Source: a virus. From it: a stretch of DNA of 49,710 nucleotides. Every line of letters starts with the position of its first letter. Position 1 is the stretch's first letter. Below are positions 1 through 49,710 of the stretch, in pieces. Below the pieces are notes generated by a model. The model saw nothing but the letters and a program-made list of their open reading frames with translations. It was not told the origin of the DNA and did not search any database. The DNA is taken from positions 1-49,710 of the IMG/VR virus record IMGVR_UViG_3300025667_000007; one strand, 5' to 3'. Both the position numbers and the translations under genes were made by a program.

Positions 1-129
1 CCCTTCTCACGTTGTACCTGTGATGGAGCCATTTATTGTCTGACAGATGAAGAATATACGATTGTGATGGCCCAACTGGCTGGACGGAATGAGGTCATAA
101 AAAGTCATAAAAAAGGTGAAAATAAATGA
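1..129 (+). CDS. C-terminal end of an unknown protein (partial)
   Basis: An open frame enters from the left edge and ends at TGA 127-129, leaving 42 residues. The visible piece has a cysteine cluster (CTC at residues 5-7 and a third Cys at residue 13), which could be part of a metal-binding site, and a basic tail rich in Lys. It ends only nine bases before the -35 box of the next promoter, so it is probably the last gene of an upstream plus-strand unit. I do not recognise the family. It could also be a chance open frame, because only 43 codons are visible. Confidence 0.45.
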   Translation, partial: PFSRCTCDGAIYCLTDEEYTIVMAQLAGRNEVIKSHKKGENK

Positions 130-137
130 AAAAAGGG

Positions 138-166
138 TTGACAAGCCCTTCAGTCTTTGCTATAAT
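138..166 (+). promoter_or_regulatory. Sigma-70 promoter, perfect consensus
   Basis: TTGACA at 138-143, a 17-bp spacer and TATAAT at 161-166. Both hexamers are perfect and the spacing is optimal. The predicted start near 173 lies about 25 bases before the gene at 197. It is one of three such promoters in the first 3.6 kb, which suggests early expression by the unmodified host RNA polymerase. Confidence 0.85.
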
Positions 167-196
167 ATACGTATAAATTAAATAAGAGGATATATT

Positions 197-568
197 ATGA
201 CAAACCAACTTCAAGCCGATATGACTCCCCAAGTTAATGACTTGGTAGAAAACATCAAAACCGACTATTATCGCTGGACTAAGCAGTCTTCGGGTTCATC
301 ACCTGCTGGTGAACTTGGCTCAATCAATCAGAAAATGATTGGTGAGTTCAACGAAGGAATCGACTACAAAGTCGGCAAAAAGTACGTTAAAGTGATGACC
401 CAGAATTCTGTTTGGGGATTCGTTGTTAATGTCGATGATGACAAGATGTTCCGCAAAGGTGACATTTTGAAAGCCGCAGGATATAATGCTCCTGCCCGTA
501 ACAAACCCCGTGGAAACATTCTTGATGGTGGCTACCAGATTCGCTGGACTGGCCCTTTATATCTGTAG
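197..568 (+). CDS. Conserved small protein of marine T4-like phages, function unknown
   Basis: A 123-residue soluble protein preceded by an AGAGGA ribosome site (185-190). It has no signal peptide or membrane segment. The C-terminal half (about residues 70-123) has a compact pattern ending in WTGPLYL, preceded by KGDILKAAGY and a PRGNI element. From memory this pattern recurs in small hypothetical proteins of marine T4-like phages, but I know of no assigned function. It is the first gene after a consensus sigma-70 promoter, so it is probably expressed early. The next gene has its own promoter, whose -35 box begins 13 bases after this stop codon. Confidence 0.75.
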   Translation: MTNQLQADMTPQVNDLVENIKTDYYRWTKQSSGSSPAGELGSINQKMIGEFNEGIDYKVGKKYVKVMTQNSVWGFVVNVDDDKMFRKGDILKAAGYNAPARNKPRGNILDGGYQIRWTGPLYL

Positions 569-580
569 GAGATATTTTGC

Positions 581-608
581 TTGACATTCCTCAAAACTCG
601 TGTATAAT
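581..608 (+). promoter_or_regulatory. Sigma-70 promoter, perfect hexamers
   Basis: TTGACA at 581-586, a 16-bp spacer and TATAAT at 603-608. It sits between the stop at 568 and the gene at 643. Transcription should start near 615, which rules out the upstream TTG start at 577 and supports the ATG at 643. Confidence 0.82.
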
Positions 609-642
609 GTACACTATGAATCGAACTAATGAGGTTGAATTT

Positions 643-1296
643 ATGACAGATGACCTGCCTGAAGGTGAAGTAAAGAGAAGGTTGCAGTTGCTAAAAACAA
701 AATGTGTAGGACGACCACTATTTGCTGACGAATATCAGGCGTATTTTCAAGAGCAATTTCTTGAATTTGGTATTGAAGTTTCAACCTACCCATATGGCAA
801 TGAAATTGGTAAAAATCAAATCACAGCCAATGGGTATTTTTGTTCTCAGGACCTCGAAGAAGAAGAGGATACAGATATCGAGTTGGTATTGGTGTTAAAC
901 TCTGAAGACCAAACAATCACTATAAATAATAGTGACTGGGACTTCTTGGAGCACCAAGTCAGGCAAACCCTAGAACACGAAATGATTCATAGAGAGCAGG
1001 CAACACAACGCCTCGGAACAGATATTATGCCTATATTCACCCAACATATGGATGATGAGCAAAAGCGAATTGTCTACTTGAGTGACCCGGATGAAATCGA
1101 TGCCTATGCGAATGACGTTGCTTTGGATTTATTGTGCCATTACACCTATATGGGTGCCTATAGCAGAATGAGAGAATATAAGAAAATTAGACAAGACGAG
1201 AGTCCTATCTTCTGTGAGTATATTGATACTTTCGGATGGAATAGTATGACTGTTAGAGTCCTTGTTAAAAAAGTATTAAAGAGACTGGAGACCTAA
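643..1296 (+). CDS. Zincin-like (HExxH) metalloprotease-type protein
   Basis: A 217-residue protein. HEMIH at residues 112-116 is a canonical HExxH zinc-protease helix, in the context LEHEMIHREQ. A downstream acidic element, SDPDEIDAYAND, could give the third, acidic zinc ligand as in gluzincins. There is no signal peptide, so it should act in the host cytoplasm. I chose ATG 643 because GAGG at 631-634 lies eight bases upstream and because the promoter at 581-608 excludes the longer TTG start; ATG 616 is possible but would lie almost at the transcript start. The substrate is unknown. It is followed at once by the DUF1289 gene with its own GGAG site. Fold call moderate, enzyme activity inferred. 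Confidence 0.65.
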   Translation: MTDDLPEGEVKRRLQLLKTKCVGRPLFADEYQAYFQEQFLEFGIEVSTYPYGNEIGKNQITANGYFCSQDLEEEEDTDIELVLVLNSEDQTITINNSDWDFLEHQVRQTLEHEMIHREQATQRLGTDIMPIFTQHMDDEQKRIVYLSDPDEIDAYANDVALDLLCHYTYMGAYSRMREYKKIRQDESPIFCEYIDTFGWNSMTVRVLVKKVLKRLET

Positions 1297-1297
1297 T

Positions 1298-1495
1298 ATG
1301 AGTAGTAGAGACAAATTTATTAGCCAGTGTGTAGCACAAACACCGTGCGTTGGTTGGGGAACATCCAATTGTAAGATGGATGATATTCTTAAACAATGTA
1401 TGACTTGTAAGCGAACACTGGAAGAAATTGCAGAGTGGGAATCGATGCCATTCGACAAACGTGAGGATGTGTGCAAAGAATTACTTGACCGTTAA
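1298..1495 (+). CDS. DUF1289-like small cysteine protein
   Basis: A 65-residue protein starting one base after the preceding stop, with GGAG at 1287-1290. Its second half, CxxCKRTLEEIAEWESMP followed by a DKR element, matches the DUF1289 pattern known in proteobacteria (C-x-G-C-x-RT-x-x-EI-x-x-W and an acidic-Arg helix). Six cysteines are present in all, enough for a metal or Fe-S site, though none is proven. No function is established for the family. The presence of a proteobacterial-type domain fits a proteobacterial host or gene transfer from one. It lies in the early block just upstream of gp33. Confidence 0.7.
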   Translation: MSSRDKFISQCVAQTPCVGWGTSNCKMDDILKQCMTCKRTLEEIAEWESMPFDKREDVCKELLDR

Positions 1496-1514
1496 GGGAA
1501 GGGAAAATTTAAGG

Positions 1515-1745
1515 ATGAGAAAAGTGAATAAACAACAGGCATTTCAATTATTGATTGAAGAAAGGATGCAAGTTGGTGTGTCATATGTTGATGCAATGGT
1601 CGAGTATATGGTAGAACACCAGTTAGAGCCAAAAGCAGTTGCGAAGTTGATATCTCCTGCATTTCAGTTGAAGATTACAAAGGAAGCAGTAGAGAATAAT
1701 CAAATAAAAGATGATGATGAACCAGGTAGCGTATTACCATTGTGA
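1515..1745 (+). CDS. 33: Late-promoter transcription accessory protein gp33
   Basis: A 76-residue protein matching T4 gp33 over its core: a helix with SYVDAMVEYMVEH, then a LISP segment and KITKEAVENNQ, corresponding to T4 gp33's YLEA..FLEE...KFIP...EAIDEN, and a hydrophobic end (SVLPL) where T4 gp33 has its clamp-binding tail. gp33 bridges RNA polymerase and the sliding clamp to activate late promoters. T4 gp33 is longer (112 residues); the N-terminal extension is reduced here. The start is uncertain: ATG 1515 or GTG 1524, the latter with AAGG nine bases upstream. Its stop overlaps the gp59 start (GTGA), so the two are probably translationally coupled. The TATAAATA boxes later in the window are its expected targets. 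Confidence 0.8.
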   Translation: MRKVNKQQAFQLLIEERMQVGVSYVDAMVEYMVEHQLEPKAVAKLISPAFQLKITKEAVENNQIKDDDEPGSVLPL

Positions 1746-2374
1746 CAGGATTTGAAGCATATAAATTGTATGTTTCCCTAAAGCAACATTTCAGTATACA
1801 AAACGATTATAATTACGTTAAGTATAATGGAAAAATGAGAAGTTTAAATGTTTCGACATACGAACGGCGAAACGATAAGTTCTTTTTTGAAGCATTAGGG
1901 AACAAGCAAAAGAAAGATTTGCTACAGTATTTTGTAGCCAATTTCGCATATCACGGGAGTGATGCAGTATGGATTGGAGATTTACATAGCAAGGAAAGTG
2001 AAGATGTCTACTTCAATTGGAAGAAAAGAGTTCAATCCCTTTCTTACATATTTGAAGAAGACTTGAAAGAAGTGAATGAGTTCTTAATCGCTCGTGGTTT
2101 AGGATTCGATAGATTGTTTGATGTAGAGGATGGTGAGCATCCTGTTATATTCAGATTTGTTCAACAAAGGATGATTGAAGTGGAAAGTTATATTATAATG
2201 GATTCGGTGCTGAAGTTCAGCAAAAGAATTGCCAAGAAAATAATTGACTCTTATATCTTCCCGACTGAACAATACAGATATGACAGATATGGTGACTTCC
2301 TCAAGTTGACTGATACTACACATTATGAAAACATTATGAAAGGAGTATTTTTAAATGCCCAAAATGAACGATAG
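1742..2374 (+). CDS. 59: Replicative helicase loader gp59
   Basis: A 210-residue all-helical protein, close to T4 gp59 (217). Matching elements are AYKLYVSLKQH near the N-terminus, an MR...YERRNDKFFFEAL segment, AVWIGDL and YIFEEDLKEV, all with counterparts in T4 gp59. gp59 loads the gp41 helicase onto gp32-coated single-stranded DNA at forks and recombination intermediates; gp32 is encoded 1.9 kb downstream. Translation starts at GTG 1742, overlapping the gp33 stop by four bases. The 3' end overlaps the next gene by 20 bases. Gene 33 next to 59 and near 32 is a familiar T4-like cluster. Confidence 0.85.
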   Translation: MTGFEAYKLYVSLKQHFSIQNDYNYVKYNGKMRSLNVSTYERRNDKFFFEALGNKQKKDLLQYFVANFAYHGSDAVWIGDLHSKESEDVYFNWKKRVQSLSYIFEEDLKEVNEFLIARGLGFDRLFDVEDGEHPVIFRFVQQRMIEVESYIIMDSVLKFSKRIAKKIIDSYIFPTEQYRYDRYGDFLKLTDTTHYENIMKGVFLNAQNER

Positions 2375-2600
2375 CGACCGCACTGAAATTAATCTGTCAA
2401 AGATTAAACTCACTGGTCTCAAATACACAGGAGACCATCGAATCGGCATTAACTATATGCTAGATAGTGTTCAAGTAGAAACCACTTTGTCTTACGGGAC
2501 TCAGACGGATGCGAAAGATGACTATCAAATGCTTATTGATATGCTGAATGCTTCTGAAGGAACTAAAACCTTACTACAGGAAACCTTTAATGGCTCTTAA
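2355..2600 (+). CDS. Small unknown protein between gp59 and ThyX
   Basis: An 81-residue soluble protein. The start at ATG 2355 has AAGGAG about ten bases upstream, inside the gp59 gene. The reading frame then overlaps the start of thyX by 11 bases, so it sits in a tightly packed, probably co-translated unit. Visible features are an acidic N-terminus, a central stretch of alternating hydrophobic residues likely to form beta strands, and a C-terminal helix (DDYQMLIDML). I do not recognise the family. Its position among replication and nucleotide genes suggests an accessory role, but that is context only. Confidence 0.65.
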   Translation: MPKMNDSDRTEINLSKIKLTGLKYTGDHRIGINYMLDSVQVETTLSYGTQTDAKDDYQMLIDMLNASEGTKTLLQETFNGS

Positions 2601-3576
2601 ACTAGACCCTCTTGGAGATGGCGTATCATCTGTTGAACGTCTGCCTATCGCACCCTCTGACCTGCAAGTAGTTAATGCGGCTAGAGTGTCGATGAGTAAA
2701 CTCCATAAGGAAGTTCAACCTAAAGACACTGGACTAATTAATTATCTGGCCAAGCACCAACATTGGACACCATTTTCTCACGCTCAGTATATGCTGGAAC
2801 GTAAGATGACGGTTCAAGATTATGTTGTGTGGTGTGCCAAGTCTGCCGATGAGCAATTTGTTCGTTCGGTGATTAGTATGGGAGATGGTGGTGTGCGATT
2901 TTACGAACGGGGTTCTCTCTACGCCTTTGTAAAGCACAACATTATTACTGACTCGATGTGGGAAAATAACCCATTGAGTTTGAGTGCATTTGGTATTAAA
3001 AGTGCACCGACATCGGGGTCAAACCCATTCTTTGTTGATGATTGGACTCATATGCTGGCAGACCCAACCAATGAATGGTGGGATAAGCAGAATTTGTATG
3101 CTGGTCTTGGATGGAATCCTCAACGACTTAAAGTAGCACAGTTTAGAATCAAAATGCCTATCTTTATTGCTAGGCAGTGGTATAAGCACCAAGTTGGATT
3201 TACTCGAAACGAAGTAAGTAGACGGTATGTCTCAGATGCACCTGAATTCTTCATTCCAAATGAATGGAGACTCCAGGCGCCATCTGTCAAACAAGGTTCT
3301 TCTGATGAAGTGCATCGACACTCTGGTGATATGCAAGGGTGGATTGCCAATGCAACTGAAACCATTACATCTAAATATACAGAGTTAATGGAAGAAGAGA
3401 ACATATGTCCTGAACAGGCACGTTCAGTTCTACCTCAGTCGATGTATACAGAGTTCGTAGAAACCGCATCAATCGATGCCTATAGACGGCTGATTGAATT
3501 ACGACAAGACCCTCACGCTCAGTATGAAGTGAGAAAATATGCGGAAAGTGTAAAAAAGTGCTTGACAAAGGGTTAG
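2590..3576 (+). CDS. thyX: Flavin-dependent thymidylate synthase ThyX
   Basis: A 328-residue protein making dTMP from dUMP with methylene-tetrahydrofolate and FAD. The phage ThyX signature is present as K199-H-Q, then R206-N-E-V-S-R-R-Y213, matching the RHR...NExSxRY motif of bacterial ThyX except that RHR is KHQ and one residue is inserted. From memory, marine T4-like phage enzymes share this form. Other family marks are the N-terminal AARVSMSK and the HWTPFSHAQ element, where bacterial ThyX has H-x-S-x-x-EH. It is longer than typical bacterial ThyX (about 220-250) owing to insertions. I chose ATG 2590 (MALKL) with AGGAA upstream. A promoter -35 box overlaps its 3' end. Confidence 0.9.
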   Translation: MALKLDPLGDGVSSVERLPIAPSDLQVVNAARVSMSKLHKEVQPKDTGLINYLAKHQHWTPFSHAQYMLERKMTVQDYVVWCAKSADEQFVRSVISMGDGGVRFYERGSLYAFVKHNIITDSMWENNPLSLSAFGIKSAPTSGSNPFFVDDWTHMLADPTNEWWDKQNLYAGLGWNPQRLKVAQFRIKMPIFIARQWYKHQVGFTRNEVSRRYVSDAPEFFIPNEWRLQAPSVKQGSSDEVHRHSGDMQGWIANATETITSKYTELMEEENICPEQARSVLPQSMYTEFVETASIDAYRRLIELRQDPHAQYEVRKYAESVKKCLTKG

Positions 3577-3590
3577 GTATGATGTATAAT
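3562..3590 (+). promoter_or_regulatory. Sigma-70 promoter overlapping the end of thyX
   Basis: TTGACA at 3562-3567, a 17-bp spacer and TATAAT at 3585-3590. The -35 box lies inside the last codons of thyX, which stops at 3576. It should drive the two small genes and gp32 downstream. Confidence 0.83.
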
Positions 3591-3628
3591 ATACCTTAAG
3601 ATGAACTGAATCGAAAGGAGAAGTGTAC

Positions 3629-3838
3629 TTGAGTATCGGAGCAATTCATACAGATGAGGAGATAGTAGTGAAACTATTTGCTCTAATCGGTGACTGTAAA
3701 GAAGTTCACGACATAAATAAATTGCAACGTGAGTATCCTAATCGAATTATCGGGATACATCACAAAATAGAGTCTATGTATGCTCTAGCAATGGAACTCG
3801 AAAGAGAAATTAGGCCGAAGCCTGATGTTATTAACTAA
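3629..3838 (+). CDS. Small unknown early protein with a TTG start
   Basis: A 69-residue soluble protein, mostly helical, with a patch of His, Lys and Arg around IIGIHHKIESM. I place the start at TTG 3629 because AAAGGAG (ending at 3620) is eight bases upstream. The GTG at 3623 is only two bases from that site, too close to be used. It is the first gene of the unit driven by the promoter at 3562-3590 and is followed by another small gene and gp32. The family is not recognised. Confidence 0.6.
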   Translation: MSIGAIHTDEEIVVKLFALIGDCKEVHDINKLQREYPNRIIGIHHKIESMYALAMELEREIRPKPDVIN

Positions 3839-3860
3839 TCAATCTTGAAGGAGATAATGA

Positions 3861-4160
3861 ATGAGTGAAGATGAAGCAAAAGTCGTACAGAAAAACACTG
3901 TACGTATTGATGGAAGTGAATATGATGTTGAGACTTTGCCAACTGTGGCCAAGATTGCAATTGAACATTTAGTTTCAATCGACAAAGAGGTTCAGCGACT
4001 TGAAATGGCACGAGCAGGATTTGCTCAAGCGATTAAAGCCGTTATGGATGGGGATGAAGCACCCGACCCAGTAGATGGTCCTAAAGAGAAAGCGCCGAAA
4101 GCCAAAGAGCCGAAAGTGGAAGTTTCTAAAGGTCCTGAATTAGTTAAAAATCTTAACTAG
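3861..4160 (+). CDS. Small protein resembling DUF6447
   Basis: A 99-residue protein. Residues 12-35 carry the pattern V-x-IDGSEYDVETL followed by VAKIAIEHL, then a helical segment with EVQRLEMARAGFAQAI. This resembles DUF6447-type proteins (an IDGxEYDLxxL strand followed by a coiled coil). The last third is a Lys/Pro/Glu-rich, probably disordered tail. GGAGAT lies just upstream of the ATG. It precedes gp32 and probably shares its transcript. The function of the family is not known. Confidence 0.65.
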   Translation: MSEDEAKVVQKNTVRIDGSEYDVETLPTVAKIAIEHLVSIDKEVQRLEMARAGFAQAIKAVMDGDEAPDPVDGPKEKAPKAKEPKVEVSKGPELVKNLN

Positions 4161-4231
4161 TCAATCGTTTCAAAAGCAGGTAGTGCCAATAATGGTAACC
4201 CTAAAATCTAATATAAAACAGGAGAAACAAT

Positions 4232-5137
4232 ATGAGTTTTGCCGCTCTTAAAAAGCGTTCTAAGTCTAAAAAAGACGTAGAATCAATGATGGACAAACTT
4301 TCAGCCGCCGGTGGCGGTTCGAAGGCAAGTTATGTAGACGACCGATACTGGAAGTTGGAACGTGACAAGTCAAGCAATGGTTACGCAATCATTCGCTTCC
4401 TTGATGCACCAGCAGAAGAAGATTTTCCATTCGTGAAAATTTATTCTCACGGTTTCAAAGGTAAAGGTGGATGGTATATCGAGAATTCTCTCACAACTAT
4501 TGGTAAACAGGACCCGATTTCTGAAGCCAATTCTGAGTTGTGGAATTCAGGTATCGACTCTAACAAACAGATTGCACGAGATAGGAAGCGTAGGCTTCAG
4601 TATATCTCTAACATCTATGTTGTTAGTGATTCCGCCCATCCAGAAAATGAAGGGAAAGTATTTCTCTTCAAATATGGTAAGTCTATTTTTGATATGATAC
4701 AAGCCGCAGGTGCGCCTGAGTTTGATGATGAGACCCCGGTCAACGTCTTCAATCTATTCAGCGGAGCGAACTTCAAATTGAAGGCTCGTAAAGCAGATGG
4801 CTTTGTGAAGTATGACAAGTCTGGTTTTGAAGAACCATCTCAGTGGTTAGAAAGTGAAGAAGAAATGGAGACGTTGTATAACGGTCTGTATTCTTTGGAA
4901 GCGGAGATTACTGAAGATAAGTTCAAATCATATGATGAGTTGAAGAAGAAGTTCTTCCGAGTAATTGGAAGTGGTTCTGAGTCGGATGATTCGTTTACTG
5001 CGGAATCAGTATCAGCACCTGTAACTAAGGTCTCAGAGATTGCCTCTGAAGCACCTTGGACAGACGGTGACTCTAATACTGATAAAGTGGAAGAGGATGA
5101 CACGATGAGTTACTTCAGCAAACTAGCCGAAGCATAA
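4232..5137 (+). CDS. 32: Single-stranded DNA-binding protein gp32
   Basis: A 301-residue protein (T4 gp32 has 301). Regions in order: a basic N-terminus (LKKRSKSKK, residues 6-14) like the T4 LAST motif used for cooperative binding; an OB-fold core with YWKLERDKSSNGYAIIRFL, SHGFKGKGGWYIENS and the IYVVSD strand; then an acidic tail ending DDTMSYFSKLAEA, which in T4 binds replication and recombination partners. The protein has no cysteine, so the T4 zinc site (His plus three Cys) is absent; only the His of SHGF remains. The 71-base leader after the previous gene could hold an autoregulatory operator as in T4, but I cannot show one. A strong terminator follows. Confidence 0.93.
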   Translation: MSFAALKKRSKSKKDVESMMDKLSAAGGGSKASYVDDRYWKLERDKSSNGYAIIRFLDAPAEEDFPFVKIYSHGFKGKGGWYIENSLTTIGKQDPISEANSELWNSGIDSNKQIARDRKRRLQYISNIYVVSDSAHPENEGKVFLFKYGKSIFDMIQAAGAPEFDDETPVNVFNLFSGANFKLKARKADGFVKYDKSGFEEPSQWLESEEEMETLYNGLYSLEAEITEDKFKSYDELKKKFFRVIGSGSESDDSFTAESVSAPVTKVSEIASEAPWTDGDSNTDKVEEDDTMSYFSKLAEA

Positions 5138-5156
5138 TCCATCAGGATGTTGTTTT

Positions 5157-5187
5157 AAAGGGAGCCTTTACGGGCTCCCTTTTTTTG
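5157..5187. terminator. Bidirectional rho-independent terminator
   Basis: The stem is GGGAGCC (5160-5166) with GGCTCCC (5173-5179) and a 6-base loop. It is flanked by AAA on the left and a run of seven T on the right (5180-5186), so the stem extends by A-T pairs. It lies between the converging gp32 gene and the minus-strand gene ending at 5189. The T run serves the plus strand; the short A run serves the minus strand less well. Confidence 0.88.
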
Positions 5188-5188
5188 T

Positions 5189-6052
5189 TTATGCTATTAC
5201 GAATGATACTAACATCTCAGCACCGGCTACACTCAACGGATTAACCGCAGTAGCATAACGATTTAAGATACCAATATTACCTTGAAATGATTCAACAAAG
5301 CCACTCTTCAATATTTCTTGTGGGAAAGTACCCATAATCACTGAAGATGCACCCATTGATTTTTTGTCATCATCTGCTAGTCCAACGTAAGCCTCTACAG
5401 CCGCAGGGTCTGGGTTGACATAGTATTTCGTTTTACCCAACTTGTTAACAATCAATCGGTCTGCATTATCTTCATCGCCGCCTGTGTATTTGCTTAGTGC
5501 TGATATAGCCGCTAATTGCTTATACGGAAGTATAACAAAAGCATCATATGTCCTAAACGATGGAGTGTTCATCTTAATGACAAGTTCTTGAACCCGCTGA
5601 GTGACTTCAAACAAATTCAGTTCGGCATTGCCAGCATCGGTCAATGTCAATACTGGAGTTGCTAGTGAATTGGCTGCCAGGAATGCCAGAAAATCATCAT
5701 TCTCTTCTTTGTCTGTAATTCCCTTGAGTAGATTCGCCGCAATTTTATATCCGTCTAGCCCATACTGATTCGTCAAATCTCGCATTGCTTCCATCGAGAG
5801 TCCAGACTGTATTGGATTAGTCGTTGCAGTGTTTATCGTCATAGTCGAGACCACCGTTTCAAACGAATTCGTTGCCGCATTTCGCTTGAGATTGATGATT
5901 TGACCTGTACTCATTTTCATAGGAACAACTGCCGCCACTGCTCTCAATAGTGAGATAGTGGGTAATTCTTCAAATGCGTTTATTAGTGAATTAAAACTAA
6001 AATCGGCAGTGCCGATGTTAGCATTCGTTACTACTTCTTCTAGATTTTCCAT
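5189..6052 (-). CDS. Short gp23-like (HK97-fold) capsid protein, possible vertex protein
   Basis: A 287-residue protein. The segment LLRAVAAVVPMKMSTGQIINL (about residues 34-54) parallels the gp23 element that ends GVQPM..PTG..FALR. Near the C-terminus, ILNRYATAVNPLS resembles the gp23 TRYGIGINPFA strand, and both are followed by a short hydrophobic end. T4 gp23 is about 520 residues, so this lacks the insertion domain and the N-terminal region. It may be a gp24-like vertex protein or a decoration protein of the same fold. It lies last in the minus-strand late unit, against the terminator, far from any usual head cluster. AGGAA precedes the ATG and a near-consensus late box lies at 6090-6097. 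The fold call is a motif inference. Confidence 0.5.
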   Translation of the reverse strand: MENLEEVVTNANIGTADFSFNSLINAFEELPTISLLRAVAAVVPMKMSTGQIINLKRNAATNSFETVVSTMTINTATTNPIQSGLSMEAMRDLTNQYGLDGYKIAANLLKGITDKEENDDFLAFLAANSLATPVLTLTDAGNAELNLFEVTQRVQELVIKMNTPSFRTYDAFVILPYKQLAAISALSKYTGGDEDNADRLIVNKLGKTKYYVNPDPAAVEAYVGLADDDKKSMGASSVIMGTFPQEILKSGFVESFQGNIGILNRYATAVNPLSVAGAEMLVSFVIA

Positions 6053-6089
6053 ATTAATGTTCCTAAATTATATTATTGAATTCTATTAC

Positions 6090-6097
6090 TATTTATG
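6090..6097 (-). promoter_or_regulatory. Probable late promoter (7 of 8 bases)
   Basis: On the minus strand this reads CATAAATA, one base from the T4-type late box TATAAATA. It lies 37 bases before the ATG at 6052 and directly after the stop of the upstream gene (6100). The first base differs, so strength is uncertain. Confidence 0.45.
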
Positions 6098-6099
6098 AC

Positions 6100-6390
6100 T
6101 TATTTAATCTTGTCTTTGTATTTCGGGTCGTTTTTGCGTTCAATCCGCTCTTCATCAACATCCAGACCATATTTTGTCCGTATCATCGTATCTAGTTTCA
6201 GGATATCCGTCTGGAGTACCCTTATTCTATCTATCAACTGTATAATAATATTTGTCTGATTATCTATTTTTCCTGTTAGTGATACTTGTAACCATTTTAT
6301 AATCTTCCAAAAACCCCACCCAACAAATAATAAACCAACAATCGGAATACCTAGTTTTTCAACTAGACCCGCTATTTGTTCATATTGCAT
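6100..6390 (-). CDS. Small membrane protein with cytoplasmic coiled coil (holin-like)
   Basis: A 96-residue protein with one clear transmembrane helix at about residues 14-32 (IPIVGLLFVGWGFWKII), followed by a helical segment with heptad-like hydrophobics (IIIQLIDRIRVLQTDILKL) and a charged C-terminus. This layout fits small phage membrane proteins and one-helix holin candidates, but no lysis gene is seen nearby, so a holin role is only a guess. It lies 15 bases downstream of the probable tape-measure gene in the minus-strand late unit. Confidence 0.6.
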   Translation of the reverse strand: MQYEQIAGLVEKLGIPIVGLLFVGWGFWKIIKWLQVSLTGKIDNQTNIIIQLIDRIRVLQTDILKLDTMIRTKYGLDVDEERIERKNDPKYKDKIK

Positions 6391-6405
6391 TTAAAAATCC
6401 TTATT

Positions 6406-9400
6406 TTATCCTCTTGAGCCTACTCCCATATGACCTATTCCAGCCGGGGTCTGTGGTGCGTGAGCGGTGGAACCCGCTTGATGTACGTTAGTATTAGTGA
6501 CGCTATTGTTAGGTTGATTTACTACGTTTGTCATTTGACTAGCCGTTCGATTAGCATTCTTATCATCTTGCATTGCCCTAGTGACTAATGCCGATTCGAG
6601 TTGATTCGCATTTACAGAAGTATCTGCTCCTTTCAAATCTTTCGCTTTATCTAAATTTTCCCTCGGTTTCATTGAGGGTGATGATACACTCTGTACAGTG
6701 AAATTTTTCTTGCCATTGAATATAGAATCTTTATCCCCTTCACCATTGAGGATTTTCTCTAGATGTGTATCGTGAGTAAAGATACTGCCTTCCGTTAACA
6801 TAGCGTTTGCGGATTCATCTTGAAGTTTCTTATCTGCAATTCTTCCTTCTAGCATCTCTGCGGTCACTGACTGACCAGTCGTCTTATCTACAAACTTGCC
6901 AGCACCAGCCTGCAAAATTTCCGCACTGAACATCTTTATGGCATCTTGATTTGCCCTCATTTCTGACCTTCGCCTAGTGCCTCTATTATCTCCCTTGCCT
7001 GCTGCCTTAAATCCCTCTCTATGTTTCATCTCTTGTGCTTTTCTATATTCTCTGAATTTATCATAGGTTTCTTTGTCATTCTGTGCCAATTTCATTGCAG
7101 AGAAACTAGTCGCTTGAAGATTATGAGGGTTGTTATTTACTTTTTCTTTTTCTTTATTGACTGTGGGTGCTCCAGGCTTACCAAATTCAAGAGATTCTTT
7201 ACCAAACCAACCTCCATCATCGTGCGTTATTGTTAGTCCATTTTTCTTGGCATCAAGAACTTTCTTCAGCATTTCTTCATCTGCTTTGGACCAAGTCTCT
7301 ACGTCAAGAAGAGCCTGAACTTGTTCTGTAGTTAAATCTTTTAACTTTTCTAAGTCATCGATATCTGCATCACCCCATCCAATGTCTACTGCACCAGCAT
7401 TTTGGGCTTGCTTGGCCAAAACCATATCCATTTCTGCTTTAGTCTCTCCACCTTTACCGCCTTCAGATGCAGACTTTTCTAGTGATGGGTCACCAATTTC
7501 TTTACCGTCAAGGAATAACTCTTCCCCTAATTTCTCGCCACCATATTTTCCCATAAAGTAGCCGATTGCTCCACCGGCAAGTCCGCCGAGTAGAGTTCCA
7601 ACTACTGGAACAACTGAACCAACAGCGGCTCCTGCTAGAGCCATTGAAACTGCCCCTGCTGTTCCAACGTGTTTAGCATTCTTTTCGTCACGATTTAATG
7701 TATCATCGTCCTCTGTTTTAAAGCCTTCATATGCAGTTGCGAGAACAGTCAAAGGAACTGCCAATTTAGTTGCAACTGTTGCCGCACCTTTGAGAGCCGT
7801 TGTCGCAGTAGTTTTTACGATGTCTGGTGTTTTGTTCGCCAAGGCACTCACTGCTTTACCAGTCATATCTGATGTTGCTTTTCCTAAAGATGAATTTGCA
7901 AGGCGAGTCCCTGATAAATTTGGTAACAGAGTCCTAGCGGGTGTAACACCCTTAGTAGCCAATTGTTGAGCATTTTGAGATAATAAGGGAGTAGCACCTG
8001 GTATCTTCTGCGGGACACTATTCAACTTTGGAGTCGATATTTTTTTAGACTCTAATTGGAGTTTAGCCTTTTGGTCTGAAATTAACTTGGCATTTTTAGC
8101 ATCAAGTTTTGCTTGAGCGGCCGCTTCTGCTTTAACTTTCAACTCTAGTTTTGCGGCTTTCTCAAGTTTTAGGTTTCTCTTTATCTCCGCTTCTTGTAAT
8201 CTAACAGCCTTCGCTTTTGCTTCTGCATCCGCAATGGCCAATTTCTGAGCCTTAACTCTCTCTGCTTCAAGTCTAGCCGCGGTTGCTTTTTTGACTTTAG
8301 CCTCTGCTTCTGCTTGGGCAGCCAACTTCGCTTTAGCCTCTTGCTCTAATTTAAGAGCCTTTGATTTTGCTTCTGCATCCGCAATACGTAATTTCTCAGC
8401 CTTAACTCTCTCTGCTTCAATTTTATTAGCAGTTACTTTCCTTGCTTTTGCTTCATCCGCAAGGCGTTGTTTTTCTAGTGCGGCAGCCTTTGCTTTTGCG
8501 TCTGCTTCTATTTTGGCAGCCTTTGCTTTAGCCTCATCTATCTTGGCTTGCTTAAGGCGTGCTTTCTCGGCTTCCTTAACTTTCAATTTTTCAGCATCTT
8601 TAGGGTCAATTTTCATATTGACGCCAGGTATCTTATTAAGTACAGTCTTCAATAACGTAAGCCCAGTTGAAACACCGCCAATTGCCAATGCAATTCTTCC
8701 AAAAGGTCCAGCGAGTACGCTTCCAAGCATACTCATAAAGCCTTTACCTTCTTTCATTAGAGTGGGTGAACTTTTCACCTTACCTAAAAGAGCACCACCC
8801 TTTTTATCTCTACGGTCTTCTAATGCACGCCTTTCCGCTTTAATTTCTCGCATTTCTCGGCGTTCATCTAACTCTAATTCTGCTGTTTCAATCTCTAGCA
8901 ACTCTTGTAGAGCAGGACTTGTGACTGACATACTATCGCCATTAATGACACCAGATATAGGGTTGTTGCCCTCTGCTGTAGGACTAGGAGAACCATCATC
9001 TCCTGCAGGTGCATTCATTTTGACTTTATTTGGAGTACCTTTTTGACGACCGCCAGTCTTTTTCCTCTTTGACTTCTGGGCTTTCTCAGCATCGGATACC
9101 ATCTTATCGTTTGTAGCGGTAGCCTCTGTTTCCTCTTGCTCAGTAGCCCCAGCCTTAAATCCTCTAATTGAATCAAGAGCGGCTTGCCATCCGTCTGAGT
9201 GCATACGAAGGAATGCTTCATCTCTAGCAGTAGCGGCTATCTTATCTTCTTTACGTTTCTTATCATCCGCTTTCTTCTTTATCTTGCCTCGCAACCTATC
9301 GGCTCGTGCAGTAGCACTGCCCATTCCCAAAGCGCCAGCAACTTTATCTTTTTGCTTCTTGAGATTTTCTTTCTGGTCACCTATAAGTTTATAAGTAGCC

Positions 9401-9432
9401 ATCATTTTCATTAATGTGTCAGCGCCTGCCAT
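6406..9432 (-). CDS. Probable tail tape-measure protein (1008 residues)
   Basis: A long, low-complexity helical protein. Residues 1-110 are basic and helical; about 125-140 hold a GGRQKGTPNK element like an AT-hook; 231-268 are hydrophobic with glycines; about 280-460 form an Ala/Lys/Glu coiled coil with an internal 50-residue repeat; 588-631 are a strongly hydrophobic glycine-zipper segment (AGAAVGSVVP, LLGGLAGGAIGYFMG); the rest is polar. Such coiled coil plus hydrophobic patches are typical of tape measures. The key support is context: it directly follows the tube-fold gene and the gp26-like gene with a frameshift extension, the usual place of the tape measure. Using the tape-measure rule of about 1.5 angstrom per residue, a tail near 150 nm would follow. 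No similarity to T4 gp29 was evident by eye. Confidence 0.6.
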   Translation of the reverse strand: MAGADTLMKMMATYKLIGDQKENLKKQKDKVAGALGMGSATARADRLRGKIKKKADDKKRKEDKIAATARDEAFLRMHSDGWQAALDSIRGFKAGATEQEETEATATNDKMVSDAEKAQKSKRKKTGGRQKGTPNKVKMNAPAGDDGSPSPTAEGNNPISGVINGDSMSVTSPALQELLEIETAELELDERREMREIKAERRALEDRRDKKGGALLGKVKSSPTLMKEGKGFMSMLGSVLAGPFGRIALAIGGVSTGLTLLKTVLNKIPGVNMKIDPKDAEKLKVKEAEKARLKQAKIDEAKAKAAKIEADAKAKAAALEKQRLADEAKARKVTANKIEAERVKAEKLRIADAEAKSKALKLEQEAKAKLAAQAEAEAKVKKATAARLEAERVKAQKLAIADAEAKAKAVRLQEAEIKRNLKLEKAAKLELKVKAEAAAQAKLDAKNAKLISDQKAKLQLESKKISTPKLNSVPQKIPGATPLLSQNAQQLATKGVTPARTLLPNLSGTRLANSSLGKATSDMTGKAVSALANKTPDIVKTTATTALKGAATVATKLAVPLTVLATAYEGFKTEDDDTLNRDEKNAKHVGTAGAVSMALAGAAVGSVVPVVGTLLGGLAGGAIGYFMGKYGGEKLGEELFLDGKEIGDPSLEKSASEGGKGGETKAEMDMVLAKQAQNAGAVDIGWGDADIDDLEKLKDLTTEQVQALLDVETWSKADEEMLKKVLDAKKNGLTITHDDGGWFGKESLEFGKPGAPTVNKEKEKVNNNPHNLQATSFSAMKLAQNDKETYDKFREYRKAQEMKHREGFKAAGKGDNRGTRRRSEMRANQDAIKMFSAEILQAGAGKFVDKTTGQSVTAEMLEGRIADKKLQDESANAMLTEGSIFTHDTHLEKILNGEGDKDSIFNGKKNFTVQSVSSPSMKPRENLDKAKDLKGADTSVNANQLESALVTRAMQDDKNANRTASQMTNVVNQPNNSVTNTNVHQAGSTAHAPQTPAGIGHMGVGSRG
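8221..8420. repeat. Direct repeat of about 50 bp inside the coiled-coil region
   Basis: Positions 8221-8270 and 8371-8420 are near identical, offset by 150 bp (50 codons), with differences limited to a few bases around 8235-8248. They encode the elements EAERVKAEKLRIADAEAK and EAERVKAQKLAIADAEAK of the probable tape measure. This looks like an in-frame duplication that lengthened the coiled coil. Confidence 0.75.
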
Positions 9433-9448
9433 ATCTTTTTCTACCTAT

Positions 9449-9628
9449 CTAAGTTTTATTGTGTCGTTCTTTTTCTTCTTCTAAATGTGCTACCAATAGA
9501 CGAACATATATGTCACGTTCATATGGTATCATATTCTCTAGGTCTGAAAGACTATAATTGTGGTGTTGCATAAGTTGAAAGTTCGTCTTATAGTGGTTAA
9601 CTAGCGAATCATAACTTATGCAAAGCCG
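9449..9628 (-). CDS. -1 frameshift extension of the gp26-like gene (GT-type)
   Basis: An open -1 frame of 59 codons starts at the slippery site in the preceding gene and ends at TAG 9449-9451. Fusion would give a 307-residue product: residues 1-248 of the gp26-like protein plus 59. The only useful internal start is ATG 9571-9569, giving 40 residues, but it has no Shine-Dalgarno sequence and is buried in the 3' arm of an 11-bp stem, so independent initiation looks poor. The extension is helical and acidic, with NYSLSDLENMIPYERDIYV and an EEEKER end. By position it matches the T domain of lambda gpGT, which binds the tape measure. Expression by frameshift is inferred from sequence signals, not shown. 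Confidence 0.7.
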   Translation of the reverse strand, partial: RLCISYDSLVNHYKTNFQLMQHHNYSLSDLENMIPYERDIYVRLLVAHLEEEKERHNKT

Positions 9629-9634
9629 AAAAAA
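9566..9634 (-). promoter_or_regulatory. Programmed -1 ribosomal frameshift signal
   Basis: On the minus strand the slippery heptamer T TTT TTC (9634-9628) is in the correct phase (codons TTT TTC). Four bases later begins a perfect 11-bp inverted repeat, TTGCATAAGTT (9623-9613) with AACTTATGCAA (9576-9566), and a 36-base loop. The zero-frame stop (9618-9616) lies in the 5' arm. Slippery site, short spacer and stem are the standard parts of a -1 signal. Confidence 0.72.
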
Positions 9635-10371
9635 TCTTCTAGGCCCTCCAATTTCACCTCTTCAACATACCCACATTTAGAACACTTATAATCTAAGGTG
9701 TGTCTCAATTGCGGTTGCATCTTGAAGTATTCCTTAATTTTATCAAAAACATCTTCCGACAAATTCTCTACAAACTCTGACAACTCTGCCTTAGATGTCT
9801 CAGAGCCCTTATAAACTCCTTCTGGGTCAAATACATAATCAATTGAATCTACGATAACCTTAAACATCTTTTCAATAGTGTCTTCTTCATTATCGTGGTA
9901 CTGTAACTCTGCCGTAGTTAGGTATTTAAATTGAATACCAACGTGTTCATTCAACATTATCTTTGAGTAGTCTTTATCAGGAAACTCAATCTTAATATCG
10001 TCAATCTTAATCGGGAACGTATCTACACTACCACAAGTTTTACCTTCATCACCGTCTGGTTGATTACACGTAAATGACGGTTCAATAGTATCTCCCCTAC
10101 TCTTTGCCCTAATGTTCAAAAACAGAAAGTCTACATCAAATGGTGGTAGTTTAGCACCATCAATCTTTCCATCTGTACAATTAGAGATAACCCTTACAAT
10201 CACATCCCTTACTGCATTAGCAAAGTCTAATCCCTTTAGTTCTTTTGCTGTCTCCATTGCTGTCAAAAGAATTTTCTCTTCTTTCACAAGAAATGGTCTA
10301 TATGTTACACTGTCTCCAGTAGACGGTAATTTCAATTTGTAAATCGGTGTTTCGATTTTAGGTAAAGCCAT
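9616..10371 (-). CDS. 26: Baseplate hub assembly protein, gp26-like (T4_baseplate family); tail assembly chaperone G-type
   Basis: A 251-residue protein starting ALPKIETPIYKLKLPSTG, then TYRPFLVKEEKILLTAME, the hallmark N-terminus of the T4_baseplate family that includes gp26-type proteins of marine T4-like phages. Four cysteines (C102, C113, C230, C233) probably form a zinc site. I chose ATG 10371, with GGAG eight bases upstream, over the GTG at 10380. The last codons contain a -1 frameshift signal leading to an extension. Its place between a tube-fold gene and the tape measure, with that frameshift, suggests it acts as the tail assembly chaperone that holds the tape measure during tube polymerisation. 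The family call is fairly firm; the chaperone role is inferred. Confidence 0.75.
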   Translation of the reverse strand: MALPKIETPIYKLKLPSTGDSVTYRPFLVKEEKILLTAMETAKELKGLDFANAVRDVIVRVISNCTDGKIDGAKLPPFDVDFLFLNIRAKSRGDTIEPSFTCNQPDGDEGKTCGSVDTFPIKIDDIKIEFPDKDYSKIMLNEHVGIQFKYLTTAELQYHDNEEDTIEKMFKVIVDSIDYVFDPEGVYKGSETSKAELSEFVENLSEDVFDKIKEYFKMQPQLRHTLDYKCSKCGYVEEVKLEGLEDFFGFA

Positions 10372-10399
10372 AATTATCACTCCATAATATTAATTAAAT

Positions 10400-11017
10400 T
10401 TAGGTGGCGTCTTGCAGAAGTTTAGAATTGCCTGCTTTTAGCCAAGTATCTTCAGTCTTGCCAGACCATACATAGTCTCTGAAGGAAAATGTTACATTGA
10501 AGGAAGCAACTTCAGAACTTTCTCCCCAAGCGAATTCTATTGGTCCCACGTTAGTCGGATATGCTTCTTCTAATGTTACGTGTACCGTATCTTCCTGGCC
10601 TTGTCTGTTTAAAGGTATAATATCAACTGCTCCAACATAAGTATCGTAATATGATAGGGTGTACTTTTGTCTATCTGTCTCTTTTACACGACCCATAATA
10701 GCAGAAATCCATCCCTCAAAGAACCTGTGTTCTAGATGATTAGGACTACATACAAAGGAAATTGCTACCGTGTCTACAATCAAATCATTTGCAACTTTAA
10801 ATACTGGTCCGAATCGTCTTGCCTCAATAGTACCTAGAGACTTACCAGGTAGAGTCACACTTTTCGCACGATACGCCAAGTCGTTTGTAGTGATTGATTT
10901 CTCTGTTCCGTGGTAGAAAGCCACACCCGCTGGCTTGGTTATCTGTACAGAATATAAATTCGTTCGGGCATAGTCGCCACGTTCTTTCATTTGCTGATTA
11001 AATTCTTTTACGTTCAT
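10400..11017 (-). CDS. Tail-tube-fold protein (gp19/gp54 family)
   Basis: A 205-residue beta-rich protein. It begins with a short helix (MNVKEFNQQMKE), then RTNLYSVQITKP, then AKSVTLPGKSLGTIEARRFGP, and later a YYDTYVGAVDI strand and a closing SFNVTFSFRDYVW. The order of NLY-strand, LPG-turn and FRDY-type end fits the gp19 tube / gp54 initiator fold. It could be the tail tube itself or the tube initiator on the baseplate. Lying just upstream of the frameshifted chaperone-type gene and tape measure favours a tube role. The ATG immediately follows the gp2 stop codon, so translation is probably coupled. Confidence 0.65.
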   Translation of the reverse strand: MNVKEFNQQMKERGDYARTNLYSVQITKPAGVAFYHGTEKSITTNDLAYRAKSVTLPGKSLGTIEARRFGPVFKVANDLIVDTVAISFVCSPNHLEHRFFEGWISAIMGRVKETDRQKYTLSYYDTYVGAVDIIPLNRQGQEDTVHVTLEEAYPTNVGPIEFAWGESSEVASFNVTFSFRDYVWSGKTEDTWLKAGNSKLLQDAT

Positions 11018-11710
11018 TTATTTGCCCCAAACTGATTTAGCAGAAGCGCCAACAAATTTCTGATATGGGAGATATATAACATTTTCCCATTCATTCGCTG
11101 GTGCCTCTAAAAGACTTGTCTTTACGTGCCCATATAAGTATTTATGTATCATCTTCTCGGCCCCGTTAATGTTTCTCACAGCATCCCAACTCAATTTAAA
11201 ATGAGCCTTATCAGACATACTATCTGTATCGCCCTTTTCACTAGCAAATTTCATTATTTTAGATAGAAATTTCGCACGTTCTACAGGAGATAGATAGTGA
11301 AAATTGAGTCCTATGAAGCCATCCTTATATACATCTAATACTACAATGAGAGGGAATCTATCCCAGTATGGTAGTGTTTTCTTATGTTTTGCATCATATC
11401 CGAATGTGAACATTCGTCCTGGCTTGAGAACTGCACGTTTCTTCATACCCTTAGCGGATTCACCAACTTTAGTCTTAAACCAAGCGGCACTCCTCTTAGC
11501 CTTAGTTGCCTTAGAGCCTCGTTTAGGAGTTTGTGCTAATGTGTTTAACTCTGCACCAATTGCCTTACGAGCCATCTGACTTGTCTTACCAGACTTAGGA
11601 TTTATCTTACCCCATTGCTTACCGAGATAACGATATTTCTGCCCATCACTAGCGACCTTCTCAGTCCCTACAGCGATTTGAATTAGTTTCTTTGCGACTG
11701 CTATTGCCAT
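11018..11710 (-). CDS. 2: DNA end protector protein gp2
   Basis: A 230-residue basic protein. The central block GRMFTFGYDAKHKKTLPYWD, followed by FPLIVVLDVYKDGFIGLN and HYLSP, is the pattern I associate with T4-like gp2. The N-terminal third is Lys/Arg-rich. gp2 caps packaged DNA ends in the head and protects injected DNA from host RecBCD. The neighbour upstream is gp4, and genes 2 and 4 are also adjacent in T4, which supports the call. AAGG precedes the ATG, inside the end of gene 4. Confidence 0.72.
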   Translation of the reverse strand: MAIAVAKKLIQIAVGTEKVASDGQKYRYLGKQWGKINPKSGKTSQMARKAIGAELNTLAQTPKRGSKATKAKRSAAWFKTKVGESAKGMKKRAVLKPGRMFTFGYDAKHKKTLPYWDRFPLIVVLDVYKDGFIGLNFHYLSPVERAKFLSKIMKFASEKGDTDSMSDKAHFKLSWDAVRNINGAEKMIHKYLYGHVKTSLLEAPANEWENVIYLPYQKFVGASAKSVWGK

Positions 11711-11711
11711 A

Positions 11712-12152
11712 TTACCTTACCAGATGGTCCTCAGTGAGTATTTTAAATTCCCATTTTCTGTCTTCACAAAATTCTCTAGCCTTATCCCACTTTGCTTCAT
11801 TTACTTTCCACGTTTTTAACTCTCTCAAGTACCTGTACTTGCTTTTCGCTGTCTTGCCCATCTTAGGTGCTTGACACTGTCCCTTTGGTTTAACTTCTAT
11901 TATTATATTACTTATCTTTCCATCTTCACTTAATGATTGAATCCAAAAGTCTGGGAAGTACCTATGAACTTTACCATCAACTGGGCTTACGTATGGAATT
12001 ACGAGTTCTTCGCTATTCCACTTAATTACCTTCTTGCTCGTATCAGCGTATACCATAAATCGTCTTTCCCACGATGACCGATATACTACGTTATCAACTG
12101 CACCAACGTACTTTGAGCGATTCTTAACTTTGTACTTACCTTTATGTGCCAT
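11712..12152 (-). CDS. 4: Head completion protein gp4 (nuclease-like)
   Basis: A 146-residue protein (T4 gp4 about 150). It matches T4 gp4 throughout: KGKYKVKNRSKYVG at the N-terminus, VVYRSSWERRFMVYAD, then W-SEELVIPYVSP, RYFPDFWI, IIEVKPKGQ, and the end FKILTEDHL. The spacing of E (SWERRF), D (PDFW) and E-x-K (IEVKPK) is that of a PD-(D/E)xK nuclease. gp4 finishes the packaged head before tail joining. The ATG has no ribosome site and lies seven bases after a minus-strand TATAAATA box, so its mRNA is probably leaderless. It is the first gene of the minus-strand late unit. Confidence 0.9.
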   Translation of the reverse strand: MAHKGKYKVKNRSKYVGAVDNVVYRSSWERRFMVYADTSKKVIKWNSEELVIPYVSPVDGKVHRYFPDFWIQSLSEDGKISNIIIEVKPKGQCQAPKMGKTAKSKYRYLRELKTWKVNEAKWDKAREFCEDRKWEFKILTEDHLVR

Positions 12153-12158
12153 TACTAT

Positions 12159-12172
12159 TATTTATATAAATA
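12159..12172. promoter_or_regulatory. Head-to-head late promoter pair (14-bp perfect palindrome)
   Basis: TATTTATATAAATA is its own reverse complement. It contains TATAAATA on the plus strand (12165-12172) and on the minus strand (12166-12159), overlapping by two bases. The plus box serves the gp48 unit starting at 12232. The minus box serves gp4, whose ATG starts after only six bases. Confidence 0.8.
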
Positions 12173-12205
12173 GTTCAAAGAGTATCTTTCTAGAGGAAAT
12201 CGACA

Positions 12206-12241
12206 ATGAATTTAAAGATGGAGTATGAATTATGGAAATAA
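12206..12241 (+). CDS. Possible 11-residue leader peptide before gp48
   Basis: ATG 12206 opens MNLKMEYELWK and stops at 12239-12241, overlapping the gp48 start by ten bases in another frame. AGAGGA (12192-12197) lies eight bases upstream, a better site than the GGAG of gp48. It may raise or gate gp48 translation by coupling, or may be chance. No family can be assigned to so short a peptide. Confidence 0.35.
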   Translation: MNLKMEYELWK

Positions 12242-13182
12242 ATGGTTTGAGTGGAGGAGCAATGGGACCAGAAGCAGTTCTCTCGCCATCCACAAAACGG
12301 CCCCAAGGCGCAGTCCCATTTAAATTCCCTTTAGAACCTATTAGTGCTGGCAACTTCTGGACAAAAATCACAGTGAGTTCTTGGGCCCCAAAAGGGGTTA
12401 CTGCAGGAGTTAAGGGACAAAATCACTCATTGGCAGGATATCATCTAGCAGACATTTGGTTGCCAATGCCACTGACACTTGGAACTGGATATAATCAGAA
12501 CTTCTCTGAAGCAGGAGATATGATGGTCAATAGAGCGATTGGCTCTGGTGATGGTGTCGTTGGCGCACTTGAAGCCGCACTTGGTACTGCTAAAGCCACA
12601 GGTGCTCAAGCAGGAAAAGAAGTAGTCAATGTTGTTGAAAACTTAGGTGTTTCAATGAACGCTTCCGCTAAGATGAGTCACGCTTCTGTAATCAATCAGA
12701 ATCAAGGATTAGTGTACGATGGTGCTACATTACGTAGCCACACATTATCTTGGAGAATGACGCCAAAAAATGAAGACGAGCAAACGGCTATCACTGAAAT
12801 TGTAAACGTATTGAAAGCATACGCAAGTCCAGCCGTTGCAGGGTTTTGGGGTGGTAAAGACACTACAGAGGAGGCAGCCGCTAAGGCTAAGGCTAAGAAA
12901 GACTCTCTCCAGAAGGCAAGTGGTGATAATAAAGAAATATTCAGAAAGATGGGCAGGCTATCAATACCCCCTACTGTCGCAGTTGAATTCTGGTATAAGG
13001 ATGATATTAATCCTTTCTTATTTAAAATTAAAGATTCGTTCATATTGAGTGTTGAAGTGAATTATACTCCAACAGGAACGTGGAATGCTTATGAAGATGG
13101 TGCACCTGTTGAAACACAACTGACACTCAACATAAAAGAAAATTCAATAGTGACACACGAAGAAATAGAGGGAGGTTACTAA
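12232..13182 (+). CDS. 48: Baseplate tail-tube cap/initiator (gp48/gp54 family)
   Basis: A 316-residue protein. The segment VYDGATLRSHTLSWRMTPKN, then DEQTAITEIVNVLKAYASP, and later IPPTVAVEFWYKDD, are typical of the gp48/gp54 family that sits on the hub and starts the tail tube. The N-terminus, with the repeated PLEPISAGNFW and an AGYHLADIWLPMP stretch, is also typical. gp48 and gp54 are related; I favour gp48 because the next gene is gp53 and because a separate tube-fold gene lies on the minus strand. GGAG lies eight bases before the ATG. The stop overlaps the gp53 start (TAATG). It is the first gene after the late box at 12165-12172. Confidence 0.75.
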   Translation: MEINGLSGGAMGPEAVLSPSTKRPQGAVPFKFPLEPISAGNFWTKITVSSWAPKGVTAGVKGQNHSLAGYHLADIWLPMPLTLGTGYNQNFSEAGDMMVNRAIGSGDGVVGALEAALGTAKATGAQAGKEVVNVVENLGVSMNASAKMSHASVINQNQGLVYDGATLRSHTLSWRMTPKNEDEQTAITEIVNVLKAYASPAVAGFWGGKDTTEEAAAKAKAKKDSLQKASGDNKEIFRKMGRLSIPPTVAVEFWYKDDINPFLFKIKDSFILSVEVNYTPTGTWNAYEDGAPVETQLTLNIKENSIVTHEEIEGGY

Positions 13183-13685
13183 TGTCAAAATATACACATA
13201 TGCTCCCTAAGTTACAGTATAATGGAGTTACTATAGCAGACATTACTCATAGAATTGATATGCTCAAGGAAGTATCAAAATTCCAAGCAATGTACTATGA
13301 GATACGAATTTCAGAAGAAATGACTCCTGAGAAGGTAGCAGAGGACGTGTATGGTGACCAAGATTTGTGGTGGGTTGTATGCACAATCAACAAAGTCATT
13401 GACCCATTCTATGATTGGGTTAAACGTGAACACGAGGTATATCGATATACTGATTTAGCATATGCCAATAGGTATGATATTCATCACTATGAAGACCAAA
13501 ATTACGTACAGTATCCCACTGACAGTCCTGAGAACGATAGAGTACCAATTACTAATTTAGACTGGGAAATTTATAAAAACGATAAACTAAGGAGTATAAT
13601 GCTTCTCAAACCAGAACACATTCCAAAGGTTGTAGAGGAATTTAAGAGTTGGATGAGAAACACTAAACCTCAAGTACAGGAATAA
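13182..13685 (+). CDS. 53: Baseplate wedge protein gp53
   Basis: A 167-residue protein with the gp53 core KVAEDVYGDQDLWWVVCTIN followed by DPFYDW and a Tyr-rich stretch (YRYTDLAYANRY). gp53 sits at the inner wedge and links wedges during baseplate assembly; it has a LysM-like fold in T4. The start overlaps the gp48 stop. The family length is about 170-200, so it is complete. Confidence 0.88.
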   Translation: MSKYTHMLPKLQYNGVTIADITHRIDMLKEVSKFQAMYYEIRISEEMTPEKVAEDVYGDQDLWWVVCTINKVIDPFYDWVKREHEVYRYTDLAYANRYDIHHYEDQNYVQYPTDSPENDRVPITNLDWEIYKNDKLRSIMLLKPEHIPKVVEEFKSWMRNTKPQVQE

Positions 13686-13691
13686 TATATT

Positions 13692-15017
13692 ATGGCAGAG
13701 AAGAAGTTTAATACACTTAATCCGAAAGCAACATCTGAATGGAACTGTAAGTTCACTAGCATAATGGGAGACAGTACAGAATTGGCTGGTATTATAGACC
13801 AACTGTCTATCTATGAGTCCATATTCACTAATGCAATGCACGGTATCATACAAATCCACGATGGTGTTGGATTTGTAGAAGCAAATGGTATTATTGGTAG
13901 TGGTGAAGAGAAAGTCCACTTTGAGATAGACACATCTATGTCCACTGATGCGTTGGGAAAGACTGCTAACCTAGAAAAAGAATTTGCGGTTAGTTACGTA
14001 ACAGCGGGTCAACGCACTGAGAAACATACTGCCTATCAGATAGGCATTGTATCGCCATATGTTATCGCTAACAATAAGAAGAAAATCAGTAGGTCATTTA
14101 CAAAATCGACTGCTTCTGATATAGTACAATATGTAAGCGACAAGGTTCTTATGTTCGGCACACTAGGTGGTGATGCAAAGGAATGGACTACGTGTAAAAT
14201 AACTCCATCGAAACATCCTAAAGAGATAGTCGTACCTAATTGGAATCCATTTCATCTAATCAATTTTCTTGCTAAGAACTCTGTATCCGCTGAGGGCGAA
14301 TCCAACTATCTATTCTTTGAGAACAACGAGGGATTCAAATTCGTTACGCTTGATGAGTTGCTAAAGGGTAAGTCTAAGAGGGAAATGATACTGAAAGATA
14401 ACCCACTAAAATCTTCTCAGAGTGGTGATAGCGAGATAAATGTCAATGACGCTATTATGGAAGACTATAGCGAAACACAACGATTCAATATCCCTAACAG
14501 TCAAATCAACGGACACTACGGTAGTTCCATATTGACACATAACATCCTCGAAAAGAAACTAACTAAATATGAAGTAGAGTATGATGGGGAAAAAGATAAG
14601 GTTCTAGCAGAGGGTATTGGTCTGAACGGTACTCCAGGCAAACCATTTAAAGATTTCAACGTAGACCAACACACAGGACTTATGAGTGACAATTATTTGT
14701 ATCAAATACACGATAAGGGCGAGAAGAGCCACTATCCTCTGCACGATATGAAGATGTCCCAACTACGAACAAACATTGTTAAATTCAGTATGGCAGGAGA
14801 CACGAACATATTTGCAGGTGATGTTATTACACTAAAGATTGCCTCTAGTATAAGGGATGAAACTGTCACTGAAGAAGAAGACCAGTATTCAACTGGTAAG
14901 TGGCTAATCACAGCCATACATCACAAGATTAATAATCACGAGTACACAATGACTCTTGAATGTATGAAAGACGGGTTCTTTACAGACCCAGAGATAACAA
15001 TACCAGCGAGGGGTTAA
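13692..15017 (+). CDS. Baseplate hub protein (gp27-like)
   Basis: A 441-residue protein. The N-terminal part has DQLSIYESIFTNAMHGIIQI, the strand-helix-strand seen in hub proteins of T4-like phages and gpD-type hubs; the middle carries SFTKSTASDIVQYVSDKVL and WNPFHLINFLAKNS; the C-terminal part has DVITLKIAS and WLITAIHHKINNHEYTMTLE, a hub signature. The protein should form the trimeric hub that holds the gp5 spike encoded next. AGGAATAAT precedes the ATG. The match to T4 gp27 itself is by role and layout more than by residues. Confidence 0.8.
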   Translation: MAEKKFNTLNPKATSEWNCKFTSIMGDSTELAGIIDQLSIYESIFTNAMHGIIQIHDGVGFVEANGIIGSGEEKVHFEIDTSMSTDALGKTANLEKEFAVSYVTAGQRTEKHTAYQIGIVSPYVIANNKKKISRSFTKSTASDIVQYVSDKVLMFGTLGGDAKEWTTCKITPSKHPKEIVVPNWNPFHLINFLAKNSVSAEGESNYLFFENNEGFKFVTLDELLKGKSKREMILKDNPLKSSQSGDSEINVNDAIMEDYSETQRFNIPNSQINGHYGSSILTHNILEKKLTKYEVEYDGEKDKVLAEGIGLNGTPGKPFKDFNVDQHTGLMSDNYLYQIHDKGEKSHYPLHDMKMSQLRTNIVKFSMAGDTNIFAGDVITLKIASSIRDETVTEEEDQYSTGKWLITAIHHKINNHEYTMTLECMKDGFFTDPEITIPARG

Positions 15018-15021
15018 TATT

Positions 15022-16017
15022 ATGCAGTTTATGGGATTTGATGGATTTATTTGGTTTACGGGTGTCGTAGAAGACAGACGTGACCCTATGAAATTAGGAC
15101 GTATGAAGGTACGTATCGCTGGACTACACACAGATAAAACAGTTCAAGCAATCGATACAGGTATACCTACAGCCGATTTGCCTTGGGCACATCCAATGCA
15201 ACCAATTACTTCAGCCGCAATGAACGGTGTTGGAACAACTCCATTAGGTTGTGTTGAAGGAACGTGGGTTATAGGATTCTTCAGAGATGGGCAGAACGCT
15301 CAAGAGCCTATTGTAATGGGCACATTCGGTGGGTTCCCTATGGAAGCACCAGTAGCCAAAGTGGGCTTCAATGACCCTAATCTAGTGTATCCTAAAGAAA
15401 CGCACTTAAAAGAACCCGATACACATAGACGTGGAAGAGTAGACTTTAAAGAGCCTGTAAAAGGAGAAGAGATTGTTTCAAAACCCACTCCTCTTGATAC
15501 TGCTGGTGGTCGTGTAGAAGATAAAGAAGTCTATAAAGCACTAGCAGACACTTGGGATGAACCTGAGAACCCCTACAAAGCCAGTTACCCATTTAATCAC
15601 GTTAGAGCAAGCGAAAGCGGTCACGTAGAGGAATGGGATGACACAGTAGACAACGAGCGACTAATGAAGTGGCACAAGTCAGGCACATTTGAAGAGATAC
15701 GAGCGGATGGCACAAAAGTAACTAAAGTACAGAAAGATAATTATCAGATTGTCTTAGGAGACGAGTATATACACATTAAACCAAATCCAGTAGATGGTGC
15801 TGGTGGTAATATGTCCATAACCGTTGAGGGAGATGCTCACTTATCAGTAAAGGGAGACTATAAGACACACGTTGAAGGTGATTGTATTACAGAGATTGAC
15901 GGTAAATGGCAAGTATATGTCGGTGGTACTACAGAAATTCAAACAGGTGGCACTAAACTAGACCAATCTGCTGGAGTCCATACAATCAAAGGCTCTATTA
16001 TTCACTTGAATCCATAG
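15022..16017 (+). CDS. 5: Baseplate spike gp5 without lysozyme domain
   Basis: A 331-residue protein, against 575 in T4. Residues about 5-125 form the N-terminal OB fold (WFTGVVEDRRDPMKLGRMKVRI; GVVEGTW-type strand; PIVMGTFGG). There is a linker with PFNHVRASESGHVEEWDDT, a conserved turn of spike proteins, then from about 210 a beta-helix of octad repeats with VEG/VKG/VGG glycines. The T4 lysozyme domain between these is absent, as I recall for marine relatives. The spike is completed by the PAAR protein at 19273. The gene starts four bases after the hub gene stop. Confidence 0.88.
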   Translation: MQFMGFDGFIWFTGVVEDRRDPMKLGRMKVRIAGLHTDKTVQAIDTGIPTADLPWAHPMQPITSAAMNGVGTTPLGCVEGTWVIGFFRDGQNAQEPIVMGTFGGFPMEAPVAKVGFNDPNLVYPKETHLKEPDTHRRGRVDFKEPVKGEEIVSKPTPLDTAGGRVEDKEVYKALADTWDEPENPYKASYPFNHVRASESGHVEEWDDTVDNERLMKWHKSGTFEEIRADGTKVTKVQKDNYQIVLGDEYIHIKPNPVDGAGGNMSITVEGDAHLSVKGDYKTHVEGDCITEIDGKWQVYVGGTTEIQTGGTKLDQSAGVHTIKGSIIHLNP

Positions 16018-16028
16018 GAAATTATATA

Positions 16029-16733
16029 ATGTTTGAGCCAAATCCAAAGATGAAGATTAATGTCGTACAGATTAGTAAGGAGCGAAGGGTTGTTGTGATT
16101 GATGATTTCTACAAGAATCCTGATGAGATAAGAGATTTAGCCCTATCAATAGACCATAGGACAGAGGCTGATTTGATACACAACTTGCCGGGTGCAAGAG
16201 GTGTCGTAGAGACTGCCGAAGTTAAAGATTCCCTGCATAAGGTATATTTTCAACTATGCAAATTATACTTTGGTCACTTTGAAGAGAAACGGTTCAATGA
16301 GCATTGGGACAATCAAGAGTTTATGGTTAACGTGTTAAACGATGAGACACTATTAAGAACGCCTGTTGGCATTATACCTCATCAAGACCATTTCAAGATG
16401 CAAGATGGACCTGGATATCAATTCGGTTCTGTAGTGTACTTAAATACGGAAGAAGAATGTGCTGGTGGTACCAATATGTACAGTCATATGGGTAATCTCA
16501 GTATAGAGAACGATTACACTCCTCAATGGCTAGAAGACGCCAATGTAGGAGATATAAATTTTGATTATGTTAAATCAAAAGTAGACGGCGGAAGACCCTA
16601 TGCTTGTGAATATGAAGCGAAAATGGCATATAATCGAATGGTATTATATCAAGCGGACACTCTACACGGACAAAATGTAGACCTTGGTATGTTCAGTGAT
16701 TATAATAGAATCAATCAAGTATTGTTTATGTAA
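16029..16733 (+). CDS. 2OG-Fe(II) oxygenase-like protein (DUF6445-like) in the baseplate operon
   Basis: A 234-residue protein. H118-Q-D120, H213 (in TLHGQ) and R227 (in YNRINQ) give the HxD...H...R order of iron and 2-oxoglutarate dioxygenases. The segment GSVVYLNTEEECAGGTNMY is the usual strand between the first iron ligands and the distal His, and VVVIDDFYKNPDEIRDLAL at the start is typical of prolyl-hydroxylase-like phage proteins. It should be soluble. The gene lies between gp5 and a large structural gene, in one operon with 11- and 10-base gaps, so it is made late. A role in hydroxylating a virion protein is possible but unproven; a structural, inactive role is also possible. Confidence 0.7.
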   Translation: MFEPNPKMKINVVQISKERRVVVIDDFYKNPDEIRDLALSIDHRTEADLIHNLPGARGVVETAEVKDSLHKVYFQLCKLYFGHFEEKRFNEHWDNQEFMVNVLNDETLLRTPVGIIPHQDHFKMQDGPGYQFGSVVYLNTEEECAGGTNMYSHMGNLSIENDYTPQWLEDANVGDINFDYVKSKVDGGRPYACEYEAKMAYNRMVLYQADTLHGQNVDLGMFSDYNRINQVLFM

Positions 16734-16743
16734 GGGGCATTAA

Positions 16744-19053
16744 ATGGTCAGTTTTTCAACAAGTGGTGTAAGTGTAGTAGATACAATTAAGTCTGCCACT
16801 GGTACAACTTCCTTTGGGGGCGGAATCAACGAGGCGTTAGGTCAAGTCGGGGATATGTTACAATCGCCTGCTCATACTTCAGCGTTTAAGATGAAGACTG
16901 CGGCCAATAGTCTGTTTATCACAGATAAGGTAGACCCAGTAGCCCTGCAAGCCGCATTCGGACAAGATGGTGTTCAGTTATGGCAAGCATTGAGTGAGGT
17001 TCAAGACCTCTCTGACTCATTCACCACCTGTGGTGATTTTGCATTGAATGCCGCAGCCGCAGCCGCTACTGACTATATTAAGAATTCAGGTATCCAACAA
17101 GCAGGACGAGAACTAGCAGACTTGCTAGGCAATTACGAATCAGAGATTGATTGTGTTGCTGGCTTCGCCACATTGTTCGATGGTGCTGGTGTCATTGATG
17201 ATGCTCTTGGACTAGGTGACTTGAAACAGATTCAACGCCGAGTGAATAGAATTATCATAGATAGCACCAATCCACAAGCAATATCTAATATGTTAGCATC
17301 TGCCGATGTTGTACAAGATTTAGTTGCTGATTTCAATGGTATGTGTCAAGATATGATGGGTTCTTTGAATGCACTCATCCAAAAAGACCTTGATGCAATG
17401 CAAGCCGCATTGAACAAACTAGCACAATGGGCCGCATTCGCTAAGTTGGCAACAGGTGACCCTTGTGCCTTGGTCAATAACCATAAGATGTTGAAGCATA
17501 TTGCGACACCTGTTATGGATGATATCGTCACATTGTATCAACAAGTCACTGGTATTACAGCGAGTCCAACCAATCCTATTATCCCATTAGGTGATTTCTT
17601 AGGTAAGGTGTCTGGTGGACTACCATCACTACCCAAATTCAAGCAACAAGCACAAGGCGGACTTCAGACGTTTTCTACCCTTTCTGCAAGTATCCCTACA
17701 GGCACAGAATTAGTCGATGCAGTCTACTCCTCTGAAGAGATGGAGTATGTCAATGGTGTCGGATGGACAGTACCTGAAGATGCTGTTACAGACTTCACAA
17801 AGGAAGTTTTAGCAGGCAAGACCCGATTCAGTGGTTCTAAAAACGAATTCATTAAGAACGCTAAGGCTAAGGCATATGAAGCAACCGCATATAAGAAGAA
17901 CGCAGTAGCAAAATTACACAAAGTAGGATGGTGTACAGGTGGTACAGACACCATTAGAAACAGAGACAAAGCCGCGTGTGAGGCCACTAAAGGTGACTGG
18001 AACGTGAAAGAAATGACTGATAATGAAGTCAAAGTAGCAGGTTCAATAGAAGCCGCAATGGGCAAGATTGCTGTTACTCTCTCTGATGCGTTTAGTTCTA
18101 TAGTAGGTGACCCACCTCCAAGTAGTCCAGCATCACAATCTGTATCAGGTGCTCCTGTAGTATCAACAAAGGTTCGAGATACTTTACCGGCAGCCTCTAA
18201 GTTTGCAGGAGATAAAGCATCCCCATTTAGTCCAGCACCGGCAGCCGCGGCAGCATCATCCGCAGACCCGAACTCTCCTACTCCATTTCTTCCGCTTAAT
18301 AGTGCCTCTTTCGTGCTACCAACTGAGTTACCTGGCAATATCAACTATGGAATGGGTGCCTCTGTAGCCGCTAATTTCGCACAGCAAGTATCTAATATCG
18401 GTGGTGATATCAGTGAATATCATCAATCAATGGAAGTAGTAGAACGAGCAATGAAGACAGGTGATTGGTCTCAGGTAGAAACCTGTACCTGTGAGCCAAA
18501 AGCCGCAAAGGCTTCCACTAAGGAAGTAGGCTCTTGTGACTTCACAAACCTAGGATTCCCTGAGGGATATAAGTTAATAGAACCTTCCTTCTATACACCC
18601 GAATTATTAGCCAAAGTCGATGCCGCAGAGAAATCAGGAAGCAAAGAATACGTTATGGGTGATGACAATAATATCTATCAATCCGCAGAGGTTGTTGTAT
18701 TAGCCAAATGGGGTGCGACTAAGGTTGACCCTTATCTACCTGGCAAGGCAGCCTGTATCAAATACAATGGTAAATGGGTGGTCTCTCAAGCCGCTGATTC
18801 TGGCTCTTCTGGTGGTGGTAGTTCCTTTGATGTCACTAATGCTAAGTCTAAGGAAGTTTGCGAGAACGCTAATGGTTCTTGGGTATGTCAACAAGGGCAA
18901 GTAGGCTCATCTAAAGGCAATAAGGCAGTAGAGTCCTATGGCAAATTTACTAACAAAAAGAACGTCAATACCAAATCTAAACTACCTTCTCAAGAGGCTT
19001 TCGACACAGACAAGTTACCTTCTATCCAATTTGACAAATTTAGGAACGTATGA
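16744..19053 (+). CDS. Large virion structural protein with Cys-Trp motifs
   Basis: A 769-residue protein. The first 300 residues are helical and Ala-rich, with ESEIDCVAGFATLFDGAGV, which I recall from structural proteins in the same position in marine T4-like phages. The middle (about 470-540) is Ser/Pro/Ala-rich and probably flexible. Cysteine-tryptophan units occur at about 398-420 (WCTGG ... CEATKGDW), at about 672-680 (CIKYNGKW) and near 705-715 (CENANGSWVC). AAGGGG precedes the ATG. It lies between the spike gene and the PAAR gene, so it is probably a baseplate or hub-associated protein. No T4 counterpart was recognised. Confidence 0.65.
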   Translation: MVSFSTSGVSVVDTIKSATGTTSFGGGINEALGQVGDMLQSPAHTSAFKMKTAANSLFITDKVDPVALQAAFGQDGVQLWQALSEVQDLSDSFTTCGDFALNAAAAAATDYIKNSGIQQAGRELADLLGNYESEIDCVAGFATLFDGAGVIDDALGLGDLKQIQRRVNRIIIDSTNPQAISNMLASADVVQDLVADFNGMCQDMMGSLNALIQKDLDAMQAALNKLAQWAAFAKLATGDPCALVNNHKMLKHIATPVMDDIVTLYQQVTGITASPTNPIIPLGDFLGKVSGGLPSLPKFKQQAQGGLQTFSTLSASIPTGTELVDAVYSSEEMEYVNGVGWTVPEDAVTDFTKEVLAGKTRFSGSKNEFIKNAKAKAYEATAYKKNAVAKLHKVGWCTGGTDTIRNRDKAACEATKGDWNVKEMTDNEVKVAGSIEAAMGKIAVTLSDAFSSIVGDPPPSSPASQSVSGAPVVSTKVRDTLPAASKFAGDKASPFSPAPAAAAASSADPNSPTPFLPLNSASFVLPTELPGNINYGMGASVAANFAQQVSNIGGDISEYHQSMEVVERAMKTGDWSQVETCTCEPKAAKASTKEVGSCDFTNLGFPEGYKLIEPSFYTPELLAKVDAAEKSGSKEYVMGDDNNIYQSAEVVVLAKWGATKVDPYLPGKAACIKYNGKWVVSQAADSGSSGGGSSFDVTNAKSKEVCENANGSWVCQQGQVGSSKGNKAVESYGKFTNKKNVNTKSKLPSQEAFDTDKLPSIQFDKFRNV

Positions 19054-19054
19054 T

Positions 19055-19273
19055 ATGACTATTAACGAGACTCAAAAGCCCGTGAATGATGCCTATAGAG
19101 ACAATTACGACTCTATCTTTCGGTCAAAAGAGCCTGAAAACCCCACTTTTTTCGCAAATACCACCGAAAACGCTAAAAACACGGAAATAAAAAAAAGTTT
19201 TATTGGTACAGCGAAGAGAAATTTTGTGAATAGCGTGAGAGATACCCTCAAATTCAAGAGGTTTAGACCCTAA
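19055..19273 (+). CDS. Small basic protein upstream of the PAAR gene
   Basis: A 72-residue protein from ATG 19055, one base after the preceding stop, with AGGAA eight bases upstream. A longer in-frame start at 18938 lies inside the preceding gene and has no reason to be used. The N-terminal half is polar with Asn/Glu/Thr; the C-terminal half is basic (SFIGTAKRNF, TLKFKRFRP). Its stop shares a base with the PAAR start. I do not recognise it; linkage suggests a spike or baseplate accessory. Confidence 0.6.
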   Translation: MTINETQKPVNDAYRDNYDSIFRSKEPENPTFFANTTENAKNTEIKKSFIGTAKRNFVNSVRDTLKFKRFRP

Positions 19274-19563
19274 TGCCAGGTACAGTTCGATTAACCGATA
19301 TCTGCACAGGTCACGGGTGTTATCCACCTAGAGAGAATGCAGGAGCATCAGGCAATGTTTTCGTGAATAGCCTTGGTGCCCATCGTGTAGGAGACCCTTG
19401 GCAGACTCACGGTTGTCCTGTTTGTGTACCACACGGAGCAGCCCAGGCATCAGGTAGTCCTAACGTCCTCGTGAACTCCAAGCCATTAGCAAGGATAGGT
19501 GATGCGATTGACTGTGGTTCGAGTAACCAAACAGGTAGTGGAGATGTCATTACAAATGGTTAG
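19273..19563 (+). CDS. 5.4: PAAR-domain spike tip protein (gp5.4-like)
   Basis: A 96-residue protein. It begins PGTVRLTDICTGHGCYP and has two glycine-rich NVFVNS / NVLVNSKPLARIGD elements, with AHRVGDP and HGCPVCVPHG between them. These are the pseudo-repeat and metal-binding His/Cys residues of PAAR proteins, which form the sharp tip on gp5/VgrG spikes. Length equals that of T4 gp5.4 (97). The start overlaps the previous stop (TAATG). It is the last gene of the unit starting at 12232; the next gene has its own late promoter. Confidence 0.92.
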   Translation: MPGTVRLTDICTGHGCYPPRENAGASGNVFVNSLGAHRVGDPWQTHGCPVCVPHGAAQASGSPNVLVNSKPLARIGDAIDCGSSNQTGSGDVITNG

Positions 19564-19584
19564 ACGAACCTATTCGACACGCAG

Positions 19585-19592
19585 TATAAATA
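19585..19592 (+). promoter_or_regulatory. Late promoter (TATAAATA)
   Basis: A perfect late box in the 56-base gap after the PAAR gene, 27 bases before the gp25 ATG. It should drive gp25, gp6 and the large gene at 21813. Confidence 0.85.
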
Positions 19593-19619
19593 TAGTATAT
19601 ACAGAGGAATTCAAGCGTT

Positions 19620-20027
19620 ATGCCAGAACCCATTAGAACAACGAGAGTACGCAAGTTCAGAGACTTAGACCTTGATATGTTGGTACATCCATTGACCAAT
19701 GATATCGTTGGTCGTTCGGACGTTGATGCGATTAATGGGTCCATCATACATATTATTAAGACTCAGAGAGGTGAGAGGGTATTCCAGAGTGAGTTCGGCT
19801 CTACTATCTACCATTCGCTCTTTGAACCAATGATTACAGAGACACGAGTTATACTGACTGCCGCAATCAAGCAGGCCATTAACACATTTGAACCACGTGT
19901 AGAGTTGATTGGAGTTGAGGTTAATGCTGATGAAGATAGGAATGGCTATGATGTTACTATAGCATATACGCCAGTCAACGAAGGGTCCCCAGTACAATTA
20001 GATTTCTTCTTAAATAGATTGAGGTAG
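19620..20027 (+). CDS. 25: Baseplate wedge protein gp25
   Basis: A 135-residue protein (T4 gp25 has 132). It carries the EPR motif (E91-P92-R93, in NTFEPRVEL) that is conserved in gp25 and type VI TssE and links wedge to sheath. GSTIYHSLFEPM and the C-terminal DFFLNRLR are also typical. AGAGGA lies upstream. It forms the inner wedge core with gp6 and gp53. Confidence 0.93.
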   Translation: MPEPIRTTRVRKFRDLDLDMLVHPLTNDIVGRSDVDAINGSIIHIIKTQRGERVFQSEFGSTIYHSLFEPMITETRVILTAAIKQAINTFEPRVELIGVEVNADEDRNGYDVTIAYTPVNEGSPVQLDFFLNRLR

Positions 20028-20033
20028 TAAGAG

Positions 20034-21794
20034 ATGGCACAGAATAAGAAAGCATTAAACTTATCGGACCTAGAGTTCGATGGCATTAAGAAGAACATCA
20101 AGACCTTTATGAAGGGTCAGACTGAGTTCTTGGACTATGACTTTGACGGCTCTGGTATGAGTGTAATGCTGGATGTAATGGCATATACTACACACTATAT
20201 GGGTTTCCATACGAATATGGCAGTCAATGAGGCATTTTTAGATACCGCAACGCTCCGAAATAGTGTTGTGAGTCACGCTAAGAGCATTGGATATATACCT
20301 AAGAGCGTTACAGCCGCTGAATCTATTGTTAAACTAGAGTTTGATACGACTGGATATGACCCAAGTTACATTATTGTAGAGAAAGGTACTCAATTTGTAT
20401 CTAATATTACTGGTGTACCTCTTCCATTTACCAATTTATCTACTGTTAATGTGTTTGCAGACGAGGGTGGAGAGTTCGCTGGCGAAATTAAGTTGCATCA
20501 AGGGACATTAAAAGGCCTTGAATGGACATATGACGCTACTGCGGAAGCCCAGTCCTTCTTTATTAATGATGCTACCTGTGACCGCTCTACTATTACTATG
20601 CTTGTTAATGACAAGCCTTGGGAAGTCAACAAAGTATTAAGCGAATTGACCCCTACGAGTAATTCATTCTTTGTTCAGGAAGGCCTTGATGGAGTTAGTG
20701 AGATATACTTCGGCAATGGCATCTTTGGCAAAATACCTCTTGATGGTCAATCAGTTAAAGTAACTTACCTATCTACGGTGGGTGCTCCAGGTAACTATAC
20801 CTCTACTATTAATGAGCAAGTGTTCGCACTTGAATCGACTATAGCCAACGTCTACACCGACTCCCACGTGACGGTGGACACTGTGGACATCTCTTCTCTA
20901 GGTGCGAGTGCAGAGACCACTGAAAACATTAAACTTACAGCACCAAGAGCCTATGAGAGACAAGATAGGGCAGTGACCGCAGAGGACTATAAGAATATAT
21001 TAATAGAGAAGTATCCTAATATTGATTCAATAGCCGTATGGGGTGGTGAAGATAATGACCCTCCTCAGTATGGTGCAGTATTCATTTGTATCAAGCCTAA
21101 GCACGGCCTAGAGTTGTCACCATTGACCAAACAAAAATTAACGACTGATATATTGAGTAAATACAATATGTTAGCCATAAACCCTATTATAACAGCACCA
21201 GAGTACACCTACATTGATGTTATTAGCACAGTCAAGTATAACCCTGTCTTAACCAGTTTGAGTGCTGGTGAGATACAGAGTAAAGTAATAGCAGACATTC
21301 AGGCCTTCTTTGAGGAAGAGATATCTGCATTTAAAGTGACAATGAGGTATTCCCGCCTTGGTAATACTATTGACATTGCTGATGAAAGTATATCAAATAA
21401 TTTAACGTCTGTCAAGTTTTATAAGAAGTTTTTTATTCAAGCATCCAATACCGTTGGTAACTATATCTTTAAGTATGATAATGCTATCACACCTGGTACT
21501 GCCGTGTCAAGTGTATTCGGTAATACAGATACGGGGTCCCAGTATGCTCTATTAGACGATGGCCAAGGCAATATTCTATTATACGACATTGTTAATGAGC
21601 AATTCCTCAATACAGAGCAAGGTACCATCGACTATACCAATGGAATCATAGAGTTAATTGGATTTAGACCCGTGTTAGACACTAATTCAGTAATAAGTTT
21701 GTACGCTACTCCGCAATCAAATGATATTACGGCAATCCGAAGTAATCTACTCGTACTAAATACTAGTAGTGTAACGATGCAGAGTATCAATTGA
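20034..21794 (+). CDS. 6: Baseplate wedge protein gp6
   Basis: A 586-residue protein (T4 gp6 has 660). The N-terminus LNLSDLEFDGIKKNIKTFMK, then YDFDGSGMSVMLDVMAYTTHY and NEAFLDTATLRNSVVSHAK, is the gp6 signature. APRAYERQDRAVTAEDYKN in the middle is the Baseplate_J-type core shared with TssF. Homodimers of gp6 join wedges into the inner ring. It starts six bases after gp25 and is followed after 18 bases by the 2423-residue gene. Confidence 0.92.
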   Translation: MAQNKKALNLSDLEFDGIKKNIKTFMKGQTEFLDYDFDGSGMSVMLDVMAYTTHYMGFHTNMAVNEAFLDTATLRNSVVSHAKSIGYIPKSVTAAESIVKLEFDTTGYDPSYIIVEKGTQFVSNITGVPLPFTNLSTVNVFADEGGEFAGEIKLHQGTLKGLEWTYDATAEAQSFFINDATCDRSTITMLVNDKPWEVNKVLSELTPTSNSFFVQEGLDGVSEIYFGNGIFGKIPLDGQSVKVTYLSTVGAPGNYTSTINEQVFALESTIANVYTDSHVTVDTVDISSLGASAETTENIKLTAPRAYERQDRAVTAEDYKNILIEKYPNIDSIAVWGGEDNDPPQYGAVFICIKPKHGLELSPLTKQKLTTDILSKYNMLAINPIITAPEYTYIDVISTVKYNPVLTSLSAGEIQSKVIADIQAFFEEEISAFKVTMRYSRLGNTIDIADESISNNLTSVKFYKKFFIQASNTVGNYIFKYDNAITPGTAVSSVFGNTDTGSQYALLDDGQGNILLYDIVNEQFLNTEQGTIDYTNGIIELIGFRPVLDTNSVISLYATPQSNDITAIRSNLLVLNTSSVTMQSIN

Positions 21795-21812
21795 ACGGAG
21801 ATACAGTAACAA

Positions 21813-24800
21813 ATGGCTAACGATAAATTTACTAAATCTCCTGCTAAGTTCCTATCGGTCTTTGTTGAGAGAATGGTGCCCGACTATGTACGGGAAGACC
21901 ATCCTATGTTCATCACTTTCCTTCGCAAGTATTTTGAATACTTGGAACGAGAGACTGGTGTTAATGGGGAACTAGGCGAGTACAATCAAATAACTGATTT
22001 GATTCAGAACATTGATGTTGACCACGCACTAGATAATTTCATACCAGAATTCGAGGCTAAGTATCTCCACGGTACACCACACACCTCAATAGACCCAACA
22101 GTAGAGACTACTGACAAGTCCTTCCTTGCTAAGAATATCCAACCTGTCTATAGACAGAAAGGTACTACTTCTGCCCTAGAGTTTCTATTCAGACGAGACT
22201 TTAATACAGACGTTGATACGATGTATCCAAAGCAATGGATGATGAAGGCGTCTGGCTCTGTATGGTATGAGCCACAATGGATTACGGTACTAACTGACCA
22301 AGCCACACTAGATTCTGCATCGCCCTATTTCGGCAACACGAATAACTCACACGTGGCCGAGACGGTACGGTCTATCTACAACAAAAAAATCCGTGGCCAA
22401 ATTAGCGGCGCAACGGCTTTCGTGGATATGGACGAATCAGTCTCTACTACAGACTACGAGCGACTCCTATTAACCGAAGTAAATGGCGTATTCATTAAAG
22501 ACGAAGAAATCTGGGAAGACGTTGGTACATCTGGCACTATACCCTATAAAGCACTAATCATCTCTGACGGTATTCGGACAGAGGGTGAATGTATTGTCAA
22601 TGGGCACAAATGGACAGATAAATGGATTAATATTAGTGGACATCCAAATGAAGTTCATTACCTACACGCGGCAGGGGTACACAGAGAGGGTGGTTCACTA
22701 ATAAAAGGATTAACCTCTGGTGCTACAGCAACCATTGATGGTACTGATACTGACTGGACAAAACTTAACCTATTAGAAGTAACTGGTGAGTTTGAGTTAG
22801 GTGAGAAATTATTTAACGTGGCGGCGAACAACTATTGGGAAAACCCGAGCCAATCATTCTGTAGTATCTCTACGGATTGGCCAGTTCTTCATACGTTTAC
22901 TACTGAGGTTGATTGTGTGGCGGCGTTGCACCCGGATGGGTTAGACAAGGCGAGCCCCTATTTCGGAGAGAGTGCGTTTCTTTCGTGGTACCCAGTAGTC
23001 GATATTACTAAGACCCTTCAAGACGTAGAACACAATATACTATTAAATGTAAGTAGTCCTCCTTTGACACGAGAAGAGTGTGATGCTCTTGTTAATATCG
23101 AGACTCAACCTAATGTCAAGACGGCCGTTTGGAAAACAAATGGTTACTGGCTTGACTCTGGCGGCTTCCTGTCTTCTGACAGAAAACTCCAAGATAATGA
23201 CTACTACCAAGATTTCTCTTATGTTATCCGAAGTGATGTACCTATTCAGTCGTATAGAGAAGTTCTTAAAAAACTAGTTCACCCTGTTGGACTGAAATTA
23301 TTTGCTGAGTTCTCGTTTAGGTCTACAGTTGATTTGGTAATCGAATTACCTACCGATTACGTCAAGATGATTATTGCGATATTCTCTTATCTTGATGTCG
23401 CGGTTGATATCTGGGACCAAGAGAGCGAACAACACGGTTCAGTCGGAAGGGCTCATACTGGATTTGGAGTCTTCATTGAGAAAGGCTTTGACGAATATAT
23501 CATTGAAATGATGGGTAATCTCGATTCAAGGGCTGCCTTAGTAACTCCTGATAATTGGGGTGCTCCTGGTGAACACGTAGGGGTTGATATAGTAACTGAT
23601 AAAAATGAAATCAAGACTATTGGTACCAAACTTACAGAGAAACTCTATCAAATTAATATTCTCCGTGATGAAATCAAGAACCAGATTAATGCTTGGCCTG
23701 AGAAGGTTGTATTTGAATTTACTAATCTTCTCCGAGTTCTACCTATTGAAGAGTTCCCACCTTCTGTTACTGAATTAGGCATTGAGGATAATCTAGAGAA
23801 TACCACAGACGGTAGAATGATTTCTTGTGACGTTTATGAATTGTCCGTATTCAAACATCTTTCTAGAGTTGTTGAATGGGTTGAATCGTTTATGCAAGAA
23901 GCCGAATACGCTCCTGAAAAGAGTTACGGCGCATTCGAGAGTGGTCGAGAAGACACACTAGTTAAAAAAGTATACGGGAATACAAATGACGTTATTGATG
24001 CGGTTCAGATACAGGCGTTTGATAACCCTAATGTAATCCATTCCCACGGAAGAAAGAATGGTTTCGCACCACTAGTATCTACAAGTCTTACTAAAGGACT
24101 TGAACTTCCATTGATGAGTGTTGGAGCGGCAGCGTTTCACGTTCATAGTTTTGATGGAAGTGCAATACCTAATTTAATGGTTCACGGAAAAGAAGCAACG
24201 GCTCACGGACTAAGTTATTCTCAAGCAAGAGCATTAATGAATTCTGATGCTTTTGAAATTCCAGAATTCCTTGCAGATGTTCATACGACTGCATTCTTGC
24301 CTGAAGCAACGGGTCACGTTCATAGATTTGTAGATGGTCAAATTGTAGACAGACAACGTGGTCGTGTATCTGACCCTCTATCAAGAGCCGATGCAAGAAA
24401 ATTAATTGACGGAGATATCACAGACGTAACTCTTTACGATAGTATCGGAATAACTACCAACGGGGTCCCTGAGACAGATGAAAATGGCGTCTTCCAAGGC
24501 GGTACGGTAGCCGATTCAAATGGAATTACCTCTGCACATTATCACGAGTACCTAGTCACATACGAATCAGACTGGGAAATGAATACTGACTTTATGGGTA
24601 ATCCTTGTACGCACGGATTTAGATATACGCCAGTTACTACGTGGATATGTTATAACTATAAACCAGAACTTGTGGTTGACCCTAGTTTAATTGACGGTGT
24701 TGATTATTCTGGTAACACAATGAATCTCGGACAGAATGTATTCAATGAACTTGATGATGCCACGGTTGCTACTGCAATTGGTGAAGCATCATTTACATTC

Positions 24801-27800
24801 CAACACGCACAGACTTTCCCTGCTACGCTAGTACCTAATGTAGACTGGGTAGAATTATATTCATCTAACTATATTCAACAAGTTCCTGGCTCTGGTGATA
24901 CTGGAGATTTACTAGGGGATGTTAAGATGGGTACAGGCACAGACATTGCGACTATTGTAGCGTATCCGATGGACCCAGATAAAATCTGTATTGTAGACCA
25001 ATCTGGAATCATTCACTTGATGGATACTACGTCTGGTGTCAAATCATTATTTTTCGACTACACTTCTCTTAATCTGACTATCGGAGTCGGGCCATTCGGT
25101 GCATATGATGAACGTGGCGCTCTAGGACTTGCATTCCATCCAGATTACGCAACAAACGGACTCTTGTATGTCTATTATATGACAGAGCAAGGTCCATCTA
25201 CTGGCTCATACGGATATCCTCTTTCAACTTCAATCATTGCTGAGTTCACGGCTGACGTTGCGGCAGAGACAGTTGATATTACTACTGAACGAATTTTAAT
25301 CACACAGCCACAACCTGATATGAATCATAACGGTGGTCAATTAGTATTTGGCCCAGATGGTTATCTCTATATCGGATTCGGTGACGGCGGAAATGCGGGA
25401 GATACTTCGAGTTCTAGCGGTCACGGCGGACACGGAGTATATGGTAATGCACAGAACCCTACTAACATATTGGGCACAATTCTTAGAATTGATGTCGCAC
25501 CAGACACAGTTAATAATAAACCTTATTCCATACCTTCCGATAACCCCTTCACTGGTGTAAATGCAAAACCACACGGTACTGCGGGTGCAATGTTTAGAGA
25601 AGAGATATGGGCATACGGATTAAGAAATCCTTGGAGATTCTCTTTTGCTCCAGATGGTAAACTATGGGCGGCTGATGTTGGACAAAATAAATTTGAAGAA
25701 GTAAACATTATCGAAAAGGGCGGCAACTATGGTTGGAGAGTAATGGAAGCATATCATTACTTTGAAGAAGACCAAGCAACTATTGACCAAATGGCATTAG
25801 ACCAAGGCTATGCAAATACTCAAGCATTTCTTCTTGATTTAAAATCACCTATTCACGAGTACAGTCACGGAACTGGTATTTCTATCTTAGGTGGATTCAT
25901 CTATAGGGGAAGTGACTTAACTGGACTTCAAGGCAAATACATATTCGGAGATTGGAGTACGAGTTGGGCTGGTACTACTGGTCATCTCTTTTCACTAGAA
26001 GAAAATCCTGATGGACTTTCTGCACACTTCACAATAACTCCTAATGCAATCAATGGAGCAAATCATAGTCACGAGGCTATATTAACTCCGAGTCAAGTTG
26101 CGATGGCTCAAGCGAATCCTGGAACACCAATTGTTGTTGTTCAGAGTGATACGGTTCACGCTGAAAGTTATACTCACACATTCTCCATTATATGGAATGC
26201 GACTTTCAATACTTGGAATCTGATAGCACAAACGAATATGGAGAACCACGATGTATTCACATTTATCGAATACAATGGCGATGTAGGATATACAAGAAAG
26301 AATTTATCTTTCTGGGACCCTGCAACATCTGTATTGAACTTAACAACTCACGACCAATCTATATTGACATTAGGTGAAGACACTAATGGCGAACTTTATA
26401 TGGCTACAAGAATTGGTATTGATAGTTATCAAGGAACTGGCCCACAGAATTGTGATATATACAAACTAACTGATACATATGATTCCTCTACAGAAACGGG
26501 TGCATCTTCACAAATCCCTGCTTCTGAAACGGCTCACGTTCACGGATATAAAGTAGTATACGACATTAACACAGAATTATTCTCTGCAACTGAGATATCT
26601 GATATTGAAATGACTGACTGGGATGCTTTCTTCCCTATATGGACTTATAATACTCCTGTCTCTCACTTGCATCCTGTAATTACTTCGTGGACTGGAATAG
26701 TAGATGAAAATATTCTTCTTGGTTCATCTGCTGGATGGCATTTGAATCCTCTAACTCTAGTTTGGGAACCATACGACACAGGCTCTGATACGCCTTATCT
26801 TGCTGTCGATGATGACGATGATGACGGAACATTTTATATTGAGACTGCTCCCGTAGTAGAGATACTTGGAGCAAACGAATATGGCGAGAACGCTCACATC
26901 CACTATTTCAATAGTGAGACACTAGATACATTTGGTGCTAATGATGGTAGAACGGCTGTACCGATTACGAGAATACAAGCAGAAGAACTTGCTAATGGAG
27001 TAGTAAACGCATTTTATGTTTATTCTTCTATTGAAGATTCTGGCCAGCATCAACATTATCACGTATATAAAATTATGTGGAATCTTTCTACGCAACAATT
27101 TGTTGCAGACGAAATGGCTGAGATGTGGGATGAAAACAGTACTGGAGAATGGGAAGCAGTAGATACACATCTACGAACTCACGAGCATACCCTTTTAGTT
27201 AATGGTATAACGACCCATCTTGGTTGGAATGGTACACCATTGTATACTGCTCCTGATGTTACATTATCAAATGCACACGATTGGCATAAATTAGAAGGCT
27301 CTGAACCAGACCATCTACACGCATTTAACGGAACAACATTAGACACTCTCGGAACACACACTGGCAGACAAGCATTACCATTAGATGATAATCAAGCAAC
27401 TGATTTGATTAATGGTGAAGTGACTGAAGTAAAAACATATACATCTATCTCAGGCGGAGACCATTATCACGGAATCACAATTACATACGACCCAAATACA
27501 TTAAGTTTCGTTGCGTTAGATACTGAGAAATGGGAATCATCTGACGGACATCAATTCTATTCCGCAGACCCAAGGTCACACGCACATCCAACGAACATCT
27601 CTAATCTGTTTTCACGACCAGGTTATAATGAGATGATGGAAATTCTACCGACATTTGCTTCTCCTGGATATCCTTATCCAGGTGGTTCTCACCCTCACTT
27701 TCATAATGATACAGTTGTGGGACCATTTGCAGAAGGGGCTTTGACTGGACAGATTTCTTACGCTCACGGAATGACGATTGACCAAGGTATGCAACTGATT

Positions 27801-29084
27801 GATGGTGTTGTAGATAGTGTTACTATTTACGATTCAATTGAGGGTGCTCACTTTCACGAGTACAGAATTAAATGGGATACTAATTATAATATATTCTATG
27901 CTGATTGGTCAGTGACTTGGATTAAAGGTGGCATTGAAGATTCACTTCAAGACCCTACTAAATATTATGTATCTGTAGTTGAGAATGCGGCTGAAGGACT
28001 TCACTGGCATAACTTGACAATTGACTGGAATCCAAATCTAGTTGCAATACCACAGCAAACTGGTGGTAGCATATATATAACGAAGACTACATCAACTGAT
28101 GAAGTTCTTTCTGCGGCACCGAGTGTTGTTGTTACGCAGGCTTCAACCGAATTACTACCAGTCACAACAACGTATCCAGATACGCCTGCGACTGGTGATA
28201 CAACTATTATCGTAACATATAGTGATTTAATCACAACGACAACAACGTCAACGGTCCAGATTACAACGACCACGACTGATATTATATACTATTCAGATTA
28301 TGGTACTGAAACATCGGTTGGTGACCCAGTTATTACGTCTGAAGTTACGACAAGTCAAACAACTTCCGAAGTGGAAGACTTAACGGAAAGAAAAACTTAT
28401 GTAAATAATGTCCTTCAGGCAAACAACCCGCCCATTGTTCAGATGCAACCATCGTTTATTGCTGGTATCGGAAGTCACGACCACCTGCTTTATGATGGAT
28501 GCTCTTTGGATTCAGCGGGAGTTAATGTCGGAAGAACGTGTGAACCAATTACTTTGGCACAAGCAAATGATTTGATTAATGCTCAGAATGCCAACTATGG
28601 TATTATATTCTTTGATTCTCCAAACGGAGCAAGTTCCCACTATCACGGATATACGATAAAATTTAATCCCAATATGGGAGCAAAGGGAACATTTGTAGTT
28701 GCTGGTATTTCACAATGGGATATTATACCAGGAACATCTACATATGTGCATAAATTCTCTCTAACTGGTGGATTCCACGACCACGATTACTGGATAAGTG
28801 TTGCAGATTATACATCCTTGATTGGTGGAACTTATGTAACTACACCACAGAGAGATAGTACACACGCGGCCGTATACACTCACGAATTAGTATTAGAGTG
28901 GAATGGTTCTACTTATAACATTATATCACAAACAAGTGACTATGACAACCACGATACAATATCATATTTGGGAAGTGTTCCAATTGGTGGTCAGTGGTCA
29001 CAAAACACACAGGGCTCTGGAGCGGGCGACCACGTCCACTCTACTACTGTAGACGATAGCAACGTATGGCCAGTACCGGCATAA
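21813..29084 (+). CDS. Giant baseplate/tail protein with PQQ sugar-dehydrogenase-like propeller and HxH repeats
   Basis: 2423 residues. Residues 1-160 match the wedge-associated protein of marine T4-like phages (FVERMVPDYVREDHPMF, then TTSALEFLFRRDF and a YPKQWMMKASG turn). About 1005-1400 form a full sugar/sorbosone dehydrogenase-like beta-propeller: GLAFHPDYATNGLLYVYY, H1172 in NHNGGQLVFGPDGYLYIG with GDGG, the R1271-N-P in WAYGLRNPWRFSF, DVGQNKFEEVN and GGNYGW. About 20 HxH motifs occur at 776-911 and 1575-2409, arranged in repeats of about 75 residues (HxH, then L-x-x-x-QA-x-x-LI-N/DG, Y-D-S-I, then HxHxY). A Thr-rich linker lies near 2090-2170. It is placed as a wedge/fibre connector. 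Whether the propeller binds PQQ or acts as a carbohydrate-binding domain is unknown. Confidence 0.85.
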   Translation: MANDKFTKSPAKFLSVFVERMVPDYVREDHPMFITFLRKYFEYLERETGVNGELGEYNQITDLIQNIDVDHALDNFIPEFEAKYLHGTPHTSIDPTVETTDKSFLAKNIQPVYRQKGTTSALEFLFRRDFNTDVDTMYPKQWMMKASGSVWYEPQWITVLTDQATLDSASPYFGNTNNSHVAETVRSIYNKKIRGQISGATAFVDMDESVSTTDYERLLLTEVNGVFIKDEEIWEDVGTSGTIPYKALIISDGIRTEGECIVNGHKWTDKWINISGHPNEVHYLHAAGVHREGGSLIKGLTSGATATIDGTDTDWTKLNLLEVTGEFELGEKLFNVAANNYWENPSQSFCSISTDWPVLHTFTTEVDCVAALHPDGLDKASPYFGESAFLSWYPVVDITKTLQDVEHNILLNVSSPPLTREECDALVNIETQPNVKTAVWKTNGYWLDSGGFLSSDRKLQDNDYYQDFSYVIRSDVPIQSYREVLKKLVHPVGLKLFAEFSFRSTVDLVIELPTDYVKMIIAIFSYLDVAVDIWDQESEQHGSVGRAHTGFGVFIEKGFDEYIIEMMGNLDSRAALVTPDNWGAPGEHVGVDIVTDKNEIKTIGTKLTEKLYQINILRDEIKNQINAWPEKVVFEFTNLLRVLPIEEFPPSVTELGIEDNLENTTDGRMISCDVYELSVFKHLSRVVEWVESFMQEAEYAPEKSYGAFESGREDTLVKKVYGNTNDVIDAVQIQAFDNPNVIHSHGRKNGFAPLVSTSLTKGLELPLMSVGAAAFHVHSFDGSAIPNLMVHGKEATAHGLSYSQARALMNSDAFEIPEFLADVHTTAFLPEATGHVHRFVDGQIVDRQRGRVSDPLSRADARKLIDGDITDVTLYDSIGITTNGVPETDENGVFQGGTVADSNGITSAHYHEYLVTYESDWEMNTDFMGNPCTHGFRYTPVTTWICYNYKPELVVDPSLIDGVDYSGNTMNLGQNVFNELDDATVATAIGEASFTFQHAQTFPATLVPNVDWVELYSSNYIQQVPGSGDTGDLLGDVKMGTGTDIATIVAYPMDPDKICIVDQSGIIHLMDTTSGVKSLFFDYTSLNLTIGVGPFGAYDERGALGLAFHPDYATNGLLYVYYMTEQGPSTGSYGYPLSTSIIAEFTADVAAETVDITTERILITQPQPDMNHNGGQLVFGPDGYLYIGFGDGGNAGDTSSSSGHGGHGVYGNAQNPTNILGTILRIDVAPDTVNNKPYSIPSDNPFTGVNAKPHGTAGAMFREEIWAYGLRNPWRFSFAPDGKLWAADVGQNKFEEVNIIEKGGNYGWRVMEAYHYFEEDQATIDQMALDQGYANTQAFLLDLKSPIHEYSHGTGISILGGFIYRGSDLTGLQGKYIFGDWSTSWAGTTGHLFSLEENPDGLSAHFTITPNAINGANHSHEAILTPSQVAMAQANPGTPIVVVQSDTVHAESYTHTFSIIWNATFNTWNLIAQTNMENHDVFTFIEYNGDVGYTRKNLSFWDPATSVLNLTTHDQSILTLGEDTNGELYMATRIGIDSYQGTGPQNCDIYKLTDTYDSSTETGASSQIPASETAHVHGYKVVYDINTELFSATEISDIEMTDWDAFFPIWTYNTPVSHLHPVITSWTGIVDENILLGSSAGWHLNPLTLVWEPYDTGSDTPYLAVDDDDDDGTFYIETAPVVEILGANEYGENAHIHYFNSETLDTFGANDGRTAVPITRIQAEELANGVVNAFYVYSSIEDSGQHQHYHVYKIMWNLSTQQFVADEMAEMWDENSTGEWEAVDTHLRTHEHTLLVNGITTHLGWNGTPLYTAPDVTLSNAHDWHKLEGSEPDHLHAFNGTTLDTLGTHTGRQALPLDDNQATDLINGEVTEVKTYTSISGGDHYHGITITYDPNTLSFVALDTEKWESSDGHQFYSADPRSHAHPTNISNLFSRPGYNEMMEILPTFASPGYPYPGGSHPHFHNDTVVGPFAEGALTGQISYAHGMTIDQGMQLIDGVVDSVTIYDSIEGAHFHEYRIKWDTNYNIFYADWSVTWIKGGIEDSLQDPTKYYVSVVENAAEGLHWHNLTIDWNPNLVAIPQQTGGSIYITKTTSTDEVLSAAPSVVVTQASTELLPVTTTYPDTPATGDTTIIVTYSDLITTTTTSTVQITTTTTDIIYYSDYGTETSVGDPVITSEVTTSQTTSEVEDLTERKTYVNNVLQANNPPIVQMQPSFIAGIGSHDHLLYDGCSLDSAGVNVGRTCEPITLAQANDLINAQNANYGIIFFDSPNGASSHYHGYTIKFNPNMGAKGTFVVAGISQWDIIPGTSTYVHKFSLTGGFHDHDYWISVADYTSLIGGTYVTTPQRDSTHAAVYTHELVLEWNGSTYNIISQTSDYDNHDTISYLGSVPIGGQWSQNTQGSGAGDHVHSTTVDDSNVWPVPA

Positions 29085-29112
29085 AGTTGTGAATATTTTA
29101 ATTAAACAAACG

Positions 29113-29120
29113 TATAAATA
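29113..29120 (+). promoter_or_regulatory. Late promoter (TATAAATA)
   Basis: A perfect late box in the 90-base gap before gp8, 54 bases from its ATG. The rest of this gap holds an AAGGAG ribosome site (29161-29166) and no other visible element. Confidence 0.85.
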
Positions 29121-29174
29121 GTTCTGATAAATATCAAATGATAGCAGAACATAATAATTTAAGGAGTTAGTAAA

Positions 29175-30185
29175 ATGGGTGCAATTGTAACCAGTAAATT
29201 CAGAACACAGAACTTGATGGTTTTCATCGACCAGTTCAAAACTACTGGTTCTGTTGACGACAACTTCCTGTATCTAGGGTTTGGGCGAAATGACGCTTGG
29301 CCTAATGATGCTCAAGGAAATGACGAAAGTTCAGGTAACTTTACTCTACCTGACCCTCTTGATGAGGATGAATCACAATATTGGACTGACATTGTTGGTA
29401 CCAAGCGAATTCAGAATGATGATATCTCACCCGTGCTTCCACGTATTAACTGGGAAACAGGTGATACTATCGCATTTGACGGAGATGCCGCAAACGGCAT
29501 CACAGGAATTGATGAACCTGGCCGTTCTTTTGTTTCAAAAATCGGAAGTCACAGTATTGTGATGAATTCTGAATATCGAGTTTATATGTGTACAGGCGAA
29601 CCATCTGGCGGAAAATGCTATATTGGTGGAGTCTTTGATGGCGGAACTGCTGTTTCACGAACAACTTGTGAAGGTACTTTAGGTGGACTTTGGTTACCTA
29701 CTGGTGCTTCTGAAGAGCCAACTGGCTTTACTGGAGATGCCGCTGGACTAGTTGCTCAAGCGATTACTACATCTGACAACTATACGTGGACATTCTTATA
29801 TAAACTAGAATTGAACGACATTATTAACTCTACTACCAATGACTGGATGCCAGTTATTTCAGGTACAGGAGTTCTTGCAGGGTCTGAGCAGGCCGATTTC
29901 GGTGATGTAGATTCTATATTTACAGCGAAAACTCACCACGGATTGATTCACGTTAGACTTGAGACTTCAGACGGATTCCCAGAGAACGATGACTTTCGAC
30001 AAATCGGACTCTTGCGTAATCCAGAACTTGCTGGTGGCGGAACGAAAGCCCAAGCATCCGTATATGCTGATGCAGACGTAAGTTTAGAAAGCGATAGTGG
30101 ACAGTTGATTTATCTTGAGAACAGGCGTGCTATTACTCGTGCATCTGACCAGATTGAGGATTTGAAACTCGTAGTAGAATTCTAA
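29175..30185 (+). CDS. 8: Baseplate wedge protein gp8-like with a cysteine insertion
   Basis: A 336-residue protein (T4 gp8 has 334). The start AIVTSKFRTQNLMVFIDQ, then NFLYLGFGRNDAWPND, and later a LYKLELND strand and a FRQIGLLRNP end, are the gp8 pattern of marine T4-like phages. Around residues 139-174 there is an insertion with four cysteines (MCTGEPSGGKC, then TTCEGTLGGLW). It resembles the Cys-Trp units of the other large proteins here. gp8 binds gp7 and gp10 in the wedge. AAGGAG lies eight bases upstream of the ATG. Confidence 0.8.
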   Translation: MGAIVTSKFRTQNLMVFIDQFKTTGSVDDNFLYLGFGRNDAWPNDAQGNDESSGNFTLPDPLDEDESQYWTDIVGTKRIQNDDISPVLPRINWETGDTIAFDGDAANGITGIDEPGRSFVSKIGSHSIVMNSEYRVYMCTGEPSGGKCYIGGVFDGGTAVSRTTCEGTLGGLWLPTGASEEPTGFTGDAAGLVAQAITTSDNYTWTFLYKLELNDIINSTTNDWMPVISGTGVLAGSEQADFGDVDSIFTAKTHHGLIHVRLETSDGFPENDDFRQIGLLRNPELAGGGTKAQASVYADADVSLESDSGQLIYLENRRAITRASDQIEDLKLVVEF

Positions 30186-30206
30186 GAATACTTTAGGATG
30201 TTATAT

Positions 30207-30238
30207 ATGTTCTCTCTCCAAAAGTGGGGAGGGAACAT
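30207..30238 (+). other. Intergenic RNA hairpin after gp8
   Basis: A 13-bp stem with two G-U pairs (ATGTTCTCTCTCC with GGGGAGGGAACAT) and a 6-base loop AAAAGT. No T run follows, so it is unlikely to be a strong intrinsic terminator. It may stabilise or be processed in the long late transcript between gp8 and the next gene. Confidence 0.55.
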
Positions 30239-30273
30239 TAAAGATGATAGGAACATATTTAGGATAATAGCGA

Positions 30274-33200
30274 ATGGCATATAACTTCAACACATCTCCA
30301 TATTATGATGACTATAATGCGGATGACAAATTTTTAAAGATTCTGTTTAATCCTGGTCGAGCAGTTCAGGCCAGAGAATTAACTCAAATACAATCTATTC
30401 TTCAGAATCAAATGTCCGCTTCTGCGAATCATATATGGAAGAATGGCTCTGCCGTTGTAGGCGGAGAAGTTAGTGTTGCTAAAAGAGAATGGATGCAACT
30501 TGCTGTGGTTGATACCTCTTGGTTGAATCGTATTGTTTATGGTGAAACATCTAATGCAGTTGCAGAAATTACTCAACTTCACGATGATGAAACGCAACCT
30601 ATCTATTACTACAGAATACTTTCTGGACAATTTCAAGCAAACGAAAATCTATTAAGTTACGATACTGTTTGTGAAGGCGGCTTTGATGTAAACGGTGAAT
30701 GTGCTGATAACAATTGGTACGATGCGACTCAAATATATAAAGCAGGCGTCATCGTAGGAACAGGACAAGGACTAGAAGCAAGAGTTGATAACGGTGTTTA
30801 TTGGCTAGATAATTTCTTCACTCCTATTCTAGCACAAACTATTTTCTTAGACCCAATTTCTGCAACACCAACATTAAAAGTTGGATTCGATATTGAAGAA
30901 ACTATTGTAGCATCAACGACTGACCCAAGATTGCTTGACCCTGCTTCTGGTTTCTATAATCAGAATGCACCAGGTGGAGATAGATATCAAATTTCTCTTA
31001 CATTGATTGCAGAGGCCAACTCCGCTGAATCTAATAAGTGGTTGTGGATGATGGATGTCACGAATGGCATCATTACTACTAAGTATGAGGCTACTGACTA
31101 TTCACTTCTTAGTAATGAAATGGCTCAACGAACATTCGATGAGTCTGGCAACTATACTATTAATCCATTCCCAATTGAATTTAAAACGGGAAGTACGGTT
31201 GATAAGTATTCTATTAAAGTTGACCCATCTAAAGCATACATTAATGGATATGAACACGAACTCTTAGTTCCTCTAACTGTAGAAGCAGATAGGGCAAGAA
31301 CAACTCGCCACGTAGCGAATGACCATATCAATCCTGAATTTGGACCATACTTTGAAGTAGCATCTATTGATGATATGCACGGCGTGTTTAATGTTGTGAA
31401 TAAAGAATATGTTATCCTTGTTACTGACACGGGTTACACTTCTGCAACGAGTCCAGTTAATACTATCGGAATAAGAAAACGTATCACACACGTTACAAAG
31501 TACGGCAACGCATACAGAATTTATCTAGAAAACAATACTGGCCTCGATGCTATCGCACCCGCTCAATATATTGTTTCTGAAACGAATGCCGATGTATACG
31601 CAAAAATCTCTCGTCCAACTGGTATCGCAGTTAGTAAGGGTGTTAATTATCCTTGGATTTATAAGGTCCATTCAATTACTTCTGCACTATCTCTAGGACA
31701 AGTAACATACTCTACACAAAAGAATTTAACCGCTATCTTATCTGGAGCAGTTGCTTCAGTACCCGCAGTTTTCAATGATATGCACTGGGAACGAGTTCTT
31801 TATATCTGGGACGAATTTACAAACCAAGTTATACCTCAATATGGTACTGTCGCTTCTGGTGATACGTGGAGGGCTGACTTAACAGGAAATACAACTGCAC
31901 TTATTGAAATAGTAGACCAAGTCACAGGTAACACATCAACGAATTTGTCTGGACATAATATCTCTATTATGGCAGATATGTATATGTCAAATGCTTCTTG
32001 GAGAGCATTGACAAAATCTACAACATCAACCGATTATGTTCTTTCACTTACTGACACATTAACAATTGCACACGCAGTTGAAGAAATTGTTTCTATTATC
32101 GCACCTGATACTACGGATGTAACTTCATCATTTACCTTCACAACTGGTGATACTGATACTTCTTTGAACGATGCACTATTAACTTGGAACGATGCAGTTA
32201 ACCCAAGTCAACCTGGCACATATACAGTAACATATAAACATTATATTCTTGGTAATATCACAACCGCTCAATATAGATGTGTAAACAGTTATACAGATTC
32301 TGGTATCACTTATGATGACATTTTTGGATATAGAGACTCAACAGGATTGAGTCACCCTTCCGCTGATGGGATGGACTTTAGAGCATCGGATGACGATTAC
32401 GCAGTTGGCACATATTTGCCACTACCTTCTTCTAACATCTCAGTATCTTATGATTTCTATCTCCCACGAAAAGATAGACTGACAATTAATGACGATGGAA
32501 AGATACAGATTAAACAAGGCTTCCCTTCTACTGAACCAGTTCTTCCTACTGAAGAATTGAATGAGATGACCTTGTATAATATATTTGTACCAGCGTACAC
32601 ATATAACCACAAGAATATTAATGTATCTCACGTAAAGAATAAAAGATTTACGATGCAAGATATTCGTGGCATAGAAAATAGACTTGAAAATTTAGAATAC
32701 TACACTGCACTTAATCTTCTAGAAAAGACTACTGCCGATATGCAGGTGCTTGACACGGCAGGATTACTAAGATATAAAAATGGTATCTTAGTTGACCCGT
32801 TTGTTGACCACGGTATTGGTGATGTTATCGATGAAGCATATTATTGTGCTATTTATCCAGAAGCAGGAATATGTACTGTACCCTACGAAATGTATGGTAT
32901 GGATATGGTAGGTGGTGTAAAATCTAATGTTAAATTAAATAATCTGACATATACTCTAGACTTTGATGTTATTGAAGCGTGGATTACTCAGCCGATGGGG
33001 TCACAAGTTATTAACTTGAATCCATTTGCTCGTAAATCTTGGGTTGGATTCTGTACATTAACTCCTCAATCTGATACTTGGTTTGAAGAACTTTATATGC
33101 CAGATGTTATTATTCAGAATGAAAATAACAATGCTGTAACTCAACAAGTAGAAACTTTTGGAACACAGACTCGATGGAATGCTTGGCAGACTCAATGGTC

Positions 33201-35712
33201 TGGATGGGCAGACGTTGGTGGAAGACAGAATGTTCGTGAAGGTGCGGAAACAATCACCTTTGGTGGTAATCTTAGTTTTGGTGGTGGCAGTGGAACTACT
33301 GAACGAGCATTTGAAACTGGAAGGCATTGGGGCTCGGGAACCATTAATAATCGACCTACTCGACAACGGACTGTTTGGAGACAAATTACAAAGGTTGATA
33401 CTTGGGACCAGAATCAACAACAAACAAATAATCAATTACGAACTGGTACGAAGTCTCATATGGAAATCAATGATATTCGCACACAAGTCGGTGATAGATT
33501 TGTAGACAGTTCTGCTATTCCTTGGATGAGAAGTGTACCTGTAACTATCGATGTAGATAAATTACGTCCATCAACTCAGATGCACTTTGAATTTGATGAG
33601 ATTAATGTCGATGCTTATATTACTCCAGACGGAGGAGCAATGGGTGACGCTGTTTGGACTGATACTGCTGGTAGACTAAGAAACGCAGTATTACAGATTC
33701 CTTCAGAAGGTGCAGACGGAGTTAGAATCAGAACGGGTATGAAGATACTCGCAATGAAAGACAATTTCACTTCACCAGAATTAATGACTACACAAGCAGT
33801 AGGAGTATTTACATCTGCTGGTACTCTTGATAGACGGCAGAGAGATATTCTATCTACACTAGAAAGTTACAGGGTTGATGAAGCCATAAGTGATACTCGG
33901 GCTATATTAGGTGAAACCAGAACAATTTCTAGAAGCGATACATCTGGAACAAGTAGAACAACAAGAAATGTAACAGAGTGGTATGACCCAGTAGCAGAAT
34001 CATTCTTAGTAGCAGACGAAGATGGTGGAGTATTTGTAGACTCAATCGATTTATTCTTCTGGTCAAAAGATGACGAAGAGACTCCTGTTCGAGTAGAAAT
34101 TAGAACAATGTCAAATGGTTATCCGACTACAACGGTTGTGCCGATGGCATCTAAGATGCTTTATCCTGAAGATGTTTCTACTTCCACAACGGGAGCAGTA
34201 AGCACACGATTCCAATTCGATGACCCAATTTATCTAATGAACGGGACTGAGTATTGTTTTGTTGTGATATCGGATTCCCTAAAATATAATATGTGGATTT
34301 CTGAATTAGGAGAAGTTGATTTGCTAAGTGGTAAATATATTAGTGAACAACCATATCTTGGAAGCCTATTTACTTCTCAGAATAACACAACTTGGACCGC
34401 AGAGCAATTAAAAGACATTAAATTCGATATGAATAAATGTGCCTTTACCCCTACTGGCGACCTCCAACTTGATATGAAGCCATACGGTGATACTAAATTA
34501 GCGGCATCATTTATGCCCAATTTTCAACCACTTGTTCTTTCGGGAACGAGTTTAGATATAGAGGGTGTTGTTAACGGAGATATTAATAATATATATGGTG
34601 GAGTTTTAGATAACGAAGATGTCATACTTGAAAATGTTGTATCTCTAGACGGTAGTCATACGATTGCTTCTGGTTATCAATATACTCCAATATCATACAA
34701 TACTACATTTAATACCGATAATACTAATCTTACTCCTGTACTAAATAAAGAGAGATTAAGCACAGTTCTAGTCAATAATATTATTTACGATACGGCTCCA
34801 ACTGTCAAGAATCAAATGGGAATCTATCAATCTAAGGATGTCAAGTTGGCGAATTTCGCTAGTGACTTGCAAATGTTCCTTAGTGTACAAGAAGTTCCTA
34901 ATACATACGTCAAAGTTTACTACGATACAGGTACAGTTATTCCAAGATATATTACTACTCAACCATATGCGAATACCATCACCCACGGTGATTACAACGT
35001 GAATGATTTTGAAGAGTATTACGCACACATTTATCCTTCTGGAGCAAATAGTCCTGAAAATACTATCACGGCCCAAGGCTCTGGTATTGCTAACTGGAAC
35101 GGAGTCATAGCGAATCCTGGACAGGGTGTTAGTGCTGAAGTCTCTACCGCATATGTAGATGGTGATGACGACCCAGCCAACTTAACGATGATGCACCTAG
35201 TTGATATATCTAATATGAAATCAATCATTAGAACGTGTTTCATAAGTCGAAAAGATTTGGCAGGAGCAACTTCAGACGTAACCACATCTGGTCAAGGTGC
35301 TGGAACAGACCTCTCATTATATGATGTTGGAGATGTTTGGTTCGGAGTTTGGGATGATGATTTGAATAGAAAGTTTTATGAGAAAGTCATTAATGCTGAT
35401 GGCACATATTCTAAACAAGAAGTTCCTGTACTAGAGATTGATTCAATTGTTCCAACGGAACATCCTGATTATCCTATCGGACTTGCTGTTATCGAAGAAG
35501 AACCAGTATCGTGGAGGGAGATGAAAGACAGTGGTGTGACGATTACAAACTCATCTATCCAAACTAATATGGAATTTATTGAGCATACCTTCACTCCATT
35601 GAAGAAAGTGTCTCACGAATTTGACCATTTTAGAGTTAAAATTGAATTACATACGACTCATCCGTGCTATTTACCAGCAGTACGAGAGATGAGAGTATTG
35701 ACACTGACATAG
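30274..35712 (+). CDS. Large baseplate/fibre-attachment protein (DUF4815-type)
   Basis: 1812 residues. The N-terminus FNTSPYYDDYN, then KFLKILFNPGRAVQARELTQIQ and SILQNQM, is the DUF4815 pattern found in large structural proteins of marine T4-like phages. Near the C-terminus (about 1240-1350) the block DPVAESFLVADEDGGVFVDS, then LFFWSKD, PVRVEIRTMSNGYP and FVVISDSL, is a conserved domain of the same proteins. Between them are beta-rich stretches, a Gly/Thr region and a Gln/Asn-rich segment near 1050. It follows gp8, where T4 has gp9/gp10, so a wedge-to-fibre connector role is likely. No HxH repeat array is present. AGGATAAT lies upstream of the start. Confidence 0.75.
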   Translation: MAYNFNTSPYYDDYNADDKFLKILFNPGRAVQARELTQIQSILQNQMSASANHIWKNGSAVVGGEVSVAKREWMQLAVVDTSWLNRIVYGETSNAVAEITQLHDDETQPIYYYRILSGQFQANENLLSYDTVCEGGFDVNGECADNNWYDATQIYKAGVIVGTGQGLEARVDNGVYWLDNFFTPILAQTIFLDPISATPTLKVGFDIEETIVASTTDPRLLDPASGFYNQNAPGGDRYQISLTLIAEANSAESNKWLWMMDVTNGIITTKYEATDYSLLSNEMAQRTFDESGNYTINPFPIEFKTGSTVDKYSIKVDPSKAYINGYEHELLVPLTVEADRARTTRHVANDHINPEFGPYFEVASIDDMHGVFNVVNKEYVILVTDTGYTSATSPVNTIGIRKRITHVTKYGNAYRIYLENNTGLDAIAPAQYIVSETNADVYAKISRPTGIAVSKGVNYPWIYKVHSITSALSLGQVTYSTQKNLTAILSGAVASVPAVFNDMHWERVLYIWDEFTNQVIPQYGTVASGDTWRADLTGNTTALIEIVDQVTGNTSTNLSGHNISIMADMYMSNASWRALTKSTTSTDYVLSLTDTLTIAHAVEEIVSIIAPDTTDVTSSFTFTTGDTDTSLNDALLTWNDAVNPSQPGTYTVTYKHYILGNITTAQYRCVNSYTDSGITYDDIFGYRDSTGLSHPSADGMDFRASDDDYAVGTYLPLPSSNISVSYDFYLPRKDRLTINDDGKIQIKQGFPSTEPVLPTEELNEMTLYNIFVPAYTYNHKNINVSHVKNKRFTMQDIRGIENRLENLEYYTALNLLEKTTADMQVLDTAGLLRYKNGILVDPFVDHGIGDVIDEAYYCAIYPEAGICTVPYEMYGMDMVGGVKSNVKLNNLTYTLDFDVIEAWITQPMGSQVINLNPFARKSWVGFCTLTPQSDTWFEELYMPDVIIQNENNNAVTQQVETFGTQTRWNAWQTQWSGWADVGGRQNVREGAETITFGGNLSFGGGSGTTERAFETGRHWGSGTINNRPTRQRTVWRQITKVDTWDQNQQQTNNQLRTGTKSHMEINDIRTQVGDRFVDSSAIPWMRSVPVTIDVDKLRPSTQMHFEFDEINVDAYITPDGGAMGDAVWTDTAGRLRNAVLQIPSEGADGVRIRTGMKILAMKDNFTSPELMTTQAVGVFTSAGTLDRRQRDILSTLESYRVDEAISDTRAILGETRTISRSDTSGTSRTTRNVTEWYDPVAESFLVADEDGGVFVDSIDLFFWSKDDEETPVRVEIRTMSNGYPTTTVVPMASKMLYPEDVSTSTTGAVSTRFQFDDPIYLMNGTEYCFVVISDSLKYNMWISELGEVDLLSGKYISEQPYLGSLFTSQNNTTWTAEQLKDIKFDMNKCAFTPTGDLQLDMKPYGDTKLAASFMPNFQPLVLSGTSLDIEGVVNGDINNIYGGVLDNEDVILENVVSLDGSHTIASGYQYTPISYNTTFNTDNTNLTPVLNKERLSTVLVNNIIYDTAPTVKNQMGIYQSKDVKLANFASDLQMFLSVQEVPNTYVKVYYDTGTVIPRYITTQPYANTITHGDYNVNDFEEYYAHIYPSGANSPENTITAQGSGIANWNGVIANPGQGVSAEVSTAYVDGDDDPANLTMMHLVDISNMKSIIRTCFISRKDLAGATSDVTTSGQGAGTDLSLYDVGDVWFGVWDDDLNRKFYEKVINADGTYSKQEVPVLEIDSIVPTEHPDYPIGLAVIEEEPVSWREMKDSGVTITNSSIQTNMEFIEHTFTPLKKVSHEFDHFRVKIELHTTHPCYLPAVREMRVLTLT

Positions 35713-35722
35713 GAGATAGATT

Positions 35723-35935
35723 ATGGCGGAACCAACATATACAAAAGACCCAAGAACTGGCGCAGTCATATTTACTGACTCTGGAGCATATAAACAACGC
35801 AAAATTGCAATCAAAAAGCAGAAAGAAGCACAACAAGTTCAAACGGATTCTCGAAGAGTTATAAATAGTATGAGAAGCGAAATAAAGGGACTAAAAAAAC
35901 TTGTGTACGATTTGATTGAAAACCGAGGGGATTAA
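35723..35935 (+). CDS. Small coiled-coil protein
   Basis: A 70-residue protein. The N-terminus YTKDPRTGAVIFTDSGAY, then a basic helix and a coiled-coil end (KGLKKLVYDLIE), resembles small proteins found in the same place in marine T4-like phages. AGGAGAT precedes the ATG, ten bases after the large gene. A perfect TATAAATA lies inside the gene and may serve the next two genes. Function unknown. Confidence 0.7.
   Translation: MAEPTYTKDPRTGAVIFTDSGAYKQRKIAIKKQKEAQQVQTDSRRVINSMRSEIKGLKKLVYDLIENRGD
35860..35867 (+). promoter_or_regulatory. Intragenic late promoter box (TATAAATA)
   Basis: A perfect late box within the 70-residue gene, 75 bases before the next ATG (35942) and about 290 before the giant gene at 36161, which has no nearer box. 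Confidence 0.6.
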
Positions 35936-35941
35936 GACTTT

Positions 35942-36139
35942 ATGGCAACTGGAACCACAACTATACCGTACGTAAGAAAGGATGAAACCTTCAAAACGTG
36001 GCGTGAACGTACCAACATAATGATTCAACAGCAAAATAATTTTGTTAGGATGCAAGAATTTGAAATGTTAGGAGTTAGTGACCCGTATGTTACCACCTCT
36101 ATGCAGTTGAACTACACCAGCGAACTAGCGTCCGAATAA
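35942..36139 (+). CDS. Small conserved structural-operon protein
   Basis: A 65-residue soluble protein: YVRKDETFKTWRERTNIMIQ, then a run of Gln/Asn and a hydrophilic end. This TFxxWRxxTN start recurs, from memory, in small proteins near fibre genes of marine T4-like phages. It begins six bases after the previous stop and is followed by the 2570-residue gene. Function unknown; a fibre attachment or chaperone role is only a guess from position. Confidence 0.65.
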   Translation: MATGTTTIPYVRKDETFKTWRERTNIMIQQQNNFVRMQEFEMLGVSDPYVTTSMQLNYTSELASE

Positions 36140-36160
36140 TTTATAGGAAATAATATAAAA

Positions 36161-39100
36161 ATGGCACATTATACAGGTCACAAATTCAGTCTATTAGAAT
36201 TAAACACTATAGAGCAACAGAAGAGTTCCTTCTTGGACTCTTTGAACATTAAATTGGATGCTCCTGACCTTCTTGTTAAGGATTTGGCTCTTATGCTGAA
36301 GTCTTTAGAGGTAATGGAAAACCTAGAACATTTGCCAGAATATAAAGATTTTCTAATTAATGTCGCAGGCCGTTCACAACAATTCGTATCACCAACAGAA
36401 ATGATTGAGAATGGTGGTCTCGATATAACATATGAATCCTCTAACCTTGTTCAAAATAGTTCTTTTGCCGCAGATGCGTTTGAAGTTGAATTGCTCAAGA
36501 ATAGTGGTTTTGATGAACCAATTAACGTAGCAAGTCCTTGGGCGAATGGTATTGCATACCAATTCGACAGGTTCTTTACTGAGGGAACTCAGATTGTTGA
36601 TGCTTACACCGATGGTCAACAAGTTGCTCTTGCTTGGTTTGAAGCAAATCTTAAACCAAATACTCAATACAAATTTTCATACGACCTTACAGTTAATGAT
36701 GTTAACTGGGACCTTATTTCAGGTGCTAAAAATATGGTCGATATGCTTGCTCCTGATACAGCGACTTTCTCAGAAGTTGGTGGTGGACCAGCCCCAAGAA
36801 CATTTGTTGCTTCTGTAATAGAAGACGAACTTCTAGTTCGTCCTACTTGTAGCAGTTGTTCTAATAATCCTTCAATCTCTGACCAAGCAACTTGTGAAGG
36901 TGTTGGCGAGACTTGGACAGTAATCACACCAGAATATCTGACTTCAATTGTCGCAATGGAAACTGCTTGTACAAGTACAGGCGGTCACTGGTTCGAAGGC
37001 GCAATTAACGACCCGAACACACAAACACATATTCTTGTCCCTTACCATCTCGAAGCGAGAGAAGGCGACACAATCATATTTAATAATCCAGATACAAACA
37101 TATTGGTTCACAATGCTGTTTCTGATGATAATATATCCTTTGCTTCTCCTGACCTTTCACCTGGTGAACAGTGGGCTTGGGTAGTAGATGGATATCACGA
37201 TTTATATTTTCACTGTACTTTTCACCCGCTCGAAGAAGGAAGATTGTCCAGTACGACTAACCACAGATTTGTTTATTCATTGAATCACGGACTAAACCCC
37301 GGCGATACAATCAAGATTCCTATTAACTATGGCGCTAATGTAGCCTTACCTGCACTATCTAATTCTTATAATATTAGCCAGATAATGCCTCAACTCTGTA
37401 CCTCAATTGGTGGAGCAGGCTCACAAAACGTAGTAGAATCACTTTATCACGACCTTTCACTTACTGACTTAGTATCATTTCAGTCTGGTGACGTTGAAAC
37501 TGACCCGAATGCTACTGTTCCAGTTGTTATCACCTTCCAAGGTGGTAATGATTCTAATACAGTAAATGCTTCGGCAGATGCGACAGTTGTTGGTGGTGTA
37601 GTAACAGCATTGACATTAAATAGTGGTGGTTCTCAATACACAAACATCCCGACAATGTATATCTCTGGCGGAGGTGGTGCTGGTGCAACTGGCACTATAG
37701 GATTTGATGCTTCAGTCACGGGTATTGTTATAGACGAACCTGGAACTGGTTATCAATCTGTTCCTACTATATCTATTTCTGCTCCATTCGGAGTATTAGT
37801 TGCTGATGGTGGAACTGCGATTCAAGCCGAAGCGACTTGTACGATTGATGCTACTGGATTTGTTGATACAGTAACAATAACGAATGCGGGTTCTGAATAT
37901 ACTGGCCCACCTGCTGTTACATTTGTTGGTGGTTCACCAACAGTCAATGCTTTAGCAACAGGCTCAGTTGATGGTAGTATTACTTCACTTACTCTAGAAC
38001 AAGGCGGTACTGGTTATGGTTCAGGCGGAAGCACAACGGGTGGCGGAGCAGTAGTTGGAGTTGGAGAGCGTAAATGGGAAGATTATATTATCACCGCAGT
38101 ACAAAAAGGTGATGCACGAGTCGATGTATTCTTTGATGACGTTAATGTTATCGGACACATACACACTGGTGAACTCACAACTGCCGAATACGCTACTATT
38201 CAAACAGGCACAAACGTAATTTCAATGTCAACGACAGACGGAACTGGCTCTGGAGATAACTCTCCTCACGCTCACTCTGTTACATATAACTGGGACCCTG
38301 CACTAAACAATGGTGCTGGTGGAATGTATATAGTTGGAATGACTGGCTCACATACTCACGGTATGTCTGAATACTATGTTATCGAAGGCGGAACTAATAT
38401 TGAATTGACTAACTTTGGTCATTATCATCAATTGCTCCTTGACATAACAGACGAAGCGACACTAAAAGCAAGTCCATTAACTGGAGTCACACAAGACACT
38501 GATGGAACTTGGAGTCATACGGGCGGAGCAACTAAGATTGGAACTTCCAATTACGGAACTTCTGACCCACAGCATTTCCATACAGTAGAATTTGGATGTA
38601 TCGACCCTGCAAATGACACATATTTAATTATTTCGATTGACCAACATATTCACGATTTTGATAGAGTATACTATCCTGGGTCAAGTCAATTCACAGTTGG
38701 AAAATATGATTTCGCTTTAGGTGGCGATGATTTGAATCCTTCTACAATCGCAACGCCTTTCACAGATATCGCAGGATATGTTAAGAAAGAACGTGGTATT
38801 GAATCAGACGGACACCAACTTAAAGCAGGCGACAAGATACACTATACTAACGTATATAACGGAATTCATCACGGTAATACAAATTACTTTGTTGACTATG
38901 TTATCGATTGGGACCACTTTGCATTAACTGAAACAGTAATTTATCCTCTAGAGAATGCGCCAGGAACTACTCCAACTTTCTTCAATGTTATTGAGAGTTA
39001 TGAAGTTGTTGCTGATATGGCATCCTTTAGATACGAAGTTGAACGAGATTTAACTAACCACGTTGGTGACCCGTTCATCTCTGGTGTAGAAGTTCTATGG

Positions 39101-42100
39101 TCTCGACCAAGAACTGTTAAATCAGTCAATCACGCATTATCAGTTGGTGATGTTGTTCAGTTACCATCTGGACCACAACCATATACGCCTACTGAATTAC
39201 CTGGCGCAATGATGAACCATACAGTTGTTGCACTTGGCGATGGTTACGGACCCACAGACGGATTTGAAATTATTGTCGATACACAATCTACTATTACAGC
39301 CGCTGACCCTGGCCAGACTACAGTTGAAGGAGCACAAGATTCTCCTTGGTTCTGGTCTTGGCACGATATGTCAAACATCTCTTACTATCCTTATCAAAGA
39401 GACATTGCAGAACACGAAGCATTCGGTGGTAACGAAGGAACAGCAGGAGGATTCGACTTATTCCGTGGTGGTAAATATACATTTGTAAATAATGCTTGGA
39501 GTTCTTCAGGACACGTTACTGCTCCTGACCCATTCACTGGTGTAATGCAAGATATGTATATGCACGCCGCTGGTATTAAAGCAATACCTGGTGGAGGCTG
39601 GGATAACCTAGTTCAAGCGGGTATGACACGAGGCTTAGGCGAACCAAATGAGGGCTATCATTGTGTTAATAAAAACGCAAGTCACGGATTAACCATTGAA
39701 ACTGGGGCTCTAAACGACTTTGTATCTCTTGAGGATAACCCAGGAACTTGGGTTTCAGACCAACCATTCCCAGTTTGTATGGGATTGAGTGGATGGTGTG
39801 AAGAACTAGATGTAACTGGTTGGTATTACAATGGAGTCGATGACTACTCAGTATGTACCGCATTAAATCCAAATGAAGATGTTGGACTAGCACAATGGAG
39901 AGTGTCACAATGGATTGGTAACTTCTCGAAAGAATTTACTTGGAAAATCCCAGAAGATTTCGGTCTAACAGGTGCTGATGGAGTATCTGGATTTGGGCCA
40001 TTCGTACCGCCAGGAGAAACTAATCTCTACTACGCAGTAGAAGATGATGGCGGACTATACAAATTTGATAAAGAAGGAATGATTGAGGGAACAAACAGAA
40101 CTCTTAACTTATACCGAGGTGCTACTTATAGATTTAGAGTCAACGCACCTGGTCATCCATTCTATATAACTACTGATGACGGAAGTCACTTTACCCCAGG
40201 CGCTTACTTCGGTGAGTATCTATTGGGTGTCACGGGTTCTAGAGGAGAAGAAGGAGCAGGGGTTCAAACTGACCCAGGTTCTAAATTCGGACTAGATGCC
40301 GCAGGAGTTCCTAAGTATGAGATTGTAGAATTTACTGTACCTTCAGTTGCACCAGACACACTGTATTATCAGTGTGGTTGGCACGCATCTATGGTTGGTA
40401 CATTCAATATTATTGACATTCCAGTAGTTAATGCTGGAGATGATATCGTAGTTTATTATCATCACGGTCAAGAAAATATGTACACTCCATTACACATTAA
40501 AGATAAAATTCAAATAGACAACGGAACAGGAAATGATTACTTCCAAGTACAACCAGAACCTGCAAATGCGTTCCCAGTAGCGGGAACTCAAGCAGACTTG
40601 TTACAACTTGGAAATCTAGTAACAGCAACTGGATTAGGAGCACTACCTAAGATTCAAGCAATGAATATTGAACTTGGTACTATCCAATATATTGACCCAG
40701 TTACAATGATAAAAGGTGCTAATTCAGAGCAATTCCTTGTAACAAATAACCACGAGGGACTTGCTAAAGTTTATATGAGTGTTGATATTAATCAGCGTTC
40801 AAATATTCTACTCGACAATGTTTCATTCAAAGAAGTTGTTTGGACAGAGACAGGTTCTTGGGAAGTAAACGGTGGTACTGCACATACAACTGATGGCACT
40901 GCCGCTCATATCGAACAACTTGTTACTGGAACAGTTCAAGACGGAATCACTTACGAAATTCAATATGATATTATTGAGTCGTTTAAAGATGTATTCGGCG
41001 CAGAGAATGGAACACTTACAGCATCCTTGATGGGCGATACAACGATTGTCGGAACTGCAAATACACTAGTAGGACATTATTCTGAAACTGTAGTCGCTCC
41101 TAATAATACTGCAATACTGAGATTGTCTAACACGGGAATAGGTAAGATTGATAATATATCAATCAGAGAACGTGTTACTGGACAGAATGCTTGGTATATG
41201 GGTGAAGGATGGCAGTCAATCAACGGTAAAGCGTATCTTGACGGAACTATTTTATCTGATACTGAGATTAATCAGACAGTAGTATTTACTCCTGGCAAAC
41301 TATATGAAGTTAAGTATACCTTAGCAGATATGGACCCAAGTGATAATGGAATGACTGGGCGATTAAGAGTTGCTCTTGGTAGTGATACTACTCATAAGAT
41401 TGCTAACTGGAATCTTGATATAGTAGACCCACTTCAAATCAATTGGACTGCTTCGGGTGTTGATGTTTCAATTACTAATGCAGTGATGAACTTTAACTCT
41501 TCTGTAAATGGAACAATGACATATACTCTAGAGAATAATTTAGTCAAAAACTCTAGTTACGAGACTACATTAGATTGTGTTCTTGAGACACATAATATTC
41601 TTACTTTCCAAGTTGGGCCTGGTCCTAACGGAAGTCACTCACATCAATTCCAGATTACACAGGTTGATGCTGATTGGTTGATGGCTGATGCAACTCGCAC
41701 AAGAACATTCCCTCAGACTGATGCCTATCACGCTGATACATATACTCACGAATTCACTATTAGTTATGATACTGGAAGTTATATTCTAGTTAGTCAAACT
41801 ATTCCTGAAGGACACGAGACACTAGCATTGATTGGAACATCTGCTAATAACCCATCAATTGAAATCTTGATTGGCGGAGTTCTTCAGAAAACGATTACTA
41901 CATCTGGTATTCATCATCTCGATTTGATAGGTGAAGCCAGTGACCAGTTTGTTCTACGAATGAATGGAACTGGATTAATCAATTCTGTATCATTACACGA
42001 AGAAGATATCCCAGTTCTTGATGCTGATACAACTGGACTTGTTCCAAGCGGACAACGTACACATCACGTTAGAGCGGGTTCTGCGGATAGCAAAATTCAC

Positions 42101-43873
42101 TTCATATCTACTGTAGATAATAATCGACCTGAAAATTATAGTCCTTATTATACTAATACGGGATTTCAAGGAAGTATTGATGATGTTTCTGTTAGAGAAA
42201 TCGAAGAGAAATGGACATTCTCACCTCAGCAAGGTGCAGAGGCTTATGTAAATCAAAATACTCAACAAATATATACATCTGGTGTCGGTACTTCTGCAAG
42301 AGGTATTGCACATATTAGTTTTGAAGTTACTGATAAATTGAATTATAAAGTATCATTCGATATTGATAGACCTACTGATTCAATCGTTAAGATTGGTCCT
42401 ACGCCTGATTCAGATGCGTATGGAAGTATGGTGATTGCGGCGAACGACACAGACGGCTCTAAAGACTTTATCTTTACTGCACCTGTTACGGGTAACGCAT
42501 TCTTAACTCTTTCAACTACTGGAAATGGATTCACTTATTGGGATAACATCTCAGTAAAATCTGTTCCTAATCTTTCATCTGATGAGTATCTATTGTTAGC
42601 ACGTTCAATGAACGTCTTCGGAGTTCCAATCGGAGGAGAAGAGCGATGGGCAAACAACCATCTTGATATGAAGAATGCAGATTACGTTGGACAGCCAATC
42701 GCTGGAATGCGTACTCTTGAATCATTCGGAGAATCTGTAGTTGAAGATTACTATGACGTTAACAAGCGTTCTAATGAAATTCTTAATCCACCAATTATGA
42801 TTTCCACTATGAGTATTGAGTTTGGTAATAGAGCAGTATCGGCAATAACCCCATCTTGTTCTAATCCATTATACTACAACTCTGTAGATTGTGAAACAAT
42901 AAACGGTGCTTGGACGGGACTCGCAACAGAATTCTGTTCTGATGGAATTTATACTACTGAAGCAGGTTGTGTAGAACCATTCGGAACTTGGACTGCAGGA
43001 AGTTGTTCAGCATCGGCAAATAATACTGAAGCAGATTGTATAATGGAAGGAACTTGTTCTAATCCAGTATATAACAATAACGAAACTAACTGTCTGGCTC
43101 AGGGAACTTGTTCTATCGGTTCTTACTATGACCAAGTATCTTGTGAAAATAATGCAGGTACGTGGACTTCAGCGAATAATACTTGGACTTCAGCGAATAA
43201 TACTTGGACCCCAGGTACTTGTACTGACGTTTCATATACGACTGAAGCAACTTGTATCGCACCAAGAGGCACTTGGACTCCTGAAGTTCCAGCACATTGT
43301 TCTGATGCTAACTTCACGACTGAAGCAGAATGTATTGCACCAAGAGGAACTTGGGATACTACAGTAGTCTCAGCAATGGCGGGAGATACAGTCGAAGTAG
43401 TTGGTGATGGTATTGACCCATTATGGACAATCACACTCGGTGGAGTCGAACAGGTTTCACAAGCAGTCTTGTTGCCTACTAAAGTTAATTTTGTTATCAA
43501 TCCTCTAACTCCACTTGGAGACCAAGAGTTTATAATTACAAATACTGATGGAGATACCGCAACTGCTCCAACCTTATTCAATGTTAGAGATACATTAAGA
43601 ATCATATCGGTCACGGAGATAGACCCGTCTAATTGGTTTATACTTGGAGCAGGATTTGTATCTGGTGGAAATGGTACTGTAGTGTGGGTAGAACTTACTA
43701 GCACTCCGGGTACAGGACCAGTGGCAAATAGTCCAAGTTACCAGTTCACAGATGTTAATAATCTGGCAATGGTCGATGACCAAGGTGGACTGGCTTCTGG
43801 AACATATGATGTAATAGTTGAAAACGCAGACGGAACTCAATTTAGAGAAGTATCTTCTCTAGTGATTCCATAA
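36161..43873 (+). CDS. Giant tail-fibre-like protein with cupredoxin-like domains, sugar-binding-type modules and Cys-Trp repeats
   Basis: 2570 residues. In order: a helical N-terminus (1-90); Cys-Trp units near 230-275; a cupredoxin-like domain at about 295-365 with H317, C352 and H355 (FHCTFHP) but no Met; glycine-rich beta repeats with GxGY turns at about 460-630; HxH-rich segments at about 665-840; a second cupredoxin-like domain at about 1300-1420 with the full ligand set H1332, C1405, H1408, M1411 (CGWHASM); three or more jelly-roll modules of the carbohydrate-binding type between 1540 and 2135; a Cys-Trp repeat array at 2233-2397; and two IPT/TIG-like Ig domains to the end. AGGAAAT precedes the ATG. 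It is probably a fibre or fibre-bearing protein facing the cell. Metal binding is inferred from motifs. Confidence 0.8.
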   Translation: MAHYTGHKFSLLELNTIEQQKSSFLDSLNIKLDAPDLLVKDLALMLKSLEVMENLEHLPEYKDFLINVAGRSQQFVSPTEMIENGGLDITYESSNLVQNSSFAADAFEVELLKNSGFDEPINVASPWANGIAYQFDRFFTEGTQIVDAYTDGQQVALAWFEANLKPNTQYKFSYDLTVNDVNWDLISGAKNMVDMLAPDTATFSEVGGGPAPRTFVASVIEDELLVRPTCSSCSNNPSISDQATCEGVGETWTVITPEYLTSIVAMETACTSTGGHWFEGAINDPNTQTHILVPYHLEAREGDTIIFNNPDTNILVHNAVSDDNISFASPDLSPGEQWAWVVDGYHDLYFHCTFHPLEEGRLSSTTNHRFVYSLNHGLNPGDTIKIPINYGANVALPALSNSYNISQIMPQLCTSIGGAGSQNVVESLYHDLSLTDLVSFQSGDVETDPNATVPVVITFQGGNDSNTVNASADATVVGGVVTALTLNSGGSQYTNIPTMYISGGGGAGATGTIGFDASVTGIVIDEPGTGYQSVPTISISAPFGVLVADGGTAIQAEATCTIDATGFVDTVTITNAGSEYTGPPAVTFVGGSPTVNALATGSVDGSITSLTLEQGGTGYGSGGSTTGGGAVVGVGERKWEDYIITAVQKGDARVDVFFDDVNVIGHIHTGELTTAEYATIQTGTNVISMSTTDGTGSGDNSPHAHSVTYNWDPALNNGAGGMYIVGMTGSHTHGMSEYYVIEGGTNIELTNFGHYHQLLLDITDEATLKASPLTGVTQDTDGTWSHTGGATKIGTSNYGTSDPQHFHTVEFGCIDPANDTYLIISIDQHIHDFDRVYYPGSSQFTVGKYDFALGGDDLNPSTIATPFTDIAGYVKKERGIESDGHQLKAGDKIHYTNVYNGIHHGNTNYFVDYVIDWDHFALTETVIYPLENAPGTTPTFFNVIESYEVVADMASFRYEVERDLTNHVGDPFISGVEVLWSRPRTVKSVNHALSVGDVVQLPSGPQPYTPTELPGAMMNHTVVALGDGYGPTDGFEIIVDTQSTITAADPGQTTVEGAQDSPWFWSWHDMSNISYYPYQRDIAEHEAFGGNEGTAGGFDLFRGGKYTFVNNAWSSSGHVTAPDPFTGVMQDMYMHAAGIKAIPGGGWDNLVQAGMTRGLGEPNEGYHCVNKNASHGLTIETGALNDFVSLEDNPGTWVSDQPFPVCMGLSGWCEELDVTGWYYNGVDDYSVCTALNPNEDVGLAQWRVSQWIGNFSKEFTWKIPEDFGLTGADGVSGFGPFVPPGETNLYYAVEDDGGLYKFDKEGMIEGTNRTLNLYRGATYRFRVNAPGHPFYITTDDGSHFTPGAYFGEYLLGVTGSRGEEGAGVQTDPGSKFGLDAAGVPKYEIVEFTVPSVAPDTLYYQCGWHASMVGTFNIIDIPVVNAGDDIVVYYHHGQENMYTPLHIKDKIQIDNGTGNDYFQVQPEPANAFPVAGTQADLLQLGNLVTATGLGALPKIQAMNIELGTIQYIDPVTMIKGANSEQFLVTNNHEGLAKVYMSVDINQRSNILLDNVSFKEVVWTETGSWEVNGGTAHTTDGTAAHIEQLVTGTVQDGITYEIQYDIIESFKDVFGAENGTLTASLMGDTTIVGTANTLVGHYSETVVAPNNTAILRLSNTGIGKIDNISIRERVTGQNAWYMGEGWQSINGKAYLDGTILSDTEINQTVVFTPGKLYEVKYTLADMDPSDNGMTGRLRVALGSDTTHKIANWNLDIVDPLQINWTASGVDVSITNAVMNFNSSVNGTMTYTLENNLVKNSSYETTLDCVLETHNILTFQVGPGPNGSHSHQFQITQVDADWLMADATRTRTFPQTDAYHADTYTHEFTISYDTGSYILVSQTIPEGHETLALIGTSANNPSIEILIGGVLQKTITTSGIHHLDLIGEASDQFVLRMNGTGLINSVSLHEEDIPVLDADTTGLVPSGQRTHHVRAGSADSKIHFISTVDNNRPENYSPYYTNTGFQGSIDDVSVREIEEKWTFSPQQGAEAYVNQNTQQIYTSGVGTSARGIAHISFEVTDKLNYKVSFDIDRPTDSIVKIGPTPDSDAYGSMVIAANDTDGSKDFIFTAPVTGNAFLTLSTTGNGFTYWDNISVKSVPNLSSDEYLLLARSMNVFGVPIGGEERWANNHLDMKNADYVGQPIAGMRTLESFGESVVEDYYDVNKRSNEILNPPIMISTMSIEFGNRAVSAITPSCSNPLYYNSVDCETINGAWTGLATEFCSDGIYTTEAGCVEPFGTWTAGSCSASANNTEADCIMEGTCSNPVYNNNETNCLAQGTCSIGSYYDQVSCENNAGTWTSANNTWTSANNTWTPGTCTDVSYTTEATCIAPRGTWTPEVPAHCSDANFTTEAECIAPRGTWDTTVVSAMAGDTVEVVGDGIDPLWTITLGGVEQVSQAVLLPTKVNFVINPLTPLGDQEFIITNTDGDTATAPTLFNVRDTLRIISVTEIDPSNWFILGAGFVSGGNGTVVWVELTSTPGTGPVANSPSYQFTDVNNLAMVDDQGGLASGTYDVIVENADGTQFREVSSLVIP
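43160..43210 (+). repeat. 21-bp tandem repeat, about 2.4 copies
   Basis: The unit (43160-43180, then 43181-43201, then a partial copy) encodes TWTSANN. Copies differ by one base. It lies inside the Cys-Trp repeat array of the 2570-residue protein and suggests recent slippage or unequal recombination. Confidence 0.85.
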
Positions 43874-43901
43874 TATACGATATGATTATGAATTTAGTTC
43901 T

Positions 43902-43909
43902 TATAAATA
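43902..43909 (+). promoter_or_regulatory. Late promoter (TATAAATA)
   Basis: A perfect late box in the 70-base gap before the 1194-residue gene, 35 bases before its ATG. GGAGAT near 43930 is the ribosome site. Confidence 0.85.
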
Positions 43910-43943
43910 TATCAGAAGAATACAATTTTGGAGATAAAATACA

Positions 43944-46900
43944 ATGTCCGTAACACTATCAAGCATAACTACTGCGGTTGACCCGTTCAATGACATACCA
44001 GATATTACATTTGATAGTGTCGATGTCACGGCGTTTACCGAAGAAGTAGAGATATACACAAATACACCAGCGGTTATGATACCGACTAAGTTGAATGCGA
44101 TGGCCGCATCAATGAAGAACTGGTTGAATGATAATATCTCAACTCCTTTAGAAAATCAACAGAATACCTTCAAGAATGAGGTAGTTGTTAGAACAAATAC
44201 GGCTATGAACGCTGTAGAAACCTATATGAACGATGAGGTTCAAGGATTCGTCAATGCAACATTCGTCCCTTGGGCCAATGATGCAGGAAATGTTCTATCA
44301 AATCACGCTAATACTCTTGAAACGAATTTAACAAACAGCCTATCGCAATTAACGACTGATTATACTGGTCACGTTGCGTATCAGGATTCTATTATTGCTC
44401 AAGCACTAGCAGATATGCTTGCGAACTTATCGCAATATACTTCTGGCGCAGCCGATTCTGGATATTCTATCCATCAAACGAATACTCTACTTTCTGAAGT
44501 CACGATGACTAGAGAAATCGGATTTACTGATTATCTCTACAATGCAGAAGGTAATATTACGTTTGCTGAAGAGGGTCCTAATAAGACTCACCACATTTCA
44601 TATAATCCAACATCTGGTGCAATTGTATCATTTGGTGAAAGTATGCAGATTGTAGGAGAGCCACGACCATTCCAACATCACTTAAAACTTGATATTGAAA
44701 CGGCTACAGGTTCTACCTCAGTTACTAAGATTAAAGCATATGATATTAACAAGAATACCACAGTTGGTGGAGTTACTACATTCAGAGCAACGGGACACGA
44801 AATTAATGGTGACCCTGCAGTAGACTTAACTATTCTTAATAACACTTCTATCCCAGACACAGACAACCCAGAACTTATTCTAAGACGTGGCGCAGATGCC
44901 GCACTTATGTTTGGTGGAGTTGACAGTGGAGATTATGTCAAAATTACAGACATTACTGGTAATACTGTTTACAATAATGGTGTAACAGGAAACTTTGCAG
45001 AACATTACGATACAGTTCTATTCAAGCCTTTCCAATCTTATTGTCACGATGCTACAAGTTCAGTGACTGGTTGGGGCGTGACTGCAATGCACAACGCATC
45101 GGATATCGATGGTTCTGGTGGAAGTTATGATACTCCTACTACTTGTGAAGAATATTTTGACCCAATTGTCGCACTACTTGACGATTTTACACGTTCTTAT
45201 GAGTATAATATTTCAGGCGAATCATACGTAAAAGAATTATCAGACGGACTAATTTATAAAGTGTTCATCAATGATGACTCTGGATTTATTGATTCTTACG
45301 CATACACAGTTGATGCAAATGGAAAACAAGGAACTGGAGCAATACTTAACGCAGTTTATGATGATGGTGTTTCAGATGTCGTAATCACAAACGGTGGTAC
45401 TAAATGGTCAGCAAATACTTCAGTACGAGCATTTGATAAGGGAGCAGTTGATGTAGCGGGCTCAGTAGAAACTAAAGCGGTTTCTTCATTCACATTGAAA
45501 GATGGAATGGTAGAAGAAGTTAAAGTTGAAACTCCTGGTGCAGGATATACTGGATACTATGAAGTAGCGGTTGCCGCAGTACCAGGTGGAGATGGACATA
45601 CTCATACAGTTCATCTAACCCAGACTGAAGTTAATCTTATTAAATCGGGAACTCCTGTTCTATCAACTACGGTTGATGCGGGTCACACTCACGACCAAAC
45701 AGTATCTTGGAACGTATTCAATCAATCATTTGAATTCACTGCAACAAACGGTGCTCACGTTCATCCAAGGGAAGTTACTACTCACATTGTTAATCCTACT
45801 ATCACGCTTACTTTCACCACTTCAACTGGTGGACTTGCGGCTGGATATGTTACTCTTAAAGAAGATGACAGTGTAGATTTTGTAACAATTACAGATGGCG
45901 GAGCAGATTATGTTGTCGCTGACAGTGTTGCAATTACAGGTGGAACTCCTACTGTGGCAGCCGCAACTTCAATGTCACTAGTTGACGGCGGAATTGCTGG
46001 ATTCGCAGTATCAGTCGCTGGTACAGGATATACGGATACTACTGCTAAAACAGTAAGTGTCGATATTCAGAACAACGCTTTTGTTCCATCTATTATCTCT
46101 GCTAATGTTGGAGATACTCTAGAGTTTACAAACTTAGATATTCAAGCACATACAATTACTCACGCAGGTGGGATGTTTGATTCTGGTGACGTACCTCAGA
46201 ATGCTGTTTTCACATACGTAATTACTAAAGAATGTGAAATCACAGATAAGTATGACCTCTATGATGATAATGACACAAACATTAAAGCAACCCTTTGGGT
46301 ACGTGATAATAGCGTTTTTGTTGATATCAATTCACCTACTGGTGGAGGAGTTCGAGGACTTGCTACAGTCGATGCCGCAGGAACAATTATCAATATTGCT
46401 GTAGACAGACCTGGACAAGGATATACACTTACTGATATAGTGAACATAGTTGATGTATCTGGGCCAGGAGAAGGAGCATACGCAACTGTAGAAACTAATC
46501 GTTCTATTGCCTCTGTTGGTGTAGCCAATCGTGGTACAGGATACTCACCAGAAACTAAAATCGTTGTGATGGACCCTACGGGAACTCCGCAGTATGATAT
46601 CACAGGCAATATGACTGGTACTCTATATGGTTCAGGTGCAATTGTTCGACCAGTTCTAACTACTGAAGCAGTACCAGGTTCTTGTTCAGATGTTGCATTC
46701 TCAGACGAAGCAACGTGTGTTGCTGGTTCAGGTACTTGGACTGCACCAATTACGATTGGTGAAATTGTTTCAATAACTGTTGTTAAACCGGGTTCTAATT
46801 ATGTCGATGTTGAGTTTACTATCAATGACCCATTAGATACTGGTTCAGGCGCAGTTCTTACTCAAGACCTTAATAACGTAGTAACTGACATTGTATTAAC

Positions 46901-47528
46901 TACACGTGGAACTAACTATGACGAACCGATGATTGTAGTTTCAGATGCTGGTGGCCTAGTTGGCTCAAGCACTAAATCAGTCGGAAGTGGTTTTGTAGGA
47001 AGTGTATCTCTTAATAATGGTATCGGGGCTGGAACGATTGTCGAAGATTGGGCAGATTATGTTCCTGGCGAAACACGAGTCATTGTTGTAGATGAACACG
47101 CAGAACCAACTGGTTACGGGGCAGAAGGAACGGTAGTATTAGGATTGAATGGTAATGTTTCATCTATCGAATTCACTAATCCTGGAACTGCATATAAGAC
47201 TCCTGTCATAATTGTTGCTGGCCCAGTTCTATTGCAAGGCGCATCTATTAATAATGTCAATGTAGACTTAGCATTGTTTGGACCAGAGGGCAATACGAAT
47301 GATTCTGAATTCTCTGCAAATAACACTGCTGGTACTAACTACAAGAATGGTATTATGATTCAGTTCGAGAATCCAAACGGACACACGCTGAACGACTCTT
47401 GGTCATTCAAAACTCAATCTTGGACACTAGGAACTCCTGCGTCATTACTTTACACTTCTAGTAGATACGATGGCAACCTTGAGAATATGAGGGGTATTAT
47501 TACACTCAAAGATGTTTGGGAAGTATAA
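43944..47528 (+). CDS. Large tail-fibre-like protein with GxGY beta repeats and a degenerate cupredoxin-like domain
   Basis: 1194 residues. The first 200 are helical (AASMKNWLNDNI; NLTNSLSQL) as in fibre N-termini. Around 455-580 and 640-1080 it carries beta repeats of the form GxVxxVxVxxPGxGY. Near 550-610 are HxH motifs (HTHTVHL, GHTHD, AHVH). At about 705-770 a cupredoxin-like stretch (FVPSIISANVGDTLEFTN, then AHTITH with H736, and C764) lacks the CxxH(xx)M end, so it looks degenerate. One Cys-Trp unit (CSDVAFSDEATCVAGSGTW) lies near 914-932. The C-terminal 60 residues (QFENPNGHTLNDSWSFKTQ) may be the trimer end. It shares module types with the 2570-residue protein. Confidence 0.75.
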   Translation: MSVTLSSITTAVDPFNDIPDITFDSVDVTAFTEEVEIYTNTPAVMIPTKLNAMAASMKNWLNDNISTPLENQQNTFKNEVVVRTNTAMNAVETYMNDEVQGFVNATFVPWANDAGNVLSNHANTLETNLTNSLSQLTTDYTGHVAYQDSIIAQALADMLANLSQYTSGAADSGYSIHQTNTLLSEVTMTREIGFTDYLYNAEGNITFAEEGPNKTHHISYNPTSGAIVSFGESMQIVGEPRPFQHHLKLDIETATGSTSVTKIKAYDINKNTTVGGVTTFRATGHEINGDPAVDLTILNNTSIPDTDNPELILRRGADAALMFGGVDSGDYVKITDITGNTVYNNGVTGNFAEHYDTVLFKPFQSYCHDATSSVTGWGVTAMHNASDIDGSGGSYDTPTTCEEYFDPIVALLDDFTRSYEYNISGESYVKELSDGLIYKVFINDDSGFIDSYAYTVDANGKQGTGAILNAVYDDGVSDVVITNGGTKWSANTSVRAFDKGAVDVAGSVETKAVSSFTLKDGMVEEVKVETPGAGYTGYYEVAVAAVPGGDGHTHTVHLTQTEVNLIKSGTPVLSTTVDAGHTHDQTVSWNVFNQSFEFTATNGAHVHPREVTTHIVNPTITLTFTTSTGGLAAGYVTLKEDDSVDFVTITDGGADYVVADSVAITGGTPTVAAATSMSLVDGGIAGFAVSVAGTGYTDTTAKTVSVDIQNNAFVPSIISANVGDTLEFTNLDIQAHTITHAGGMFDSGDVPQNAVFTYVITKECEITDKYDLYDDNDTNIKATLWVRDNSVFVDINSPTGGGVRGLATVDAAGTIINIAVDRPGQGYTLTDIVNIVDVSGPGEGAYATVETNRSIASVGVANRGTGYSPETKIVVMDPTGTPQYDITGNMTGTLYGSGAIVRPVLTTEAVPGSCSDVAFSDEATCVAGSGTWTAPITIGEIVSITVVKPGSNYVDVEFTINDPLDTGSGAVLTQDLNNVVTDIVLTTRGTNYDEPMIVVSDAGGLVGSSTKSVGSGFVGSVSLNNGIGAGTIVEDWADYVPGETRVIVVDEHAEPTGYGAEGTVVLGLNGNVSSIEFTNPGTAYKTPVIIVAGPVLLQGASINNVNVDLALFGPEGNTNDSEFSANNTAGTNYKNGIMIQFENPNGHTLNDSWSFKTQSWTLGTPASLLYTSSRYDGNLENMRGIITLKDVWEV

Positions 47529-47545
47529 TACTACTAGAAACTTAA

Positions 47546-47553
47546 TATAAATA
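47546..47553 (+). promoter_or_regulatory. Late promoter, upstream of a tandem pair
   Basis: A perfect TATAAATA, 56 bases before the adhesin ATG at 47602. A second copy begins 13 bases downstream. Confidence 0.8.
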
Positions 47554-47558
47554 TTTAA

Positions 47559-47566
47559 TATAAATA
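47559..47566 (+). promoter_or_regulatory. Late promoter, downstream of a tandem pair
   Basis: A perfect TATAAATA, 43 bases before the adhesin ATG. Two boxes in one 73-base gap suggest high late expression or a duplicated element. Confidence 0.8.
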
Positions 47567-47601
47567 GAATTGAATATGAAAACACTGGAGATTAAAAAAC
47601 G

Positions 47602-47639
47602 ATGGATATTTTAACACTTGGTAAAATGAACCAAATGGC
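47602..47639 (+). repeat. 38-bp direct repeat, copy 1
   Basis: Identical to 49316-49353. It encodes the shared N-terminus of the two adhesin genes and could allow recombination that deletes or swaps the adhesin and chaperone between them. Confidence 0.9.
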
Positions 47640-48519
47640 GAAAGATGTCGACCAAACCTTGGAATATCTAGCCAATGCGACATTTACCGCCCTAAAAGAC
47701 GTTTGTGACTTGCAAGAGTCACAAGTCGGAACACTCACTCAGACTACCGCAGACGGTGTAGCAGAGTTGATTGCCGCTGGTGGTGGACAAGGTAGTGGCC
47801 CAGAACGTGTACTATACGTTGGTTGTAACTCTGGTCAAGGTGCTACAGGTCAAGAAGCAATTAATTATAACGGACATCAATGTGCTTGGACTGTACCCGC
47901 AGACACTAAAGGAATTAAATTTGAAATGTACGGTGGAGGCGCTTCAGGATGGGGTGCTTGCTGTTGTATGATGGTAGGACTTCCTGGTGGTGCTGGAGGA
48001 TATGTTGTTAAACACTTAAACGTAGATGACGGAGATTTCGTTGGAGATGGTACAGACGTTTATCAAATATGTTCAGCAGGAACTGGATGTTGCTATCCGA
48101 ATAGTTCAGTCGGCAGAGGACATACGAGTTATGTAACTGGCCCAGGATTATCGAATTATTGTGCAGTTGGTGGACACGTAGGGCAAATACAATGTCATAG
48201 TTTCAACTGTTACACTTGTTGTCATACTTGTTTTAACTGTGCACCAGTATATGGTGGAGATTACGGTATGGGTGGCAGAAGTGCTTGGTTTCACTCAAAT
48301 CATTATTGTGCTGGCGGATTGTGGCAAGTTGCTCCAGGTGCCCCAGGCCCTCTAGGAACTGGAGATGCTCATTCACCAGATGCTTGTACTTTCGGGATGC
48401 ACTCCGGTGGTTCTCCAAAGAGTCCAGGTGTAGGCGGATATAGTGGTATGACTTCGGGCGGTTGCTGTTGCGGAAAAGCAGGCGGCGGTGGCGCAGTCGT
48501 AGTAACGTATTGGTCGTAA
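47602..48519 (+). CDS. Glycine-rich, cysteine-rich adhesin/receptor-binding protein
   Basis: A 305-residue protein. Residues 1-70 are a helical attachment segment starting MDILTLGKMNQMAK. Then comes a domain with CAWTVPADTKGIKFEMYGGG, the opening strand of glycine-rich phage adhesin domains, followed by long Gly runs and a VVVTYWS end. Such Gly-rich domains form receptor-binding tips in several phages. It has 21 cysteines, including CHSFNCYTCCHTCFNC (about residues 200-215), CCC at about 120 and CCC near 290, which is extreme for a virion protein; they may bind metal or form disulphides. It is followed by a chaperone-like gene and a second adhesin with the same N-terminus. GGAG precedes the ATG. 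Confidence 0.75.
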   Translation: MDILTLGKMNQMAKDVDQTLEYLANATFTALKDVCDLQESQVGTLTQTTADGVAELIAAGGGQGSGPERVLYVGCNSGQGATGQEAINYNGHQCAWTVPADTKGIKFEMYGGGASGWGACCCMMVGLPGGAGGYVVKHLNVDDGDFVGDGTDVYQICSAGTGCCYPNSSVGRGHTSYVTGPGLSNYCAVGGHVGQIQCHSFNCYTCCHTCFNCAPVYGGDYGMGGRSAWFHSNHYCAGGLWQVAPGAPGPLGTGDAHSPDACTFGMHSGGSPKSPGVGGYSGMTSGGCCCGKAGGGGAVVVTYWS

Positions 48520-48563
48520 GACATAACAAAGTTATTAAAAAATAATTAGGAGATATATTAGAA

Positions 48564-49316
48564 ATGGCTAAATTGAATATTGAAATGACGTATCCAGTGC
48601 CGGATAAGTATCTATCCCAGAGTACGGCTGCCGGTAATACTGCTAGTATGTCTTATCTAGGGCCAGACACTATCTGGGTGCAAGTCAATAAAGAAGGTGA
48701 TAGGAAAGGCAAATGGAATCAGAATCCAATCAAAACGAATTACGCTGATGATGGCGATATGGAGAATGGTTCTGAAGAAGAAATGGCAGATGCTATTAGG
48801 GCATTACCTGTTCCTCTAGATGCAGAACGAATTGAAATCGACTGTACAACTAATCCTCATATATGTGCTATCTGGACAAAACCTGAAACAGTAGGAGATG
48901 ATTCTCCTAACTACGATAAACTTCCTCAACAAGAAGATAAACTCGCTGACGGAACAGTATATTACTCTCGACCAGCAAATGATAAGATTCCACCTGACCA
49001 CGTATGGAACCCATATGAGTGTACTTGGAATTTTGATACAAAAGAGTGGGATTTAGTCTTGAGGACACCAGCAGACTTTGGTATGCCAGAATCTTGGGAT
49101 GAAATTAGGGCATATCGTGATATGGAACTTGAGCAACTAGACGTTAAAAACCTTCTGCCTGATGGGCCAGAGAAAGATGCCTGGGATGCTTATCGACAAG
49201 AACTGAGGGATATCCCACAAAAATACGCGGATGCTGAACTACATACAGTAGCACATCCAGATTCTCCCGAAGAAATCAAAAACAACGCGGCGAGAGCCTT
49301 GAGGGGAGAAGAATAA
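48564..49316 (+). CDS. Tail-fibre assembly chaperone-like protein
   Basis: A 250-residue acidic protein. The end has WDEIRAYRDMELEQLD, then AWDAYRQELRDIPQKYAD. The W-x-x-YRQ-x-LRDIP element is the mark of tail-fibre assembly proteins (Caudo_TAP type). The N-terminal part (YLGPDTIWVQVN; VWNPYECTWNFDTKEWDL) fits proteins encoded next to fibre genes. It probably helps fold or mount the adhesins on either side. AGGAG precedes the ATG at an 11-base distance. Its stop shares a base with the next adhesin start (TAATG). Confidence 0.7.
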   Translation: MAKLNIEMTYPVPDKYLSQSTAAGNTASMSYLGPDTIWVQVNKEGDRKGKWNQNPIKTNYADDGDMENGSEEEMADAIRALPVPLDAERIEIDCTTNPHICAIWTKPETVGDDSPNYDKLPQQEDKLADGTVYYSRPANDKIPPDHVWNPYECTWNFDTKEWDLVLRTPADFGMPESWDEIRAYRDMELEQLDVKNLLPDGPEKDAWDAYRQELRDIPQKYADAELHTVAHPDSPEEIKNNAARALRGEE

Positions 49317-49353
49317 TGGATATTTTAACACTTGGTAAAATGAACCAAATGGC
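49316..49353 (+). repeat. 38-bp direct repeat, copy 2
   Basis: The second copy of 47602-47639, at the start of the following adhesin gene. Confidence 0.9.
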
Positions 49354-49710
49354 CAAAAATACTAACTCAGCGTTAGATTTGATGGCCAATCACGTATACG
49401 AAAGTCTACAAGAAATAACTGGAGTACAAGCAACTGCAAATACTACAATTGATTCGGCTGTTGCCAGTGGATTGGCAAACATTCAGACGTTGATTGATAC
49501 TGGTGTTGGTGGTGACCCACAAAGAGATTTTTACATCTATAACACGAATCATTGGTCAGTAACTAATGGTGGTTGTTGTCTCTCTTGGACAGTACCTACT
49601 GGTGCACAGATTATCAAATTTGAAATTCTTTCTGGTGGCGGCCCTGGTGGCTCTGCTGGACACGATTATGATATCGGACACGGTGGTGCAGGCGGAAACT
49701 ATAACGTAAA
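49316..49710 (+). CDS. Second glycine-rich adhesin, N-terminal part (cut by window end)
   Basis: The frame opens at ATG 49316 and is still open at the right edge (131 full codons). It starts with the same 14 residues (MDILTLGKMNQMAK) as the adhesin at 47602 and has the same plan: a helical attachment region, then CCLSWTVPTGAQIIKFEILS and a Gly-rich stretch (GGGPGG; GHGGAGGNY). Outside the first 14 residues the sequence is diverged and less cysteine-rich so far. It looks like a paralogous receptor-binding protein, either a second tip protein or an alternative one. GGGGAGAA before the ATG serves as ribosome site. Confidence 0.72.
   Translation, partial: MDILTLGKMNQMAKNTNSALDLMANHVYESLQEITGVQATANTTIDSAVASGLANIQTLIDTGVGGDPQRDFYIYNTNHWSVTNGGCCLSWTVPTGAQIIKFEILSGGGPGGSAGHDYDIGHGGAGGNYNV

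Follow-up and report, generated by a model that had tools for sequence, protein, structure and literature searches.

Why would the baseplate of a virus carry a propeller of the kind found in sugar dehydrogenases, and does such a domain oxidise sugars or simply bind them? The question is raised by a 49.7-kb piece of DNA catalogued as viral (IMG/VR record IMGVR_UViG_3300025667_000007; all 49,710 nucleotides are here called the window), in which a T4-type baseplate operon contains a gene for a protein of 2423 amino acids. The fold and the family of the propeller are known. It is the phage-tail setting for which our literature search found no description: no published phage tail or baseplate protein with a glucose/sorbosone dehydrogenase (GSDH), PQQ or cupredoxin domain was retrieved.

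Baseplate setting and fold of the propeller

The gene lies between those for gp6 and gp8 and thus occupies the T4 gp7 slot (Table 1). The combination of this position with a wedge-type N-terminus is that of T4-type gp7/VrlC proteins. Parts of the protein show local similarity to a cyanophage protein annotated VrlC, and VrlC replaces gp7 in marine myophages (PMC7029224). Judged from gene order and profile matches, the 2423-aa product is most readily taken as the gp7-slot baseplate wedge protein of a T4-like phage, with the GSDH propeller as a fixed accessory module. Identity of the window's gp6 to that of cultured phages (Pelagibacter, Methylophilales, Desulfovibrio and Synechococcus) does not exceed about 35%.

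Table 1. Positions of the baseplate genes, of the parts of the gp7-slot protein and of the putative copper domain in the window
Feature	Position	Strand	Basis or remark
Tail-tube cap gene	12232		Window operon
Hub with tail lysozyme	15022		Window operon
PAAR tip gene	19273		Window operon
gp25-type wedge gene	19620		Window operon
gp6 baseplate wedge, upstream neighbour	20034..21794	+	PF21379 E 8e-24; phrog_219 E 4e-153
Whole gene for the 2423-aa protein with GSDH propeller and His-rich repeats, putative baseplate wedge protein of the T4 gp7 slot	21813..29084	+	ORF; gp6 upstream, gp8 downstream
Baseplate-wedge N-terminal region, residues 1-530	21813..23402	+	phrog_17744 baseplate wedge E 2.6e-45; PF23786 Baseplate_wedge 31.9 bits, cut-off 27
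First His-rich (HxH) repeats, residues 743-935, N-terminal of propeller	24039..24617	+	HxH count; DNA repeats D1, D3, D4
Predicted GSDH propeller, blades 1-5, residues 1030-1411	24900..26045	+	PF07995; model ma2d37b3ff4d8; VIA Z 39.0 to 3a9g and HHIP
H1172, equivalent to catalytic base His144 of sGDH and His363 of CcPDH	25326..25328	+	Alignment; no change in 21 gp7-type, 6 fibre-type and 88 cellular sequences
GDGG, residues 1190-1193 (D1191 = sGDH D163)	25380..25391	+	Alignment
R1271-N1272, equivalent to sGDH R228-N229 at the PQQ quinone oxygens	25623..25628	+	115/115 counted sequences; mapping on sGDH
DVGQNKFEE loop, residues 1288-1296, equivalent to the sGDH loop holding the catalytic Ca by backbone (G247/P248)	25674..25700	+	G kept; P248 replaced by Q1291
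Extended loop GDWSTSWAGTTGH, residues 1379-1391, at the sGDH K377 position	25947..25985	+	Alignment
94-residue His-rich insert, residues 1412-1505, between blades 5 and 6	26046..26327	+	Resembles last C-terminal repeat
Predicted blade 6, residues 1506-1557, no R406/R408 equivalents (Q1515, I1517)	26328..26483	+	Model, alignment
C-terminal His-rich (HxH) repeat region, residues 1558-2423	26484..29084	+	17 HxH motifs, 5.1% His
gp8 baseplate wedge, downstream neighbour	29175..30185	+	PF09215 E 3.5e-30
Putative plastocyanin-like (cupredoxin) stretch of ORF 36161-43873, possible electron acceptor	37007..37276	+	His39, Cys74, His77 (A4 numbering); PDB profile match

Residues 1100-1379 match PF07995 (GSDH) with an E-value of 7.2e-33 and 114.7 bits against a curated cut-off of 25, and the sGDH-type NCBIfam model TIGR03606 scored 76 bits, under its cut-off of 434.55. 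The fold was modelled from 66 phage and cellular relatives (model ma2d37b3ff4d8; mean pLDDT 88.5, pTM 0.91), which superseded a model from 23 phage rows with a pLDDT of 68 and poor active-site loops. The predicted structure has six blades and superimposes on solved members of the family over 320-360 residues with Z-scores of 33-39: VIA Z 39.0 to the PQQ-dependent sugar dehydrogenase 3a9g (rmsd 2.7, 334 residues) and 39.0 to human HHIP, 37.4 to E. coli Asd, 36.7 to the PQQ-bound Streptomyces Asd 3das and about 33 to Acinetobacter sGDH with PQQ and glucose. Fungal AA12 enzymes gave about 26-28 (27.7 in one comparison). Residues from about 1030 to 1557 (24900-26483), a longer stretch than the Pfam match, are therefore predicted to form one complete six-bladed GSDH propeller. 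Chance similarity was rejected on the E-value (7e-33) and the fold, and contamination or a mis-joined contig because about 30 contigs, 55-80% identical, have the same fusion.

A preliminary description of this DNA had placed a GSDH-type propeller inside a baseplate protein, and the PF07995 match, the gp6/gp7-slot/gp8 synteny and the wedge N-terminus bear this out. It had named a predicted fold other than a six-bladed one as grounds for giving up the idea; six blades are predicted. The extent that it gave, 24830-26015, was too short, because blade 6 lies beyond the 94-residue insert.

His-rich sequence lies on both sides of the propeller and within it. Positions 414-485 of the propeller profile, the columns of the insert, match residues 2319-2387 as well; these form the last C-terminal repeat, and the insert is therefore a His-rich unit of the virion type placed inside the propeller. 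It is present in all 23 gp7-type phage sequences aligned and is absent from cellular and fibre-type relatives. The two repeat regions and the insert hold 22 HxH motifs together, in repeat units of roughly 100-150 aa. The large C-terminal region differs among relatives by indels, and no match to its repeats was found in cultured phages. The HxH repeats resemble YHYH-type domains reported from marine myophages; those of related marine phages have been described as carbohydrate-binding (PMC7029224), and iron binding was proposed for the His-rich tail fibres of an Alteromonas phage (PMC11705849). Other additions occur in these proteins. Cys-rich tandem units (CSDxxFxxNxxxCxxxGTCSD...) are found in differing propeller loops of four relatives (L010, L011, L018 and L021) and also near the C-terminus of the tail-region protein encoded by ORF 36161-43873 of the window, and five relatives (L019, L025, L029, L156 and L162) have several hundred added residues at about residue 160-185 of gp7, within the wedge N-terminal region.

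Active site and cofactor pocket

Conservation was counted over 115 sequences, namely 21 gp7-type phages, 6 fibre-type phages and 88 cellular relatives. D1191 and G1290 have one exception each, both in cellular rows, and H1172, GDGG, R1271/N1272 and DVGQ are identical in the 23 aligned phage sequences. The His, Asp, Arg, Asn and Gly together with an acidic pair are fixed in gp7-type phages despite an overall identity of 55-80%. W1381 and W1385 do not vary in either phage group. In the mapping on sGDH, Gly247 corresponds to G1290, Pro248 to Q1291 and Asp252/Glu253 to E1295/E1296, so that the catalytic Ca site, by sequence mapping, keeps its glycine and has Gln in place of P248. His144 and Arg228/Asn229 of sGDH and Asd have their counterparts in H1172 and R1271/N1272, and through the same mapping so do His363, Arg430 and Asn431 of AA12, for which the active-site residues of CcPDH (PMC6881789) served as reference.

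The residues that bind the PQQ carboxylates in sGDH are missing: K377 is replaced by S1382, R406 by Q1515 and R408 by I1517. Candidates for taking over their role are R1101, H1352, W1381 and W1385. Over the 115 sequences, neither phages nor cellular relatives have a conserved basic residue at 1514-1517. AA12 has PQQ contacts at Arg621, Arg273, His539 and His560; for Arg621, which is conserved with the bacterial enzymes, the R406/R408 positions likewise lack a conserved Arg here. Because the ligands are absent in phages and cellular relatives alike, their absence is a trait of the whole HHIP-like branch rather than decay in the phage. For the same reason the label "PQQ sugar dehydrogenase" exceeds the evidence, and a PQQ enzyme is not established by these alignments. 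The fungal enzyme CcSDH likewise lacks several of the PQQ-binding residues known from prokaryotes and still depends on PQQ (PMC4133262). The absence of the ligands therefore reduces, rather than abolishes, the likelihood of PQQ use by the phage propeller.

The motif positions given in the preliminary description (H1172 in NHNGG, GDGG at 1190-1193, GLRNPWR with R1271/N1272, and DVGQN at 1288-1292) were recovered unchanged. Its statement that the protein follows the whole sGDH/Asd pattern holds for the His, Asp, Arg, Asn and Ca-loop Gly and fails at S1382, Q1515 and I1517. It had also asked whether the PQQ-contact residues are in place: His, Arg, Asn and the Ca-site glycine are, and the carboxylate-binding Lys/Arg/Arg are not. 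That description was thus right in kind, a GSDH-family propeller in a baseplate protein, and went too far in the identity of the cofactor.

Occurrence among phages

The same fusion occurs at 34 IMG/VR loci, three of which are essentially the phage of the window; 23 of the loci were aligned. The gp7-propeller fusion is conserved across about 30 IMG/VR contigs of uncultured T4-like phages. A single clade (SH-aLRT 100) holds the gp7-type propellers; it falls within the HHIP-like branch of cellular proteins, which has the GLRNPWR/DVGQN motifs, and groups with 34 cellular rows (SH-aLRT 99). The propeller has evolved under purifying selection (dN 0.14, dS 1.04 against relative L004; more distant pairs are near saturation), and each record examined carries one GSDH.

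A second virion scaffold carries a related propeller. In L201-L207 it makes up the C-terminal part of proteins of 680-710 aa whose N-terminus is of the tail-fibre type, and neither gp8 nor a window-type gp7 N-terminus was found in these records, which may be fragments. One example (L203:5107-7128) consists of about 290 aa of tail-fibre-like N-terminus followed by a propeller that keeps the H, R and N; fibre-type GSDH genes are flanked by tail-fibre proteins of 950-1500 aa, one with an Mtd_N domain. The sister grouping of gp7-type and fibre-type propellers has a support of 79/21, so that one acquisition and two acquisitions are both compatible with the tree.

The module can also be missing. Three loci from three metagenomes (L135-L137, 97-100% identical mutually) encode a gp7 of 711-714 aa that has neither the propeller nor nearly all of the repeats, next to gp6 and gp8 proteins 78% and 84% identical to those of the window. 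Right after its stop codon and before gp8, an out-of-frame ETDVWPK-PS is found, which is the end of the long form in relative L230. The short gp7 looks like a deletion of the propeller and repeat module; if it is one, a baseplate would be built without need of the module. Repeats collapsed during assembly are a possible source of the short form, although the three datasets agree on it.

A pattern scan of genome contigs returned no loci with phage-only patterns and 80 with mixed patterns. The cultured-phage matches to the propeller were confined to Acinetobacter "phage" MD-2021a records, and the one examined has bacterial gene surroundings; this record (L036, CAKLQH020000008.1) carries mutY, rarA and yliI and is probably bacterial chromosome. 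An IMG/VR record with a repeat-type N-terminus and a GSDH on a long branch (L208) may be cellular or another type of virus.

Possible oxidation or binding of host glycans

With such a domain, the particle might act on sugars of the host surface or hold on to them. The preliminary description had named both an enzyme carried on the virion and a propeller reused to bind sugars. Our leading reading, put forward tentatively and at slightly less than an even chance, is that it is a virion-borne domain oxidising host-surface or extracellular glycans; we prefer this to a propeller that only binds, with a slight tilt towards a redox enzyme. The propeller would be displayed at the baseplate rim, as the position of its gene suggests. 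Sugar hydroxyls of these glycans would be oxidised with H1172 as the base, and a Ca-bound quinone-type cofactor would sit with R1271 and N1272 at the propeller axis; PQQ itself could serve as this cofactor if other residues bound it, in the manner of fungal AA12 enzymes. A copper site may accept the electrons, and the plastocyanin-like domain of a tail-region protein encoded nearby is one example. The receptor glycan might in this way be marked, weakened or gripped by oxidation during adsorption.

Several lines of evidence are consistent with an oxidising domain: the family and fold, the baseplate setting, the conserved fusion, the PQQ dependence of CcSDH despite its missing ligands, the catalytic core fixed in phages and in 88 cellular relatives, with an R-N pair that HHIP has lost, the purifying selection, the same family on the second scaffold (L201-L207), the redox and sugar fusions of cellular relatives and a conserved plastocyanin-like domain in the same phages. 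In a set of 31 cellular relatives with several domains, Copper-bind or Cupredoxin_1 occurs in three, cytochrome c in at least one and a 3-keto-disaccharide hydrolase in two; a Natrinema relative is fused to plastocyanin and a Pseudoalteromonas relative to the starch-binding CBM26, and the gene of a Halobaculum relative adjoins that of a HiPIP. These fusions and neighbours suggest that the HHIP-like branch is engaged in the redox chemistry of sugars. The 3-keto-disaccharide hydrolase fusions of some of these proteins also hint at oxidation of glycosides at C3, not C1.

The putative copper domain lies in ORF 36161-43873, a tail-region protein two genes downstream of gp8. The 90-aa stretch is 71-100% identical across 53 loci of the same phages and was not found in cultured phages. 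The type-1 Cu ligands His39, Cys74 and His77 (Cys-x2-His) are fixed in 22 phage sequences, and PDB profiles matched a CuNIR cupredoxin (E 2e-4) and a blue copper protein (E 0.008), with no Pfam cupredoxin model over its cut-off. It is a likely but not firm plastocyanin-like cupredoxin and a candidate partner of the propeller. More cupredoxin-like stretches are present at 40106-40417 and 46032-46307 (GHPF...YYQCGWHASM; PF13473 at a sub-threshold E of 0.0015 at 46032), and similar CxxHxxM stretches terminate fibre proteins beside the fibre-type GSDH in L201-L203. Against an oxidising domain stand the absent K377/R406/R408 equivalents, our search for a biochemically proven enzyme in the HHIP-like branch, which found none, the presence of HHIP, a binding protein, among the best-matching solved structures, and the weakness of the plastocyanin match, as such domains may be general virion decorations. 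A short redox chain of the virion's own, in which the wedge sugar dehydrogenase takes electrons from host-surface glycans and hands them to the plastocyanin-like copper domain before or during DNA injection, is unlikely.

The strongest competitor, a quite possible reading, is that the propeller is a non-catalytic receptor- or glycan-binding domain like HHIP, which binds Hedgehog and heparin, and takes part in adsorption jointly with the His-rich repeats. Both sequence and structure comparisons place HHIP among the best PDB matches, the HHIP-heparin structures 7pgm and 7pgn included; the PQQ-carboxylate ligands are absent, the propeller is embedded in HxH repeats, YHYH-type domains of related marine phages are described as carbohydrate-binding (PMC7029224), and the module can be missing (L135-L137). 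However, the R-N pair is lost in HHIP (GLHDP) and kept in the phage propellers, the H, D, R, N, G and acidic pair fixed at 55-80% identity are not needed for binding alone, and cellular relatives carry redox and sugar-processing domains.

It is improbable that the propeller is structural filler or decoration, captured by recombination among repeat-rich tail genes, whose invariant residues reflect folding of the GSDH core. The residues invariant in phages are equally so in cellular relatives, so that some may be structural, and the C-terminal region varies by indels and has a deletion variant; two different virion scaffolds, long-term retention under purifying selection and the keeping of polar pocket-lining residues nevertheless speak against it. 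That the module is made but stays outside the virion, as cargo or as a lysis-released enzyme read through with gp7, is very improbable: virion display is suggested by gene position, the propeller shares one open frame with the wedge N-terminus in a gene inside the baseplate operon, and the fibre-type copy is likewise among tail genes.

To our knowledge, nearly all phage-borne glycan enzymes are hydrolases, lyases or deacetylases. A glycan-oxidising tail domain, if true, would be a new receptor treatment by phage, and the virion would come to rely on both a cofactor and an electron acceptor. A propeller restricted to binding would still show a dehydrogenase fold recruited onto two virion scaffolds. 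The system also makes it testable whether the large HHIP-like branch of "PQQ-dependent sugar dehydrogenases" of bacteria, archaea and animals uses PQQ at all.

Compared with known systems, the window has the gene order gp25-gp6-X-gp8 in common with the gp7/VrlC slot of cyano- and pelagimyophages, but no cultured phage of the collection has its propeller or C-terminal repeats. With Asd (3a9g, 2g8s, 3das) and sGDH (1c9u, 1cq1) the propeller shares six blades, the His, Asp/Glu, Arg-Asn, Ca-loop Gly and the NYGW core; it differs in having no K377/R406/R408 equivalents, in the change of P248 to Q, in the fusion to a baseplate protein and in the His-rich insert before blade 6. AA12 enzymes (CcPDH 6jt5, TrAA12 6h7t) share the fold, His, Arg and Asn/Asp but are 12-19% identical, and CcPDH keeps the R406 equivalent (R621) absent here. 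AA12 genes are among the auxiliary metabolic genes of mangrove soil viruses, on viral contigs annotated sorbosone/glucose dehydrogenase, and the accessible portion of that report describes no virion fusion (PMC6460857). The GSDH propellers of giant viruses (Pithovirus LCPAC202 and LCPAC104, Marseillevirus LCMAC102; BFVD) are virus-encoded like the phage domain but are not phage tail proteins, and the viruses are unrelated. The closest branch, by sequence and by tree, consists of HHIP and the bacterial and archaeal GLRNPWR/DVGQN "PQQ-dependent sugar dehydrogenases". These cellular relatives are about 35-48% identical to the phage propeller and occur as stand-alone proteins or with cupredoxin, cytochrome c or CBM domains, whereas the phage propeller is built into a protein of the baseplate.
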